Below are positions 1 through 40,632 of a stretch of 40,632 nucleotides of DNA, one piece after another. Both the position numbers and the translations under genes were made by a program. The notes under the pieces were generated by a model, which did no database searches, was not told the origin of the DNA, and saw nothing but the letters and a program-made list of their open reading frames with translations. The first letter of the stretch is position 1. Each line of letters begins with the position of its first letter. Source of the DNA: a virus; IMG/VR virus record IMGVR_UViG_3300021963_008590, positions 1 through 40,632 of that record; one strand, written 5' to 3'.

Positions 1-153
1 GATCAAGCTAGTGAGCAAATTAAAAAAGATGCAGAAGCTAAATTAAAAAGTCTTATTCAATCTAATCGTATAAATCCACCTCTAAGACCTACTCCAGTTA
101 TTGCTTCAATAATACCACGAGGAACAAATACTGGCACCGGAACTGCGGGATAA
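1..153 (+). CDS. 3' end of an unidentified phage protein (partial)
   Basis: The window opens inside a reading frame that runs from base 1 to a TAA at 151-153 and gives the last 50 residues of a protein. The first part is charged and probably helical (Gln, Lys, Glu, Ala rich). It is followed by a Pro-rich stretch and a low-complexity Gly/Thr tail. No domain can be recognised from this fragment. A helical segment with a Pro/Gly/Thr-rich tail is common in phage structural or scaffold-like proteins, but that is only a guess. About 70 bases of AT-rich DNA separate it from the next gene. Confidence 0.6.
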   Translation, partial: DQASEQIKKDAEAKLKSLIQSNRINPPLRPTPVIASIIPRGTNTGTGTAG

Positions 154-223
154 AAAGATAATATATATCCTTTGTTTAATCTGAAAGAGGATAATAATTA
201 TATGTAGTAATAACCCACATTCT

Positions 224-595
224 ATGAAGAGAATATATTACAGACTTAATTGGAGAGAATACTTAAATAGTGGGAATAAAAAAAATGAAAATAGAGATGA
301 ACTATACTCTCTATTATTCTCCGAAATCAAATCAGCCTCATCTAAAAAAAGTGAAGAATTGTGTATAGCCGCTGATGCATACACTCGCACTATGATATTA
401 ATTCCGTTTGAAGAATATACTGCCGTTTTGGAAGAGTGTATAAATTATTTTCAGCAAAGAGAAGATTACGAAAAATGTATAGAAATTAGAGATACTTTAG
501 AAAAGATTAAAGTGAAAAAAATGAAAAGAAGGAGACCGAATCAAGAAGTTCAGAAACTAATATTGGTAAGGTTGAATCAGGTTACAGATAATTAA
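224..595 (+). CDS. Small helical phage protein with UVR-like motif
   Basis: A 123-residue, very basic and largely helical protein that I do not recognise by name. Residues about 78-95 (EDYEKCIEIRDTLEKI) resemble the UVR motif of UvrB/UvrC and ClpE/McsA proteins, a short helical hairpin used for protein-protein contacts. The C-terminus is rich in Lys and Arg. It lies just upstream of phoH and is probably co-transcribed with it, with a 19-base gap. The UVR resemblance is visible, but a function cannot be inferred from it. No Shine-Dalgarno sequence precedes the ATG, as for most genes here. Confidence 0.6.
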   Translation: MKRIYYRLNWREYLNSGNKKNENRDELYSLLFSEIKSASSKKSEELCIAADAYTRTMILIPFEEYTAVLEECINYFQQREDYEKCIEIRDTLEKIKVKKMKRRRPNQEVQKLILVRLNQVTDN

Positions 596-614
596 CAAAA
601 ATTAAATTATCATC

Positions 615-1472
615 ATGCCGAAAGTAAGATCTAAAGGATTAAGAAAAACTACTGAGTTAGAAGTTACAGCCAACACAATAGAAGAAATAGTAGAGCAAAA
701 GGTAGTAGGAGGGATACCAAAATTAATTACACCGATAGAATTTAAGACAAAAAACCAAAAACGATTTTACAAAGCAATAGAATCTCAAAAAAATCAAATT
801 GTTATGGCACATGCATTGGCAGGAGCAGGAAAAACATTTGTAGGGATTCAAAAAGGAATAGAACTATTATATCAGAGGAACAGTGGAATATTTAAAATGG
901 TTATCATAAATCCAACTGTTGATGTTGGTAACGAAGATAAGCTCGGACACTTACCGGGTGATTTAATGGAAAAAATAGCATATCATAACGAATCATCATT
1001 AGGAATACTTTATAAAATAATCGGAGAAAAAGAAACTAATAGGTTAATTGAGATAGGGAAATTAGAATTTAAGGTATTAAACTTCCTTAGAGGGTTGAAT
1101 TTTTCTAATTCGTATATTTTTATGGATGAGGCACAAAACGCTTCACCTGCTCAAATAAAAACTCTTGTTACGCGTATATCAGATGATAGCAAAATGGTAA
1201 TATGTGGAGACCTTTCTCAATGTGATAAATACAGAACTAATGGAGCTCCTGCATACACAAAAAGTGGATTCTATGATATATGGAAGCGATTGAGTGGAGT
1301 AGAGGGGGTATATCAAGTAGAATTCTCAAAAGAAGATTGCGTTAGAAGTGGTATCGTAAAAAGAATTCTAGAAAGATATGAATTGGAAGAGGAAATTCAT
1401 TTAGGTGAAAGTTTTTCTCAACCAGATTTGGAAAATACAAAAGAATTCTTTACATTAGAGCAAAATACCTAA
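615..1472 (+). CDS. phoH: PhoH-family P-loop ATPase
   Basis: A 285-residue PhoH-like protein. It has a Walker A motif GAGKT at residues 70-74 preceded by HALA, a Walker B MDEAQN at about 170-175, the family signature SPAQIKTLVTRI just after it, and the sensor-like segment VICGDLSQCD. PhoH proteins are cytosolic RNA/nucleotide-associated ATPases that share the SF1 helicase fold. They are very common auxiliary genes of marine T4-like phages, although their role in infection is unresolved. The roughly 50-residue N-terminal extension before the ATPase core is less conserved. The stop codon abuts the ATG of the next gene, which indicates translational coupling. Confidence 0.9.
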   Translation: MPKVRSKGLRKTTELEVTANTIEEIVEQKVVGGIPKLITPIEFKTKNQKRFYKAIESQKNQIVMAHALAGAGKTFVGIQKGIELLYQRNSGIFKMVIINPTVDVGNEDKLGHLPGDLMEKIAYHNESSLGILYKIIGEKETNRLIEIGKLEFKVLNFLRGLNFSNSYIFMDEAQNASPAQIKTLVTRISDDSKMVICGDLSQCDKYRTNGAPAYTKSGFYDIWKRLSGVEGVYQVEFSKEDCVRSGIVKRILERYELEEEIHLGESFSQPDLENTKEFFTLEQNT

Positions 1473-1895
1473 ATGAAAAAAATTAAAATTACAGTGGAAA
1501 TGGGGGATGAAGTTGCAACTTTATCCCTCAATACCAATATGGAGTTTTCAAATATATTGAAACATATTGGAGAAATTAAGAATGAAGAAACAGTTGAAAA
1601 TTTTATTGAAAAACAACTTTTATTAGAAAATCCATTTGGTTCTATTTATGAATCACCTGATGGCGGTAAGACCATTTATAAAAGAAAAGTTGGAGAATCT
1701 AATAGGGAATTGATTTCTAAAAAACAATTTAGAGTAGAAACACTTCATGATATGGGTGGTTCTTATGAAATTACAATGGAAGGAGAATGGATATGTGAAT
1801 ATTGTGGTGAATCAACCATTGGGACTGAATATGATTATTTAGTTGGAACAAATCACTTATCATGTACCTTAAAAAATGAAAGCAAAAAACAATAG
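1473..1895 (+). CDS. Small protein with C-terminal zinc-finger-like motif
   Basis: A 140-residue protein of unknown function. The N-terminal half is acidic and looks like a small alpha/beta domain. The C-terminal part contains CEYC at about residues 109-112 and HLSC at about 128-131. This pattern (CxxC...HxxC) is consistent with a treble-clef or zinc-ribbon site, as in many phage nucleic-acid-binding proteins. The ATG follows the phoH stop directly, so it is part of the same operon. Zinc binding is inferred from the spacing of Cys and His only. Confidence 0.55.
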   Translation: MKKIKITVEMGDEVATLSLNTNMEFSNILKHIGEIKNEETVENFIEKQLLLENPFGSIYESPDGGKTIYKRKVGESNRELISKKQFRVETLHDMGGSYEITMEGEWICEYCGESTIGTEYDYLVGTNHLSCTLKNESKKQ

Positions 1896-1913
1896 AATTG
1901 TAGTATTAAAATA

Positions 1914-2780
1914 ATGAGTTACGATTTAGTTATAATTAATGGTGATTCCTTTTCAGAGGGAAATGGTTTAACAAAGCAATTTGAAACATATAAAGATGAT
2001 TGTAATAATTATGATTTATGGTTAAAATTGAAAAATCATTCTCAATCAGAAGTGTTTTTAGACCGCTCTTTTAGTTGGGGAGTTAAAATTGCAGAACTAC
2101 TAAATGTTCCTGTTCTTAATATATCCAGAAGTGGTTCATCTAATAAATCTATTTTAAGGAGATGGTATTATCTTTTTAATGTTGGGCCTACAAAAAATGA
2201 TTCTCATAATTATGATTATAAAGCGTATGATGAACATTGGATTTTTTTAAATCCATCTACAAAGGAATTTATCCCATATGATAAAGTATCTTTTTTCAAA
2301 TTTAAAAATCCATTATGTATAACTCAATGGAGTAATTCATATAGAGGTGATATGACATATAAAAGTCTAACAACTACCCTTAATCCAGGATTATCCGATT
2401 TACAAACACTAAAAAATTGGATAGATGAATATAAAATTCCACTGGATATAAACAAATTCACTCATTTCTTTGAGTATTATAATAATTTAGTGAATACTGA
2501 ATATTTAGTAAACTATGAAAATTTAAATATTTTGTTAGCGTTTAAAGGTTTAATGGATGCTGTAAATTTTAAAGGATTCTCAATTTATCATAGAATGGCA
2601 AATACAATGGAATTTAAGTATCATAAATTAGTAAGCAATTTATTAAATGTTGATGAAACTAAAAAAATAGAAAGTAACACATATACATTAAAAGATGTTG
2701 GTATAGAAAACTTGCATTATAGTTTAGAAGGGCATGAATATTTTGGAGAAAATATTTTAAATTTAATAAAAGAATGTTAG
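1914..2780 (+). CDS. SGNH/GDSL-type hydrolase-like protein
   Basis: A 288-residue protein with the SGNH block I motif NGDSFSEG near residues 9-16 (nucleophile Ser). The block II/III region is NISRSGSSNKS, and a C-terminal block V-like segment ENLHYSLEGHEYFG supplies a probable catalytic His. SGNH enzymes are esterases or acyltransferases acting on O-acetyl or other acyl groups of carbohydrates. It is one of at least six SGNH-type proteins plus one GSCFA protein in this window, which suggests acyl-ester metabolism on glycans. Its 3' end overlaps the next gene by 7 bases. The substrate is unknown. Confidence 0.7.
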   Translation: MSYDLVIINGDSFSEGNGLTKQFETYKDDCNNYDLWLKLKNHSQSEVFLDRSFSWGVKIAELLNVPVLNISRSGSSNKSILRRWYYLFNVGPTKNDSHNYDYKAYDEHWIFLNPSTKEFIPYDKVSFFKFKNPLCITQWSNSYRGDMTYKSLTTTLNPGLSDLQTLKNWIDEYKIPLDINKFTHFFEYYNNLVNTEYLVNYENLNILLAFKGLMDAVNFKGFSIYHRMANTMEFKYHKLVSNLLNVDETKKIESNTYTLKDVGIENLHYSLEGHEYFGENILNLIKEC

Positions 2781-3898
2781 AAGGAATACATATTGATTTT
2801 AATTTAAACTTAGAGATAGGCCCGTGTGGTGTAAATGCCAGAGTACCAACTGGTGTAACAATAGATAAAAAATTTGATACTTCCTTAAGATTAATTGAGA
2901 TACCAAAAGGATTTGATACATTTAATTTCTTTAGTGATCAATATAAAGATAGATTTACTTTAAATTTCAAAAAACTATTAGGCGATGGTTTATCAAAATA
3001 TAAATTTCTAATATCATTTTATAGAGAAGAAGCATCTACTACAAAGGATAAAATAAATTTTTTTACTAATTTATTTAAAGATGGGAAGATTTTATTTATA
3101 ACAACTAATATAGAGGAATATCAAGAGAATAAAGTTTTATTTCTGAATAATTCGGAGTGGATATACGATGATGTCTATGTTCGTAATTTTTTTGATTTTT
3201 GGAAATATCTTAAAAGACAAGATATAGGAACTATAAAGAAAAAATATATGTTTCTAATTAATCACTATTCTGATATTAGATTCGAAATATTAAAATTTTT
3301 ATACAAAAATAATAAACAAAATGAAGGTAATATATCTTTCAATCTAATTGATTTTGAAGGATGTAAATTAGATAAAAGTAAGATATTAAGTGAAATAAAT
3401 GAATTTAATATTGATTATCCATCTTATTACGATACATATCCTACTTTATCACATTTGACAGATGATGTTCGTTTTCAAAAAACATTAATTGGAATTAATC
3501 ACGTTGGAACACTCCCCCATTTCAATTATAGAATTTATTTAGAATCGTATTTTGAAATCATAACTGAAACTGCTCCTCATTTAGTGATGGAAGGTACTCA
3601 TATATCTGAGAAGATACATAAACCACTGAGAACTGCTCTACCTTTTATGTATTATGGTAAACCAGAGGTTAAGGTATTTTTAGAAAGTATAGGAATGAGT
3701 TTCACATCTCCTATTTATTTTTTTGGATTAAATGAAGAAGAATACTTAAATCATTTGAATTTTTTGTTACAACAGGATTTCAATTGGTATAATTCAACCC
3801 AAATAAAATATTTAGATGAATACTTTAATAATATGGATATTTGGATAAAATTTATTAAAACAAATAATGATCAACTTTTAAAATTTATGTACCCATGA
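2774..3898 (+). CDS. Glycosyltransferase-like protein (EK-motif family, paralogue 1)
   Basis: A 374-residue protein with an ill-defined N-terminal half. The C-terminal half carries ISEKIHKPLRTALPFMYYG followed by a segment where a Gly residue precedes a hydrophobic strand. The same arrangement, [ST]EK-x3-[PN]-x4-P-[FA], recurs in the proteins at 4892, 21869 and 39112, so these are diverged paralogues. The arrangement resembles the nucleotide-sugar-binding C-terminal region of GT10 fucosyltransferases and exostosin-like enzymes (SEK...AL..G.VP). The glycosyltransferase call is therefore an inference from one motif and the context. It sits directly upstream of the APS kinase gene, with a 4-base overlap. 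Confidence 0.5.
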   Translation: MLEGIHIDFNLNLEIGPCGVNARVPTGVTIDKKFDTSLRLIEIPKGFDTFNFFSDQYKDRFTLNFKKLLGDGLSKYKFLISFYREEASTTKDKINFFTNLFKDGKILFITTNIEEYQENKVLFLNNSEWIYDDVYVRNFFDFWKYLKRQDIGTIKKKYMFLINHYSDIRFEILKFLYKNNKQNEGNISFNLIDFEGCKLDKSKILSEINEFNIDYPSYYDTYPTLSHLTDDVRFQKTLIGINHVGTLPHFNYRIYLESYFEIITETAPHLVMEGTHISEKIHKPLRTALPFMYYGKPEVKVFLESIGMSFTSPIYFFGLNEEEYLNHLNFLLQQDFNWYNSTQIKYLDEYFNNMDIWIKFIKTNNDQLLKFMYP

Positions 3899-4326
3899 TA
3901 TATTGGTTTACTGGACAACCAGGAGCAGGGAAGACTACGTTGGCTAATTGGATGTTAGCGCATTTTCCAAATGATTCTATCATAGTAGATGGTGATGATA
4001 TAAGAGCCATTTATGATAATAAAGATTATTCGGAAGTGGGTAGAAGGAAAAATATAGAACTTGCACAAAATTTGGCAAGATTCTTACATCACAAAGGATT
4101 TAAAGTTATGGTTTCTTTAGTATCACCTTATCGTGATCAAAGGGAATCTTTTAAAACCGAAATGGGTAATAACATAAAGGAAATATATGTACACACTCAA
4201 AGTGAAAGAGGAAGAGAAGGATATCATGTTAGTAATTATGAATCTCCTTTAGAGAATTTTATTGATTTAGATACAACAAGTGAAGACGAATTTACAACAT
4301 TTCAAAAATTAAAATCACTAATATGA
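3895..4326 (+). CDS. cysC: Adenylylsulfate (APS) kinase, shortened
   Basis: APS kinase phosphorylates adenylylsulfate to PAPS, the universal sulfate donor. The 143-residue product has Walker A GQPGAGKTT at residues 7-15, DGDDIR at about 34-39, an RR-N-E-AQ-LARFL helix and the highly diagnostic VSLVSPYRDQRES segment. A compressed C-terminal part retains YESPLENFIDLDT. Typical CysC proteins have around 200 residues. The segment that normally forms the APS-binding lid (KGLY-x-KAR-x-G, FTG) appears reduced here, so activity needs testing. It overlaps its neighbours by 4 bases on each side and is followed by a nucleotidyltransferase and a DUF2061 protein. Two sulfotransferase-like proteins encoded 10 kb downstream could use its product. 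Confidence 0.85.
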   Translation: MIYWFTGQPGAGKTTLANWMLAHFPNDSIIVDGDDIRAIYDNKDYSEVGRRKNIELAQNLARFLHHKGFKVMVSLVSPYRDQRESFKTEMGNNIKEIYVHTQSERGREGYHVSNYESPLENFIDLDTTSEDEFTTFQKLKSLI

Positions 4327-4697
4327 AAAAATACGCATTATTCATCGGAAGATGGCAAACATGGCACGCAGGACATGAATGGTTAATCCGCCAACAATTG
4401 GATAAAGGAAAAAATGTATGGGTAGCAATCAGAGATGTGGAAGTGGACGAAAATAATCCAAAATCTGCACAACAAGTTTTAAAAGATTTATCAAATGAAC
4501 CATTCTTTCAGCAAAATTGGGATAAATTATATGTATCAATTATACCTGATATTGAATCGGTAAACTATGGAAGAGGTGTTGGGTATGATGTTATCCATCA
4601 TCATCCACCTGCAGATGTTGAATTAATTAGTGGAACAAAAATTAGAAAAGGGTATATGGATACCGATGGAGATGTAATAGAGTATGCCATTGATTAA
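4323..4697 (+). CDS. HxGH-type nucleotidyltransferase (adenylyl/cytidylyl transferase)
   Basis: A compact 124-residue member of the HxGH nucleotidyltransferase superfamily. The N-terminal FIGRWQTWHAGHEWLI contains the HxGH ATP/CTP-binding motif at about residues 16-19. The C-terminal ELISGTKIRKG matches the second signature (IS[ST]T.[IL]R). The family includes NMN adenylyltransferase, phosphopantetheine adenylyltransferase, glycerol-3-phosphate cytidylyltransferase and ATP sulfurylase, whose motif is also SGTxxR. Lying between cysC and a DUF2061 gene, it might make APS from sulfate, but the size is far below that of known ATP sulfurylases. That role is only a hypothesis. The start codon overlaps the cysC stop. 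Confidence 0.7.
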   Translation: MKKYALFIGRWQTWHAGHEWLIRQQLDKGKNVWVAIRDVEVDENNPKSAQQVLKDLSNEPFFQQNWDKLYVSIIPDIESVNYGRGVGYDVIHHHPPADVELISGTKIRKGYMDTDGDVIEYAID

Positions 4698-4905
4698 AAG
4701 ACATATAGCCAAAACTATTTCGTATCGCGTTGTAAGTACTTTAATAGGATTTCTTATAATGTGGTGGGTGAGTGGGTCTATTAAAGTAGGCGCAGCTTTT
4801 GGGGTAGCAGAGTTGATTTATAAACCTATTCAATATTATCTACACGAAAGAGTTTGGTACAAATGGATTAGATATGGGTTAAAGGAAAAAAATGAAACAA
4901 AATGA
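4684..4905 (+). CDS. DUF2061 small membrane protein
   Basis: A 73-residue protein with the DUF2061 pattern: KTISYRVVSTLIGFLIMWWVSG near the N-terminus, a second hydrophobic/amphipathic stretch, and the terminal signature YKPIQYYLHERVWYKW. One clear transmembrane segment covers about residues 17-33, and a second weaker one follows. DUF2061 proteins are of unknown biochemical function, but in bacteria they often sit beside sulfate-activation genes (cysC, cysD, cysN), which matches this location. The gene overlaps the nucleotidyltransferase by 14 bases and the next gene by 14 bases, so it is firmly embedded in the block. Confidence 0.8.
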   Translation: MPLIKRHIAKTISYRVVSTLIGFLIMWWVSGSIKVGAAFGVAELIYKPIQYYLHERVWYKWIRYGLKEKNETK

Positions 4906-6049
4906 TATTCAATTTTGGGTAAGTGATGTATCAGGAGATAGTGGTATTAGATTTTTATTTGAAAGTGTATATCCAAATACTTTCAAAAAAATAGAATATG
5001 ATACTATATCACATTCTAATATTAATATTTTAGTTTTTAAGTGGGAGAGTAAGTTTGCAATAAAACCATCTTTCCAAACACATACAAATGAATTTTTAGA
5101 ATTAGTAAAGAAATTAAATAATCTTAATTTTTATTTTTTAGCCGATCATTCAACTGAGGCGGAATCTGTTATAAATGAATTAGAAAAAATTGATTTTTTA
5201 AACAAGTTAAAATCAGTTGGAATCCCATCTAGCAAAATTTTAATGGCTCAAAATAATTCATTTGATTTTGAATCAATGATTACAAAGATAGGTAATTTCC
5301 AATTAAAAACATTTTATTTTCCACATTTTTTAATTGCAACTCCCTATTATATGAATCAATATGTGGAGGAGGTGCATAATCACTTTCAGATGCCTAAATC
5401 TAAAGATTTTTTGTGTCTTAATAGAAGAGTATCAACTCATAAATATAATTTACTAAAAAGATTATGGGAAAGGGGTTTATTAGAAAATACGATGTGGAGT
5501 TGGGTTGCTACTATGTTCGATGATAAGCTGATAAATGAGGAATTTAAGAATAAGAATGGATTAAATAGAGGTAATTCAATTCAATTAGAAGGAGATGTTA
5601 TGTATGGGAGTGGTTTGCAATTTGCAGATGAATACCTTTATACAATAAATCCTATGTGGTATTATAGTTCCAAAGTAGATATTGTGAATGAAACTCACTT
5701 AAATAAAAAAGATGTAATCCATCACACCGAAAAAACTTTTAAACCTATGTACTTAGGTATGCCGTTTATTACCAATGCAACTAAAAACCATCTACATTGT
5801 TTAGGGAAGTTAGGGTTTAAAACGTTTGAATCGGTAATAGATGAATCATATAATTCAACTTCTAATATAGATTCCCTAATCGATTCCGCTCTTATGTTAC
5901 TTGAAAAGTGGGATGTAGGAGAAGTCAAGGATATATGTGAATTTAATAAAGAAAAAATAAGTAATTTTGATACATACCGTACAATTTTGTTGAATTTTTT
6001 CGTAAAACCATTGGAAGGGTATTGCAAATCTAAATTTAGTTTGATATAG
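4892..6049 (+). CDS. Glycosyltransferase-like protein (EK-motif family, paralogue 2)
   Basis: A 385-residue protein and the clearest member of the local EK-motif family. After CLNRRVSTHKYNLLKRL (about residues 170-187) comes HHTEKTFKPMYLGMPFI and then LGKLGFKTF. The EK-x3-KP-x3-GMPF region is reminiscent of the donor-binding part of GT10 and exostosin-type glycosyltransferases, and the neighbouring sugar-modification genes agree with this. The N-terminal third appears to be a separate Rossmann-like half. There is no signal peptide or membrane segment, so it would act in the cytosol. A 74-base gap before the next gene contains no obvious terminator hairpin. The call is motif based and moderate. 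Confidence 0.55.
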   Translation: MKQNDIQFWVSDVSGDSGIRFLFESVYPNTFKKIEYDTISHSNINILVFKWESKFAIKPSFQTHTNEFLELVKKLNNLNFYFLADHSTEAESVINELEKIDFLNKLKSVGIPSSKILMAQNNSFDFESMITKIGNFQLKTFYFPHFLIATPYYMNQYVEEVHNHFQMPKSKDFLCLNRRVSTHKYNLLKRLWERGLLENTMWSWVATMFDDKLINEEFKNKNGLNRGNSIQLEGDVMYGSGLQFADEYLYTINPMWYYSSKVDIVNETHLNKKDVIHHTEKTFKPMYLGMPFITNATKNHLHCLGKLGFKTFESVIDESYNSTSNIDSLIDSALMLLEKWDVGEVKDICEFNKEKISNFDTYRTILLNFFVKPLEGYCKSKFSLI

Positions 6050-6088
6050 TATTTTTCAAAGGATAATCCATATTATTTATGTTTTTCA

Positions 6089-6096
6089 TATTTATA
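6089..6096 (+). promoter_or_regulatory. Possible late promoter element (TATTTATA)
   Basis: TATTTATA lies 28 bases before the start codon of the large Hint protein. It resembles the T4-type late promoter core TATAAATA that gp55-family sigma factors recognise, and such a sigma factor is encoded at 35933-36649. The same octamer occurs before the gene at 33345. In DNA this AT-rich the match may be chance. Confidence 0.25.
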
Positions 6097-6123
6097 GACA
6101 TACAAAAAGAAACAAATTAAAAA

Positions 6124-8838
6124 ATGAAAGGAACGCTATTTTCTGCGGATTTTATTGAAGACCAAAATGGTGATTTTAGGTTATTAGAGGTTAATACTGA
6201 TACTAATATACCCAAAAGTAGATTGGGGTATATGAATTACTCTGAATTGATTGATGTATTATCTGATAATAATATTACAAAGTTTACTGTAATAAACAAA
6301 CCAAATATACACAGTGACTGGGTTCTACACCTATCTTCTTCTTTAAATGCAAGTGCATCATTTATTGATACATTTACTATAATTAACGAAAACTTTAATA
6401 CTATTTACCCCGCTTCGGTGACTGATAGTGAGGATACGTTTATACTAAGAATGGCGTATGATGAAGCAGCTATTTTTGATTCTGAATATGCGAAGGGTAA
6501 ATTAAACTTATTAAAATTATTTGCAGATAATGATGATAGTGGATCAGTAGTAGAGTTTTATCATTCTTCTTCAGGTGAAGGATTCTATGATTTAATAACT
6601 CCTTCGTTCAACGCATCTAATCTTCCAGATGTAGTAGTAAAACCTATTGCAGAAGCTGGAACGGTAACATCATTTTATAAAATAGGGTCTGAGGTTGAAG
6701 GAGAATCTAATGATAATAGATTAACTGAATTTATTTCAGTTATTTCGGATGAAAATAATATGATACAAAAATATCATATAAATCCTACTTCAATAACCGA
6801 TAATGTTTTTAGCATTCGTAGTTTTGGGATTATATATGGTTCAAACTTAGATTTAATAAATTTAGCAGAATATAAATCAGATGCGATATTTTCTTTACCA
6901 ATTGGATCTATACACAGTCCAGTAAGATATGTAAGTGAAATTGGCAAAGAACACTATTATGAATTTGCTACAAACTTAGTTAAAAATGAATTTGGGTTTG
7001 ATGGCATTTTAGGAACACATTTAGTTATAAAAGCGGATGATACTGAAGTGGAAATTCAATCTCTTTCAGTAGGAGACGTGTTAAAATCATATCAAGTAAG
7101 TGGATGGAGTAGTGATGAAACTATAAATTATCTAAACTACTACATTGATGGGGATACATTACCTAGTGGCTCATTATTGACAACCTCAAGTGTAATATAC
7201 AAAAATGAAAAAGCGTTGGTTAATAAAACTTTAATTAACATATCAGTTAATAATAACGAAGATTCATTATTTGTTGCACCACAAAAAACTTTCTTAGTAT
7301 ATGATAGTGGTAGCAATTTAATTACTTGGAAAACCGCACAGACAATTGAACCGAATAATCATTTTTTAATTGATTATGATGGTTCAAAGGCAGAAGTAAC
7401 TTCAAATGAATTATATGTAACCGATGATCCTGATTTAAATTTAATTGAAATAGATGTAGAGGATACCGATACATACATTATCGCAGGAACTACTCCTATA
7501 AATTCATTCGTAACTCACAACGCACCTTGTTTTACCGGAGATACTAAAATTTCTCTATCAAATGGTGATATAAAAAATATAGAAGATGTAGTACCTGGAG
7601 ATGAAATTTGTACCTATGATTTAGGAAAAAATGAAATAGTATTCTGTCAGGTTGTGAATGTATTTTCTAAATTAGTCAATAAAATTGTACACTATCAGTT
7701 TGATAACGGAGAATCTTTAAAATGTACAATTGACCATCCGATATATGTAGTTGAAAAAGGTTGGTGTTCATTTGATAATAATGAATCTAATAGCAAGTAT
7801 AGCCTAGATAAACCTGTACAAAGTATAAAAGTTGGAGATATAGTTAAATTACAAAACGGAGAAAGTAAACTATTAAAAGTTGAAGTTATAGAAGGAGATG
7901 TAAAGGTTTATAACCTAATTGATATAGAAAAAAATCATAATTTCTTTGCAAACAACATTTTAGTACATAACAGATTCTGTTTTGTAGCTGGAACTGAAGT
8001 TGAATTAGAAAATGGTGAAGTGAAAGTTATAGAAGATATTCAAATAGGAGATTTAGTATTAACATACAATGAAAGTACTAACCAACAGGAAGTTAATAAA
8101 GTTAGCGGAGTATTTTCCCCTAATCACAATGATTTAGTAAAATATTACTTATCAAATGGAACAACTTTAACTTCTACTTATGACCACCCATATTATGTAA
8201 ATGGATTAGAATTAGCTTCATTTAGCCCATCATTGACAACTGAAAGATATAAATTGGAAAAAGAAGTAGTTCAGATAAAGGAGGGGGATGTTGTTAATTT
8301 ATCGGATTTATCAAGTTCTACGATTGAAAAAATAGAAGTAATCGTTGATTCTGAATTAACAAAAACTTATATTATAACTGTTGAAAATAATCATAACTTT
8401 TATGCAAATAAAGTTTTAGTTCACAATAAGTGTTTCGTAGCTGGAACTGATATTACACTTGAAGATGGTACACTTAAACCGATTGAGGAAATCAAAATAG
8501 GTGATAAGGTATTAACATTCAATGAAGTTATGTTGATAAACGAAAGTGGTACAGTGGGAGATTTAAAGAAACACATTGTTAATGAAACAGTTATTATAAA
8601 TTGCTTATGTAATAAAGAAACCAGATGTACAAAAGAGCATCCTTTCTTTATAATTGATAAGGGGTGGGTAAACGCATCAGATGTTAAAGCTGGTGATTTC
8701 GTAAAAACAATTGATGGTAAATGTGAAATACTAAGCGTAGAGTTTAAACAGGAAGATATTGAAGTATATAATCTATTAGATGTTTCGGATAATCACAATT
8801 TTTACGCAAATTCAATTTTAGTACATAATAAACTTTAA
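6124..8838 (+). CDS. Large protein with four tandem Hint (intein-like) domains
   Basis: A 904-residue protein. Residues 1 to about 290 form an unrecognised domain containing FRLLEVNTDT and FILRMAYDEAAIFD segments, probably a virion-associated domain. Four Hint modules follow: about 293-466, 469-616, 619-768 and 770-902. Modules 2-4 each start with Cys (CFTGDT, CFVAGT, CFVAGT), hold a block-B TxxH motif (TIDH, TYDH, TKEH) and end in a strand plus His-Asn (ILVHN, VLVHN, ILVHN). Module 1 keeps the GTHLVI...SVGD fold and the final His-Asn, but has lost Cys1 and the block-B His. Residues after His-Asn are Ala, Arg, Lys and Lys, so normal splicing to a Cys/Ser/Thr is not expected. Autocleavage as in bacterial intein-like (BIL) domains is more likely. 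Linkers between modules are only 1-2 residues. Confidence 0.8.
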   Translation: MKGTLFSADFIEDQNGDFRLLEVNTDTNIPKSRLGYMNYSELIDVLSDNNITKFTVINKPNIHSDWVLHLSSSLNASASFIDTFTIINENFNTIYPASVTDSEDTFILRMAYDEAAIFDSEYAKGKLNLLKLFADNDDSGSVVEFYHSSSGEGFYDLITPSFNASNLPDVVVKPIAEAGTVTSFYKIGSEVEGESNDNRLTEFISVISDENNMIQKYHINPTSITDNVFSIRSFGIIYGSNLDLINLAEYKSDAIFSLPIGSIHSPVRYVSEIGKEHYYEFATNLVKNEFGFDGILGTHLVIKADDTEVEIQSLSVGDVLKSYQVSGWSSDETINYLNYYIDGDTLPSGSLLTTSSVIYKNEKALVNKTLINISVNNNEDSLFVAPQKTFLVYDSGSNLITWKTAQTIEPNNHFLIDYDGSKAEVTSNELYVTDDPDLNLIEIDVEDTDTYIIAGTTPINSFVTHNAPCFTGDTKISLSNGDIKNIEDVVPGDEICTYDLGKNEIVFCQVVNVFSKLVNKIVHYQFDNGESLKCTIDHPIYVVEKGWCSFDNNESNSKYSLDKPVQSIKVGDIVKLQNGESKLLKVEVIEGDVKVYNLIDIEKNHNFFANNILVHNRFCFVAGTEVELENGEVKVIEDIQIGDLVLTYNESTNQQEVNKVSGVFSPNHNDLVKYYLSNGTTLTSTYDHPYYVNGLELASFSPSLTTERYKLEKEVVQIKEGDVVNLSDLSSSTIEKIEVIVDSELTKTYIITVENNHNFYANKVLVHNKCFVAGTDITLEDGTLKPIEEIKIGDKVLTFNEVMLINESGTVGDLKKHIVNETVIINCLCNKETRCTKEHPFFIIDKGWVNASDVKAGDFVKTIDGKCEILSVEFKQEDIEVYNLLDVSDNHNFYANSILVHNKL
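7000..8829 (+). repeat. Fourfold tandem repeat of Hint-domain coding units
   Basis: The coding sequence for the four Hint modules forms a diverged tandem repeat with unit lengths of roughly 400-520 bases. The units are most alike at their ends: the codons for CF-[TV]-[AG]-G-[TD] at each start, and for NHNF-[FY]-AN-x-[IV]-LVHN at each end. They differ strongly in the middle, so duplication is old or the units have been selected to diverge. Confidence 0.75.
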
Positions 8839-8842
8839 TAAA

Positions 8843-8986
8843 ATGAATAAACCTACAAAATATAAATCTATACAAGTATCTGAGATTAACAATAAACCTG
8901 TTACTCTACTTACTTCTGCTGAAAAATTAAAAACTTCAGCGATTTTAACAAAATTAATTCAATATATCAAGCAGAAACATTCTTAA
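8843..8986 (+). CDS. Very small protein (47 residues)
   Basis: A short open frame starts 4 bases after the stop of the Hint protein and encodes 47 residues, Lys and Thr rich, with a C-terminal amphipathic helix (AILTKLIQYIKQKHS). It has the usual A-rich leader (ACTTTAATAAAATG) and fills the gap between its neighbours, so it is probably real. No function can be proposed. Confidence 0.45.
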   Translation: MNKPTKYKSIQVSEINNKPVTLLTSAEKLKTSAILTKLIQYIKQKHS

Positions 8987-9007
8987 TTTTGCTTGAGAAT
9001 AAAGGTT

Positions 9008-9481
9008 ATGAATGCATTCGAATATATAAATAAATTCGTAGTATCAGTATTAAAGCCAAGCCGAATAAATGGGGTTGGCTTTTTTGCTGTCAGAGATATT
9101 AAAAAAGGAGATGCTATATTTGAAGTGTGGAAGGGTGAATCAGGAATATATTCTATAACAATTGACGAGCTTAATTTATTACCAGATGATTTGAAAAAAA
9201 ATATTTATGAAACATTTGACAATAGATTTTTATATATCAATAGAGAAGGGGAAGAAATTTTTATTCAAAAAGAAATTGGAAAAATTTTCTTTCCATTAGA
9301 AAGGGGATTTCATTGGATTTATATTTGGCCTAAGATGTTTATTAATAGTGGGTTGAATAAGGCAAATATAGATACGAATAATTTTATAAATCCAATTGCG
9401 ATAAGAGATATAAAAAAAGGAGAAGAATTACTGGCTAATTACGGAACGAACTTTAATGTTCCTCCAAAAAATTTTATATAA
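9008..9481 (+). CDS. SET-domain protein 1
   Basis: A 157-residue SET-domain protein. The domain opens with KPSRINGVGFFAVRDIKKGDAIF (SET-N, residues about 17-39 with the G-x-G SAM loop). It has FINSGLNKAN in place of the NHS-x-x-PN motif and ends with IRDIKKGEELLANYG, whose Tyr is the catalytic position. SET proteins are SAM-dependent lysine methyltransferases. I start at ATG 9008 because it follows AAAGGTT and gives a natural N-terminus; an upstream TTG at 8993 is in frame but less likely. The next gene starts at the last base of the stop, and that gene is a paralogue. Confidence 0.75.
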   Translation: MNAFEYINKFVVSVLKPSRINGVGFFAVRDIKKGDAIFEVWKGESGIYSITIDELNLLPDDLKKNIYETFDNRFLYINREGEEIFIQKEIGKIFFPLERGFHWIYIWPKMFINSGLNKANIDTNNFINPIAIRDIKKGEELLANYGTNFNVPPKNFI

Positions 9482-9915
9482 TGGAAGTAATTAATTATAT
9501 AAAAGATTGTGTAAATATTAAACTTAAGCCTAGCCCGATAAACGGAGTTGGAGTTTTTTCACTTCGATTAATTAAAAAAGGTGAAATTCTTTTTAAGGAA
9601 TGGGATGGGGATAGTAAACTATACTCACTTAAACAAAGTGATATTAATTCATTAAATGATGAAACCAAACAACATATTTTAGATATGTGGAGCTTTGAAA
9701 AAATGGGGGATGGTTATGAATTAATTGGATACTTAAATAAGGGATGCCATTGGATATATAAGACTCCTATACACTGGGTAAATAGCTGTGGATGGGATGA
9801 AGAACCGAATGTGGATAGAAATACTTTGGAGGCGCTGAGGGATATTAAGCAGGGTGAAGAAATACTTTTCAAATATGGAAAATATAACAAATATACTAAA
9901 TCAGGAATCATATAA
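9481..9915 (+). CDS. SET-domain protein 2
   Basis: A 144-residue paralogue of the preceding SET protein. KPSPINGVGVFSLRLIKKGEILF forms the SET-N part, WVNSCGWDEEPNV is the NHS-x-x-PN-like motif (a better match than in its neighbour) and LRDIKQGEEILFKYG is the C-terminal Tyr motif. Compact bacterial and viral SET enzymes methylate protein lysines, and the chlorovirus enzyme vSET is a small viral example. A phage pair in tandem suggests duplication and possible heterodimer or distinct targets. Its 3' end overlaps the next gene by about 41 bases. Confidence 0.75.
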   Translation: MEVINYIKDCVNIKLKPSPINGVGVFSLRLIKKGEILFKEWDGDSKLYSLKQSDINSLNDETKQHILDMWSFEKMGDGYELIGYLNKGCHWIYKTPIHWVNSCGWDEEPNVDRNTLEALRDIKQGEEILFKYGKYNKYTKSGII

Positions 9916-10549
9916 CAATGGTTTGATTTCATATGATTTATCCAAAAAGTATAAATTACATAAAGCGAGATATAATGGAGCTTATGCAAAAGATGATTTT
10001 AAACTTAGAATAGATCAAAATAAGAAACTATATTTTTATGAAGAAGATAGGCAATCTAATTCTCTTTTGACTTTTTTAGAATGTAAAGAATTTTTTGATA
10101 TAGATAACTTTGTTTTAGATATTTTTAATAAAAATTTTGGGATAGATACTAATGTATATTCAAAATCAAGTTGGATATACACACAAGTCCAATCATTTAA
10201 TATGAATTGGATGCATACTCACAAGTACATTTTTTCATCAAATAAAACATCTCTCAAAACCCAATATACCTTTGTATTTTACATACAAATTCCTAAAGAT
10301 TTAGAGAGAGGAGAGGGTAATATTATTTTTAAAACAGAAGATAAAAAACTTTTTTCATATACCCCATCGGAAAATGATGTATTAATATTTTCAGGTGATT
10401 TAGAGCATATGGCAGTTCCAAATCAAAGTGCAATTGAGGATAGGTTAGTATATGCTAGTAATTTAAGTTTTAGTTTAGAAGAAGAAACTACTTTCGATAC
10501 ACCTATTAAATTTAAGAATATAATATATGATAAAAAAATAGTAAAATGA
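9875..10549 (+). CDS. 2OG-Fe(II) oxygenase-like protein (Oxy_5 type)
   Basis: A 224-residue protein when started at ATG 9875; a GTG at 9854 is in frame but lies deep in the upstream gene. The C-terminal half shows WMHTHKYIF (His114-x-His116), a double-stranded beta-helix strand TQYTFVFYIQIP, then LIFSGDLEHMAVPN (His168) and DRLVYASNLSF (Arg180). This is the layout of Fe(II)/2-oxoglutarate dioxygenases of the 2OG-FeII_Oxy_5 type, which often use HxH rather than HxD. Such enzymes hydroxylate amino acids, peptides or other small molecules. It opens a run of related oxygenase genes and is coupled to the next gene by an ATGA overlap. Confidence 0.6.
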   Translation: MENITNILNQESYNNGLISYDLSKKYKLHKARYNGAYAKDDFKLRIDQNKKLYFYEEDRQSNSLLTFLECKEFFDIDNFVLDIFNKNFGIDTNVYSKSSWIYTQVQSFNMNWMHTHKYIFSSNKTSLKTQYTFVFYIQIPKDLERGEGNIIFKTEDKKLFSYTPSENDVLIFSGDLEHMAVPNQSAIEDRLVYASNLSFSLEEETTFDTPIKFKNIIYDKKIVK

Positions 10550-11049
10550 TTAGAAGCTATTTAAATATTGATAATACTACATTAGGTGAGCAACTTTTTA
10601 AAAATAAACAAATAACAAAAGTTTCACCTTCCAATTCGTATGAGATGCTTTTGACTAGTAATCAAATTAAAGAAATAGTATCTAATGTAATTCATTTAAT
10701 AGAATCTCATTATAATCAAAAAATAGAGATTTACATTAAAAATTTATGGGGGTATATTCAGAATAACGATGAATTACAAAATTTGACTATAAATCCTTTT
10801 ATATATAATGAAGGTATATCAATAAAACCAAAGTGGTCTTTTTTATATTTTGTTGAAACCGATACTTCAAAAATAAAATTTAATATAAATTCAGATTTTT
10901 TAGAAATCAATTTTAAAAAAGGAGAGTTGGTTGTCTTTGAATCAGATTCTTTTGTTAAAGATATATCAAATGATACTAACAGAATTGTATTAGTAGGCTC
11001 TATCACAAATAGTTTATCTAATACGAATCAAAACAAAAGTTTAATATGA
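10546..11049 (+). CDS. Decayed 2OG oxygenase-like paralogue
   Basis: A 167-residue protein that aligns by eye with the preceding oxygenase. NLWGYIQNND corresponds to SWIYTQVQSF, KWSFLYFVETDT to TFVFYIQIPKD, INFKKGELVVFES to the SENDVLIFSG strand, and NRIVLVGSITNSLS to DRLVYASNLSFS. The iron-binding His positions are missing: the HTH site is replaced by a Thr/Asn-containing loop, and the distal His site by SFVKDIS. The Arg that binds 2-oxoglutarate may remain. It is therefore likely a non-catalytic relative, perhaps a structural partner. It overlaps both neighbours by 4 bases (ATGA). Confidence 0.5.
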   Translation: MIRSYLNIDNTTLGEQLFKNKQITKVSPSNSYEMLLTSNQIKEIVSNVIHLIESHYNQKIEIYIKNLWGYIQNNDELQNLTINPFIYNEGISIKPKWSFLYFVETDTSKIKFNINSDFLEINFKKGELVVFESDSFVKDISNDTNRIVLVGSITNSLSNTNQNKSLI

Positions 11050-12017
11050 AACACGTTGATAAAAGTGATATAGGGGATTCGTTCTTTAGAGGTGAAAATG
11101 GTGTGCAATTTAATCCATATAAAGGAGATTTTAGAAATCCAATTTTTTTACAAGAATTTATCTTAAAGGGGTGGATTCCGGAAAAACACTTTATACAAAA
11201 ACATACAAATATAACTGCGTTTGGTAGTTGTTTCGTTGGCCATATTATACGAATGCTACAAACAAACAATTTTAAATTAACAACCGATTTTGCTCCTGAA
11301 ATTCATATTTCTAATATGGGAGAGGGGTTAGCAAATGTTAAATCAATATATCAACAATTTGAATGGGTTTTGGAGAATAAACCTATACCAGAAGGATTAT
11401 GGTATGGGGCAAACGTAGAGGAATATGGGATAGATGAGAATATTAGGCTTAAGACAAAGGAATTATTTTTAAATACTGAAGTTTTTGTATTTTCAATAGG
11501 GTTATCAGAGGTTTGGGAAGAAATTGAAAGTGGGGAAACTTTTTGGAAAGCAGTTCCTACATATCGATACGATCCAGCTAAACACCGATTTAGAATACTT
11601 TCTTTAACTGAAACTAAAGATACCTTTTTAAAATTGTATAATATTATCAAAAAATATATACCAAATTGTAAAGTCATATTTACGGTATCACCTACTCCTA
11701 TGGCAGCAACTTTTCGTGATATGTCGTGTGTTACCGCTAATTTAACATCAAAAGCTATTATAAAGGCTTCTCTTGATGAATTTATGAGAGAAAATACCGA
11801 TACAATGAATTCATTATTTTATTTCCCATCATACGAAATAGTAAATTTATTTTTTGATAAATTTTTAAACGATAATAGGCATATAAAAGATGAAATTATA
11901 AAATTAGTAATGAGAGTTTTTGAAATTCTATATTGTGATACCAATATTGGTTGGGAATATGTTGAAGATTTATTTAAAAAAGAATTAGAAAATAATAGGC
12001 TAACAAAATTTATTTAG
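11046..12017 (+). CDS. GSCFA-family SGNH hydrolase-like protein
   Basis: A 323-residue protein of the GSCFA family, a branch of the SGNH hydrolases common in Bacteroidota and in marine phages. The defining motif appears as TAFGSCFVGHI at about residues 57-67. Further family features are SIGLSEVWEE (the catalytic Asn is usual here but the position reads Ser/Glu) and KVIFTVSPTPMAATF with the conserved SP-P segment. GSCFA proteins are thought to act on acylated or modified glycans, but no reaction is established. Coupled to both neighbours (ATGA upstream, TAG then ATG one base downstream). Confidence 0.75.
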   Translation: MKHVDKSDIGDSFFRGENGVQFNPYKGDFRNPIFLQEFILKGWIPEKHFIQKHTNITAFGSCFVGHIIRMLQTNNFKLTTDFAPEIHISNMGEGLANVKSIYQQFEWVLENKPIPEGLWYGANVEEYGIDENIRLKTKELFLNTEVFVFSIGLSEVWEEIESGETFWKAVPTYRYDPAKHRFRILSLTETKDTFLKLYNIIKKYIPNCKVIFTVSPTPMAATFRDMSCVTANLTSKAIIKASLDEFMRENTDTMNSLFYFPSYEIVNLFFDKFLNDNRHIKDEIIKLVMRVFEILYCDTNIGWEYVEDLFKKELENNRLTKFI

Positions 12018-12018
12018 T

Positions 12019-12495
12019 ATGGAATCTGTATTATTTACAAAAGATGAGTGTTCTATTATATTAAATGGTATTGAGAATAATGAAGAATATAGTCTATTAA
12101 ATATTGACGATAGAAAGTATGAAGAGTGGTTGATAGTAGATAAATCTATTTTAGATATGGTTTTAAATAAACTGAAAAGATTTGGTATTACTTCAATAAA
12201 AGAAGGTAGGATATTGAAGTACGATAAGGGTTGTTTTTTTAAAAAACACGTTGATACTTGGGAAAAATACCCACATCGATATAAAACTATTATAGTACAA
12301 TTATCTAATGGGGATAGTTATGAGGGGGGTAACATGATGTATGGAGATGTGATTTTGGGTAAAGAAATTGGAAATACTGTAATGTTCGAAGGAACTTTAC
12401 CACATAGTATGGAAGAAATTACAAGTGGAATACGATATGCATTTGTTATATGGTTAGAGAGGAATGATTTTGGTATAAATAAAACATTATTATGA
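12019..12495 (+). CDS. Prolyl-4-hydroxylase-like 2OG-Fe(II) oxygenase A
   Basis: A 158-residue oxygenase with the complete catalytic set: His77-x-Asp79 in KKHVDTW, distal His129 in TLPHSMEEI and Arg139 in SGIRYAFVIWL, with the family strand DSYEGGNMMY between them. It is the P4H-like type that hydroxylates peptidyl residues or free amino acids using Fe(II), O2 and 2-oxoglutarate. This is the first of four consecutive single-domain oxygenases; a fifth lies one gene further on. The short N-terminal part (FTKDECSIIL) is the usual substrate-side helix. It ends in an ATGA overlap with oxygenase B. Confidence 0.8.
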   Translation: MESVLFTKDECSIILNGIENNEEYSLLNIDDRKYEEWLIVDKSILDMVLNKLKRFGITSIKEGRILKYDKGCFFKKHVDTWEKYPHRYKTIIVQLSNGDSYEGGNMMYGDVILGKEIGNTVMFEGTLPHSMEEITSGIRYAFVIWLERNDFGINKTLL

Positions 12496-12986
12496 TACAT
12501 TTTACTAAAAATGAATGTGATTCTATTATAAATCTTTCAAATACTTTACAAAAAACCGAAAGAAATGAATTTCCCAGGCCTATTAGTTATGATTTTTATT
12601 CAATTGGATGTAATAATGAAACAAAGTGGATATTTGATAGATTGGATTCATATTTTACCGAAACTACAGGAATAGAAGTTGTTAAGAGTTTAGATGCTGT
12701 TCACTTATTTGATTATTCAGTAGGAGATAGATTTGGTAGACATAGAGATATATATTATGTGAATCAAATTCATAACATAGGAGTTTGCTTAAATGAGGAT
12801 TATGAAGGTGGTGATTTTGTTTTATATGAACCCCAATATGTGGTTCTTCCTAAAAAAACAGGTCAAATTTATACATTTAAGCATTCATTGGAACATGAGG
12901 TTTTAGAAGTTACACATGGTAATAGGTGGAGTTTAATTGGGTTCTATTTCTATGAACATTTAGATTTAAAAAAACAACTTTTGTGA
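12492..12986 (+). CDS. Prolyl-4-hydroxylase-like 2OG-Fe(II) oxygenase B
   Basis: A 164-residue protein with His84-x-Asp86 in GRHRDIYY, the strand DYEGGDFVLYE, distal His135 in SLEHEVLEV and Arg145 in GNRWSLIGFYF. The His-to-Arg spacing of ten residues is the same as in oxygenases A, C, D and E. Sequence identity between the copies is clearly low outside the motifs, so they are unlikely to be redundant. The N-terminus again begins FTKNECDSII, like oxygenase A. The substrate is unknown. The stop TGA overlaps the next ATG as TGATG. Confidence 0.8.
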   Translation: MIHFTKNECDSIINLSNTLQKTERNEFPRPISYDFYSIGCNNETKWIFDRLDSYFTETTGIEVVKSLDAVHLFDYSVGDRFGRHRDIYYVNQIHNIGVCLNEDYEGGDFVLYEPQYVVLPKKTGQIYTFKHSLEHEVLEVTHGNRWSLIGFYFYEHLDLKKQLL

Positions 12987-13513
12987 TGATTATAAAATCG
13001 GATAATTTAATTAGCGAAGATGATTTATCATTTATTGATAAGTTATCATATAAAGTTGCTAGGGTAGAAAGAGATGATAGGAGATATTCATCCCACCGTC
13101 TTAGTAATGAAGAAAAAAGTGTATTTCTAAAAAAATTACTTATTTGGGTTGAAAATAAATTAGATATAAAGTTTAGGAGATATGATTTAAGTTTATTTGA
13201 TACTTTTTTTATAAATTATAATGTTGGTGATTTTTTTTTAAAACATAGAGATGATACATTAATGTGGGCAAAAGGATCGAAAAGAAAATATGTATCGGGA
13301 TTCCACATAAATGAGGATTATGAAGGCGGTGATTTTGTTGTATATGATTATGATGATAATTTTAAAATAATGGAAAAAAGAAAAGGTTATCCATATATTT
13401 TTGAATCAAAAATGTATCATGAAGTAAAACCAGTATTATTAGGAGTTAGAAAAAGTATTGTAATTCACATTGATACCGAATCAATTCTAACATCAGAAAA
13501 ACAAATTATATAA
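12986..13513 (+). CDS. Prolyl-4-hydroxylase-like 2OG-Fe(II) oxygenase C
   Basis: A 175-residue oxygenase when started at ATG 12986; a GTG at 12983 would add one Met. The motifs are His87-x-Asp89 in LKHRDDTL, EDYEGGDFVVYD, distal His145 in KMYHEVKPV and Arg155 in GVRKSIVIHI. Preceding the iron site is FFINYNVGDFF, the usual strand that lines the active site. The set of residues is intact, so it should be active on some hydroxylatable substrate. Overlaps oxygenase B by one base of the stop and is separated from D by a single base. Confidence 0.8.
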   Translation: MIIKSDNLISEDDLSFIDKLSYKVARVERDDRRYSSHRLSNEEKSVFLKKLLIWVENKLDIKFRRYDLSLFDTFFINYNVGDFFLKHRDDTLMWAKGSKRKYVSGFHINEDYEGGDFVVYDYDDNFKIMEKRKGYPYIFESKMYHEVKPVLLGVRKSIVIHIDTESILTSEKQII

Positions 13514-13514
13514 A

Positions 13515-13982
13515 ATGGATAAAGAAATTAGAATTTATAGGGAACTTTTAACACCAGAAGAGTGTAAAGAAATATTACTTTTCTCAAAAGAACATTTTGA
13601 AGAAGATAAAAGAGCTAGATACGGTTGGCATGCAAGAACTAACAGAAATCTACATTTTGAAAATCGAATTAAAGAAAAAATAACACCGATAAGTCCCTTA
13701 AATCCTTTTTATATTTCGTGGATAAATGTAAGTGAATATGAGGATAATAGATCATTAGATTTACATATAGATGAAAGAAGTGATTATACATTATGTATAA
13801 CACTAACGGATGAGTATGAAGGTGGAAATTTTATTATAGAGAATGAAAAATATAAAACTCAAAAAGGTGATTGCATCTTATTTGATGGACATCATTTGAA
13901 GCATGGTGTTGAGCCAGTGACCAAAGGTTATAGAGCTTCATTAAACATATGGATTAAAAAGGGTAACAAATCATTCCTATGA
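13515..13982 (+). CDS. Prolyl-4-hydroxylase-like 2OG-Fe(II) oxygenase D
   Basis: A 155-residue oxygenase with His84-x-Asp86 in DLHIDERSDY, TDEYEGGNFII, a His-rich distal site DGHHLKHGVEPV (His130 by spacing) and Arg140 in KGYRASLNIWI. The N-terminus contains LTPEECKEILL, similar in position to the N-terminal helices of A and B. It is followed, with a 4-base ATGA overlap, by a sulfotransferase-like gene. The oxygenase-sulfotransferase order is then repeated by the next gene pair, which hints that the two activities act on the same substrate. Confidence 0.8.
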   Translation: MDKEIRIYRELLTPEECKEILLFSKEHFEEDKRARYGWHARTNRNLHFENRIKEKITPISPLNPFYISWINVSEYEDNRSLDLHIDERSDYTLCITLTDEYEGGNFIIENEKYKTQKGDCILFDGHHLKHGVEPVTKGYRASLNIWIKKGNKSFL

Positions 13983-14506
13983 AAGTTTTAATAATAGCAT
14001 TGGCGAGAACAGGTTCATCTAATTTATTATTTAAACTCGCAGAAAAAAATAACTTAAAGCCAATATTTGAGCCATTTAGGGGAGAAATTGAAAATGAATA
14101 CTTCGATGGAATTAATAGATGGGTATATAATGAATCGGAGGATAATATTGTCGTGAAAACAATAATACATCATCACAGAGATAATTTAAAATTGGCAGAG
14201 AAATTTGATAAGGTTATACTCCTATCTAGAAGAGATCTAAAACAATGTGCCGAAAGTACAATATATCATTTTAAAAATCGAACTGATGGATTTAAATCTT
14301 GGATGGAATATTATTATGAAGGTATATCAGATAAGGAATTGGAAGATTGTTTAGAATTTGTTAAAGAAACCCATAATCAATTAGTGGCACTAAGTGAGAA
14401 ATTAGGAGTTCCAATTACTTATTATGAAGATTTATATGATTTGAATTCTCCTAAGAGATTGAGGAAGTTCAATAAAAATGAAATATCAAAAAATAAAATT
14501 TTATAA
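13979..14506 (+). CDS. Sulfotransferase-like protein 1
   Basis: A 175-residue protein with the PAPS-binding pattern of sulfotransferases. The N-terminal strand-loop MKVLIIALARTGSSNLL is the 5'-phosphosulfate loop, a P-loop variant at residues 1-17. VILLSRRDLKQCAESTIYHF at about 78-97 corresponds to the 3'-phosphate-binding strand and helix (R-D...S). A late segment ITYYEDLYD matches the usual YEDL strand end. It is short compared with typical sulfotransferases (250-300 residues), as is common in phages. It would be cytosolic and use PAPS, for which a phage APS kinase is encoded at 3895-4326. Acceptor unknown. Confidence 0.7.
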   Translation: MKVLIIALARTGSSNLLFKLAEKNNLKPIFEPFRGEIENEYFDGINRWVYNESEDNIVVKTIIHHHRDNLKLAEKFDKVILLSRRDLKQCAESTIYHFKNRTDGFKSWMEYYYEGISDKELEDCLEFVKETHNQLVALSEKLGVPITYYEDLYDLNSPKRLRKFNKNEISKNKIL

Positions 14507-15006
14507 TGGAAATAGGGATATTAGATAATACTGAATATAATTTTATAATAAATTCATTGAATGCTAATATGGGTATGAGTGAAAGTGAATACGCTACTCT
14601 TAAAAAAAAGCATCCATATGCCGTTATGAGAGATGATAATGCTCTTATTATCTCATCTATGAAACACTATGGTTTGCATGATAAAGAGTTGAACGCATTT
14701 TTACTTAAAAAATTTGGAAAAGAAAATTTTAAAATTGATTTTTTTTATGAATTAATTTATAATGAAGGAAATTATACAAATCCACATTTGGATAAAAAAA
14801 CGGTATTACAAACTACATTGATACTCTTAGAAGATAAATTTACCGGAGGAGATTTGATAATCGATGATAACATTATATCTTTTAATAAAAAAGGTATGTT
14901 TATAAATTTCGAAGGTTTTAAAGAAAGACATTCTGTATCTAAAATTGAAAGTGGTGTTAGAAAGGTATTAGTAATAATGTTTGATAAAAAAGAAACTTTG
15001 ATATGA
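14506..15006 (+). CDS. Prolyl-4-hydroxylase-like 2OG-Fe(II) oxygenase E
   Basis: A 166-residue oxygenase with His94-x-Asp96 in TNPHLDKKTV, DKFTGGDLIID in place of the EGG strand, distal His142 in KERHSVSKI and Arg152 in SGVRKVLVIMF. The TAATG junction with the upstream sulfotransferase and the ATGA junction with the downstream one place it between two sulfotransferase-like genes. All catalytic residues are present. Together with A-D, the Oxy_5-type copy at 9875 and the distant copy at 26495, this makes seven oxygenases with plausible active sites in the window. Confidence 0.8.
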   Translation: MEIGILDNTEYNFIINSLNANMGMSESEYATLKKKHPYAVMRDDNALIISSMKHYGLHDKELNAFLLKKFGKENFKIDFFYELIYNEGNYTNPHLDKKTVLQTTLILLEDKFTGGDLIIDDNIISFNKKGMFINFEGFKERHSVSKIESGVRKVLVIMFDKKETLI

Positions 15007-15692
15007 ATATTTTGTTAGTTGGAATAGGTAGATGTGGGACGATATCGTTATCCGATGCTTTCCATAATCAAAAATATCATATTATTCCAGAACCATTTAG
15101 TATGGATACCACATATACAGGTGTTAATGAAAAAAAATTTCAATTTGGTTGGTGGAATAGAAATAAAGAAGAACAACTTAATTTTTTTCTTGATAAAGAA
15201 AAAAATACTTTGGTTAAAACATTGGTAGGGCAAACTCCAAAACGATATCATGGTTTTAAAAATTGGCAATCATTTATATTTGAGTTTGTAAAAAATTTTG
15301 ATAAAGTACTTTGGATTGATAGAAAAAATTTAGATGAGCATTTTTTAAGTATAGTTAATTTAACATATAAAGTTAATAATGAATCAAATGGAGATGTAAG
15401 GCCGTGGTACAAAAAATGGTACACAACCGATATACCTCTTGAAGTTATAAATGAGTTTGAAAAAAGTGGATTACGAGAAAAACTAATTCATGATAAAGAG
15501 ATATTGCATGAAACTATTAAAAAGTTAGAAGGAAATATTATCTGGTATGAAGACCTGTATGGGGAAGATAGGAATAAATCTTTAGGAATTATTAATTCAT
15601 GGGGCATAAATAATATTGATTCTGAAAAATTAAATGAGTATCTACACCCATCAAACAGACTAAAACAAAGTACCAAAAAACAAATAATATAA
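15003..15692 (+). CDS. Sulfotransferase-like protein 2
   Basis: A 229-residue protein with NILLVGIGRCGTISLSDAF at the N-terminus (G-x-G-R-x-G-T, the 5'-phosphosulfate loop) and VLWIDRKNLDEHFLSIVNL as the 3'-phosphate region. It ends with NIIWYEDLYGED, matching the ITYYEDLYD segment of sulfotransferase 1. It is a diverged paralogue of that protein. Residues GFKNWQSFIFEF and the Trp-rich FGWWNRN segment probably form the acceptor side. The presence of two different sulfotransferases next to hydroxylases suggests sulfation of newly made hydroxyls, which is an inference. Coupled to the next gene through TAATG. Confidence 0.7.
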   Translation: MNILLVGIGRCGTISLSDAFHNQKYHIIPEPFSMDTTYTGVNEKKFQFGWWNRNKEEQLNFFLDKEKNTLVKTLVGQTPKRYHGFKNWQSFIFEFVKNFDKVLWIDRKNLDEHFLSIVNLTYKVNNESNGDVRPWYKKWYTTDIPLEVINEFEKSGLREKLIHDKEILHETIKKLEGNIIWYEDLYGEDRNKSLGIINSWGINNIDSEKLNEYLHPSNRLKQSTKKQII

Positions 15693-16249
15693 TGAAACCA
15701 ATGTTATTTATAGTTCCAGGTATAGGTAGATATAGTAAAGAAGTAATGGAAGGTTATAAGTATTCTGGGTACAATCTAGTCAAAGATGTAAATAATTTAA
15801 ACCCCTCCAAAGTAATAGATGTGGGGTGTGGAGAAAATTTATTTAAAGGGCTAATTAATAATCTATATGGGTTCGATAAAGAAAACTATCCAGAGGTTGA
15901 TAAACTGGCATCTATTGAAGATATTGATATTGAATTAGAATCAGTAGATGTGGCATTATGTTTGGGTTCACTTCAATACACCTCAAGAACCCAACAAGAA
16001 TATCAACTTAGTAAGGTGGTGAGTTGGGTTAAACCAGGTGGGTATATTATTATGAGGAATCAGCCATTTATTGATTACATCGGTCATAATGAAAAATACT
16101 TACATAAAACTAATAATAGAATATTCTATTCTGATTTTTACAAAAGAACAAAACAATTTAATTTATCAATACATATTCCTATTAAATTGGATATAAATTC
16201 AAACTTCCCTCAGTTAGAAAGATTAGTATGGTGGTGGAGAAAAAATTAA
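15692..16249 (+). CDS. Class I SAM-dependent methyltransferase
   Basis: A 185-residue methyltransferase with motif I KVIDVGCGENLFKG (residues about 39-52), an acidic end of strand 2 in LYGFDKENYPEV, the motif IV region VDVALCLGSLQYT and a post-motif V segment WVKPGGYIIMRNQPF. The fold is that of small-molecule or glycan O-/N-methyltransferases of the Methyltransf_11/24 type; the acceptor cannot be read. No membrane segment. It does not end with the hydrophobic pair seen in its neighbours, and the next gene starts after a 13-base gap. Confidence 0.75.
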   Translation: MKPMLFIVPGIGRYSKEVMEGYKYSGYNLVKDVNNLNPSKVIDVGCGENLFKGLINNLYGFDKENYPEVDKLASIEDIDIELESVDVALCLGSLQYTSRTQQEYQLSKVVSWVKPGGYIIMRNQPFIDYIGHNEKYLHKTNNRIFYSDFYKRTKQFNLSIHIPIKLDINSNFPQLERLVWWWRKN

Positions 16250-16262
16250 AAGAAATAATATA

Positions 16263-16892
16263 ATGAAAAAAAGGTTATTTATTTTAGGGGATTCTTTTGT
16301 GGATTGGGAAATACCCAAATTTCACTGGACTTGGTATTTAGAAAAACATTATGAAGTTTTCAAATTTGGCAAATATGGAGCAGATAACTATTCGATATTA
16401 TTTCAATTGGGAAATTTACCGGAATATGAAGATGGTGATAGGATAATAATGTATTTTACCGAACCAGGTAGGTTACCCCGAAGATTCTATGGAATTAGGA
16501 AAAAGCAGTGCATAAGTACTCCTTTTATGAATCCTTCATTTTATGAAGATATGGATTTTGCAAATAAACTGCATAACATAAAATATAATGAATCAGAAAG
16601 ATGGGTAAATGGTGAAAGAGGAGTTGAGGTATCATTTTTAAAAAAATTAAAAAATTGGATTAAAAATTATGAACCAGTTTTTGTAACATGGAGTGAGCAT
16701 TTTCATACTCAAACATCAGATTTTGTGGAACTTATCAAAGTTTCATCTAATTATGATGAAGGTATTGCAGAAGAAAAAGATTTTCATCCTGGGCCAAAAG
16801 GATGTTACGAAATTTACAAAATATTTCACAATCTTTTATCCATAAATGATGAAATCGTAGAATTTGAAAATTATAGAAAAGATTTATTATGA
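16263..16892 (+). CDS. SGNH hydrolase-like protein
   Basis: A 209-residue SGNH-type protein. Block I is RLFILGDSFVDWE (Ser12), block II is KYGADNYSILFQLGNLPEYEDGDRII, and block V is KDFHPGPKGCYEI with the probable catalytic His. It is clearly paralogous to the gene at 18051, which shares the segment FQLGNLPEYE-[DE]-GDRII. SGNH enzymes with this short form often act as carbohydrate esterases or acyltransferases. No signal peptide, so cytosolic action is expected. The ATGA overlap links it to the SDR-like gene. Confidence 0.7.
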   Translation: MKKRLFILGDSFVDWEIPKFHWTWYLEKHYEVFKFGKYGADNYSILFQLGNLPEYEDGDRIIMYFTEPGRLPRRFYGIRKKQCISTPFMNPSFYEDMDFANKLHNIKYNESERWVNGERGVEVSFLKKLKNWIKNYEPVFVTWSEHFHTQTSDFVELIKVSSNYDEGIAEEKDFHPGPKGCYEIYKIFHNLLSINDEIVEFENYRKDLL

Positions 16893-17413
16893 AAATTTTA
16901 ATAACAGGAAATTATGGGTTGGGAAAGAACATAAAAGAATATCTTTCTACAAATGGATATGAAGTAGATTATATGAGTTCTATTGATTCTTATGCACACC
17001 ACTTACCAAATGTAATAAATCAATACGATGTGTTCATTAACAACGAATATAAAGATAAACTACAATCTGATTTATTTGAGTATGTTTACAATGAGTGGAA
17101 ATATAAACCAAAAACTATAATAAACATTTTAACTTCTGCCATAATATTTGGTGGGCCAAACAAAAAGTATATTGACGATAAAATGGATTTAGAACAAAAA
17201 ACATTTCAGTTAAGAAGTATGGATAAAGAAGTTCGTATTATAAATGTTTACCCGAATACATTAGAAAGTTCAAAAACGGTGAATAATCAAAAACTAAAAT
17301 ACTCGAATATATCGAATATTATAAAATGGTTAATCGAACTTCCACAAGATATTGAAATTTTTGAAATAGGTATATCTAAAACAAAATTAAAAATTGATAA
17401 TACATTAATATGA
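16889..17413 (+). CDS. SDR-like NAD(P)-binding protein
   Basis: A 174-residue Rossmann protein. ILITGNYGLGKNI at the N-terminus is the TGxxxGxG dinucleotide-binding motif of short-chain dehydrogenases, followed by YEVDYMSSID as the end of strand 2. TIINILTSAIIFGG occupies the position of the N-[ILV]-[ILV]-S-S strand, although the canonical Tyr-x3-Lys pair is not obvious (KYIDDK is a candidate). Such truncated SDR or epimerase-like proteins are frequent in phage sugar clusters. The reaction could be sugar epimerisation or oxidation, or the protein may only bind NAD(P). Confidence 0.6.
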   Translation: MKILITGNYGLGKNIKEYLSTNGYEVDYMSSIDSYAHHLPNVINQYDVFINNEYKDKLQSDLFEYVYNEWKYKPKTIINILTSAIIFGGPNKKYIDDKMDLEQKTFQLRSMDKEVRIINVYPNTLESSKTVNNQKLKYSNISNIIKWLIELPQDIEIFEIGISKTKLKIDNTLI

Positions 17414-18054
17414 GTACTATACATACATTTGGTGATAGTTTTACTTTTGGATATGGGTGTGTAGAGGATTGTCATTTTAAACCATACTATTCATATAAAA
17501 AAGATGGAGATGATATATGGCCTATACATTTAGGTGAAAGATTAGAGATGGCTGTAGTAAATTATGGACAAAATGGTTCATCTAATGAGCAAATATTTCA
17601 ATCGGTAATAGAAAACATTGATAACATAAAAGAAAATGATATAATTTTAATTGGTAAAACCGTTCATGGTAGATTTAATATTCCAAAGGATTCAAAGTGG
17701 ATTGAAATTTTATCTTATGTAGAAATAGATTCAGATTGGAAAAACGATATTAGTAAAAAATTTTCAAAAGAGGAATTTGAAGCGTTGATAAATTTCCAAT
17801 ATTATTTTTTAACAAATCCTATGTATCGTGTTAGAGATAATAATAGATTTGATTTTTTAAAAAAAATTCTTACAAATAATATAAAAGTAAGAAATTGTAT
17901 AATATGGGAAGTTAAGGATATGATAAAAATTTTTGAAAATATTACGAAGGCAACTAATGGTGAAATTGAAGATTTACACTTTTCATTTAAAGGTCATAAG
18001 CAATTATCAGAATATTTTTTTAATATACTATCATCGGATAAAAAAATGATATGA
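17410..18054 (+). CDS. SGNH hydrolase-like protein
   Basis: A 214-residue SGNH protein. Block I is HTFGDSFTFGYGC (Ser10), block II/III includes NYGQNGSSNEQIFQS with Gly and Asn of the oxyanion hole, and the C-terminal EIEDLHFSFKGHKQLSEY gives the catalytic Asp/His region. It is closest in layout to the proteins at 1914 and 24826 (N-G-S-S-N or N-S-N-E patterns). It is overlapped by ATGA on both sides. Probable de-O-acylase or acyltransferase; substrate unknown. Confidence 0.75.
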   Translation: MSTIHTFGDSFTFGYGCVEDCHFKPYYSYKKDGDDIWPIHLGERLEMAVVNYGQNGSSNEQIFQSVIENIDNIKENDIILIGKTVHGRFNIPKDSKWIEILSYVEIDSDWKNDISKKFSKEEFEALINFQYYFLTNPMYRVRDNNRFDFLKKILTNNIKVRNCIIWEVKDMIKIFENITKATNGEIEDLHFSFKGHKQLSEYFFNILSSDKKMI

Positions 18055-18776
18055 AAAAAAGATTATTTGTATTTGGTGATAGTTGGGCCAATAACTATTT
18101 TTCAAAAATCAACTCTCTTATAAAATGTAAACCTTTTTTGGGGTTGGATGGGGTTGAATCTTTTGTAAAATATCATAATTATTTTGGTCATTGGATTGAT
18201 CATATTTCACATTATTATGATGTATATTCATATGGAGTAGGAGCCGCTACTAACGAACAGATTATTTTTCAATTAGGTAATCTTCCAGAATATGAAGAGG
18301 GGGATCGTATTATTATAATATTCACAACTCCACAGAGATTTAATTGGATAGATGATAAGAAAAAATATTCATTCATATCAGATGGAACTCATCTTAAAAA
18401 ATTATTTGGGTGGGATGATAAAACTGTAAAATTTATAGAAAGTCAATTTATCGAAAGAAACAAATGGTGGTTCGATGATAATGTTAATAAAGATGAAATA
18501 AACTTTATTAATAATATACCAAATATTTATAAAAATTGGAATCCAATTATGATTACATGGACAAGTGATTTATCTGATAAAGTTAAATCAGTTGATTTAA
18601 TAAATTTTAATGAGAAATTTACAAATATAACTGAGGAAACTGACAAAAATATCATAGATAGTCATTTAGGGGTATTTGGAAATTTTGAATTATTTAAGTA
18701 TATTTCAAAAAAACTAAATATAGATGTTTCATCGTATCAATATACTCCTAAAAAATATATTAAAAGTTTATTATGA
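18051..18776 (+). CDS. SGNH hydrolase-like protein
   Basis: A 241-residue paralogue of the protein at 16263. Block I is RLFVFGDSWANNYF, block II is SYGVGAATNEQIIFQLGNLPEYEEGDRIIIIF, and the C-terminal His is probably in DSHLGVFGNFELF. A 40-residue insertion after the nucleophile (GLDGVESFVKYH region) separates it from its relative. Two SGNH genes in a row with different block V motifs suggest different acyl substrates. It ends in an ATGA overlap with the radical SAM gene. Confidence 0.7.
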   Translation: MKKRLFVFGDSWANNYFSKINSLIKCKPFLGLDGVESFVKYHNYFGHWIDHISHYYDVYSYGVGAATNEQIIFQLGNLPEYEEGDRIIIIFTTPQRFNWIDDKKKYSFISDGTHLKKLFGWDDKTVKFIESQFIERNKWWFDDNVNKDEINFINNIPNIYKNWNPIMITWTSDLSDKVKSVDLINFNEKFTNITEETDKNIIDSHLGVFGNFELFKYISKKLNIDVSSYQYTPKKYIKSLL

Positions 18777-19843
18777 GTATTGATTTAAAAGATTATGTGT
18801 GCGTTGTTCCTTTCGTTGCTTTAGAAATGCATGAGAGGGATAGATTTTTATGCTGTGCATCTTGGTTAAAAAAATATTTACCACAACATACTTCTCCAAA
18901 AGATGCATGGGAATCCGATGAAGCAAATGATATAAGAAATTCAGTATTAGATGGTAGTTTTAAACATTGTGATAAAAGCCAATGTCCATATTTACATCAA
19001 CTAATTAAATTTGGAAAAATTGGTAATACAAACACATTGCATCATAAAAATGATATACCATATGAATTTAAAGAAAAAATAGATTCTTTTAGTAAGGGAA
19101 CATTATTACCACCATCTACTATTCAATTTTCTTTTGATAGAACTTGTAATTTAAAATGTCCATCTTGTAGGGTTAATTTATTTGTAGAAGATTCAAATGG
19201 TATAAATAGAGTTAAAACAACTATTGATGAGATAGAGAAACAATATGGGAAAACTACTAAAACGTTGTATATAACAGGAAGTGGTGATCCTTTCGTATCA
19301 GTTGGGTTTAGAGATTTTTTAAGAAATTTTGATTCAAAAAAATGGCCTAATTTATACAAAATACATTTTCATACAAACGCAACAAAATGGGATAAGAAGA
19401 TGTGGGATTCAATGCCCAAAATTCACAAATACATTAAAAGTTGCGAGATAAGTATTGATGCTGCTACAAAGGATACTTATGAAAATAAAGTAAGATTGGG
19501 TGGTAATTGGGATGAACTAATAGAAAATTTAAAATTCATAAACACTATTAAAAGTTTAAAGAGTGTAAAAACATCATTCGTTGTTCAACAAAAGAACTAT
19601 AAAGAAATGAAACTTTTTTATGATTTAATGGTATCTATATTTGGTAATAAAGCAAATGTGTTTTATGGTAAAATAAATAATTGGGGAACTTTTAGTAACG
19701 AACAATATGAAAGTGAAAAAGTTTGGGATATTACACATCCAGAATATAGAGAATTTGTTAAAGAAGTTAATTCATTTTTACCAGCTCAACAAAGTTGGCA
19801 TAATCTACAGGAATTTATAGAGCATAAAAGTAGTCTTTTATAA
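18773..19843 (+). CDS. Radical SAM enzyme with N-terminal auxiliary Cys cluster
   Basis: A 356-residue radical SAM protein. The [4Fe-4S] motif is Cys125-x3-Cys129-x2-Cys132 in TCNLKCPSC. It is followed by LYITGSGDPFVS (a GGEP-like strand) and by SCEISIDAAT and ETLIENLKF-type segments typical of the partial TIM barrel. Upstream lie Cys10, Cys27-Cys28, Cys66 and Cys71 (RFLCCASWL, HCDKSQCPYL), which look like a SPASM-type auxiliary-cluster site placed at the N-terminus instead of the usual C-terminus. Enzymes of this build modify peptides or sugars. Here it stands between SGNH and GNAT/epimerase genes. The reaction is unknown. Confidence 0.8.
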   Translation: MSIDLKDYVCVVPFVALEMHERDRFLCCASWLKKYLPQHTSPKDAWESDEANDIRNSVLDGSFKHCDKSQCPYLHQLIKFGKIGNTNTLHHKNDIPYEFKEKIDSFSKGTLLPPSTIQFSFDRTCNLKCPSCRVNLFVEDSNGINRVKTTIDEIEKQYGKTTKTLYITGSGDPFVSVGFRDFLRNFDSKKWPNLYKIHFHTNATKWDKKMWDSMPKIHKYIKSCEISIDAATKDTYENKVRLGGNWDELIENLKFINTIKSLKSVKTSFVVQQKNYKEMKLFYDLMVSIFGNKANVFYGKINNWGTFSNEQYESEKVWDITHPEYREFVKEVNSFLPAQQSWHNLQEFIEHKSSLL

Positions 19844-20307
19844 TGGTAAAATTTTATTTAGATAGAAAAGATTTTAATGAATTTGATTCGGATATATTTG
19901 GATTAAAAATTCAAGAGTTAAACGATGCATTTCTTCTGACAATGAGTGAATCCAGTGATATTGATACATTGATATCTTACTTTAATTCCGAATATAAATG
20001 GGATAATATGTTTGAATATGAAGATGTTATAAATAGAATAGATTCTAACCACATACTATTTATCCTCTATTATATAAATGAGCCGATAGGATATGTATTC
20101 CTCGAACCCAAAGCAAAAGGTGAATATTATTTGTATAATTTATATGTTACTAAAATAATAAAAAGACCAGAAAATACTCCTGAATGGTTCGTAAGTAAAG
20201 TGATTTCAGCTCTACCATCGGATTGTAAAAAAATTACCTGTTATTGTGAAGAATGGCATAAAGCTGCGCAAAACATATTTATAAAAAATAATTTTAATAA
20301 GATTTAA
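19843..20307 (+). CDS. GNAT-like N-acetyltransferase
   Basis: A 154-residue protein with a GNAT-type pattern: strand NEPIGYVFLEPKAKGEYYLYNLYVTK (beta 4 and core strand), then a possible acetyl-CoA loop region, and a C-terminal CYCEEWHKAAQNIFIKNNFNKI resembling the late A..ly...GF motif. The pyrophosphate-binding R/Q-x-x-G-x-G/A loop is replaced by KRPENTPEWF, so the cofactor site is degenerate or unusual. A role in N-acylation of an amino sugar or peptide would fit the neighbours. The call is tentative. Confidence 0.5.
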   Translation: MVKFYLDRKDFNEFDSDIFGLKIQELNDAFLLTMSESSDIDTLISYFNSEYKWDNMFEYEDVINRIDSNHILFILYYINEPIGYVFLEPKAKGEYYLYNLYVTKIIKRPENTPEWFVSKVISALPSDCKKITCYCEEWHKAAQNIFIKNNFNKI

Positions 20308-20310
20308 GTT

Positions 20311-20847
20311 ATGAATAATAAATGGGATGAGTTCAAAGTTACTCCATCAAAAACTTTTGGTATAGAAGTTCCACAATTTCAACCATCCGTATTCAGAGAA
20401 TATAGGGGTGAGATATTTACAACATTTCATTCAAAAGAACATCCTGTAATGAATTATGTGAGTGATGGGTGTGAAATACACGGAAGATTTTCTCGTTCTT
20501 ATAAAGGTGTACTAAGGGGATTGCATTGGGATAATAAGACTTGGAAACTAGTCCAAGCAGCGGTAGGTGATATTTACTTAGTTGTATTAGATATGAGAAA
20601 AGATTCTCCTACTTATGGAGACTGGGAATCTTATATAATTTCAGAGAGATTAAGAAATCAGGTATTAGTTCCACCAGGATTTGCAAACGGACACTACGCA
20701 TTAACCGATTGTATGTTTCATTATAACCTATTTTATAAAGATGGTTATGTGGATGCAGATGAGCAAGGTGTAGTTAAATGGAATGACCCGGAGTTTCAAA
20801 TGGAATGGCCTACAAATAATCCAATATTACAAAAAAGAGATAGATGA
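20311..20847 (+). CDS. RmlC-type dTDP-sugar 3,5-epimerase
   Basis: A 178-residue cupin of the dTDP-4-dehydrorhamnose 3,5-epimerase family. The signature FSRSYKGVLRGLHW carries the catalytic His72, VQAAVGDIYLVVLDMRKDSPTYG is the core cupin strand pair, and LVPPGFANGHYAL is the C-terminal family motif (P-x-G-FA-H/N-G). RmlC converts dTDP-4-keto-6-deoxyglucose to the L-lyxo form on the way to rhamnose or related deoxysugars. No RmlA, B or D is seen in the window, so the phage may act on a host intermediate or lie near those genes elsewhere. Three bases separate it from the GNAT gene. Confidence 0.85.
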   Translation: MNNKWDEFKVTPSKTFGIEVPQFQPSVFREYRGEIFTTFHSKEHPVMNYVSDGCEIHGRFSRSYKGVLRGLHWDNKTWKLVQAAVGDIYLVVLDMRKDSPTYGDWESYIISERLRNQVLVPPGFANGHYALTDCMFHYNLFYKDGYVDADEQGVVKWNDPEFQMEWPTNNPILQKRDR

Positions 20848-21869
20848 TAAAACCTTATATTAAAAACGAATGGGGTAAACTGAAACAAATAATTGTCGGA
20901 AGACCTGAATTTGCTCAAGTACCTACTGTAAAAGATAAATCATTGCATACGATAGATTATGCGCACTACACCGATGAACAATTTTTAAGAATCCCATCGG
21001 GTAGATATCCTAATTGGATGATTGAAGAAACAATCGAAGATTTAGATAATTTTAGCAAAACATTAGAAGATTTAGGTGTAGAAGTTTTTAGACCTAAACT
21101 TATTGATTGGAGTGAGAAGTATTCAACTGATAATTGGGAAGTAGATGGGTATTATGGATATTGCCCAAGAGATTCAATGTTAGTGATAGAAGATAAGGTT
21201 ATTGCTACTCCAATGGCTCTCCGCCAAAGACAAAATGAGACAAGAGCATTTAAACACCTTTTTGATGAAAGTTGTTGGGTGGATTTCCCTAAACCAAAAT
21301 TATTAGATTCAATCTATAATAGGGAATTATTACCTGGCCCAACATTAGGAAACGAAGAACCAGTATTTGATGCAGCCAATCTTCTAAAATGTAATAATGA
21401 TATAATTTATTTAGTTTCTAATACCGGTAATTTAGCGGGGGCTCAATATCTACAAAAATGGTTAGATGAAAATATGAAAGAAAAGTATAAAGTCCATCCT
21501 ATTCAAGATGTATATGCTTTCATTCATATAGATACCACTTTCGTGTTAATTAGAGAGGGACTGGTCTTACTTAATCCAAAAAGGGTAAATGATACCAATA
21601 TGCCGGAAATATTCAAAAAATGGGATAAAATATACTCTCCTGAGATGATAGATACTCCTTTCTTAGAACATTGGGCGGAAGCATCTTCTTGGTTAGGAAT
21701 GAACACACTTTCTTATGATGAAAAAACTATGATTGTAGAGGAAAGACAAATTCCTCTTATAAAAGAGCTTAAAAAATGGGGAGTAGATTCTATACCTGTA
21801 AAAATGAGACACGCCAGAACTTTTAGTGGAGGGCCTCATTGTGTAACATTGGATACAATTAGAGAATAA
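20844..21869 (+). CDS. Glycine/inosamine-type amidinotransferase
   Basis: A 341-residue amidinotransferase of the guanidino-modifying superfamily. The catalytic triad is visible as Asp176 in EPVFDAANL, His228 in YAFIHIDTTF and Cys333 in SGGPHCVTLDT. The spacing (52 and 105 residues) closely follows that of glycine amidinotransferase. GKLKQIIVGRP and YCPRDSMLVI are also family segments. These enzymes move an amidino group from arginine to an amine such as glycine, inosamine phosphate or ornithine. Next to RmlC, GNAT and glycosyltransferase-like genes, an amino-sugar or peptide amine is a plausible acceptor. Length is normal, with all key residues present. Confidence 0.88.
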   Translation: MIKPYIKNEWGKLKQIIVGRPEFAQVPTVKDKSLHTIDYAHYTDEQFLRIPSGRYPNWMIEETIEDLDNFSKTLEDLGVEVFRPKLIDWSEKYSTDNWEVDGYYGYCPRDSMLVIEDKVIATPMALRQRQNETRAFKHLFDESCWVDFPKPKLLDSIYNRELLPGPTLGNEEPVFDAANLLKCNNDIIYLVSNTGNLAGAQYLQKWLDENMKEKYKVHPIQDVYAFIHIDTTFVLIREGLVLLNPKRVNDTNMPEIFKKWDKIYSPEMIDTPFLEHWAEASSWLGMNTLSYDEKTMIVEERQIPLIKELKKWGVDSIPVKMRHARTFSGGPHCVTLDTIRE

Positions 21870-22813
21870 TGGTTATTAGGCATTACATAAATTTAGAAAC
21901 AACTGAATTTAGGGTAGTTAATTTAAATTTTGCAATCTATAAATTTTCAGAGTTTAAAGAATTAGTTGAAATATCGGATAAAAAAATCCTTTTAATACAG
22001 GATGACTTTGAAATACTTCCCATATTCAATGATTCAAATGATCCTATAAGAAATGAATGTAATGAATTTATAAAAAATAATTTTGACAAAATTATATTAT
22101 CTGATCAAATTAATTTTCATATAGAAGGTTCTAAATATTTCATATCTAACGGATTTAAAACCCTAAAGATATATCCATATTGCGAAAAGTTCTTTAATAT
22201 GGATTTTAATAAAAATAGATTTAGAGGTCTTTTTTTATCAAACAACGTTAAACACTTTAGAATAAAAATTTTAAATTTTTTATTAAAAAATGATTTTAAT
22301 GAAAAAATTGCGGTGAAATTCAACGCAACCAACTATGATTTATATAAATCAAATAATTTTGAATTTAATATAAACTCCGATATTGATATACCTTATCTTA
22401 ATCAATCATTTTTAAATAATTTTAACGAAATAAAAGAGCCATTATATGATGATGGTATAAACTTATGTGATAAGAACATATCAGTTAAAACATTTGAATA
22501 TTTGGAAAATTGTAAAATTCATATTGGGAGTGAAACTATGGATATGTGTTTTTGTTTTAGTGAAAAAACTTTCCAACCACTTTTAATGGGGTGTATCCCT
22601 GCTCTATTATATTCATTTGATAATCTAATATCTTTAAAAAAATTAGGATTTTGTTTGGATTCTTTTTACTACAAAAACGAAGAGGAATATTTTAAAAAAT
22701 TGTTTGAATTATTGGAAATGACGGATTCTGACTTTCATGATTATTACAATTACCATTTAGAAGGGTTAATCCATAATCATAATCTGTTAAAAAATTTCAT
22801 ATTGAATTATTAA
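21869..22813 (+). CDS. Glycosyltransferase-like protein (EK-motif family, paralogue 3)
   Basis: A 314-residue member of the local EK-motif family. HIGSETMDMCFCFSEKTFQPLLMGCIPALL is followed by LKKLGFCLDSFYY, the same order as in paralogue 2 (EKTFKP-x4-MP, LGKLGFKTF). The likely function is glycosyl transfer, by analogy with GT10/exostosin donor motifs. It has a shorter N-terminal half than its relatives. This is the last gene of the long polycistron. The intergenic stretch after it contains a promoter for the next transcription unit. Confidence 0.55.
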   Translation: MVIRHYINLETTEFRVVNLNFAIYKFSEFKELVEISDKKILLIQDDFEILPIFNDSNDPIRNECNEFIKNNFDKIILSDQINFHIEGSKYFISNGFKTLKIYPYCEKFFNMDFNKNRFRGLFLSNNVKHFRIKILNFLLKNDFNEKIAVKFNATNYDLYKSNNFEFNINSDIDIPYLNQSFLNNFNEIKEPLYDDGINLCDKNISVKTFEYLENCKIHIGSETMDMCFCFSEKTFQPLLMGCIPALLYSFDNLISLKKLGFCLDSFYYKNEEEYFKKLFELLEMTDSDFHDYYNYHLEGLIHNHNLLKNFILNY

Positions 22814-22818
22814 TTTAT

Positions 22819-22849
22819 TTGGTAATTCCACATTTTTTTCGTATCTTCG
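22819..22849 (+). promoter_or_regulatory. Bacteroidota-type promoter before the DNA methyltransferase
   Basis: TTG at 22819-22821 and TATCTTCG at 22842-22849 are separated by 20 bases. They match the Bacteroidota consensus TTG-N17/23-TAnnTTTG with one mismatch. The box is preceded by TTTTTTTCG, which also occurs as TTTTCG at 30696-30700. The start codon of the methyltransferase lies 18 bases downstream. Confidence 0.55.
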
Positions 22850-22867
22850 GATACTAATAAAACTATA

Positions 22868-24427
22868 ATGTCAGAAAAGAAGTATTTTTACGAAAAGTGT
22901 GATTATTTTAATGAACCCCATATCAATTTGAAATATGAAGATGTTCTTAAAATGACACTAAAAGAATTTGAGGATTGGGTAGCGATGTTCAGAAAGACCG
23001 TTGTTGAAGTATGGAACGAAACAGGAGCGCCTCCTCGTATTGGTTCTTCCGAAGCTGAAATCATAGAACAATTCTCTAAACTACAAACATATAAAGTAGA
23101 TAAATTTGAAGAAAAGGATGATGACGGGGATGAAGTAATTTTTAACTTCAATAAATTTGCTACTCCTGTAAACCAATTTTTTCCTGCAATGTATAAGACT
23201 GGTATTGGTGGTTCAACCTATGATAAACCAAAACCATCTATTTACGATATCTTTTGTAAGGATGAATATCTTCCTGAATTTGCAAAACAAATGAGAAGAT
23301 TGACACGACAGGATGCAATGTATCGTTTCTCTAAAACTCTTGCTAAAGGTAACAAAGAACATCATAATTCTCACTTACCAACTGCAAAAGAATGGATTGA
23401 AAAATGGATGAAAGGCGATGTATGGGAAGGACATGATTTTTGTTTAGCGCAAACTGATAGTAGAATTGAATCTTTACCTATTACCGCAGAAGAAGTGAAG
23501 CAATTATACAAAGATGGTGTTATTCAATATAAACACATATCATCTTTGAAAACTGCTAATTGGGGTGAAGATATTGACTCATTGGTTGATTTGGAAAAAC
23601 AACCTATTCAATTAAAGTGGTATCCTTTAGGTCAAACTATTTTCCCCGAAGCAACTGCGGCGTTTAGAATCGGAATGGGAACTCAGGCAGCTGTAAACTT
23701 TCCTCCACTTACTGCGAAGTATTTGTATCAAAGATTTACAAACCATATTAAAGACCAAAAACAAATTAATATCTATGACCCTTCTTCGGGATGGGGTGGT
23801 AGAATATTGGGTGCATTGAGTGTTGATGATAGAAATATTCATTACATTGGAAATGACCCGAATACGGAGAATTATATTGATGAAATAGATAAGACTCGTT
23901 ATGAGTATTTAGCGGAATTTTTTAACTCGCGTATACCAGGTGCAGCAAATCCATTTTGGGGGCATAAAAATACCTATGAGATTTACAGAACAGGAAGTGA
24001 AATTATTAGTGAGCAAGAAGGATTCCAAAAATGGAAAGGTCAATTGGACTTTGTATTTACCTCACCTCCCTATTTTGATAGAGAAAGATATTCAGATGAT
24101 GAAACTCAATCTTATAAGAAATTCGGAAACTACGAAAGTTGGAGAGATGGATTCCTACGACCTACATTAATAACTGCTTATGAATGGCTGCGAAATGATA
24201 GATACATCCTTTGGAATATTGCAGATATTAAAATTGGTAAAAGTTTTTACCCATTGGAGCAGGATTCAATTGATATCCTAACTGAATTGGGTATGGAATA
24301 TCAGGGTAAGATAAAGATGACAATGTCACCAATGACAGGTGTTGATTTATCGAATGTAAAAAATAGTATGAAGATTAATGGTGAGTTTTACAAATACGAA
24401 CCAATATTTATATTTTATAAAAAGTAA
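22868..24427 (+). CDS. DNA N4/N6 amino-methyltransferase-like protein
   Basis: A 519-residue protein. The C-terminal half is a DNA amino-methyltransferase fold: IYDPSSGWGGRILGAL near residue 303 (motif I region), HYIGNDPN after it, and FVFTSPPYFDRERY near residue 398 (motif IV SPPY, the catalytic motif of N4-cytosine and some N6-adenine enzymes). DRYILWNIADIKIG follows. The N-terminal 200 residues are unassigned and may hold the target-recognition part. No cognate restriction gene is adjacent, so it is probably an orphan phage methylase that shields DNA or alters host signals. The stop is 3 bases from the tmRNA. Confidence 0.8.
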   Translation: MSEKKYFYEKCDYFNEPHINLKYEDVLKMTLKEFEDWVAMFRKTVVEVWNETGAPPRIGSSEAEIIEQFSKLQTYKVDKFEEKDDDGDEVIFNFNKFATPVNQFFPAMYKTGIGGSTYDKPKPSIYDIFCKDEYLPEFAKQMRRLTRQDAMYRFSKTLAKGNKEHHNSHLPTAKEWIEKWMKGDVWEGHDFCLAQTDSRIESLPITAEEVKQLYKDGVIQYKHISSLKTANWGEDIDSLVDLEKQPIQLKWYPLGQTIFPEATAAFRIGMGTQAAVNFPPLTAKYLYQRFTNHIKDQKQINIYDPSSGWGGRILGALSVDDRNIHYIGNDPNTENYIDEIDKTRYEYLAEFFNSRIPGAANPFWGHKNTYEIYRTGSEIISEQEGFQKWKGQLDFVFTSPPYFDRERYSDDETQSYKKFGNYESWRDGFLRPTLITAYEWLRNDRYILWNIADIKIGKSFYPLEQDSIDILTELGMEYQGKIKMTMSPMTGVDLSNVKNSMKINGEFYKYEPIFIFYKK

Positions 24428-24430
24428 TAT

Positions 24431-24819
24431 GGGGATGACTCGGATTTGATTATGATGTGAGTTATAATATCACAAGTAGTGGGAAGGTTCTCAAACCACT
24501 TTAATAAAGGAATCAAACAATAAACGCAGAAGAATTATCTTCATTCACCTTCGAAGATGCTATGGCATTCGTTGGTGCGGATTACGCAGTAGCTGCCTAG
24601 TCCAACTCGGGTCGGTGCACATACAACCTAGGAACAGAAGTGTTTACAAAGAGCTGGTTTTTGGTTCAGACTCTAAAAGTTGAACCATCTGAATTTTGTA
24701 GTTTTAGCGGGGAAGTATAAACTACATATTTTTTCCTTTAGAAAAAGGAATAAACTTGTGAAACGTTGGTATTATGATTACTTTATAAGACGTGGGTTCG
24801 AATCCCACCATCTCCACCA
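24431..24819 (+). ncRNA. ssrA: tmRNA (transfer-messenger RNA)
   Basis: A complete one-piece tmRNA of 389 bases. Acceptor stem: GGGGATG at 24431-24437 pairs with CATCTCC at 24809-24815, followed by A and an encoded CCA. The T-arm is GTGGG-TTCGAAT-CCCAC at 24792-24808. Helix 2 is formed by 24464-24476 with 24755-24775 (ATAATATCACAAG with CTTGTG and GGTATTAT). The tag frame begins with resume codon GCA at 24526, after the usual A-rich ATAAAC, and ends at TAG 24598-24600. It encodes 24 residues: AEELSSFTFEDAM (1-13), AFVGAD (14-19) and YAVAA (20-24). Helix 5 (CCTAG with CTAGG) encloses the stop. A hairpin GGTTCA...TGAACC and one at TTCCTTT...AAAGGAA fit later pseudoknots. It rescues stalled ribosomes and tags products for proteolysis. 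It lies inside an operon. Confidence 0.95.
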
Positions 24820-24825
24820 CATAAA

Positions 24826-25509
24826 ATGTTTAATAAGGTATTTACATTCGGGTGTTCCTATTCTTGCTGGAGGCAAGATTTTTATACTGGTTTCGCAGAT
24901 ATTGTTGCTGAACACTATAATTGTTCTTTAGAAAATTGGAGTTCTCCTGGTAATTCGAATGAAGAAATCATTTATGGATTTAATGAAAAATTTTTTAAAA
25001 ATGAAATCTTTGATTCACTTATTTTATTTCAATCTACCCATTTAACAAGAACTGCATATTGGGATACTAGAATAAATGATTTAGTGTCTGTAAAACTTTC
25101 ACAAAATGAATATTGCGATAGATTTTTACAGAGTAATGATGTTAGTAAAACAAAAGATGGTAAATTTATATTCAATGAAAATGAATTTTTTGACCATTAT
25201 TTTTTAAATATACATAATGATTTTTACGAATTTAAAAAATTGTTTTATAATTTATATCATATTCAATCATCTGCATTAACTAAAAATAACAAAATAGTTT
25301 TTTTATATTTCGATGAATTTGTATTACCTTTCGATTTGTTCGATACTTTAAATATTTTTAGACCTGATATGGATTTATCTTCATCGGACTGGGCTAAAAA
25401 AAATAAATTAACCTATTCCGAAACTGATTTTCATTTATCTGAAAGGGGTAATAGAATATATGCAGAAAAATTAATTGATTTTATTAATAAGGATCAAAGT
25501 AAGGAATAA
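24826..25509 (+). CDS. SGNH hydrolase-like protein
   Basis: A 227-residue SGNH protein starting 6 bases after the CCA of the tmRNA. Block I is VFTFGCSYSCW (Ser at GCS), then ENWSSPGNSNEEIIYG as block II/III, and SETDFHLSERGNRIYAEKL as the C-terminal block with Asp and His. It fits the SGNH set of the phage. It must be transcribed with the tmRNA or from within it, since there is no room for another promoter. Its last 26 bases overlap the convergent minus-strand gene. Function beyond hydrolase or acyltransferase is unknown. Confidence 0.7.
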   Translation: MFNKVFTFGCSYSCWRQDFYTGFADIVAEHYNCSLENWSSPGNSNEEIIYGFNEKFFKNEIFDSLILFQSTHLTRTAYWDTRINDLVSVKLSQNEYCDRFLQSNDVSKTKDGKFIFNENEFFDHYFLNIHNDFYEFKKLFYNLYHIQSSALTKNNKIVFLYFDEFVLPFDLFDTLNIFRPDMDLSSSDWAKKNKLTYSETDFHLSERGNRIYAEKLIDFINKDQSKE

Positions 25510-26449
25510 AAGGCCTTTCTATTCCATCTAAATTCATTCTAATAATTTGAGGATGGTTTCTCACATTATCAATTATATTTTCTTTATCGGATTTATTTAG
25601 TTCCGATTGATTTACGATATCAAATATTGGACAATATCCTAGTCTTAAAGTTTTATCTTCAGGTGTTCTGTCGAATTTTGCTAACTTTTCTCTCATATTA
25701 AACATTTCAACCATTCCCTCATGAGTTCTATCAAATAGAGAAAATTGTAAATCAAATTCACCACTTAACAATCTATGTTCTGAAATATTCGATGGGTCTA
25801 TATGGTCATCATCATCTATACAAACTTCTTGCCATGTTTTTCCTAATTGTGCATAATGTAAATACCCCCTACCAAATGCACCATCTAATGTAAACCACTC
25901 ATCGGCTTCTTGTGGTAATTCTACTTTCTGTATTGGAGCTAGTCCATTCATAAAAGTTGTACATATAGTAGCATCACCTCCCATATTCCACTCTTCAATT
26001 TCATGTGAAAGATCATTTAATCCCCTTACGGCGTCAACTAATACCCAATCTTTTTTATCAATTATTTTTTTCCAATATTCCGAAGGTTTCCATACTTGCC
26101 CAATTAATATCTCAAAATGGTGATGTATAATATTATGTACTTCCATAGGATAATCTTCGGTAATTCTATCGGATTCGATAATATGATAATCAAACCAATC
26201 TGAGTTATTAATTAAATCTACACATCTTTTTAGTTTTTCAACTAATATTTTCGGATTTCTAGATGGTAGTTTAAATGCGGCCCATCTGGTTTCTAATTTC
26301 CAACTTGAATCTGAAAGAAGGTCTTTAAGTTTATCAAACCAAAGTTCTGCGATTGGATGAGGCTGTACTTCAAAATTAAGAGAGTATTCTGAAGTTAGTT
26401 TTTTATGGGAATCAAATTGCCCGAAATCTATTTTGAATATTTTTTTCAT
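25484..26449 (-). CDS. Conserved-looking protein of unknown function, sole minus-strand gene
   Basis: A 321-residue acidic protein that I cannot assign. It is rich in Trp, Asp and His, with segments such as HNIIHHHFEILIGQVW, AVRGLNDLSHEIEEW and CIDDDDHIDPSNISEH. The clustered His/Asp/Glu residues could bind metal, but no known active-site pattern is evident. There is no signal peptide or membrane segment. It converges on the SGNH gene (26-base tail overlap) and diverges from the oxygenase gene at 26495 across a short symmetric region. Everything else in the window is on the plus strand, so it must have its own promoter and possibly a different expression time. Confidence 0.7.
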   Translation of the reverse strand: MKKIFKIDFGQFDSHKKLTSEYSLNFEVQPHPIAELWFDKLKDLLSDSSWKLETRWAAFKLPSRNPKILVEKLKRCVDLINNSDWFDYHIIESDRITEDYPMEVHNIIHHHFEILIGQVWKPSEYWKKIIDKKDWVLVDAVRGLNDLSHEIEEWNMGGDATICTTFMNGLAPIQKVELPQEADEWFTLDGAFGRGYLHYAQLGKTWQEVCIDDDDHIDPSNISEHRLLSGEFDLQFSLFDRTHEGMVEMFNMREKLAKFDRTPEDKTLRLGYCPIFDIVNQSELNKSDKENIIDNVRNHPQIIRMNLDGIERPFIPYFDPY

Positions 26450-26497
26450 AAAACAATTAATATAACCGTATATGTATAAGTATATATATTGTTTATG
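26447..26497. promoter_or_regulatory. Symmetric divergent start region
   Basis: The gap between the divergent genes is only 45 bases, and the region is an imperfect inverted repeat. CATAAAACAAT at 26447-26457 mirrors ATTGTTTATG at 26488-26497, so both start codons are part of the symmetry. The AT-rich core CCGTATATGTATAAGTATATATA could hold back-to-back promoters or an operator. No clear TAnnTTTG box is present. Confidence 0.35.
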
Positions 26498-27256
26498 GAA
26501 AAACCTTTTTTTGAATTTGATTTAACCAAAGAACCTTCATTAATAGAAGAATTGGATAAAATGTATGATTTTTGTAATGAAACTCACCGATACACTAAAT
26601 TGATTTTTAGAGGGCCATTTTCAGAATACCAACAAATATTTCCTGATTATGAAAAAAATAGCACGAAGTTTTTTTCATCATACAATGAATTATTAGTGGA
26701 TTATGAAAAAATATCCAATTGGATTACACTTAACGGTGATAAACAAATTGGACAATTTTCATTATATGGGGAATCTTTAAATTGGAATGAATACCCGAAT
26801 ACCTACAATTTTATTTTTTCAAAAATTTTAGAAATATACGGTGAAGATATAATACTTAGAAAAATAAATGAAACTGAATTTCGTATAAAGCAATTAAAAA
26901 TTGATAATCCTTTACTTACAATGTATAAAAAAAATGGAATTTTAATGAGACATACTGATGGTAAATCATTGACAATGGAAAAGCAAAAACTAATAAAGCC
27001 AGCTAATATCTTATTATATCTCAATAAAAACTATAATATTAAGATAGGGGGGAATTTTATAGTAAATGGCGAAACTGTTGCACCTGAATTTGGTAAATTA
27101 TTATTTCTTAATTTTAGAGGTGATAGTGATCCTGAACACGAAGTTTCAATTTTAAATGAAGATATTAATAGAATTGCATTGTTATTTAGTGTAGTTTATA
27201 AAAATTCAGGCGAAAAAGAAATTTGTAAAATTCCAAATAATTTCGTATATTCATAA
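26495..27256 (+). CDS. 2OG-Fe(II) oxygenase F (separate from the main array)
   Basis: A 253-residue protein when started at ATG 26495; an in-frame TTG at 26489 is less likely. The C-terminal half has His153-x-Asp155 in LMRHTDGKS, a strand KIGGNFIVNGE, distal His215 in PEHEVSIL and Arg226 in INRIALLFSVVY. This is a complete 2OG-Fe(II) dioxygenase site. The long N-terminal helical half differs from the compact P4H-like enzymes of the array, so it probably has a different substrate. It stands alone between a minus-strand gene and a metallophosphoesterase, with the next ATG 2 bases after its stop. Confidence 0.7.
   Translation: MEKPFFEFDLTKEPSLIEELDKMYDFCNETHRYTKLIFRGPFSEYQQIFPDYEKNSTKFFSSYNELLVDYEKISNWITLNGDKQIGQFSLYGESLNWNEYPNTYNFIFSKILEIYGEDIILRKINETEFRIKQLKIDNPLLTMYKKNGILMRHTDGKSLTMEKQKLIKPANILLYLNKNYNIKIGGNFIVNGETVAPEFGKLLFLNFRGDSDPEHEVSILNEDINRIALLFSVVYKNSGEKEICKIPNNFVYS
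27223..27253 (+). promoter_or_regulatory. Weak Bacteroidota-type promoter before the metallophosphoesterase
   Basis: TTG at 27223-27225 and CG-TATATTCA at 27244-27253 are separated by 20 bases, as at 22819 and 30678, but the second box has two mismatches to TAnnTTTG. The elements lie in the end of the upstream gene and just before the ATG at 27258, which would leave almost no leader. Reported as a candidate because of the shared spacing and the CGTATnTT core. Confidence 0.25.
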
Positions 27257-27257
27257 T

Positions 27258-28034
27258 ATGAAAATGAGAATAACACACATTAGTGATACACACAATAAGC
27301 ACAAAAAGTTAAACGGAAAACTGCCGGGTGGCGATTTGCTTATTCACAGCGGTGATATCAGTTCATTAGGTAGAGAATCCGAAGTTAAGGATTTTGTTAA
27401 GTGGTTTAATAAAATTGAAGGATACACTAATAAGATTTTTATCGCAGGTAATCACGATATGTCTTTTGATAGCGAAATTCTATTAAGGAATAAATTAGAT
27501 TATTTTGATGGTGGTAGAAATAATTGGGATACACCCGCTTCATTTGGTAAACCACAATGGTTGGATATATTATTAAATTCCGATTTGAATCCTAATGTAT
27601 TCTATTTAGAGAATTCATTTGTTGAATTGGATGGAATAAAAATTTGGGGTTCACCTATCAGCCCATCGTTTGGATATGGTTGGGCGTTCAATGAAGATAG
27701 GGGTGAGGATATTTCCAAAATTTGGGATGGGATTCCGAATGATACTGATATTGTAATTACTCACGGGCCTATCTATGGTTATAGGGATAAAACATATCGT
27801 ACATATGAAAACGTTGGATGTGCTGATTTATTACATAGATTACACGCAGTAAAACCACATTTACATTTTAGTGGGCACATTCACGAAGATTATGGATATG
27901 CTCCTATTCAATATGGAGATTGGAGTGGATATGCATTTAACGGATGTATTTGTACATTGAGCTATGAACCAAACAATAATCCAATTACGTTTGATTACGA
28001 TTTTAGTGAAAGAATTTTAATAGATTTTATATAA
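27258..28034 (+). CDS. Calcineurin-like metallophosphoesterase
   Basis: A 258-residue phosphoesterase with all five metal motifs: HISDTHNKH (Asp10, His12), GGDLLIHSGDISS, IFIAGNHDMSF, IVITHGPIYGY and LHFSGHIHEDYG. The sequence is of the MPPED/239FB-like branch, enzymes with weak cyclic-nucleotide or phosphodiester activity that are widespread in bacteria and phages. It is expected to be cytosolic and to use two divalent metals. It has normal length, starts at ATG 27258 (27264 is an alternative), and ends inside a strong intrinsic terminator. Confidence 0.9.
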   Translation: MKMRITHISDTHNKHKKLNGKLPGGDLLIHSGDISSLGRESEVKDFVKWFNKIEGYTNKIFIAGNHDMSFDSEILLRNKLDYFDGGRNNWDTPASFGKPQWLDILLNSDLNPNVFYLENSFVELDGIKIWGSPISPSFGYGWAFNEDRGEDISKIWDGIPNDTDIVITHGPIYGYRDKTYRTYENVGCADLLHRLHAVKPHLHFSGHIHEDYGYAPIQYGDWSGYAFNGCICTLSYEPNNNPITFDYDFSERILIDFI

Positions 28035-28063
28035 CCCATTGATTTTCAATGGGTTATTTTTTT
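28032..28063 (+). terminator. Intrinsic terminator after the metallophosphoesterase
   Basis: A perfect 10-bp stem, AACCCATTGA with TCAATGGGTT, has a 3-base loop and is followed by A and seven T residues. It begins at the stop codon of the phosphoesterase gene. This is the clearest transcription end in the window. Confidence 0.85.
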
Positions 28064-28082
28064 AAAATATTTCCTCAAATGC

Positions 28083-28113
28083 TTGGAAAATCCAAAATTT
28101 TATCATATCTTTA
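28083..28113 (+). promoter_or_regulatory. Bacteroidota-type promoter
   Basis: TTG at 28083-28085, 20 bases of spacer, then TATCTTTA at 28106-28113 (consensus TAnnTTTG, one mismatch). It sits right after the terminator and 24 bases before the next ATG, where a new transcription unit is expected. Confidence 0.6.
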
Positions 28114-28136
28114 CTATGTAATAAAAGATAAGATAT

Positions 28137-28484
28137 ATGAGAACAATGAACGAAAAATCAGTTAATTATTTGGAAAGTAATCCAGTTGTTAAATCCTTTG
28201 TAGAAGGTGTGAACAAACAAATTGAAGAGTATTACGCAAAATCTCTTCCAAATTTGAAACCCGAATATGTTACCGTTGATGTTGGTAATAAATTTATCCG
28301 ATTGTGGAAGGGTTCAACTTGTTGGGGATTTATCAGTAGAGTAGATGGTGACTTAAAAGGAGCACCGATTAAGAAAGGTGATTTGTTAAAACCGGCGAGT
28401 TGGAAATCACCTGCTAAACATTCGAGAGGTAATATTATGGATGGTACTGCTCGTTATGGTGTGTACGGCCCTCAATATCTTTAA
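28137..28484 (+). CDS. Small phage protein of unknown function
   Basis: A 115-residue basic protein. The N-terminal 40 residues form a probable amphipathic helix (SFVEGVNKQIEEYYAKSL). The rest looks like a small beta domain with Trp and Gly residues (FIRLWKGSTCWGFISR, LLKPASWKSPAKHSRGN, YGVYGPQYL). No catalytic motif is visible. It is the first gene behind its own promoter and so probably an early or middle gene. ATG 28146 is an alternative start. Confidence 0.65.
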   Translation: MRTMNEKSVNYLESNPVVKSFVEGVNKQIEEYYAKSLPNLKPEYVTVDVGNKFIRLWKGSTCWGFISRVDGDLKGAPIKKGDLLKPASWKSPAKHSRGNIMDGTARYGVYGPQYL

Positions 28485-28511
28485 TAAACTTAAAATATAA
28501 AATATAAAATT

Positions 28512-28742
28512 ATGATGAACGGATTAGATATTTCAACATTGAAAAAAATTGAATCGGAATTTGGTTCTTTTGATATCAAACAGGTAATGGGAGGTTCAAA
28601 CGATGTTTACCTGAGATTTGGTTATTGGAGTAGAGTTAATGTTAGTAAATTACAAGAAATTATCGGTAGTGGTATCAACGTAGTTGAGGATGATGATTAC
28701 GATGATGATTGTGGTGATTTGTTTATGTATAGATTAAAATAG
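28512..28742 (+). CDS. Small acidic protein of unknown function
   Basis: A 76-residue protein with a very acidic stretch (VVEDDDYDDDCGD) near the C-terminus, preceded by a short beta-alpha part (LRFGYWSRVNVSKLQEIIG). It is likely co-transcribed with its neighbours and has the leader AAAATATAAAATTATG. Such small acidic phage proteins sometimes act as DNA mimics or inhibitors, but nothing in the sequence shows this here. Confidence 0.55.
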   Translation: MMNGLDISTLKKIESEFGSFDIKQVMGGSNDVYLRFGYWSRVNVSKLQEIIGSGINVVEDDDYDDDCGDLFMYRLK

Positions 28743-28746
28743 AATA

Positions 28747-29205
28747 ATGGAAAAAAAGATTATATGGATTGATATGGATGGTGTTTTGGTAGATTTTGCC
28801 AGACATGTCGAGGAAAGTACATCGAATAATGAATTTTTAAAAATAGCTTACGAAGGGAGATACGACCACATACCTGGTATATTTCGAAACCCTCCTCCAA
28901 TTGAAGGAGCTATTGAAGCAGTTAATAAATTAGCGGAGAGTAATCAATATGAACTCTATATTGCAACTGCAGCGCCGTGGGGTAACCCAATGGCGGCTAT
29001 GGATAAGAGATTTTGGATTGAAGAACATTTCGGTAGATTGTTCCATAAGAAAATGGCTATTACTCACTTAAAAAATATGTTAAAGGGAGATTACCTTATT
29101 GATGATAGAACTGCTAATGGGGCAGGTGATTTTGAAGGTTCTTTAATTCAATTCGGAACTGAAAAATTTCCTAACTGGGATTCAGTTTTAAAACATTTGT
29201 TATGA
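28747..29205 (+). CDS. HAD-family 5'(3')-deoxyribonucleotidase
   Basis: A 152-residue HAD phosphatase of the NT5C type. Motif I is WIDMDGVLVDF (nucleophile Asp and acid/base Asp), motif II region is YIATAAPWGNP with Thr, and motif III/IV is KMAITHLKNMLKGDYLIDDRTANG. The segment GIFRNPPPIEGAIEAVN is typical for the deoxyribonucleotidase subfamily. It removes phosphate from dNMPs, and in phages it may adjust nucleotide pools during host DNA breakdown. Overlaps the lipoprotein gene by 4 bases. Confidence 0.85.
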   Translation: MEKKIIWIDMDGVLVDFARHVEESTSNNEFLKIAYEGRYDHIPGIFRNPPPIEGAIEAVNKLAESNQYELYIATAAPWGNPMAAMDKRFWIEEHFGRLFHKKMAITHLKNMLKGDYLIDDRTANGAGDFEGSLIQFGTEKFPNWDSVLKHLL

Positions 29206-29750
29206 AAAAAATAATTTTAGGTGCTACATTACTTTCAATATTAATTAGTTGTTCTAAAGATGATGAAATAGTACCACTTAAAGAATATTCATTTACAATA
29301 GATTCGGTTCTTACCCAAACAGGTCTTAGGAGTTTACCTCAGGATAATAATGGCTTTTATAGATTAAAATTAGATGTTACCAAAAATCAATCTATACATA
29401 GAATTACAGGTAAGTTTTTAGTAAATGGTAAAGAACCAACACCCTCTGAAAAAGTAGAATGGGAAAGTAATTTGTATTGGCATTTAAAACGAAATGATAC
29501 AATAGCAACAATTACTAAAACCTATATGAATCTTTATAAAGGCCAATTAGACACAATCGTTTTACCGCCTTTAATTGCTAATAAAACTGAATTAGTTCCT
29601 ACCATTAATCCATCTTCTTACAGTGGAAAAAATGGTGAAATTAATATCGTAATTGCTCCAATACTTAGGATGAAGGGTGATACTTTAATTGTACAGGGTT
29701 ACAATTATAATTCAAACCTAAGAAGATTTGTAAAAATAATATTAGACTAA
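29202..29750 (+). CDS. Lipoprotein with Bacteroidota export signal
   Basis: A 182-residue lipoprotein. The signal peptide MKKIILGATLLSILIS is followed by Cys17 (lipobox L-I-S-C) and then Ser-Lys-Asp-Asp-Glu. The K-(D/E)2 pattern just after the Cys is the lipoprotein export signal that sends lipoproteins to the cell surface in Capnocytophaga and related Bacteroidota. The mature part is beta-rich and has no recognisable domain. A phage lipoprotein shown on the host surface could block superinfection, which is a hypothesis. It is ATGA-coupled upstream and followed by a TAATG junction. Confidence 0.8.
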   Translation: MKKIILGATLLSILISCSKDDEIVPLKEYSFTIDSVLTQTGLRSLPQDNNGFYRLKLDVTKNQSIHRITGKFLVNGKEPTPSEKVEWESNLYWHLKRNDTIATITKTYMNLYKGQLDTIVLPPLIANKTELVPTINPSSYSGKNGEINIVIAPILRMKGDTLIVQGYNYNSNLRRFVKIILD

Positions 29751-30061
29751 TGAAACCACGAATACAGATTGATTTGACCCCGATTACCGAAGAACATTTG
29801 GTAAAATATGGGTTTGAAAAAATAGATGATGAAAATGGAGAACCTGGTGTTTACGCATATATGCTTAAGTTACCTAAAAATAATCCAGACCCTAATTGTA
29901 TGTATCTAATAAGTTCATATAATGTGGAATCAAATGATATTGGGCTGGAAGAGGGTGAATACATTATTGAATTGTATGATAGCGGGGGATTAGGAGTTTG
30001 TACATTTGTAGAAGAATTGGACATGCTTTATTTCGTACTCACAAAAGAAAATTTAAAATGA
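29750..30061 (+). CDS. Small protein of unknown function
   Basis: A 103-residue acidic protein, probably alpha/beta. The N-terminus reads QIDLTPITEEHLVKYGFEKI, and the C-terminus ends CTFVEELDMLYFVLTKENLK, a helix-strand-helix end. Similar short proteins occur in Bacteroidota and their phages without known function. Its stop overlaps the ATG of the next gene (ATGA at 30058-30061). Confidence 0.6.
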   Translation: MKPRIQIDLTPITEEHLVKYGFEKIDDENGEPGVYAYMLKLPKNNPDPNCMYLISSYNVESNDIGLEEGEYIIELYDSGGLGVCTFVEELDMLYFVLTKENLK

Positions 30062-30672
30062 AAGAAATCTTAGATAAACTAAGAGATAGAGTAGTTCGAA
30101 GAGTATTAGATAAAGTTTATACAAATGATTTTAATCTTTACAAAAAATACAGTAGGTATTCTCCGGTATTATCATTAGAAAGAACACTCACTACAATTTT
30201 GGGGTTGACTCTACAAGAAATTGCTGAAAAATGTTCTAAAAATTTAAAAGTAATCAATACTGATAAAGATGAAAAATTATTAGGAATAGATTTAAGGGTG
30301 TTTGAAGGTGATTTTATTTGGGAAGGGCAACTTAAGAGTGATTCCAATACTCAAACAGGAACTTATTTAAACGATGCGTTAGATAAGATAACCGAATCAA
30401 CTAAAAAAAATTCTACTAAACCTTTTTTTGCTACCGCTTTTTCTGATTCACATGATTATATGAAGGATGGTATCCGCTACATCGGAGGAGAATCGTTTTG
30501 GGGGTGGATAGGGGTTAATTATAGAGAGTTAGAGTTGAGGATAGGTAAAACCATAGTTGAGTGTGAGAACGAGGTTCTAACGAAGGCAGAATACCTTAAA
30601 AATAGGGAAGAGATTATAATTCCGGATGAGTTTGAAAACTATGAAGAAAAAAATTCAAAAAGATTTTGGTAG
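30058..30672 (+). CDS. Putative PD-(D/E)xK-type restriction-like nuclease
   Basis: A 204-residue protein; ATG 30058 forms the ATGA overlap and is preferred over the frame opening at 29998. The central part has GIDLRVFEGDFIWEGQLKSD: Asp78, then a beta strand and Gln91-x-Lys93, with Glu89 nearby. This is a D...(E/Q)xK pattern as in Mrr-like and several type II restriction nucleases. It is followed by SNTQTGTYLNDALDKI and a conserved-looking GGESFWGWIG. It might cut host or rival DNA, with the phage methyltransferase at 22868 as protection. Moderate confidence at best. Confidence 0.45.
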   Translation: MKEILDKLRDRVVRRVLDKVYTNDFNLYKKYSRYSPVLSLERTLTTILGLTLQEIAEKCSKNLKVINTDKDEKLLGIDLRVFEGDFIWEGQLKSDSNTQTGTYLNDALDKITESTKKNSTKPFFATAFSDSHDYMKDGIRYIGGESFWGWIGVNYRELELRIGKTIVECENEVLTKAEYLKNREEIIIPDEFENYEEKNSKRFW

Positions 30673-30677
30673 AATAG

Positions 30678-30708
30678 TTGGAAAATTGGAAAAATTTTCG
30701 TATATTTG
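30678..30708 (+). promoter_or_regulatory. Bacteroidota-type promoter before the HD hydrolase
   Basis: TTG at 30678-30680, 20 bases of spacer and TATATTTG at 30701-30708, a full match to TTG-N17/23-TAnnTTTG. A second TTG at 30686 is too close to the box. The 100-base gap it lies in precedes the HD-domain gene by 64 bases. Confidence 0.7.
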
Positions 30709-30772
30709 GGGTATCTTTTAATTATTGACTAAACTAGAGAATAATAAAACTTAAAAAATAAAAGAAAAAATT

Positions 30773-31426
30773 ATGAAACGTACAAATGAAGAATTAGAAA
30801 AGAATTATCAAAAGTTCTTAGGAATAGTTGATAAATACATCACAGGTGAAAGAAAGCAAAGGCTATTGGAAATGTATTCTATGGATGAGTTAGGGCCTAA
30901 CCTTATGTTATCTCCTGCTAGTGGTAATAAAAATTTTCATTATGCTTATGAAGGTGGGTATATTGACCATATATTCAATGTATGTAAGCACGCATTAAAA
31001 ATGAAAAATCTTTTTATTGAATGTGGTGGTACAGTAGATTTTACTGATGAAGAGTTAATTTTTTCTGCATTGCATCATGATTTAGGTAAATTAGGAACTA
31101 AAGGTGAGATGCATTATATTCCTAATGATTCAGATTGGCATATAAAAAATAGAGGTGAATTCTTTAAAAGAAATGAAGCAATTCCGTTTATGAGTATTAC
31201 TGATAGAGGATTTTTTACACTTAGTCAATATGGTATTACATATTCTGATAAAGAATGGTTTGGCATCAAATTAACAGATGGCGTATATGATGAAGATAAT
31301 GAAAAGTATTATAAGGTATATGATACATCTAAATACCTTCGATATACCATTCAGTATATTCTTCATTGGGCAGACCATATGAGCACCGTCATCGAAAGGC
31401 AGCAAGGGTTGAATAATACTTTTTAA
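30773..31426 (+). CDS. HD-domain phosphohydrolase
   Basis: A 217-residue HD-superfamily metal hydrolase. The motifs are His in YEGGYIDHIFNVCKHAL, the HD doublet in FSALHHDLGKLG and the late Asp in LHWADHMSTVIE. HD enzymes remove phosphate from nucleotides or cyclic dinucleotides. A phage copy may act on dNTPs/dNMPs or on a host alarm nucleotide. The segment between the doublet and the last Asp is long (about 95 residues) and contains no recognised second domain. It has its own promoter at 30678. Confidence 0.8.
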   Translation: MKRTNEELEKNYQKFLGIVDKYITGERKQRLLEMYSMDELGPNLMLSPASGNKNFHYAYEGGYIDHIFNVCKHALKMKNLFIECGGTVDFTDEELIFSALHHDLGKLGTKGEMHYIPNDSDWHIKNRGEFFKRNEAIPFMSITDRGFFTLSQYGITYSDKEWFGIKLTDGVYDEDNEKYYKVYDTSKYLRYTIQYILHWADHMSTVIERQQGLNNTF

Positions 31427-31480
31427 AATAAAGGGTAATGTGAACCCCTATATCAAAGATTCACAAAAAATAATAATTTT

Positions 31481-32767
31481 ATGGAAAAATCAACAAATGG
31501 CGTTTTAGCCGAGCAGTTGTCCAGCGAAGTTATGAAAGCCCGTTACGCACATGGCGATGAGTGGCAAACATATATCGCTGAAAAATTCGAAGAATCAGGA
31601 ATACCACCTGTATTCAAAACAATTAATGATGGTCTATCCGACCGAATTGCAGATTACCAATATAAGGGTAATTGGATTGAAGCAAAAACCTTTATCAATT
31701 CTGCAGAAGTAACTAAAATTTTAAAGTTATTTGAAACATTACAGACATTAGAAATCAGAATGGTTATAATGTGTGAATGGGAGCCGAATTCAAAAAAACA
31801 CTCTAAAAATGTTAAGGATTTAAGAGATAGAGGTGTTATTGTATTCGAAGGTCAATCAGCTTGTGATTCATTTATTATTAATGAAAGTGTAATATTGAAT
31901 CCTAATAAGATTGTTAAGATGGCAGAGCCTATTTCAATACCATTTGAAAATATAGTACCCCATCCTAATAATAGAGATTTAAATATTAAGAATATTCCTA
32001 CTATCAAATCTTCTATTATAAAAAATGGATTTTTTACTCAAATAAATGTAGTGCCTCACACCTTAAATGAAAAGGGCGAGCAAACTTATATGATTTTTGA
32101 GGGGCATACTAGATATTTTTCTCTTAAGGATTTAAAAGAAAAAGGATATCAGATACCTAATATAGCGTGTATAAATGTACCTTGGGTATCATCATCTGAT
32201 ATTGATGTACTTCATAAAATGTTGATTACAACGAATACTACTTACGCAGGTTGGAAGTTGAAAAACTATATTAAATCCCATAAAGGTAATTTGGGGATGT
32301 TAGGTGATGAATCAGGTGTTTACACATATGGGAAAATGCTTGAATCGATGAATGTAGCTAAGAAACAAGGGTGGGGTGAAGCAAATCCAATTTATATATT
32401 CTGTCATACTAACTCTTTAGCATTTGATGATATGAAAAAAGTTAAAAGTGGTGATTATAGAATAGATGAGAAGGAATATAACACTCAGATTAAACCTATC
32501 TTAGATTTAATGACCAGATTAACTTCAGATGATAGAAAGTTTTTAGGAACTATTATGAGGGATATTATGGTAGATGTGAGAATTCTACTTAATACCAATC
32601 AAACAATATCAAATAATTTTACTAGATTTTTAGGATTCTTAGAAATCAAATTTATAAGTGATTATAAACAAGGTAAATTTCCAGAGACTAAAGAAACTGG
32701 CCAAAGTTATTGGGAAAGTGTTAAAGAGGAATATTTTGGATTACTTAAATTAGGATTAGTAGCATAG
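31481..32767 (+). CDS. Nuclease-like / ParB-like fusion protein
   Basis: A 428-residue protein with at least two parts. Residues about 25-125 contain DRIADYQYKGNWIEAKTF (Asp54...Glu67-Ala-Lys69) followed by alternating strands, a D...ExK nuclease-like pattern. Residues about 140-260 are ParB/sulfiredoxin-like: IPFENIVPHPNNRDLN, IKSSIIKNGFFTQINVVP and MIFEGHTRYFSLKDL (the ParB box GHTR). The C-terminal 170 residues are helical and unassigned. ParB-like domains bind or cut nucleic acid with CTP or ATP. The combination suggests a DNA-binding or transcription-linked phage protein. A short inverted repeat (TGTGAA...TTCACA) lies in its leader. Confidence 0.6.
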   Translation: MEKSTNGVLAEQLSSEVMKARYAHGDEWQTYIAEKFEESGIPPVFKTINDGLSDRIADYQYKGNWIEAKTFINSAEVTKILKLFETLQTLEIRMVIMCEWEPNSKKHSKNVKDLRDRGVIVFEGQSACDSFIINESVILNPNKIVKMAEPISIPFENIVPHPNNRDLNIKNIPTIKSSIIKNGFFTQINVVPHTLNEKGEQTYMIFEGHTRYFSLKDLKEKGYQIPNIACINVPWVSSSDIDVLHKMLITTNTTYAGWKLKNYIKSHKGNLGMLGDESGVYTYGKMLESMNVAKKQGWGEANPIYIFCHTNSLAFDDMKKVKSGDYRIDEKEYNTQIKPILDLMTRLTSDDRKFLGTIMRDIMVDVRILLNTNQTISNNFTRFLGFLEIKFISDYKQGKFPETKETGQSYWESVKEEYFGLLKLGLVA

Positions 32768-32827
32768 TGACATTTTGTCAATAAAACTCTGACATAAATT
32801 CCATATCATTTCGGTGGTATGGAATTT
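32768..32827 (+). promoter_or_regulatory. Inverted repeats before the Hsp20 gene
   Basis: Two structures lie in the 95-base gap. TGACA-TTT-TGTCA at 32768-32780 is a perfect short palindrome right at the preceding stop codon. At 32796-32827 a 13-bp stem (one G-T pair) forms from AAATTCCATATCA and TGGTATGGAATTT around the loop TTTCGG. No T-run follows, so it is not a standard intrinsic terminator. It may be an attenuator, processing site or temperature-sensitive leader for Hsp20. Confidence 0.55.
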
Positions 32828-32862
32828 GTAATTTATAGGGTATAACTTAAAAAAATAAAATT

Positions 32863-33255
32863 ATGTTCAATTCAGAATTACAAAGAATTATCGAAAGAAT
32901 TTCAAACGACCCGCTATGGTATCAGGCAACAACAGAATACCAAAATTATGTTCCATCTAAATTAGCAATTGATGTGAATGATGAAAAAGCAGTTATAGCA
33001 TTAGCCGTATTAGGGCATGATGCAAATGATATTGAAATCAATTGTTATGAAGATAAAATTGAAATCAAATCAAGTAAACCAGAAGAAAAAACACCATATA
33101 ATGAATTGGTTTCTAAAATTGATGAAAAAATCACTATTGGTAAAAATTTCGATGGTAGAAATGCAAAAGCAGTAATTAAAAATGGTATATTAACTATAAC
33201 ATTAGAAAGAAAGGAAGAAACAAAACCTAAAAAAGTTACGATTAAAGTTGGTTAA
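32863..33255 (+). CDS. Hsp20 / alpha-crystallin small heat-shock protein
   Basis: A 130-residue small heat-shock protein. The alpha-crystallin domain starts near YVPSKLAIDVNDEKAVIALAVLGHDANDIEI and ends with NAKAVIKNGILTITLERK, carrying the G-x-L-x-[IV] strand. A charged C-terminal extension KPKKVTIKVG includes the I-x-V motif that links sHSP dimers. T4-like cyanophages carry similar chaperones that hold unfolded phage proteins. A hairpin precedes it and an intrinsic terminator follows, so it may form its own transcription unit. Confidence 0.9.
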   Translation: MFNSELQRIIERISNDPLWYQATTEYQNYVPSKLAIDVNDEKAVIALAVLGHDANDIEINCYEDKIEIKSSKPEEKTPYNELVSKIDEKITIGKNFDGRNAKAVIKNGILTITLERKEETKPKKVTIKVG

Positions 33256-33280
33256 TTGAATTTTTTTTATTACTTTTAGA

Positions 33281-33308
33281 AGGGAAGAGATTATATCTTC
33301 CCTTTTTT
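33281..33308 (+). terminator. Intrinsic terminator after Hsp20
   Basis: AGGGAAGA pairs with TCTTCCCT (8 bp) around the loop GATTATA, followed by a run of six T residues (33303-33308). It lies 26 bases behind the Hsp20 stop codon. Confidence 0.8.
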
Positions 33309-33317
33309 ATTAGTATA

Positions 33318-33325
33318 TATTTATA
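33318..33325 (+). promoter_or_regulatory. Possible late promoter element (TATTTATA)
   Basis: TATTTATA occurs directly after the Hsp20 terminator and 19 bases before the next ATG. It is the same octamer as at 6089. Its place at the start of a new transcription unit makes it a better candidate than the first for recognition by the gp55-like sigma factor, although the T4 consensus is TATAAATA. Confidence 0.35.
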
Positions 33326-33344
33326 ATAACAAACAAAAATTTTT

Positions 33345-33521
33345 ATGGCAAAATTTAGACAAAGGATTCAAGACAACAACGAAGCAATCAAACAAAGAAT
33401 CAGAATCGTGTTGGATATGATGAACGGAGCAAGACCTGCAAATAATGTAGAAGCAATTAGATTATTGGAAGAAGTTAAAGGGTTAATCGAAACAAACAAT
33501 GACCTTATCGATTTAGGATAA
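33345..33521 (+). CDS. Small helical protein (58 residues)
   Basis: A 58-residue helical protein that starts MAKFRQRIQDNNEAIKQRI and ends NNDLIDLG; it has an A-rich leader. Heptad-like spacing of Ile, Leu and Val suggests a helical hairpin or a coiled coil. It is the first gene of the unit behind the terminator at 33281-33308 and sits one base upstream of the membrane/coiled-coil gene, with which it is probably translated. Function unknown. Confidence 0.6.
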   Translation: MAKFRQRIQDNNEAIKQRIRIVLDMMNGARPANNVEAIRLLEEVKGLIETNNDLIDLG

Positions 33522-33522
33522 A

Positions 33523-34524
33523 ATGAATTGGTTAAAAATCTTAGTAGGATTTTCAGCAATTTTAATCGCAGGTTGTGCGGCTTATTTTTCAGTTACAGGT
33601 TTAGGAGTATTATTTGCTGGAGCATCTTTATCAGTAATGGTGATGGCTGGTTCATTAGAACTTGCTAAATTAGTTGCTGCTACCTATTTAAAACAAAAAT
33701 GGGATGAAATTGAAGGATTTAACAAATGGTATTTGACTATATCAGTTGCTACTTTAATGCTCATCACATCCGCTGGTATATTCGGTTATCTTTCAAATGC
33801 TTTCCAACAACAAAACCTTTCCTTACAGAAAGTGGAAAGAGATATTGCAGTATATCAAACGCAAATAGAAAAGAATGATGCTGAGATTGCTCGTTATACA
33901 ACTCAATTGACTAATCAACAAAATATTCGTAACTCACAGGAAGCAAATTTATCTAAGCAAATAGATAGAAATTCATCTACAAGTAGAGTTACTCAAATGA
34001 TTCGTAATGCTGATAAAGAAATCGCTTCAATTTCAAAAAGAATTGATGACTTAACAGTTCAGAATAATATTTCATTAGATTCTATCAATTCTATCAAAAA
34101 TAATAATATTGAATTAGAAAGAGAAGTTGGTGGATTTCGTTTTGTAGCAGAAGCATTTAATGTTCCACTTAACGATGTTGTAAAATTCTTTATCCTTATC
34201 ATTGTATTAGTATTTGACCCATTAGCGGTAGCGTTAATAATTGCATTTAATGGTTTAATAATTACAAACCGAAAAAATGATGAGATAATTCGACAAAATT
34301 CCGAATTAGTGGAAAAAAATTATCAAATTTATGGTGATAATGGAAAAAATTTAACAAAAAACGATAAAAATGAGGAAATAGTAGAAAATATCTTACAATC
34401 AGAGAATGATAAAGAGGTATTTTTCGAAAATATAGTAAATCCTCCTGCTCCAGTTGATGCTTTAATTGAAGCAAAGGAGAGATATGAAGAAGACTTAAAA
34501 AAAAAGTCGTTGAATTTGATATAG
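33523..34524 (+). CDS. Membrane and coiled-coil phage protein (zero-frame product)
   Basis: A 333-residue membrane protein. Hydrophobic segments at about 4-25, 27-50 and 69-91 come first. A long coiled coil (about 95-205, with Gln/Asn/Ile-rich heptads such as VERDIAVYQTQIEKNDAEI) follows, then a strong hydrophobic stretch at about 222-250. The C-terminal tail is charged. The architecture is seen in T4-like phage proteins of unknown function. Near its end is the heptamer A-AAA-AAG; slippage there would skip the TAG at 34522 and add 90 residues (see 34506-34778). The zero-frame end after the slip site has only a few residues. Confidence 0.7.
   Translation: MNWLKILVGFSAILIAGCAAYFSVTGLGVLFAGASLSVMVMAGSLELAKLVAATYLKQKWDEIEGFNKWYLTISVATLMLITSAGIFGYLSNAFQQQNLSLQKVERDIAVYQTQIEKNDAEIARYTTQLTNQQNIRNSQEANLSKQIDRNSSTSRVTQMIRNADKEIASISKRIDDLTVQNNISLDSINSIKNNNIELEREVGGFRFVAEAFNVPLNDVVKFFILIIVLVFDPLAVALIIAFNGLIITNRKNDEIIRQNSELVEKNYQIYGDNGKNLTKNDKNEEIVENILQSENDKEVFFENIVNPPAPVDALIEAKERYEEDLKKKSLNLI
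34500..34506 (+). promoter_or_regulatory. Candidate -1 ribosomal frameshift site A-AAA-AAG
   Basis: The zero-frame codons are TTA AAA AAA AAG, so 34500-34506 is A-AAA-AAG, the slippery heptamer of E. coli dnaX. Slipping back one base joins the upstream frame to a 90-codon open frame with no start codon of its own near its beginning. AAAGGAGA at 34473-34480 is Shine-Dalgarno-like and lies about 20 bases upstream, further than usual for a stimulator. A homopolymer sequencing error in the run of nine A residues is the main alternative. Confidence 0.6.
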
Positions 34525-34778
34525 AATTAGAAAGTTTACAAAGAGATTTTTCAAATAGAGGTATTGATTTAGATGGAGATGGTTCTATCGATGGATATGA
34601 TACCGATGGCGATGGTTTAATAGATAATATGACCGCACATCCAAATAGAGCTTTAGTTGCAAAAGATTTATTACCATATTATGCTAGACCTGGATTTAAT
34701 TGGAGTGATAAATCTAAGTGGATAAACGACCAAAATGCGGTTAATTATTGGATTACTTATAAAAAAACAAAAGAATAG
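34506..34778 (+). CDS. Calcium-binding-like C-terminal extension in the -1 frame
   Basis: This open frame follows the slip site without a start codon: 90 codons ending in TAG at 34776-34778. It begins VVEFDIELESL and contains two Asp-rich loops, DLDGDGSIDG and DTDGDGLIDN, at extension residues 21-41. These D-x-D-x-D-G loops are like those of EF-hand, dockerin and thrombospondin type 3 repeats and probably bind Ca2+. A Trp/Tyr-rich tail (PYYARPGFNWSD, AVNYWITYKK) follows. Joined to the upstream frame it gives a protein of 418 residues. The clear coding character argues that it is translated, whether by programmed slippage or because the A-run is misread. Confidence 0.6.
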   Translation, partial: VVEFDIELESLQRDFSNRGIDLDGDGSIDGYDTDGDGLIDNMTAHPNRALVAKDLLPYYARPGFNWSDKSKWINDQNAVNYWITYKKTKE

Positions 34779-34809
34779 TTTGAAAATTAAAAAATTATTA
34801 ATACATTTG
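34779..34809 (+). promoter_or_regulatory. Bacteroidota-type promoter
   Basis: TTTG at 34779-34782, a spacer of 19 bases and TACATTTG at 34802-34809 form a full match to the Bacteroidota housekeeping consensus. The ATG of the following gene is 18 bases downstream. This is the best promoter of this type in the window. Confidence 0.75.
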
Positions 34810-34826
34810 TAATAATAACATATAAT

Positions 34827-35378
34827 ATGAAAATTAGAAAAATAGAGTCTTCACAATTTACACAAGCTGATGAAGAATTATTAAACAAAAAATTATCTTC
34901 CTATTGTAGAAGAAATAATTTATTTGCAGTTTCAACACAAACAATTGAAAATAAATTTAGAGCGATTTATATCAATTCAGAAACTCCTATTTTACTTATA
35001 AATCCAACTATAACTGGATATGCAGGTGATACAATTCTTTCACAGGAAATTTCCGAGTTCGATAGAGGTAAAAAATACAGATATGTTAATAGATCATCTA
35101 AATTACAAGTTCAAACTGATAATTTGGGGTTAGTAGTATTTGAGGGAGATTTGGAAAATAATAAAGAAGGATTAAATGAATGCATTTATGCCCAACAAAT
35201 GATTGATCTTTTAGATGGTATTACAATTGCTGATAAAAATGTTAATAAACCAATGGTAAGGGAAGTTAAGCATGAAAGAAATCAGTTAGTTATGGCTAAA
35301 TCACCTGATGGCATGATTGAGCAAATTAAATTTAAGCATATCCAAAAATTTATGGATAAGGGGTATGTGATAATGTAA
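34827..35378 (+). CDS. Peptide-deformylase-like protein without metal ligands
   Basis: A 183-residue protein that follows the peptide deformylase plan. NNLFAVSTQTIENKFRAIYIN stands for the GLAAxQ motif, PILLINPTITG for the INP strand, QEISEF (about 73-78) for the EGCLS position, YVNRSSKLQVQT for the VxRxxxI strand, and AQQMIDLLDGITI (about 122-134) for QHExDHLxGxL. The Cys ligand of motif 2 and the two His ligands and Glu of motif 3 are replaced, so it cannot bind metal in the usual way. Probably a repurposed, non-catalytic relative. It has its own promoter and heads a unit that reaches the sigma factor. Identification is by alignment of motifs in order, by eye. Confidence 0.5.
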   Translation: MKIRKIESSQFTQADEELLNKKLSSYCRRNNLFAVSTQTIENKFRAIYINSETPILLINPTITGYAGDTILSQEISEFDRGKKYRYVNRSSKLQVQTDNLGLVVFEGDLENNKEGLNECIYAQQMIDLLDGITIADKNVNKPMVREVKHERNQLVMAKSPDGMIEQIKFKHIQKFMDKGYVIM

Positions 35379-35384
35379 AAAATA

Positions 35385-35663
35385 ATGAATAAATTTGAAA
35401 ATGATAATTCGATTGTGTTTAATGCATTAGATGAGCAAACAAAAGTATTAAATAATTTATCAGCAAGATTACTCCAGGCAGAATTATTAATTGCTACTCT
35501 TACTGATATTATGGTAGAGCAAAATATATTATCTTCCGAACAAATTGGTAAAATGATGGATGAAAAAGTAAAAGTTGTTTCTAAAAAATTGGATAAAATC
35601 AGAGAAGAAAGAGAAAATAAAATTGAATCTTTTCCTTATTTCGGAGGCATAGGGGAAGCTTAA
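35385..35663 (+). CDS. Small coiled-coil protein
   Basis: A 92-residue, mostly helical protein with a long heptad pattern (VLNNLSARLLQAELLIATLTDIMVEQN) and a charged second helix (DEKVKVVSKKLDKIREER). The end ESFPYFGGIGEA could be a short docking peptide. No homology is evident. It is part of the operon that leads to the sigma factor. Confidence 0.6.
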   Translation: MNKFENDNSIVFNALDEQTKVLNNLSARLLQAELLIATLTDIMVEQNILSSEQIGKMMDEKVKVVSKKLDKIREERENKIESFPYFGGIGEA

Positions 35664-35673
35664 AAAATAAATT

Positions 35674-35931
35674 ATGGAAATTTTTATTACATTATTAGTA
35701 GTGTTGTTATGTTTAGTAATTGGGTTTTTATTATATGGAATCGCTAACGCATTACAAAAAATTGAGTACTACGAAGGATTTATAGTAAACCGAAGAGAAG
35801 CATATGAAGAATTGTTAAAAACAATTAGGGAATTAGATAGTAAAGAGCTTTTTGAAAAAGATGATGATGTAGGTACTGTTTTTTCTCAAATTAAAGATGA
35901 AATAGAATCATTTAAAAATATTTTAGATTAA
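35674..35931 (+). CDS. Small single-span membrane protein
   Basis: An 85-residue protein with one N-terminal transmembrane helix (residues about 4-24, ITLLVVLLCLVIGFLLYGIA) and a charged helical cytosolic or periplasmic domain after it. The topology resembles small T4-like proteins encoded near gene 55, and an i-spanin is also possible, but no lytic partner is nearby. One base separates it from the sigma factor gene. Confidence 0.6.
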   Translation: MEIFITLLVVLLCLVIGFLLYGIANALQKIEYYEGFIVNRREAYEELLKTIRELDSKELFEKDDDVGTVFSQIKDEIESFKNILD

Positions 35932-35932
35932 A

Positions 35933-36649
35933 ATGTCAAGAAAACCGAAGACTCCAAAGAATAAAATGTATTTTACTTTGGAAACCGAAGAAGCGATAAT
36001 TGCTTATAATAAATCAGAAAGTTTAAGAGAAAGGAATGTATTATATGTTGAAAAAATAAAATATCCTTTCGAAAAAATAGCAGAAAATGTTTTAAATACT
36101 TATAAATTTTCTTATTTTGATGATTCTCCTTCCGATGTAAAAAGAGAAGTTGTATCTCAAATGATTTCAAAAATACATATGTTTCAGGAAGGAAAGGGTA
36201 AGGCATTCTCTTATTTTACCAGAATGGCATTAAACCATTTAATTCTATTAAACAACTCAAACTACAAACGATATAAACAAAATGATTTAATTTCAGCAAT
36301 GCCTGAAAGCTGGAATCCATCTGAGGATTATGTTAGTGCAGAAGCTAATGATAATCATATTGAATTTAGAAATATAATGTTAGCATATTGGGATAAAAAA
36401 TTAAATTCCGTATTTGATAAAAAAAGAGATATTCAGATTGCAGATGCTATATTGGAATTATTTAGAAGGGTTGATTACATAGAAAATTTTAATAAAAAGA
36501 GCCTGTATCTCTTAATAAGAGAAATGACAGGTCATAAAACACATTATATAACAAAAGTTATTTCAATAATGAAAACTCATCAAGATAAAATTTTAGAAGA
36601 GTTTTTAAATACAGGAGATATTGAAATAGAAGAAGATAGTTTTTTTTAA
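35933..36649 (+). CDS. 55: T4 gp55-like late sigma factor
   Basis: A 238-residue protein of the gp55 family, the highly reduced sigma factors that bring RNA polymerase to phage late promoters together with the sliding clamp. Recognisable parts are a basic N-terminus, a helical region VEKIKYPFEKIAENVLNTYKF, and GKGKAFSYFTRMALNHLILLNNSNYKRY, which matches the region 2-like helix of gp55 (KAFSYF). A helical C-terminal part ends in an acidic tail, GDIEIEEDSFF, comparable to the gp55 tail that contacts the clamp. It is strong evidence that this is a T4-type phage. Confidence 0.8.
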   Translation: MSRKPKTPKNKMYFTLETEEAIIAYNKSESLRERNVLYVEKIKYPFEKIAENVLNTYKFSYFDDSPSDVKREVVSQMISKIHMFQEGKGKAFSYFTRMALNHLILLNNSNYKRYKQNDLISAMPESWNPSEDYVSAEANDNHIEFRNIMLAYWDKKLNSVFDKKRDIQIADAILELFRRVDYIENFNKKSLYLLIREMTGHKTHYITKVISIMKTHQDKILEEFLNTGDIEIEEDSFF

Positions 36650-36650
36650 T

Positions 36651-38342
36651 ATGATTAGTATAGGAATAAGTTGCTTTTATCACGATAGTTCAGCGTGTTT
36701 AGTTGTTGATGGTAAAGTAAAGTTAGCAGTAGAAGAAGAGAGATTTAGTGGAGTAAAGCATGATAGTTCTTTCCCACATAAATCTATTAAATGGATAATG
36801 GATGAATCTAAACTTTCATTTGAGGATATAGAAGAAGTTTGTTTTTATGAAAAGCCTTTGTTAAAAACACATAGAGTTGTATCAGCGTGTTTGGATAATT
36901 TTCAGATAAGGGATGCTTTCAAATTTGCGGTAAAGGGTATTAGACAATATTATGATTTGAAGAAACAAATTAAATTTTTATTTTCAAATGCAACAATTAA
37001 ATTTACATCTCATCATGATTCTCATATTGGGTATTCATTTTTAACATCTCCATTTGAAGAGGCTGCTATATTGACAGTTGATGGGGTAGGTGAATGGGAT
37101 ACAACTGTTTTAGCAAAGGGAAATAAATTAAATGATTGGGAAGAATTAGAATCTACACAATTTCCAAATTCATTGGGAATGTTTTATTCTACATTTACCG
37201 CATTTTTAGGGTTTAAACCAAATGAAGGGGAATATAAAGTAATGGGATTAGCTCCTTATGGGAATCCTAAAACTTTTGTTCATAAATTTAGAGAAATAAT
37301 TTATCCATCAAAAAAAGGCGGGTTTAAATTGAATATGAAAATGTTTGATTATCATAAAAATGATGATGTTATGTTTACATCAGAATTATCAAAACATTTA
37401 GATTTATTACCTAGATTACCTAACGAAGAATTGACACACTCTCATAAAGATTTAGCGGCGGCCGTTCAATTTATTTATGAAATGTATTTTTTTAGATTAT
37501 TAAAAGATTTACATCGTAGAACTAAATGTGATAATTTGGTGTTAGGTGGTGGATGTGCATACAACGGAACTGCTAATGGTAAAATTTCAAAAAAGACAGG
37601 ATTTAAAAATGTATGGATACCATCTGCACCATCTGATTCCGGTTCTTCAATTGGAGCATGTTTGATTTCATTTTATAGGGGAACTATAAAAGAAAGATAT
37701 GATAACACTAATCCATTTTTAGGGCCTAAATTTTCAAATGAATATATTTTACAAATATTACGAAATTATAATAAAGAATTAATTTACAAAAAATTATCTG
37801 ATAATGAAATCATCGATATTGTATCAACTGAAATTTCAAATGGAAAAGTGGTTGCTTGGTTTGAGGGTAGATTGGAGTTGGGAGCTAGAGCATTGGGGCA
37901 TCGCTCTATTTTTGCTGACCCGAGAAATCCTGAAATGAAATCTAAAATAAATAAAATTGTAAAAAAGAGAGAAGGTTTTAGACCTTTTGCACCAATTGTG
38001 AAAGATTCCTCCACTTCTACATATTTCGAATGGGATAGAGAAGTTCCATATATGAATCAAATTGTGAGTGTTAAAAAAGAATTTAAGGATAAACTACCTG
38101 CTATTACTCATATTGATGGTAGTGCTAGGATACAAACTTTAAAAAAGAAACCCGAAACTGAAAGAGTTTATTCACTATTAGATAAATTGGAGGAGAAAAC
38201 GGGATTTCCGATTGTTTTAAACACATCTTTTAATGTTAAGGATCAGACAATGATATTGAACCCACAAACTGCTATAAACACATTTTTACAAATAGGATTA
38301 GATTTATTAGTATTGGAAAATTATCTTATAAAAAAGAAATGA
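36651..38342 (+). CDS. NodU/TobZ-type carbamoyltransferase
   Basis: A 563-residue carbamoyltransferase. The N-terminal Kae1-like domain begins ISIGISCFYHDSSACLVVDG and includes the metal-binding SHHDSHIGYSF, LTVDGVGEWD and NLVLGGGCAYNGTANG. The C-terminal YrdC-like domain has WFEGRLELGARALGHRSIFADPR and KREGFRPFAPIV. The enzyme uses carbamoyl phosphate and ATP, through carbamoyl-AMP, to O-carbamoylate sugars or natural products. Full length, all signature residues present. It is common in marine T4-like phages and fits the decoration theme. ATGA overlap with the next gene. Confidence 0.92.
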   Translation: MISIGISCFYHDSSACLVVDGKVKLAVEEERFSGVKHDSSFPHKSIKWIMDESKLSFEDIEEVCFYEKPLLKTHRVVSACLDNFQIRDAFKFAVKGIRQYYDLKKQIKFLFSNATIKFTSHHDSHIGYSFLTSPFEEAAILTVDGVGEWDTTVLAKGNKLNDWEELESTQFPNSLGMFYSTFTAFLGFKPNEGEYKVMGLAPYGNPKTFVHKFREIIYPSKKGGFKLNMKMFDYHKNDDVMFTSELSKHLDLLPRLPNEELTHSHKDLAAAVQFIYEMYFFRLLKDLHRRTKCDNLVLGGGCAYNGTANGKISKKTGFKNVWIPSAPSDSGSSIGACLISFYRGTIKERYDNTNPFLGPKFSNEYILQILRNYNKELIYKKLSDNEIIDIVSTEISNGKVVAWFEGRLELGARALGHRSIFADPRNPEMKSKINKIVKKREGFRPFAPIVKDSSTSTYFEWDREVPYMNQIVSVKKEFKDKLPAITHIDGSARIQTLKKKPETERVYSLLDKLEEKTGFPIVLNTSFNVKDQTMILNPQTAINTFLQIGLDLLVLENYLIKKK

Positions 38343-39118
38343 AAAGATTAGTTGCATACGGTGATAGTTGGACTATTGGAGAGGGTTGTAATCGAGAAGT
38401 CGAAGATGACCTCTCCAAACACGAAAAGATGGCTTACCAAAAAGAGAATAGTTGGGTTAAGTTTTTGGCAGATGATTTGAACTTTACATATGAAAATAAT
38501 GGTATAAGTGGTAATCCAAATAATAAAATATTTAATCAAATTATAGATGATGTTAAGAACGGAATAACTACAAAAAATGATTTGGTGGTTGTTATGTGGA
38601 GTTCATCTTTAAGAGATTATCTTCCTTTTATGCCACATGGGCCTAAAGGAGAATGGTTAAGTTGGAGTACAAAGCATTTGATGCAAACTCCTGAAAGATT
38701 CTTTACATCAACTCAAACCGAAAATCGTTACTATGATTTTTTTATGGAAGATTATAAGAAATTTTGGCTAACCAACCTATATTCTGATTTATATTATTCA
38801 ATAGTGAACCAAAACTATATAATTTTTCTTCAACAATTTTTTGCACACTATAAAATAAATTATGTTTTATGTGATGGGATAGAAGATATGTTTTTAGGAG
38901 TGAGTAAAGATTATGATAAAACTCATTTAGTTGAAACTAAAAATTATTGGGGGTGTATGCAAACTACATTTAGAGAATGGTTAATACAACATACCGATGA
39001 AACGTATTGGGAATATCAGGAAAATTGGGATAATAGAAGCACTCAACATCCTAATAGAGAAGGTTATAGATTAATTTCCAATGAATTGTATTCATTTATA
39101 AAGAAAATTAAATGGTAA
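38339..39118 (+). CDS. SGNH hydrolase-like protein
   Basis: A 259-residue SGNH protein with block I RLVAYGDSWTIGEGC (Ser9), a block II/III region NNGISGNPNNKIFNQ and block V STQHPNREGYRLISNEL with the catalytic His in QHP. The middle contains a Trp- and Tyr-rich insertion (WLTNLYSDLYYSIV). It lies between a carbamoyltransferase and a glycosyltransferase-like protein, another example of the acyl-ester, carbamoyl and sugar gene association. It overlaps both neighbours by a few bases. Confidence 0.75.
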   Translation: MKRLVAYGDSWTIGEGCNREVEDDLSKHEKMAYQKENSWVKFLADDLNFTYENNGISGNPNNKIFNQIIDDVKNGITTKNDLVVVMWSSSLRDYLPFMPHGPKGEWLSWSTKHLMQTPERFFTSTQTENRYYDFFMEDYKKFWLTNLYSDLYYSIVNQNYIIFLQQFFAHYKINYVLCDGIEDMFLGVSKDYDKTHLVETKNYWGCMQTTFREWLIQHTDETYWEYQENWDNRSTQHPNREGYRLISNELYSFIKKIKW

Positions 39119-40251
39119 GGATATATTTTTATGATTTGAAAGTTGAATTCATATCAGTATCCCATCTCCATAATCAAAAATTTTTTGAAAAAGTTGATAA
39201 CGATATTGATGCGGATTTTTTATTCGTATCCATAACAAATCAATTGCCTTTTTTTCAACGTATTACGGTTAATAAAAATTTAGTTAATAAAAAAATAATT
39301 TTATATAATTTTACCGAACCCATCTCATTTGGTGGAGCAAAGGCTTTTTATCAAAATTGTTTAAAAAATGGAATTTTAAGTAGAAATATATTTTTTCATT
39401 CTACAAATCATTTCTTAGATAGGTTTAATTGTTTACATAATGGATTATCAATTACTGATCATTCCGAACACTCACAATTAAATACCGGATTTAAAGACTA
39501 TTCGGAAAGATTTTTAAAATTTTATTTTACTAATAACGCTATACGAAAACCAAGAGCATTGGTTCTTAACGAATTACTAAATAGAAATTTAAATTTCAAT
39601 CAATCCTATGTGAGTTGCAACGGGGAAGAGCATTATGGTAATAGACATATTGAAAGTTTTCCAAATATAAAAAATAATTTAGATATTCTGCAGAGTCACG
39701 ATCACTCGAGTGTATTCACTTACACTAATAGAGATGCTGATTTTAATTTTCAATCAGTTTACAAAAATTCTTTTTTTGGATTTACAATAGAGACATTTTC
39801 AGATTTTGGATTTGATAATAATGGATTTAATTCACATCTTACTGAAAAAACTTTAAGGAATTTTGCTCATAAAATACCTTTTTTACTTTTAATTTCTTCT
39901 GAGGAACAAATAAAAATAATCGAAGAATTGGGGTTCGTTTTATTTAACGACTTATTTTCATTTAAAATAGATTTAAACGATACTCAAACGACTGTTAAAT
40001 CTTATGTAGATGTAATTGAAATGTTTTCAAAAATGAAATCATCAGATGTTATGAAACTATGTACATCAGATGAATTTAAAAAAAGAATAGAGCATAATTA
40101 CATTCAATATTCATATTATAGAAATTTAGATATTGAAAATATATATAGATATATTTTATTGGATACATATGAAGATAAAAATTTAGAGCTCACTACTCTT
40201 AAAGAAAACGATGAGATTGTATATCTAAACATATTATCCACACAAATTTAG
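39112..40251 (+). CDS. Glycosyltransferase-like protein (EK-motif family, paralogue 4)
   Basis: A 379-residue member of the local EK-motif family. The N-terminal half is alpha/beta (IDADFLFVSITNQLPFF, KIILYNFTEPISFGG). The C-terminal half holds FFGFTIETFSDFGF, then HLTEKTLRNFAHKIPFLLL and IIEELGFVLF. The order and spacing match paralogues 2 and 3 (TEK..., IPF, LGF). The Glu in TIETF is probably part of the active site, as E-[TS] precedes the EK motif in paralogues 1-3 as well. Glycosyl transfer is inferred. A short gap of 19 bases follows. Confidence 0.55.
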   Translation: MVRIYFYDLKVEFISVSHLHNQKFFEKVDNDIDADFLFVSITNQLPFFQRITVNKNLVNKKIILYNFTEPISFGGAKAFYQNCLKNGILSRNIFFHSTNHFLDRFNCLHNGLSITDHSEHSQLNTGFKDYSERFLKFYFTNNAIRKPRALVLNELLNRNLNFNQSYVSCNGEEHYGNRHIESFPNIKNNLDILQSHDHSSVFTYTNRDADFNFQSVYKNSFFGFTIETFSDFGFDNNGFNSHLTEKTLRNFAHKIPFLLLISSEEQIKIIEELGFVLFNDLFSFKIDLNDTQTTVKSYVDVIEMFSKMKSSDVMKLCTSDEFKKRIEHNYIQYSYYRNLDIENIYRYILLDTYEDKNLELTTLKENDEIVYLNILSTQI

Positions 40252-40270
40252 TTATTAGGTATTTATTATT

Positions 40271-40632
40271 ATGGGAAAGCAACAGGCAACAGATTTCGTT
40301 TTATTTGGTGAAAAGAAATTATCTGATTTGTTTCAGGAAATTTACACCAATCAAAGAACTAAAAAACAAAAAATAGGGGATTTGATTGAGGAATTTAAAA
40401 AATCAATCAGACATGCAGGTGATATTGCTGAAATAGGGCCTGTTATTAAAGATTTAGTAAAATTTTCGGTAGAAAATGATGATTTATTAATTCGTTTGGC
40501 AACCATTGCTCAAAGGATTATTGCAGCAGAATCCAAAGGCCCATCTGATGATGGATTTTTATCGGAAGCAGAAAGAGCACAATTATTAGATGAAGTGAGA
40601 AGTGTAGCGGATGAGATGGAAAAGCAAACTAC
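40271..40632 (+). CDS. Helical phage protein, 5' part
   Basis: An ATG at 40271 opens a frame that runs off the end of the window after 120 full codons. The product is wholly helical and highly charged (KKLSDLFQEIYTNQRTKKQK, LLIRLATIAQRIIAAES, SEAERAQLLDEVRSVADE). Such proteins are common in T4-like phages next to structural or terminase genes, but I cannot name it. It starts a new group after the decoration genes. Confidence 0.6.
   Translation, partial: MGKQQATDFVLFGEKKLSDLFQEIYTNQRTKKQKIGDLIEEFKKSIRHAGDIAEIGPVIKDLVKFSVENDDLLIRLATIAQRIIAAESKGPSDDGFLSEAERAQLLDEVRSVADEMEKQT

Follow-up and report, generated by a model that had tools for sequence, protein, structure and literature searches.

Does a single bacterial virus carry genes for both the synthesis and the use of PAPS? 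The question is raised by a 40.6-kb fragment of an aquatic bacterial virus, the whole of which was analyzed and is referred to here as the window. All five ORFs on which its initial annotation had based such a pathway (starting at 3895, 4323, 4684, 13979 and 15003) were found where they had been placed, and chance ORFs are excluded because these ORFs are conserved across many independent contigs. The overlapping block of a kinase, a nucleotidyltransferase (NTase) and a DUF2061 gene was also recovered: in the series 2774, 3895, 4323, 4684 and 4892 the end of each gene shares 4–14 bases with the head of the next, so that their co-translation is likely (Table 1).

Table 1. Positions of the window's genes considered in this study and the basis of each assignment.
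Feature	Position	Strand	Basis
Possible glycosyltransferase (EK..KP motif), overlaps kinase start	2774..3898	+	Overlapping frames; putative function
Short P-loop kinase (143 aa) of the APS kinase family, candidate for the APS to PAPS step	3895..4326	+	PF01583, PDB matches, motifs
Minimal nucleotidyltransferase (124 aa) with HxGH and ISGTxxR motifs, putative candidate for APS formation	4323..4697	+	Motifs, fold, context, phyletic pattern
DUF2061 small membrane protein	4684..4905	+	PF09834, 58.6 bits
Possible glycosyltransferase (TEKTFKP motif), overlaps DUF2061 end	4892..6049	+	Overlapping frames; putative function
Sulfotransferase-like protein 1, 175 aa, Stf0-like fold	13979..14506	+	AF2 model, alignment
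Sulfotransferase-like protein 2, 229 aa	15003..15692	+	Alignment
NodU/NolO-like carbamoyltransferase	36651..38342	+	phrog_1601, E 2.1e-110

The short kinase and the minimal nucleotidyltransferase

The 3895 product matches the Pfam family APS_kinase (PF01583) at 59.5 bits, above the cut-off of 21.1, with Zeta_toxin as the next-best Pfam family at 28.3 bits, and its closest PDB matches are APS kinases. The P-loop, DGDxxR, substrate-site R/N and SPxR of APS kinases are all present (GQPGAGKTT, DGDDIR, GRRKN and SPYR). Across 17 kinase homologues the DGDxxR, GRxxN and SPYR motifs are kept, and G12, K13, D32, G33, D34, R37, R50, N53 and P78 are invariant. The canonical lid RDPKGxYKKARxGxIxxFTG is absent when the protein is aligned against the canonical CysC of locus L167, and a short GRExxxVxxYExP stands in its place. 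Judged by its sequence, the 3895 product belongs to the APS kinase family as a divergent form without the canonical lid. Its annotation as an APS kinase is thus upheld by the PF01583 score and the motifs and is qualified by its shortness, the missing lid and a TIGR00455 score of 63.1 bits, which lies under the strict cut-off of 138.7.

The 4323 product is, as annotated, an HxGH nucleotidyltransferase with an SGTxxR motif (WHAGH and ISGTKIR), the key residues of which are invariant or nearly so in its relatives; G-R-Q-H-x-G-H, NP, GRxxGY and ISxTxxR are invariant among them. Both profile and fold place the NTase in the NadM/NMNAT superfamily, and it carries the NadM-type GRxQPxHxGH and SxTxxR motifs and fold. 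By profile it matches the NMN adenylyltransferase structures 2qjt/2qjo with an E-value of 6e-6, and by Foldseek its predicted model, which is weak (pLDDT 70, falling to about 50 or less over much of the C-terminal third), matches 2qjo (prob 1.00, E 1.9e-3). Profile searches gave no match of the NTase to PF01747 (Sat) or CysD (TIGR02039); it is a candidate that would work like an ATP sulfurylase and is not a member of a known family.

These placements bear on a reading in which the pair serves NAD salvage or counter-defence: as in NadR, an NMN adenylyltransferase (here the viral NTase) would work with a nucleoside kinase (here the 3895 product). NadM/NMNAT proteins are the best profile and fold matches of the NTase, and the fused relative in phage Bhz60 adjoins a NADAR gene. 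However, the NTase falls far short of NadM in length, lies below the NadM curated cut-off (TIGR01527, 18.3 vs. 181.2 bits) and is found in the context of an APS kinase and sulfotransferases. NadR-like salvage is judged quite unlikely because the kinase is APS-kinase-like, matching APS kinases and not NadR kinases.

Distribution of the pair in viruses and cellular genomes

Kinase and NTase are adjacent in all 114 fetched kinase-containing loci; in records G004 and G005 the NTase stands apart and the kinase is encoded elsewhere in the record. Sulfotransferase homologues were found in 10 of the 16 pair-bearing virus records and were not seen in the other six. Among viruses sharing a marker gene, they occur in 7/8 records with the NTase vs. 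0/6 records without it (p 0.005). Kinase and NTase are fused into one protein in Stenotrophomonas phages, and this fused type is phrog_10255 ("kinase"), the only family in the PHROG scan that matches both halves of the pair well; because its branch is distant from the window's pair and its substrate motif is modified, the fusion is given no weight in the case for sulfate. Five weak kinase matches came from the cultured-phage collection, together with one distant DUF2061 as the only match of that family and no relatives of the 13979 product.

Chromosomal kinase-NTase pairs are found in Marinimicrobia, Flavobacteriales and MGIII archaea, several of them among polysaccharide genes. Among 17 cellular genomes with this type of pair, an APS-kinase-family gene is present in every one, Sat is absent from 16, convincing CysD/CysH (PF01507) is found in none and PF13469 sulfotransferases are found in 12. 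In a phylum sample of 149 genomes, 10 of them with the NTase, an APS kinase occurs without a known ATP sulfurylase (Sat, CysD) in 9/10 NTase genomes vs. 5/80 APS-kinase genomes without the NTase (p 2.7e-8, kinship ignored). The bacterial genomes are incomplete single-cell or metagenome assemblies, mostly of one clade, so that absence counts are not independent. Two genomes depart from this pattern: G165 has a distant version of the pair alongside a Sat-APS kinase fusion, and in G021 Sat occurs together with the pair. That the NTase replaces known ATP sulfurylases beside APS kinase in genomes is taken as a supporting and not a defining trait. At the Marinimicrobia locus L167 the slot of the short kinase is taken by a canonical CysC of full length (236.6 bits), which abuts an NTase that falls in the tree on the same side as the NTases associated with short kinases.

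The same counts bear on the usual literature view of viral cysC. Earlier reports list it, unvalidated, as an auxiliary gene of assimilatory sulfur metabolism (PMC8066274; PMC12713726), so that a viral kinase of this kind is no novelty by itself. On that view the kinase would boost host sulfate reduction to cysteine. Neither PAPS reductase (CysH) nor CysD is found among the scanned window proteins, and the pair-bearing bacteria have sulfotransferases instead of convincing PF01507 CysH/CysD; assimilatory sulfate reduction was rejected on these grounds and is considered very improbable.

It is also conceivable, if unlikely, that host-made APS is converted to PAPS by the viral kinase for the viral sulfotransferases, with an auxiliary or regulatory role for the NTase. 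CysDN or Sat is common in host bacteria, the kinase and the sulfotransferases are the best-supported parts of the system and the NTase fold is NMNAT-like. Yet the NTase is the constant partner of the kinase in viruses and marine bacteria, even beside canonical CysC, and in genomes without Sat/CysD this reading would leave the APS kinase with no source of APS.

The initial annotation gave the NTase no role, and the data make it a candidate APS-forming enzyme, with sulfate, we infer, as its substrate. We propose, at slightly less than even odds, that the NTase is a third, minimal ATP sulfurylase (~115 aa) with an NMN-adenylyltransferase-like ancestor, unrelated at the family level to Sat/CysDN, and that it and the short APS kinase make up a PAPS synthase of two genes, which marine bacteria, archaea and many viruses use only to sulfate molecules that are secreted or lie at the surface.

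Sulfotransferase-like proteins, DUF2061 and neighboring genes

The 13979 product was assessed by model and alignment and the 15003 product by alignment only. The former contains ALARTGSSNL ... LLSRRDLKQCAES ... YYEDLY, and its AF2 model (pLDDT 83.2) has the Stf0 sulfotransferase 1tex as its top PDB match (E 3.1e-4, prob 1.00). The sulfotransferase alignment displays a PSB loop, R84/S93 (the 3'-phosphate Arg/Ser) and a YED motif, and R10, G12, K60, R84, S93 and YE are invariant in it and common to both proteins. A profile search of PDB with this alignment gave no significant match; the fold search alone gave one. In the Pfam search neither protein matches a sulfotransferase family, while 10 of 19 aligned homologues match PF13469 weakly (best E 2.9e-4). 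The shared motifs and, for 13979, the Stf0-like model support the description of both as PAPS-binding-loop proteins. In another virus a homologue of 15003 (L152:8368-8991) is flanked by the NTase and DUF2061 genes.

The assignment of the 4684 product to DUF2061 was confirmed by its Pfam profile score. DUF2061 is found in 124 of 156 loci, usually directly downstream of the NTase. On rhizobial plasmids, in the nod regions of Mesorhizobium, it sits between a sulfotransferase and cysD/cysNC; no sulfur genes were seen at the Bradyrhizobium and Haloterrigena DUF2061 loci.

This neighborhood helps to weigh a further reading, in which the product of the pair is a different activated nucleotide: NMP-X would be formed by the NTase and given a 3'-phosphate by the kinase, as in Campylobacter capsular phosphoramidate synthesis, for a decoration other than sulfate. 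APS kinase homologues with other nucleotide substrates exist, cytidine diphosphoramidate kinase being one. The kinase lid is altered, and the NTase is outside all known ATP sulfurylase families. The canonical CysC in the same slot at L167, the co-occurrence of sulfotransferases and the link of DUF2061 to cysD/cysNC nevertheless all point to sulfate, and we regard a non-sulfate product as rather improbable. The term cytidine diphosphoramidate kinase appears in PMC11800397.

Among the flanking genes, the 2774 protein has no Pfam match and a 51% identical neighbor in loci L002-L006, and the 4892 protein has no convincing Pfam match. A nodU homologue immediately precedes the kinase gene in L016, L017, L023, L031 and L046, and the 36651 carbamoyltransferase may help to decorate the same product as the sulfation genes.

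A proposed sulfation module and its relation to known systems

We somewhat favor a sulfation module carried by the virus itself, with the NTase as the source of APS, the kinase converting APS to PAPS and the sulfotransferases consuming the PAPS. The 124-aa HxGH NTase would join AMP from ATP to sulfate, yielding APS as a minimal ATP sulfurylase; the short kinase, an APS kinase by family, would phosphorylate the 3'-OH of APS; and the 13979 and 15003 proteins, the first with a predicted Stf0-like fold, would transfer the sulfuryl group to an acceptor. In all likelihood the acceptor would be a small molecule or a glycan, probably the latter, made by the surrounding gene cluster. DUF2061, a membrane protein tied to sulfation loci, may supply sulfate or anchor the pathway to the membrane. 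The suggestion of PAPS synthesis and use in one phage genome thus gains from genome context (viral co-occurrence, the canonical CysC swap and rhizobial DUF2061), with reservations over the divergent, lid-less kinase and over the NTase, whose nearest solved relatives are NMN adenylyltransferases. Counted against the module were the NMNAT-like NTase, the lid-less kinase, the G165 and G021 exceptions and the 6/16 records without a sulfotransferase.

If the proposal is true, a gap in sulfate activation would be closed, as marine lineages seemingly unable to activate sulfate would use an overlooked 115-residue enzyme; the widespread viral "cysC" would move from amino-acid sulfur metabolism to sulfation; and viruses would chemically decorate themselves, or the surface of their host, with sulfate. 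Small proteins suffice for testing both claims, a small ATP sulfurylase and viral sulfation. In the open-licence literature we found no account of the kinase-NTase pair, no link between DUF2061 and sulfation and no sulfation pathway of a phage, and a report may have been missed.

The proposed module resembles CysDN/NodPQ + CysC and Sat + CysC (or PAPSS) in its two-step logic of adenylyl transfer to sulfate followed by 3'-phosphorylation, and in having adjacent or fused genes near sulfotransferases, as in rhizobial nod regions. Unlike in those systems, the adenylyltransferase is a 112–124-aa HxGH protein without a PF01747/CysD match, the kinase lid is shortened and the genes are viral. With NadM-type NMN adenylyltransferases the NTase has in common the GRxQxxHxGH and SxTxxR nucleotide-binding motifs and the overall fold, but it is shorter and has a GRxxGY motif, a nearly invariant Arg37 and a constant APS-kinase-family partner, and the marine bacterial loci examined showed no NAD genes around it. 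The sulfotransferase-like proteins share the P-loop PAPS-binding motif, the 3'-phosphate Arg/Ser pair, the YED motif and a Stf0-like predicted fold with Stf0/Sulfotransfer_3, although they are smaller (175 and 229 aa) and under the Pfam thresholds. Finally, an APS-kinase-family gene in viruses is a feature common to the cysC auxiliary metabolic genes of metagenome surveys, whereas those genes are listed under assimilatory sulfate reduction and the kinase described here belongs to a conserved pair with the NTase and DUF2061, with co-occurring sulfotransferases.

The kinase and nucleotidyltransferase

The open reading frames for an APS kinase, a nucleotidyltransferase (NTase), a DUF2061 membrane protein and two PAPS-loop proteins, from which the initial annotation had proposed a phage-encoded sulfation pathway, are all present, at the coordinates given, in this 40,632-base virus fragment (an IMG/VR record of unstated completeness), which confirms that observation. 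The genes beginning at 2774, 3895, 4323, 4684 and 4892 overlap head to tail by 4-14 bases and are thus probably co-translated.

Coordinates of features in the window and in related loci
Feature	Window or locus	Remark
Kinase	3895-4326	
NTase	4323-4697	
DUF2061 membrane protein	4684-4905	
Sulfotransferase-like protein 1	13979-14506	175 aa
Sulfotransferase-like protein 2	15003-15692	229 aa
Possible glycosyltransferase-like family	2774-3898, 4892-6049, 21869-22813, 39112-40251	[ST]EK..xP...P-type motif by eye
Hint/intein-like protein	6124-8838	904 aa
SET-domain protein and second protein	8993-9915	two tandem small proteins
2OG-Fe(II) oxygenase-like run	9854-15006	PF13640
tmRNA gene	24431-24819	tag AEELSSFTFEDAMAFVGADYAVAA
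Probable late sigma factor	35933-36649	by eye
Shortened kinases	L356:7959-8345, L359:16989-17375	virus records G184, G186
Distant pair branch	L155:5602-6336, L156:5590-6318, L212:4075-4873	altered WDF substrate motif
Mesorhizobium DUF2061 membrane-protein genes	L217:4971-5204, L371:3971-4204	

The kinase (143 aa) matches PF01583 with 59.5 bits (next family, 28.3 bits), a sequence comparison with the PDB places APS kinases closest to it, and its P-loop, DGDxxR, GRxxN and SPYR residues are retained across 17 homologues. Judged by sequence, it is not a textbook CysC, because it scores below the TIGR00455 cut-off and, when aligned to canonical CysC, lacks the lid segment RDPKGxYKKARxGxIxxFTG, in place of which a short GRE..V..YExP is found. 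The NTase (124 aa) contains GRWQTWHAGH and ISGTKIR motifs, and G9, R10, Q12, H15, G17, H18, NP, GRxxGY and ISxTxxR are invariant among its viral, bacterial and archaeal relatives. Its profile matches NMN adenylyltransferases (E about 6e-6), which also precede ATP sulfurylases in a fold search with its modest AF2 model (pLDDT 70, C-terminal third weak); its NadM family score falls far short of the cut-off (18 versus 181 bits). The NTase is a member of the HxGH nucleotidyltransferase superfamily, whose fold does not give the substrate.

Distribution of the pair and the source of APS

The NTase gene adjoins the kinase gene in all fetched kinase loci (114/114), and DUF2061 is found in 124 of 156 loci, usually immediately downstream; the kinase loci were retrieved with exact peptides, which skews the set to close relatives, and some overlap on one contig. 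Among records in which the NTase has no neighboring kinase, two large ones (G004 and G005) encode the kinase elsewhere. In virus records G184 and G186, where neither NTase nor sulfotransferase homologue was detected, the kinases are shortened and the DGDxxR...GRxxN segment is gone; kinase decay after NTase loss is possible, and dependence of the kinase on the NTase would predict such degradation. One distant branch, in which the pair is a fusion in Stenotrophomonas phages but is encoded by separate genes in Marinimicrobia genome G165, may differ in function; a NADAR gene adjoins this pair in phage Bhz60.

Scanning genomes with a profile of the NTase identified 20 loci, chiefly in marine Marinimicrobia single-cell genomes, as well as in Marinoscillum, Flavobacteriales, a gammaproteobacterium and a marine group III archaeon (MGIII). 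Kinase and NTase genes are adjacent in most of these cellular loci, and several pairs lie inside polysaccharide synthesis and export loci. At one locus (L167), a canonical CysC of full length (positions 2-151 of 152 match PF01583, at 236.6 bits) occupies the slot of the short kinase, and its stop codon directly adjoins the start of the NTase. In a tree, the L167 NTase groups, with moderate support, with short-kinase NTases and apart from the distant fused type. Marinoscillum has a canonical CysC next to a CysQ-like gene (called by eye) and its NTase elsewhere in the genome. The partner activity of the NTase thus appears to be APS kinase.

All 17 of the NTase-bearing genomes scanned possess an APS-kinase-family gene, 12 possess PF13469 sulfotransferases and one possesses PF01747, while PF01507 gave only weak matches in them (<=33 bits, ORFs of 370-520 aa, apparently unlike CysD or CysH). 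In a phylum sample of 149 genomes, 90 have an APS kinase (E up to 1e-10), and Sat and CysD are both absent from 9 of the 10 with the NTase versus 5 of the 80 others (Fisher p 2.7e-8, which overstates independence because the genomes are incomplete and related); the tenth, G165, has the distant pair plus a Sat-APS kinase fusion. Beyond the phylum, Marinoscillum, Flavobacteriales and MGIII show this pattern as well. As APS-kinase genomes with the NTase are mostly without Sat and CysD, the most economical interpretation is that APS would be provided by the NTase.

Sulfotransferases, DUF2061 and a candidate acceptor

For the AF2 model of sulfotransferase-like protein 1 (pLDDT 83), Stf0 (1tex) is the best match, with further sulfotransferases in the top 20, and its invariant residues align with identical residues in protein 2. 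Sulfotransferase homologues are found in 10 of the 16 virus records that carry the pair, and in virus L152 one lies between the NTase and DUF2061. Among virus records picked as a baseline by an unrelated gene, the probable late sigma factor, sulfotransferases occur locally in 5 of 23 kinase- or NTase-bearing loci versus 0 of 57 others (p 0.0014), and in 7 of 8 whole records with the NTase versus 0 of 6 without (p 0.005); this co-occurrence is supportive, short of conclusive, because several records are fragments and related.

In the nod region of two Mesorhizobium symbiotic plasmids, DUF2061 is located between a sulfotransferase gene and cysD plus cysNC, which independently ties this uncharacterised family to sulfation; given this placement, it may serve Nod-factor sulfation there. 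The link is not universal, as other DUF2061 loci inspected had no sulfotransferase, cysD or cysNC context.

The five or more (about six) small oxygenase-like genes are interleaved with that of sulfotransferase-like protein 1, and the window also encodes a dTDP-4-dehydrorhamnose epimerase-like protein, a NodU-like carbamoyltransferase, GDSL proteins and a methyltransferase. These genes suggest that the acceptor may be a decorated glycan or small molecule. A carbamoyltransferase is immediately upstream of the kinase in five other viral loci. The four [ST]EK..xP...P-type proteins, for which a Pfam scan gave no convincing match, are possibly one glycosyltransferase-like family.

Other features were also observed. 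The 904-aa protein has three almost abutting tandem Hint/intein-like modules, each beginning C-F-x-[AG]-[GD]-T and finishing V-H-N by eye, and matches phrog_21587 and, weakly, a virion structural protein. The first of the two tandem small proteins has a SET domain (PF00856) and the second is alike by eye; such proteins are unusual in phages.

Relation to known sulfur genes

We consider a viral sulfation module with the NTase as the APS-forming enzyme to be the best reading, with slightly favorable confidence, and are more confident of the kinase and sulfotransferases alone as sulfation genes. With slightly less than even confidence, the NTase may represent a third class of ATP sulfurylase, common to marine microbes and viruses. 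Neither the pair, nor a role for DUF2061 in sulfation, nor a minimal ATP sulfurylase turned up in the open-licence literature searched. Surveys enter viral cysC among assimilatory-sulfur genes, unvalidated (PMC8066274, PMC12713726).
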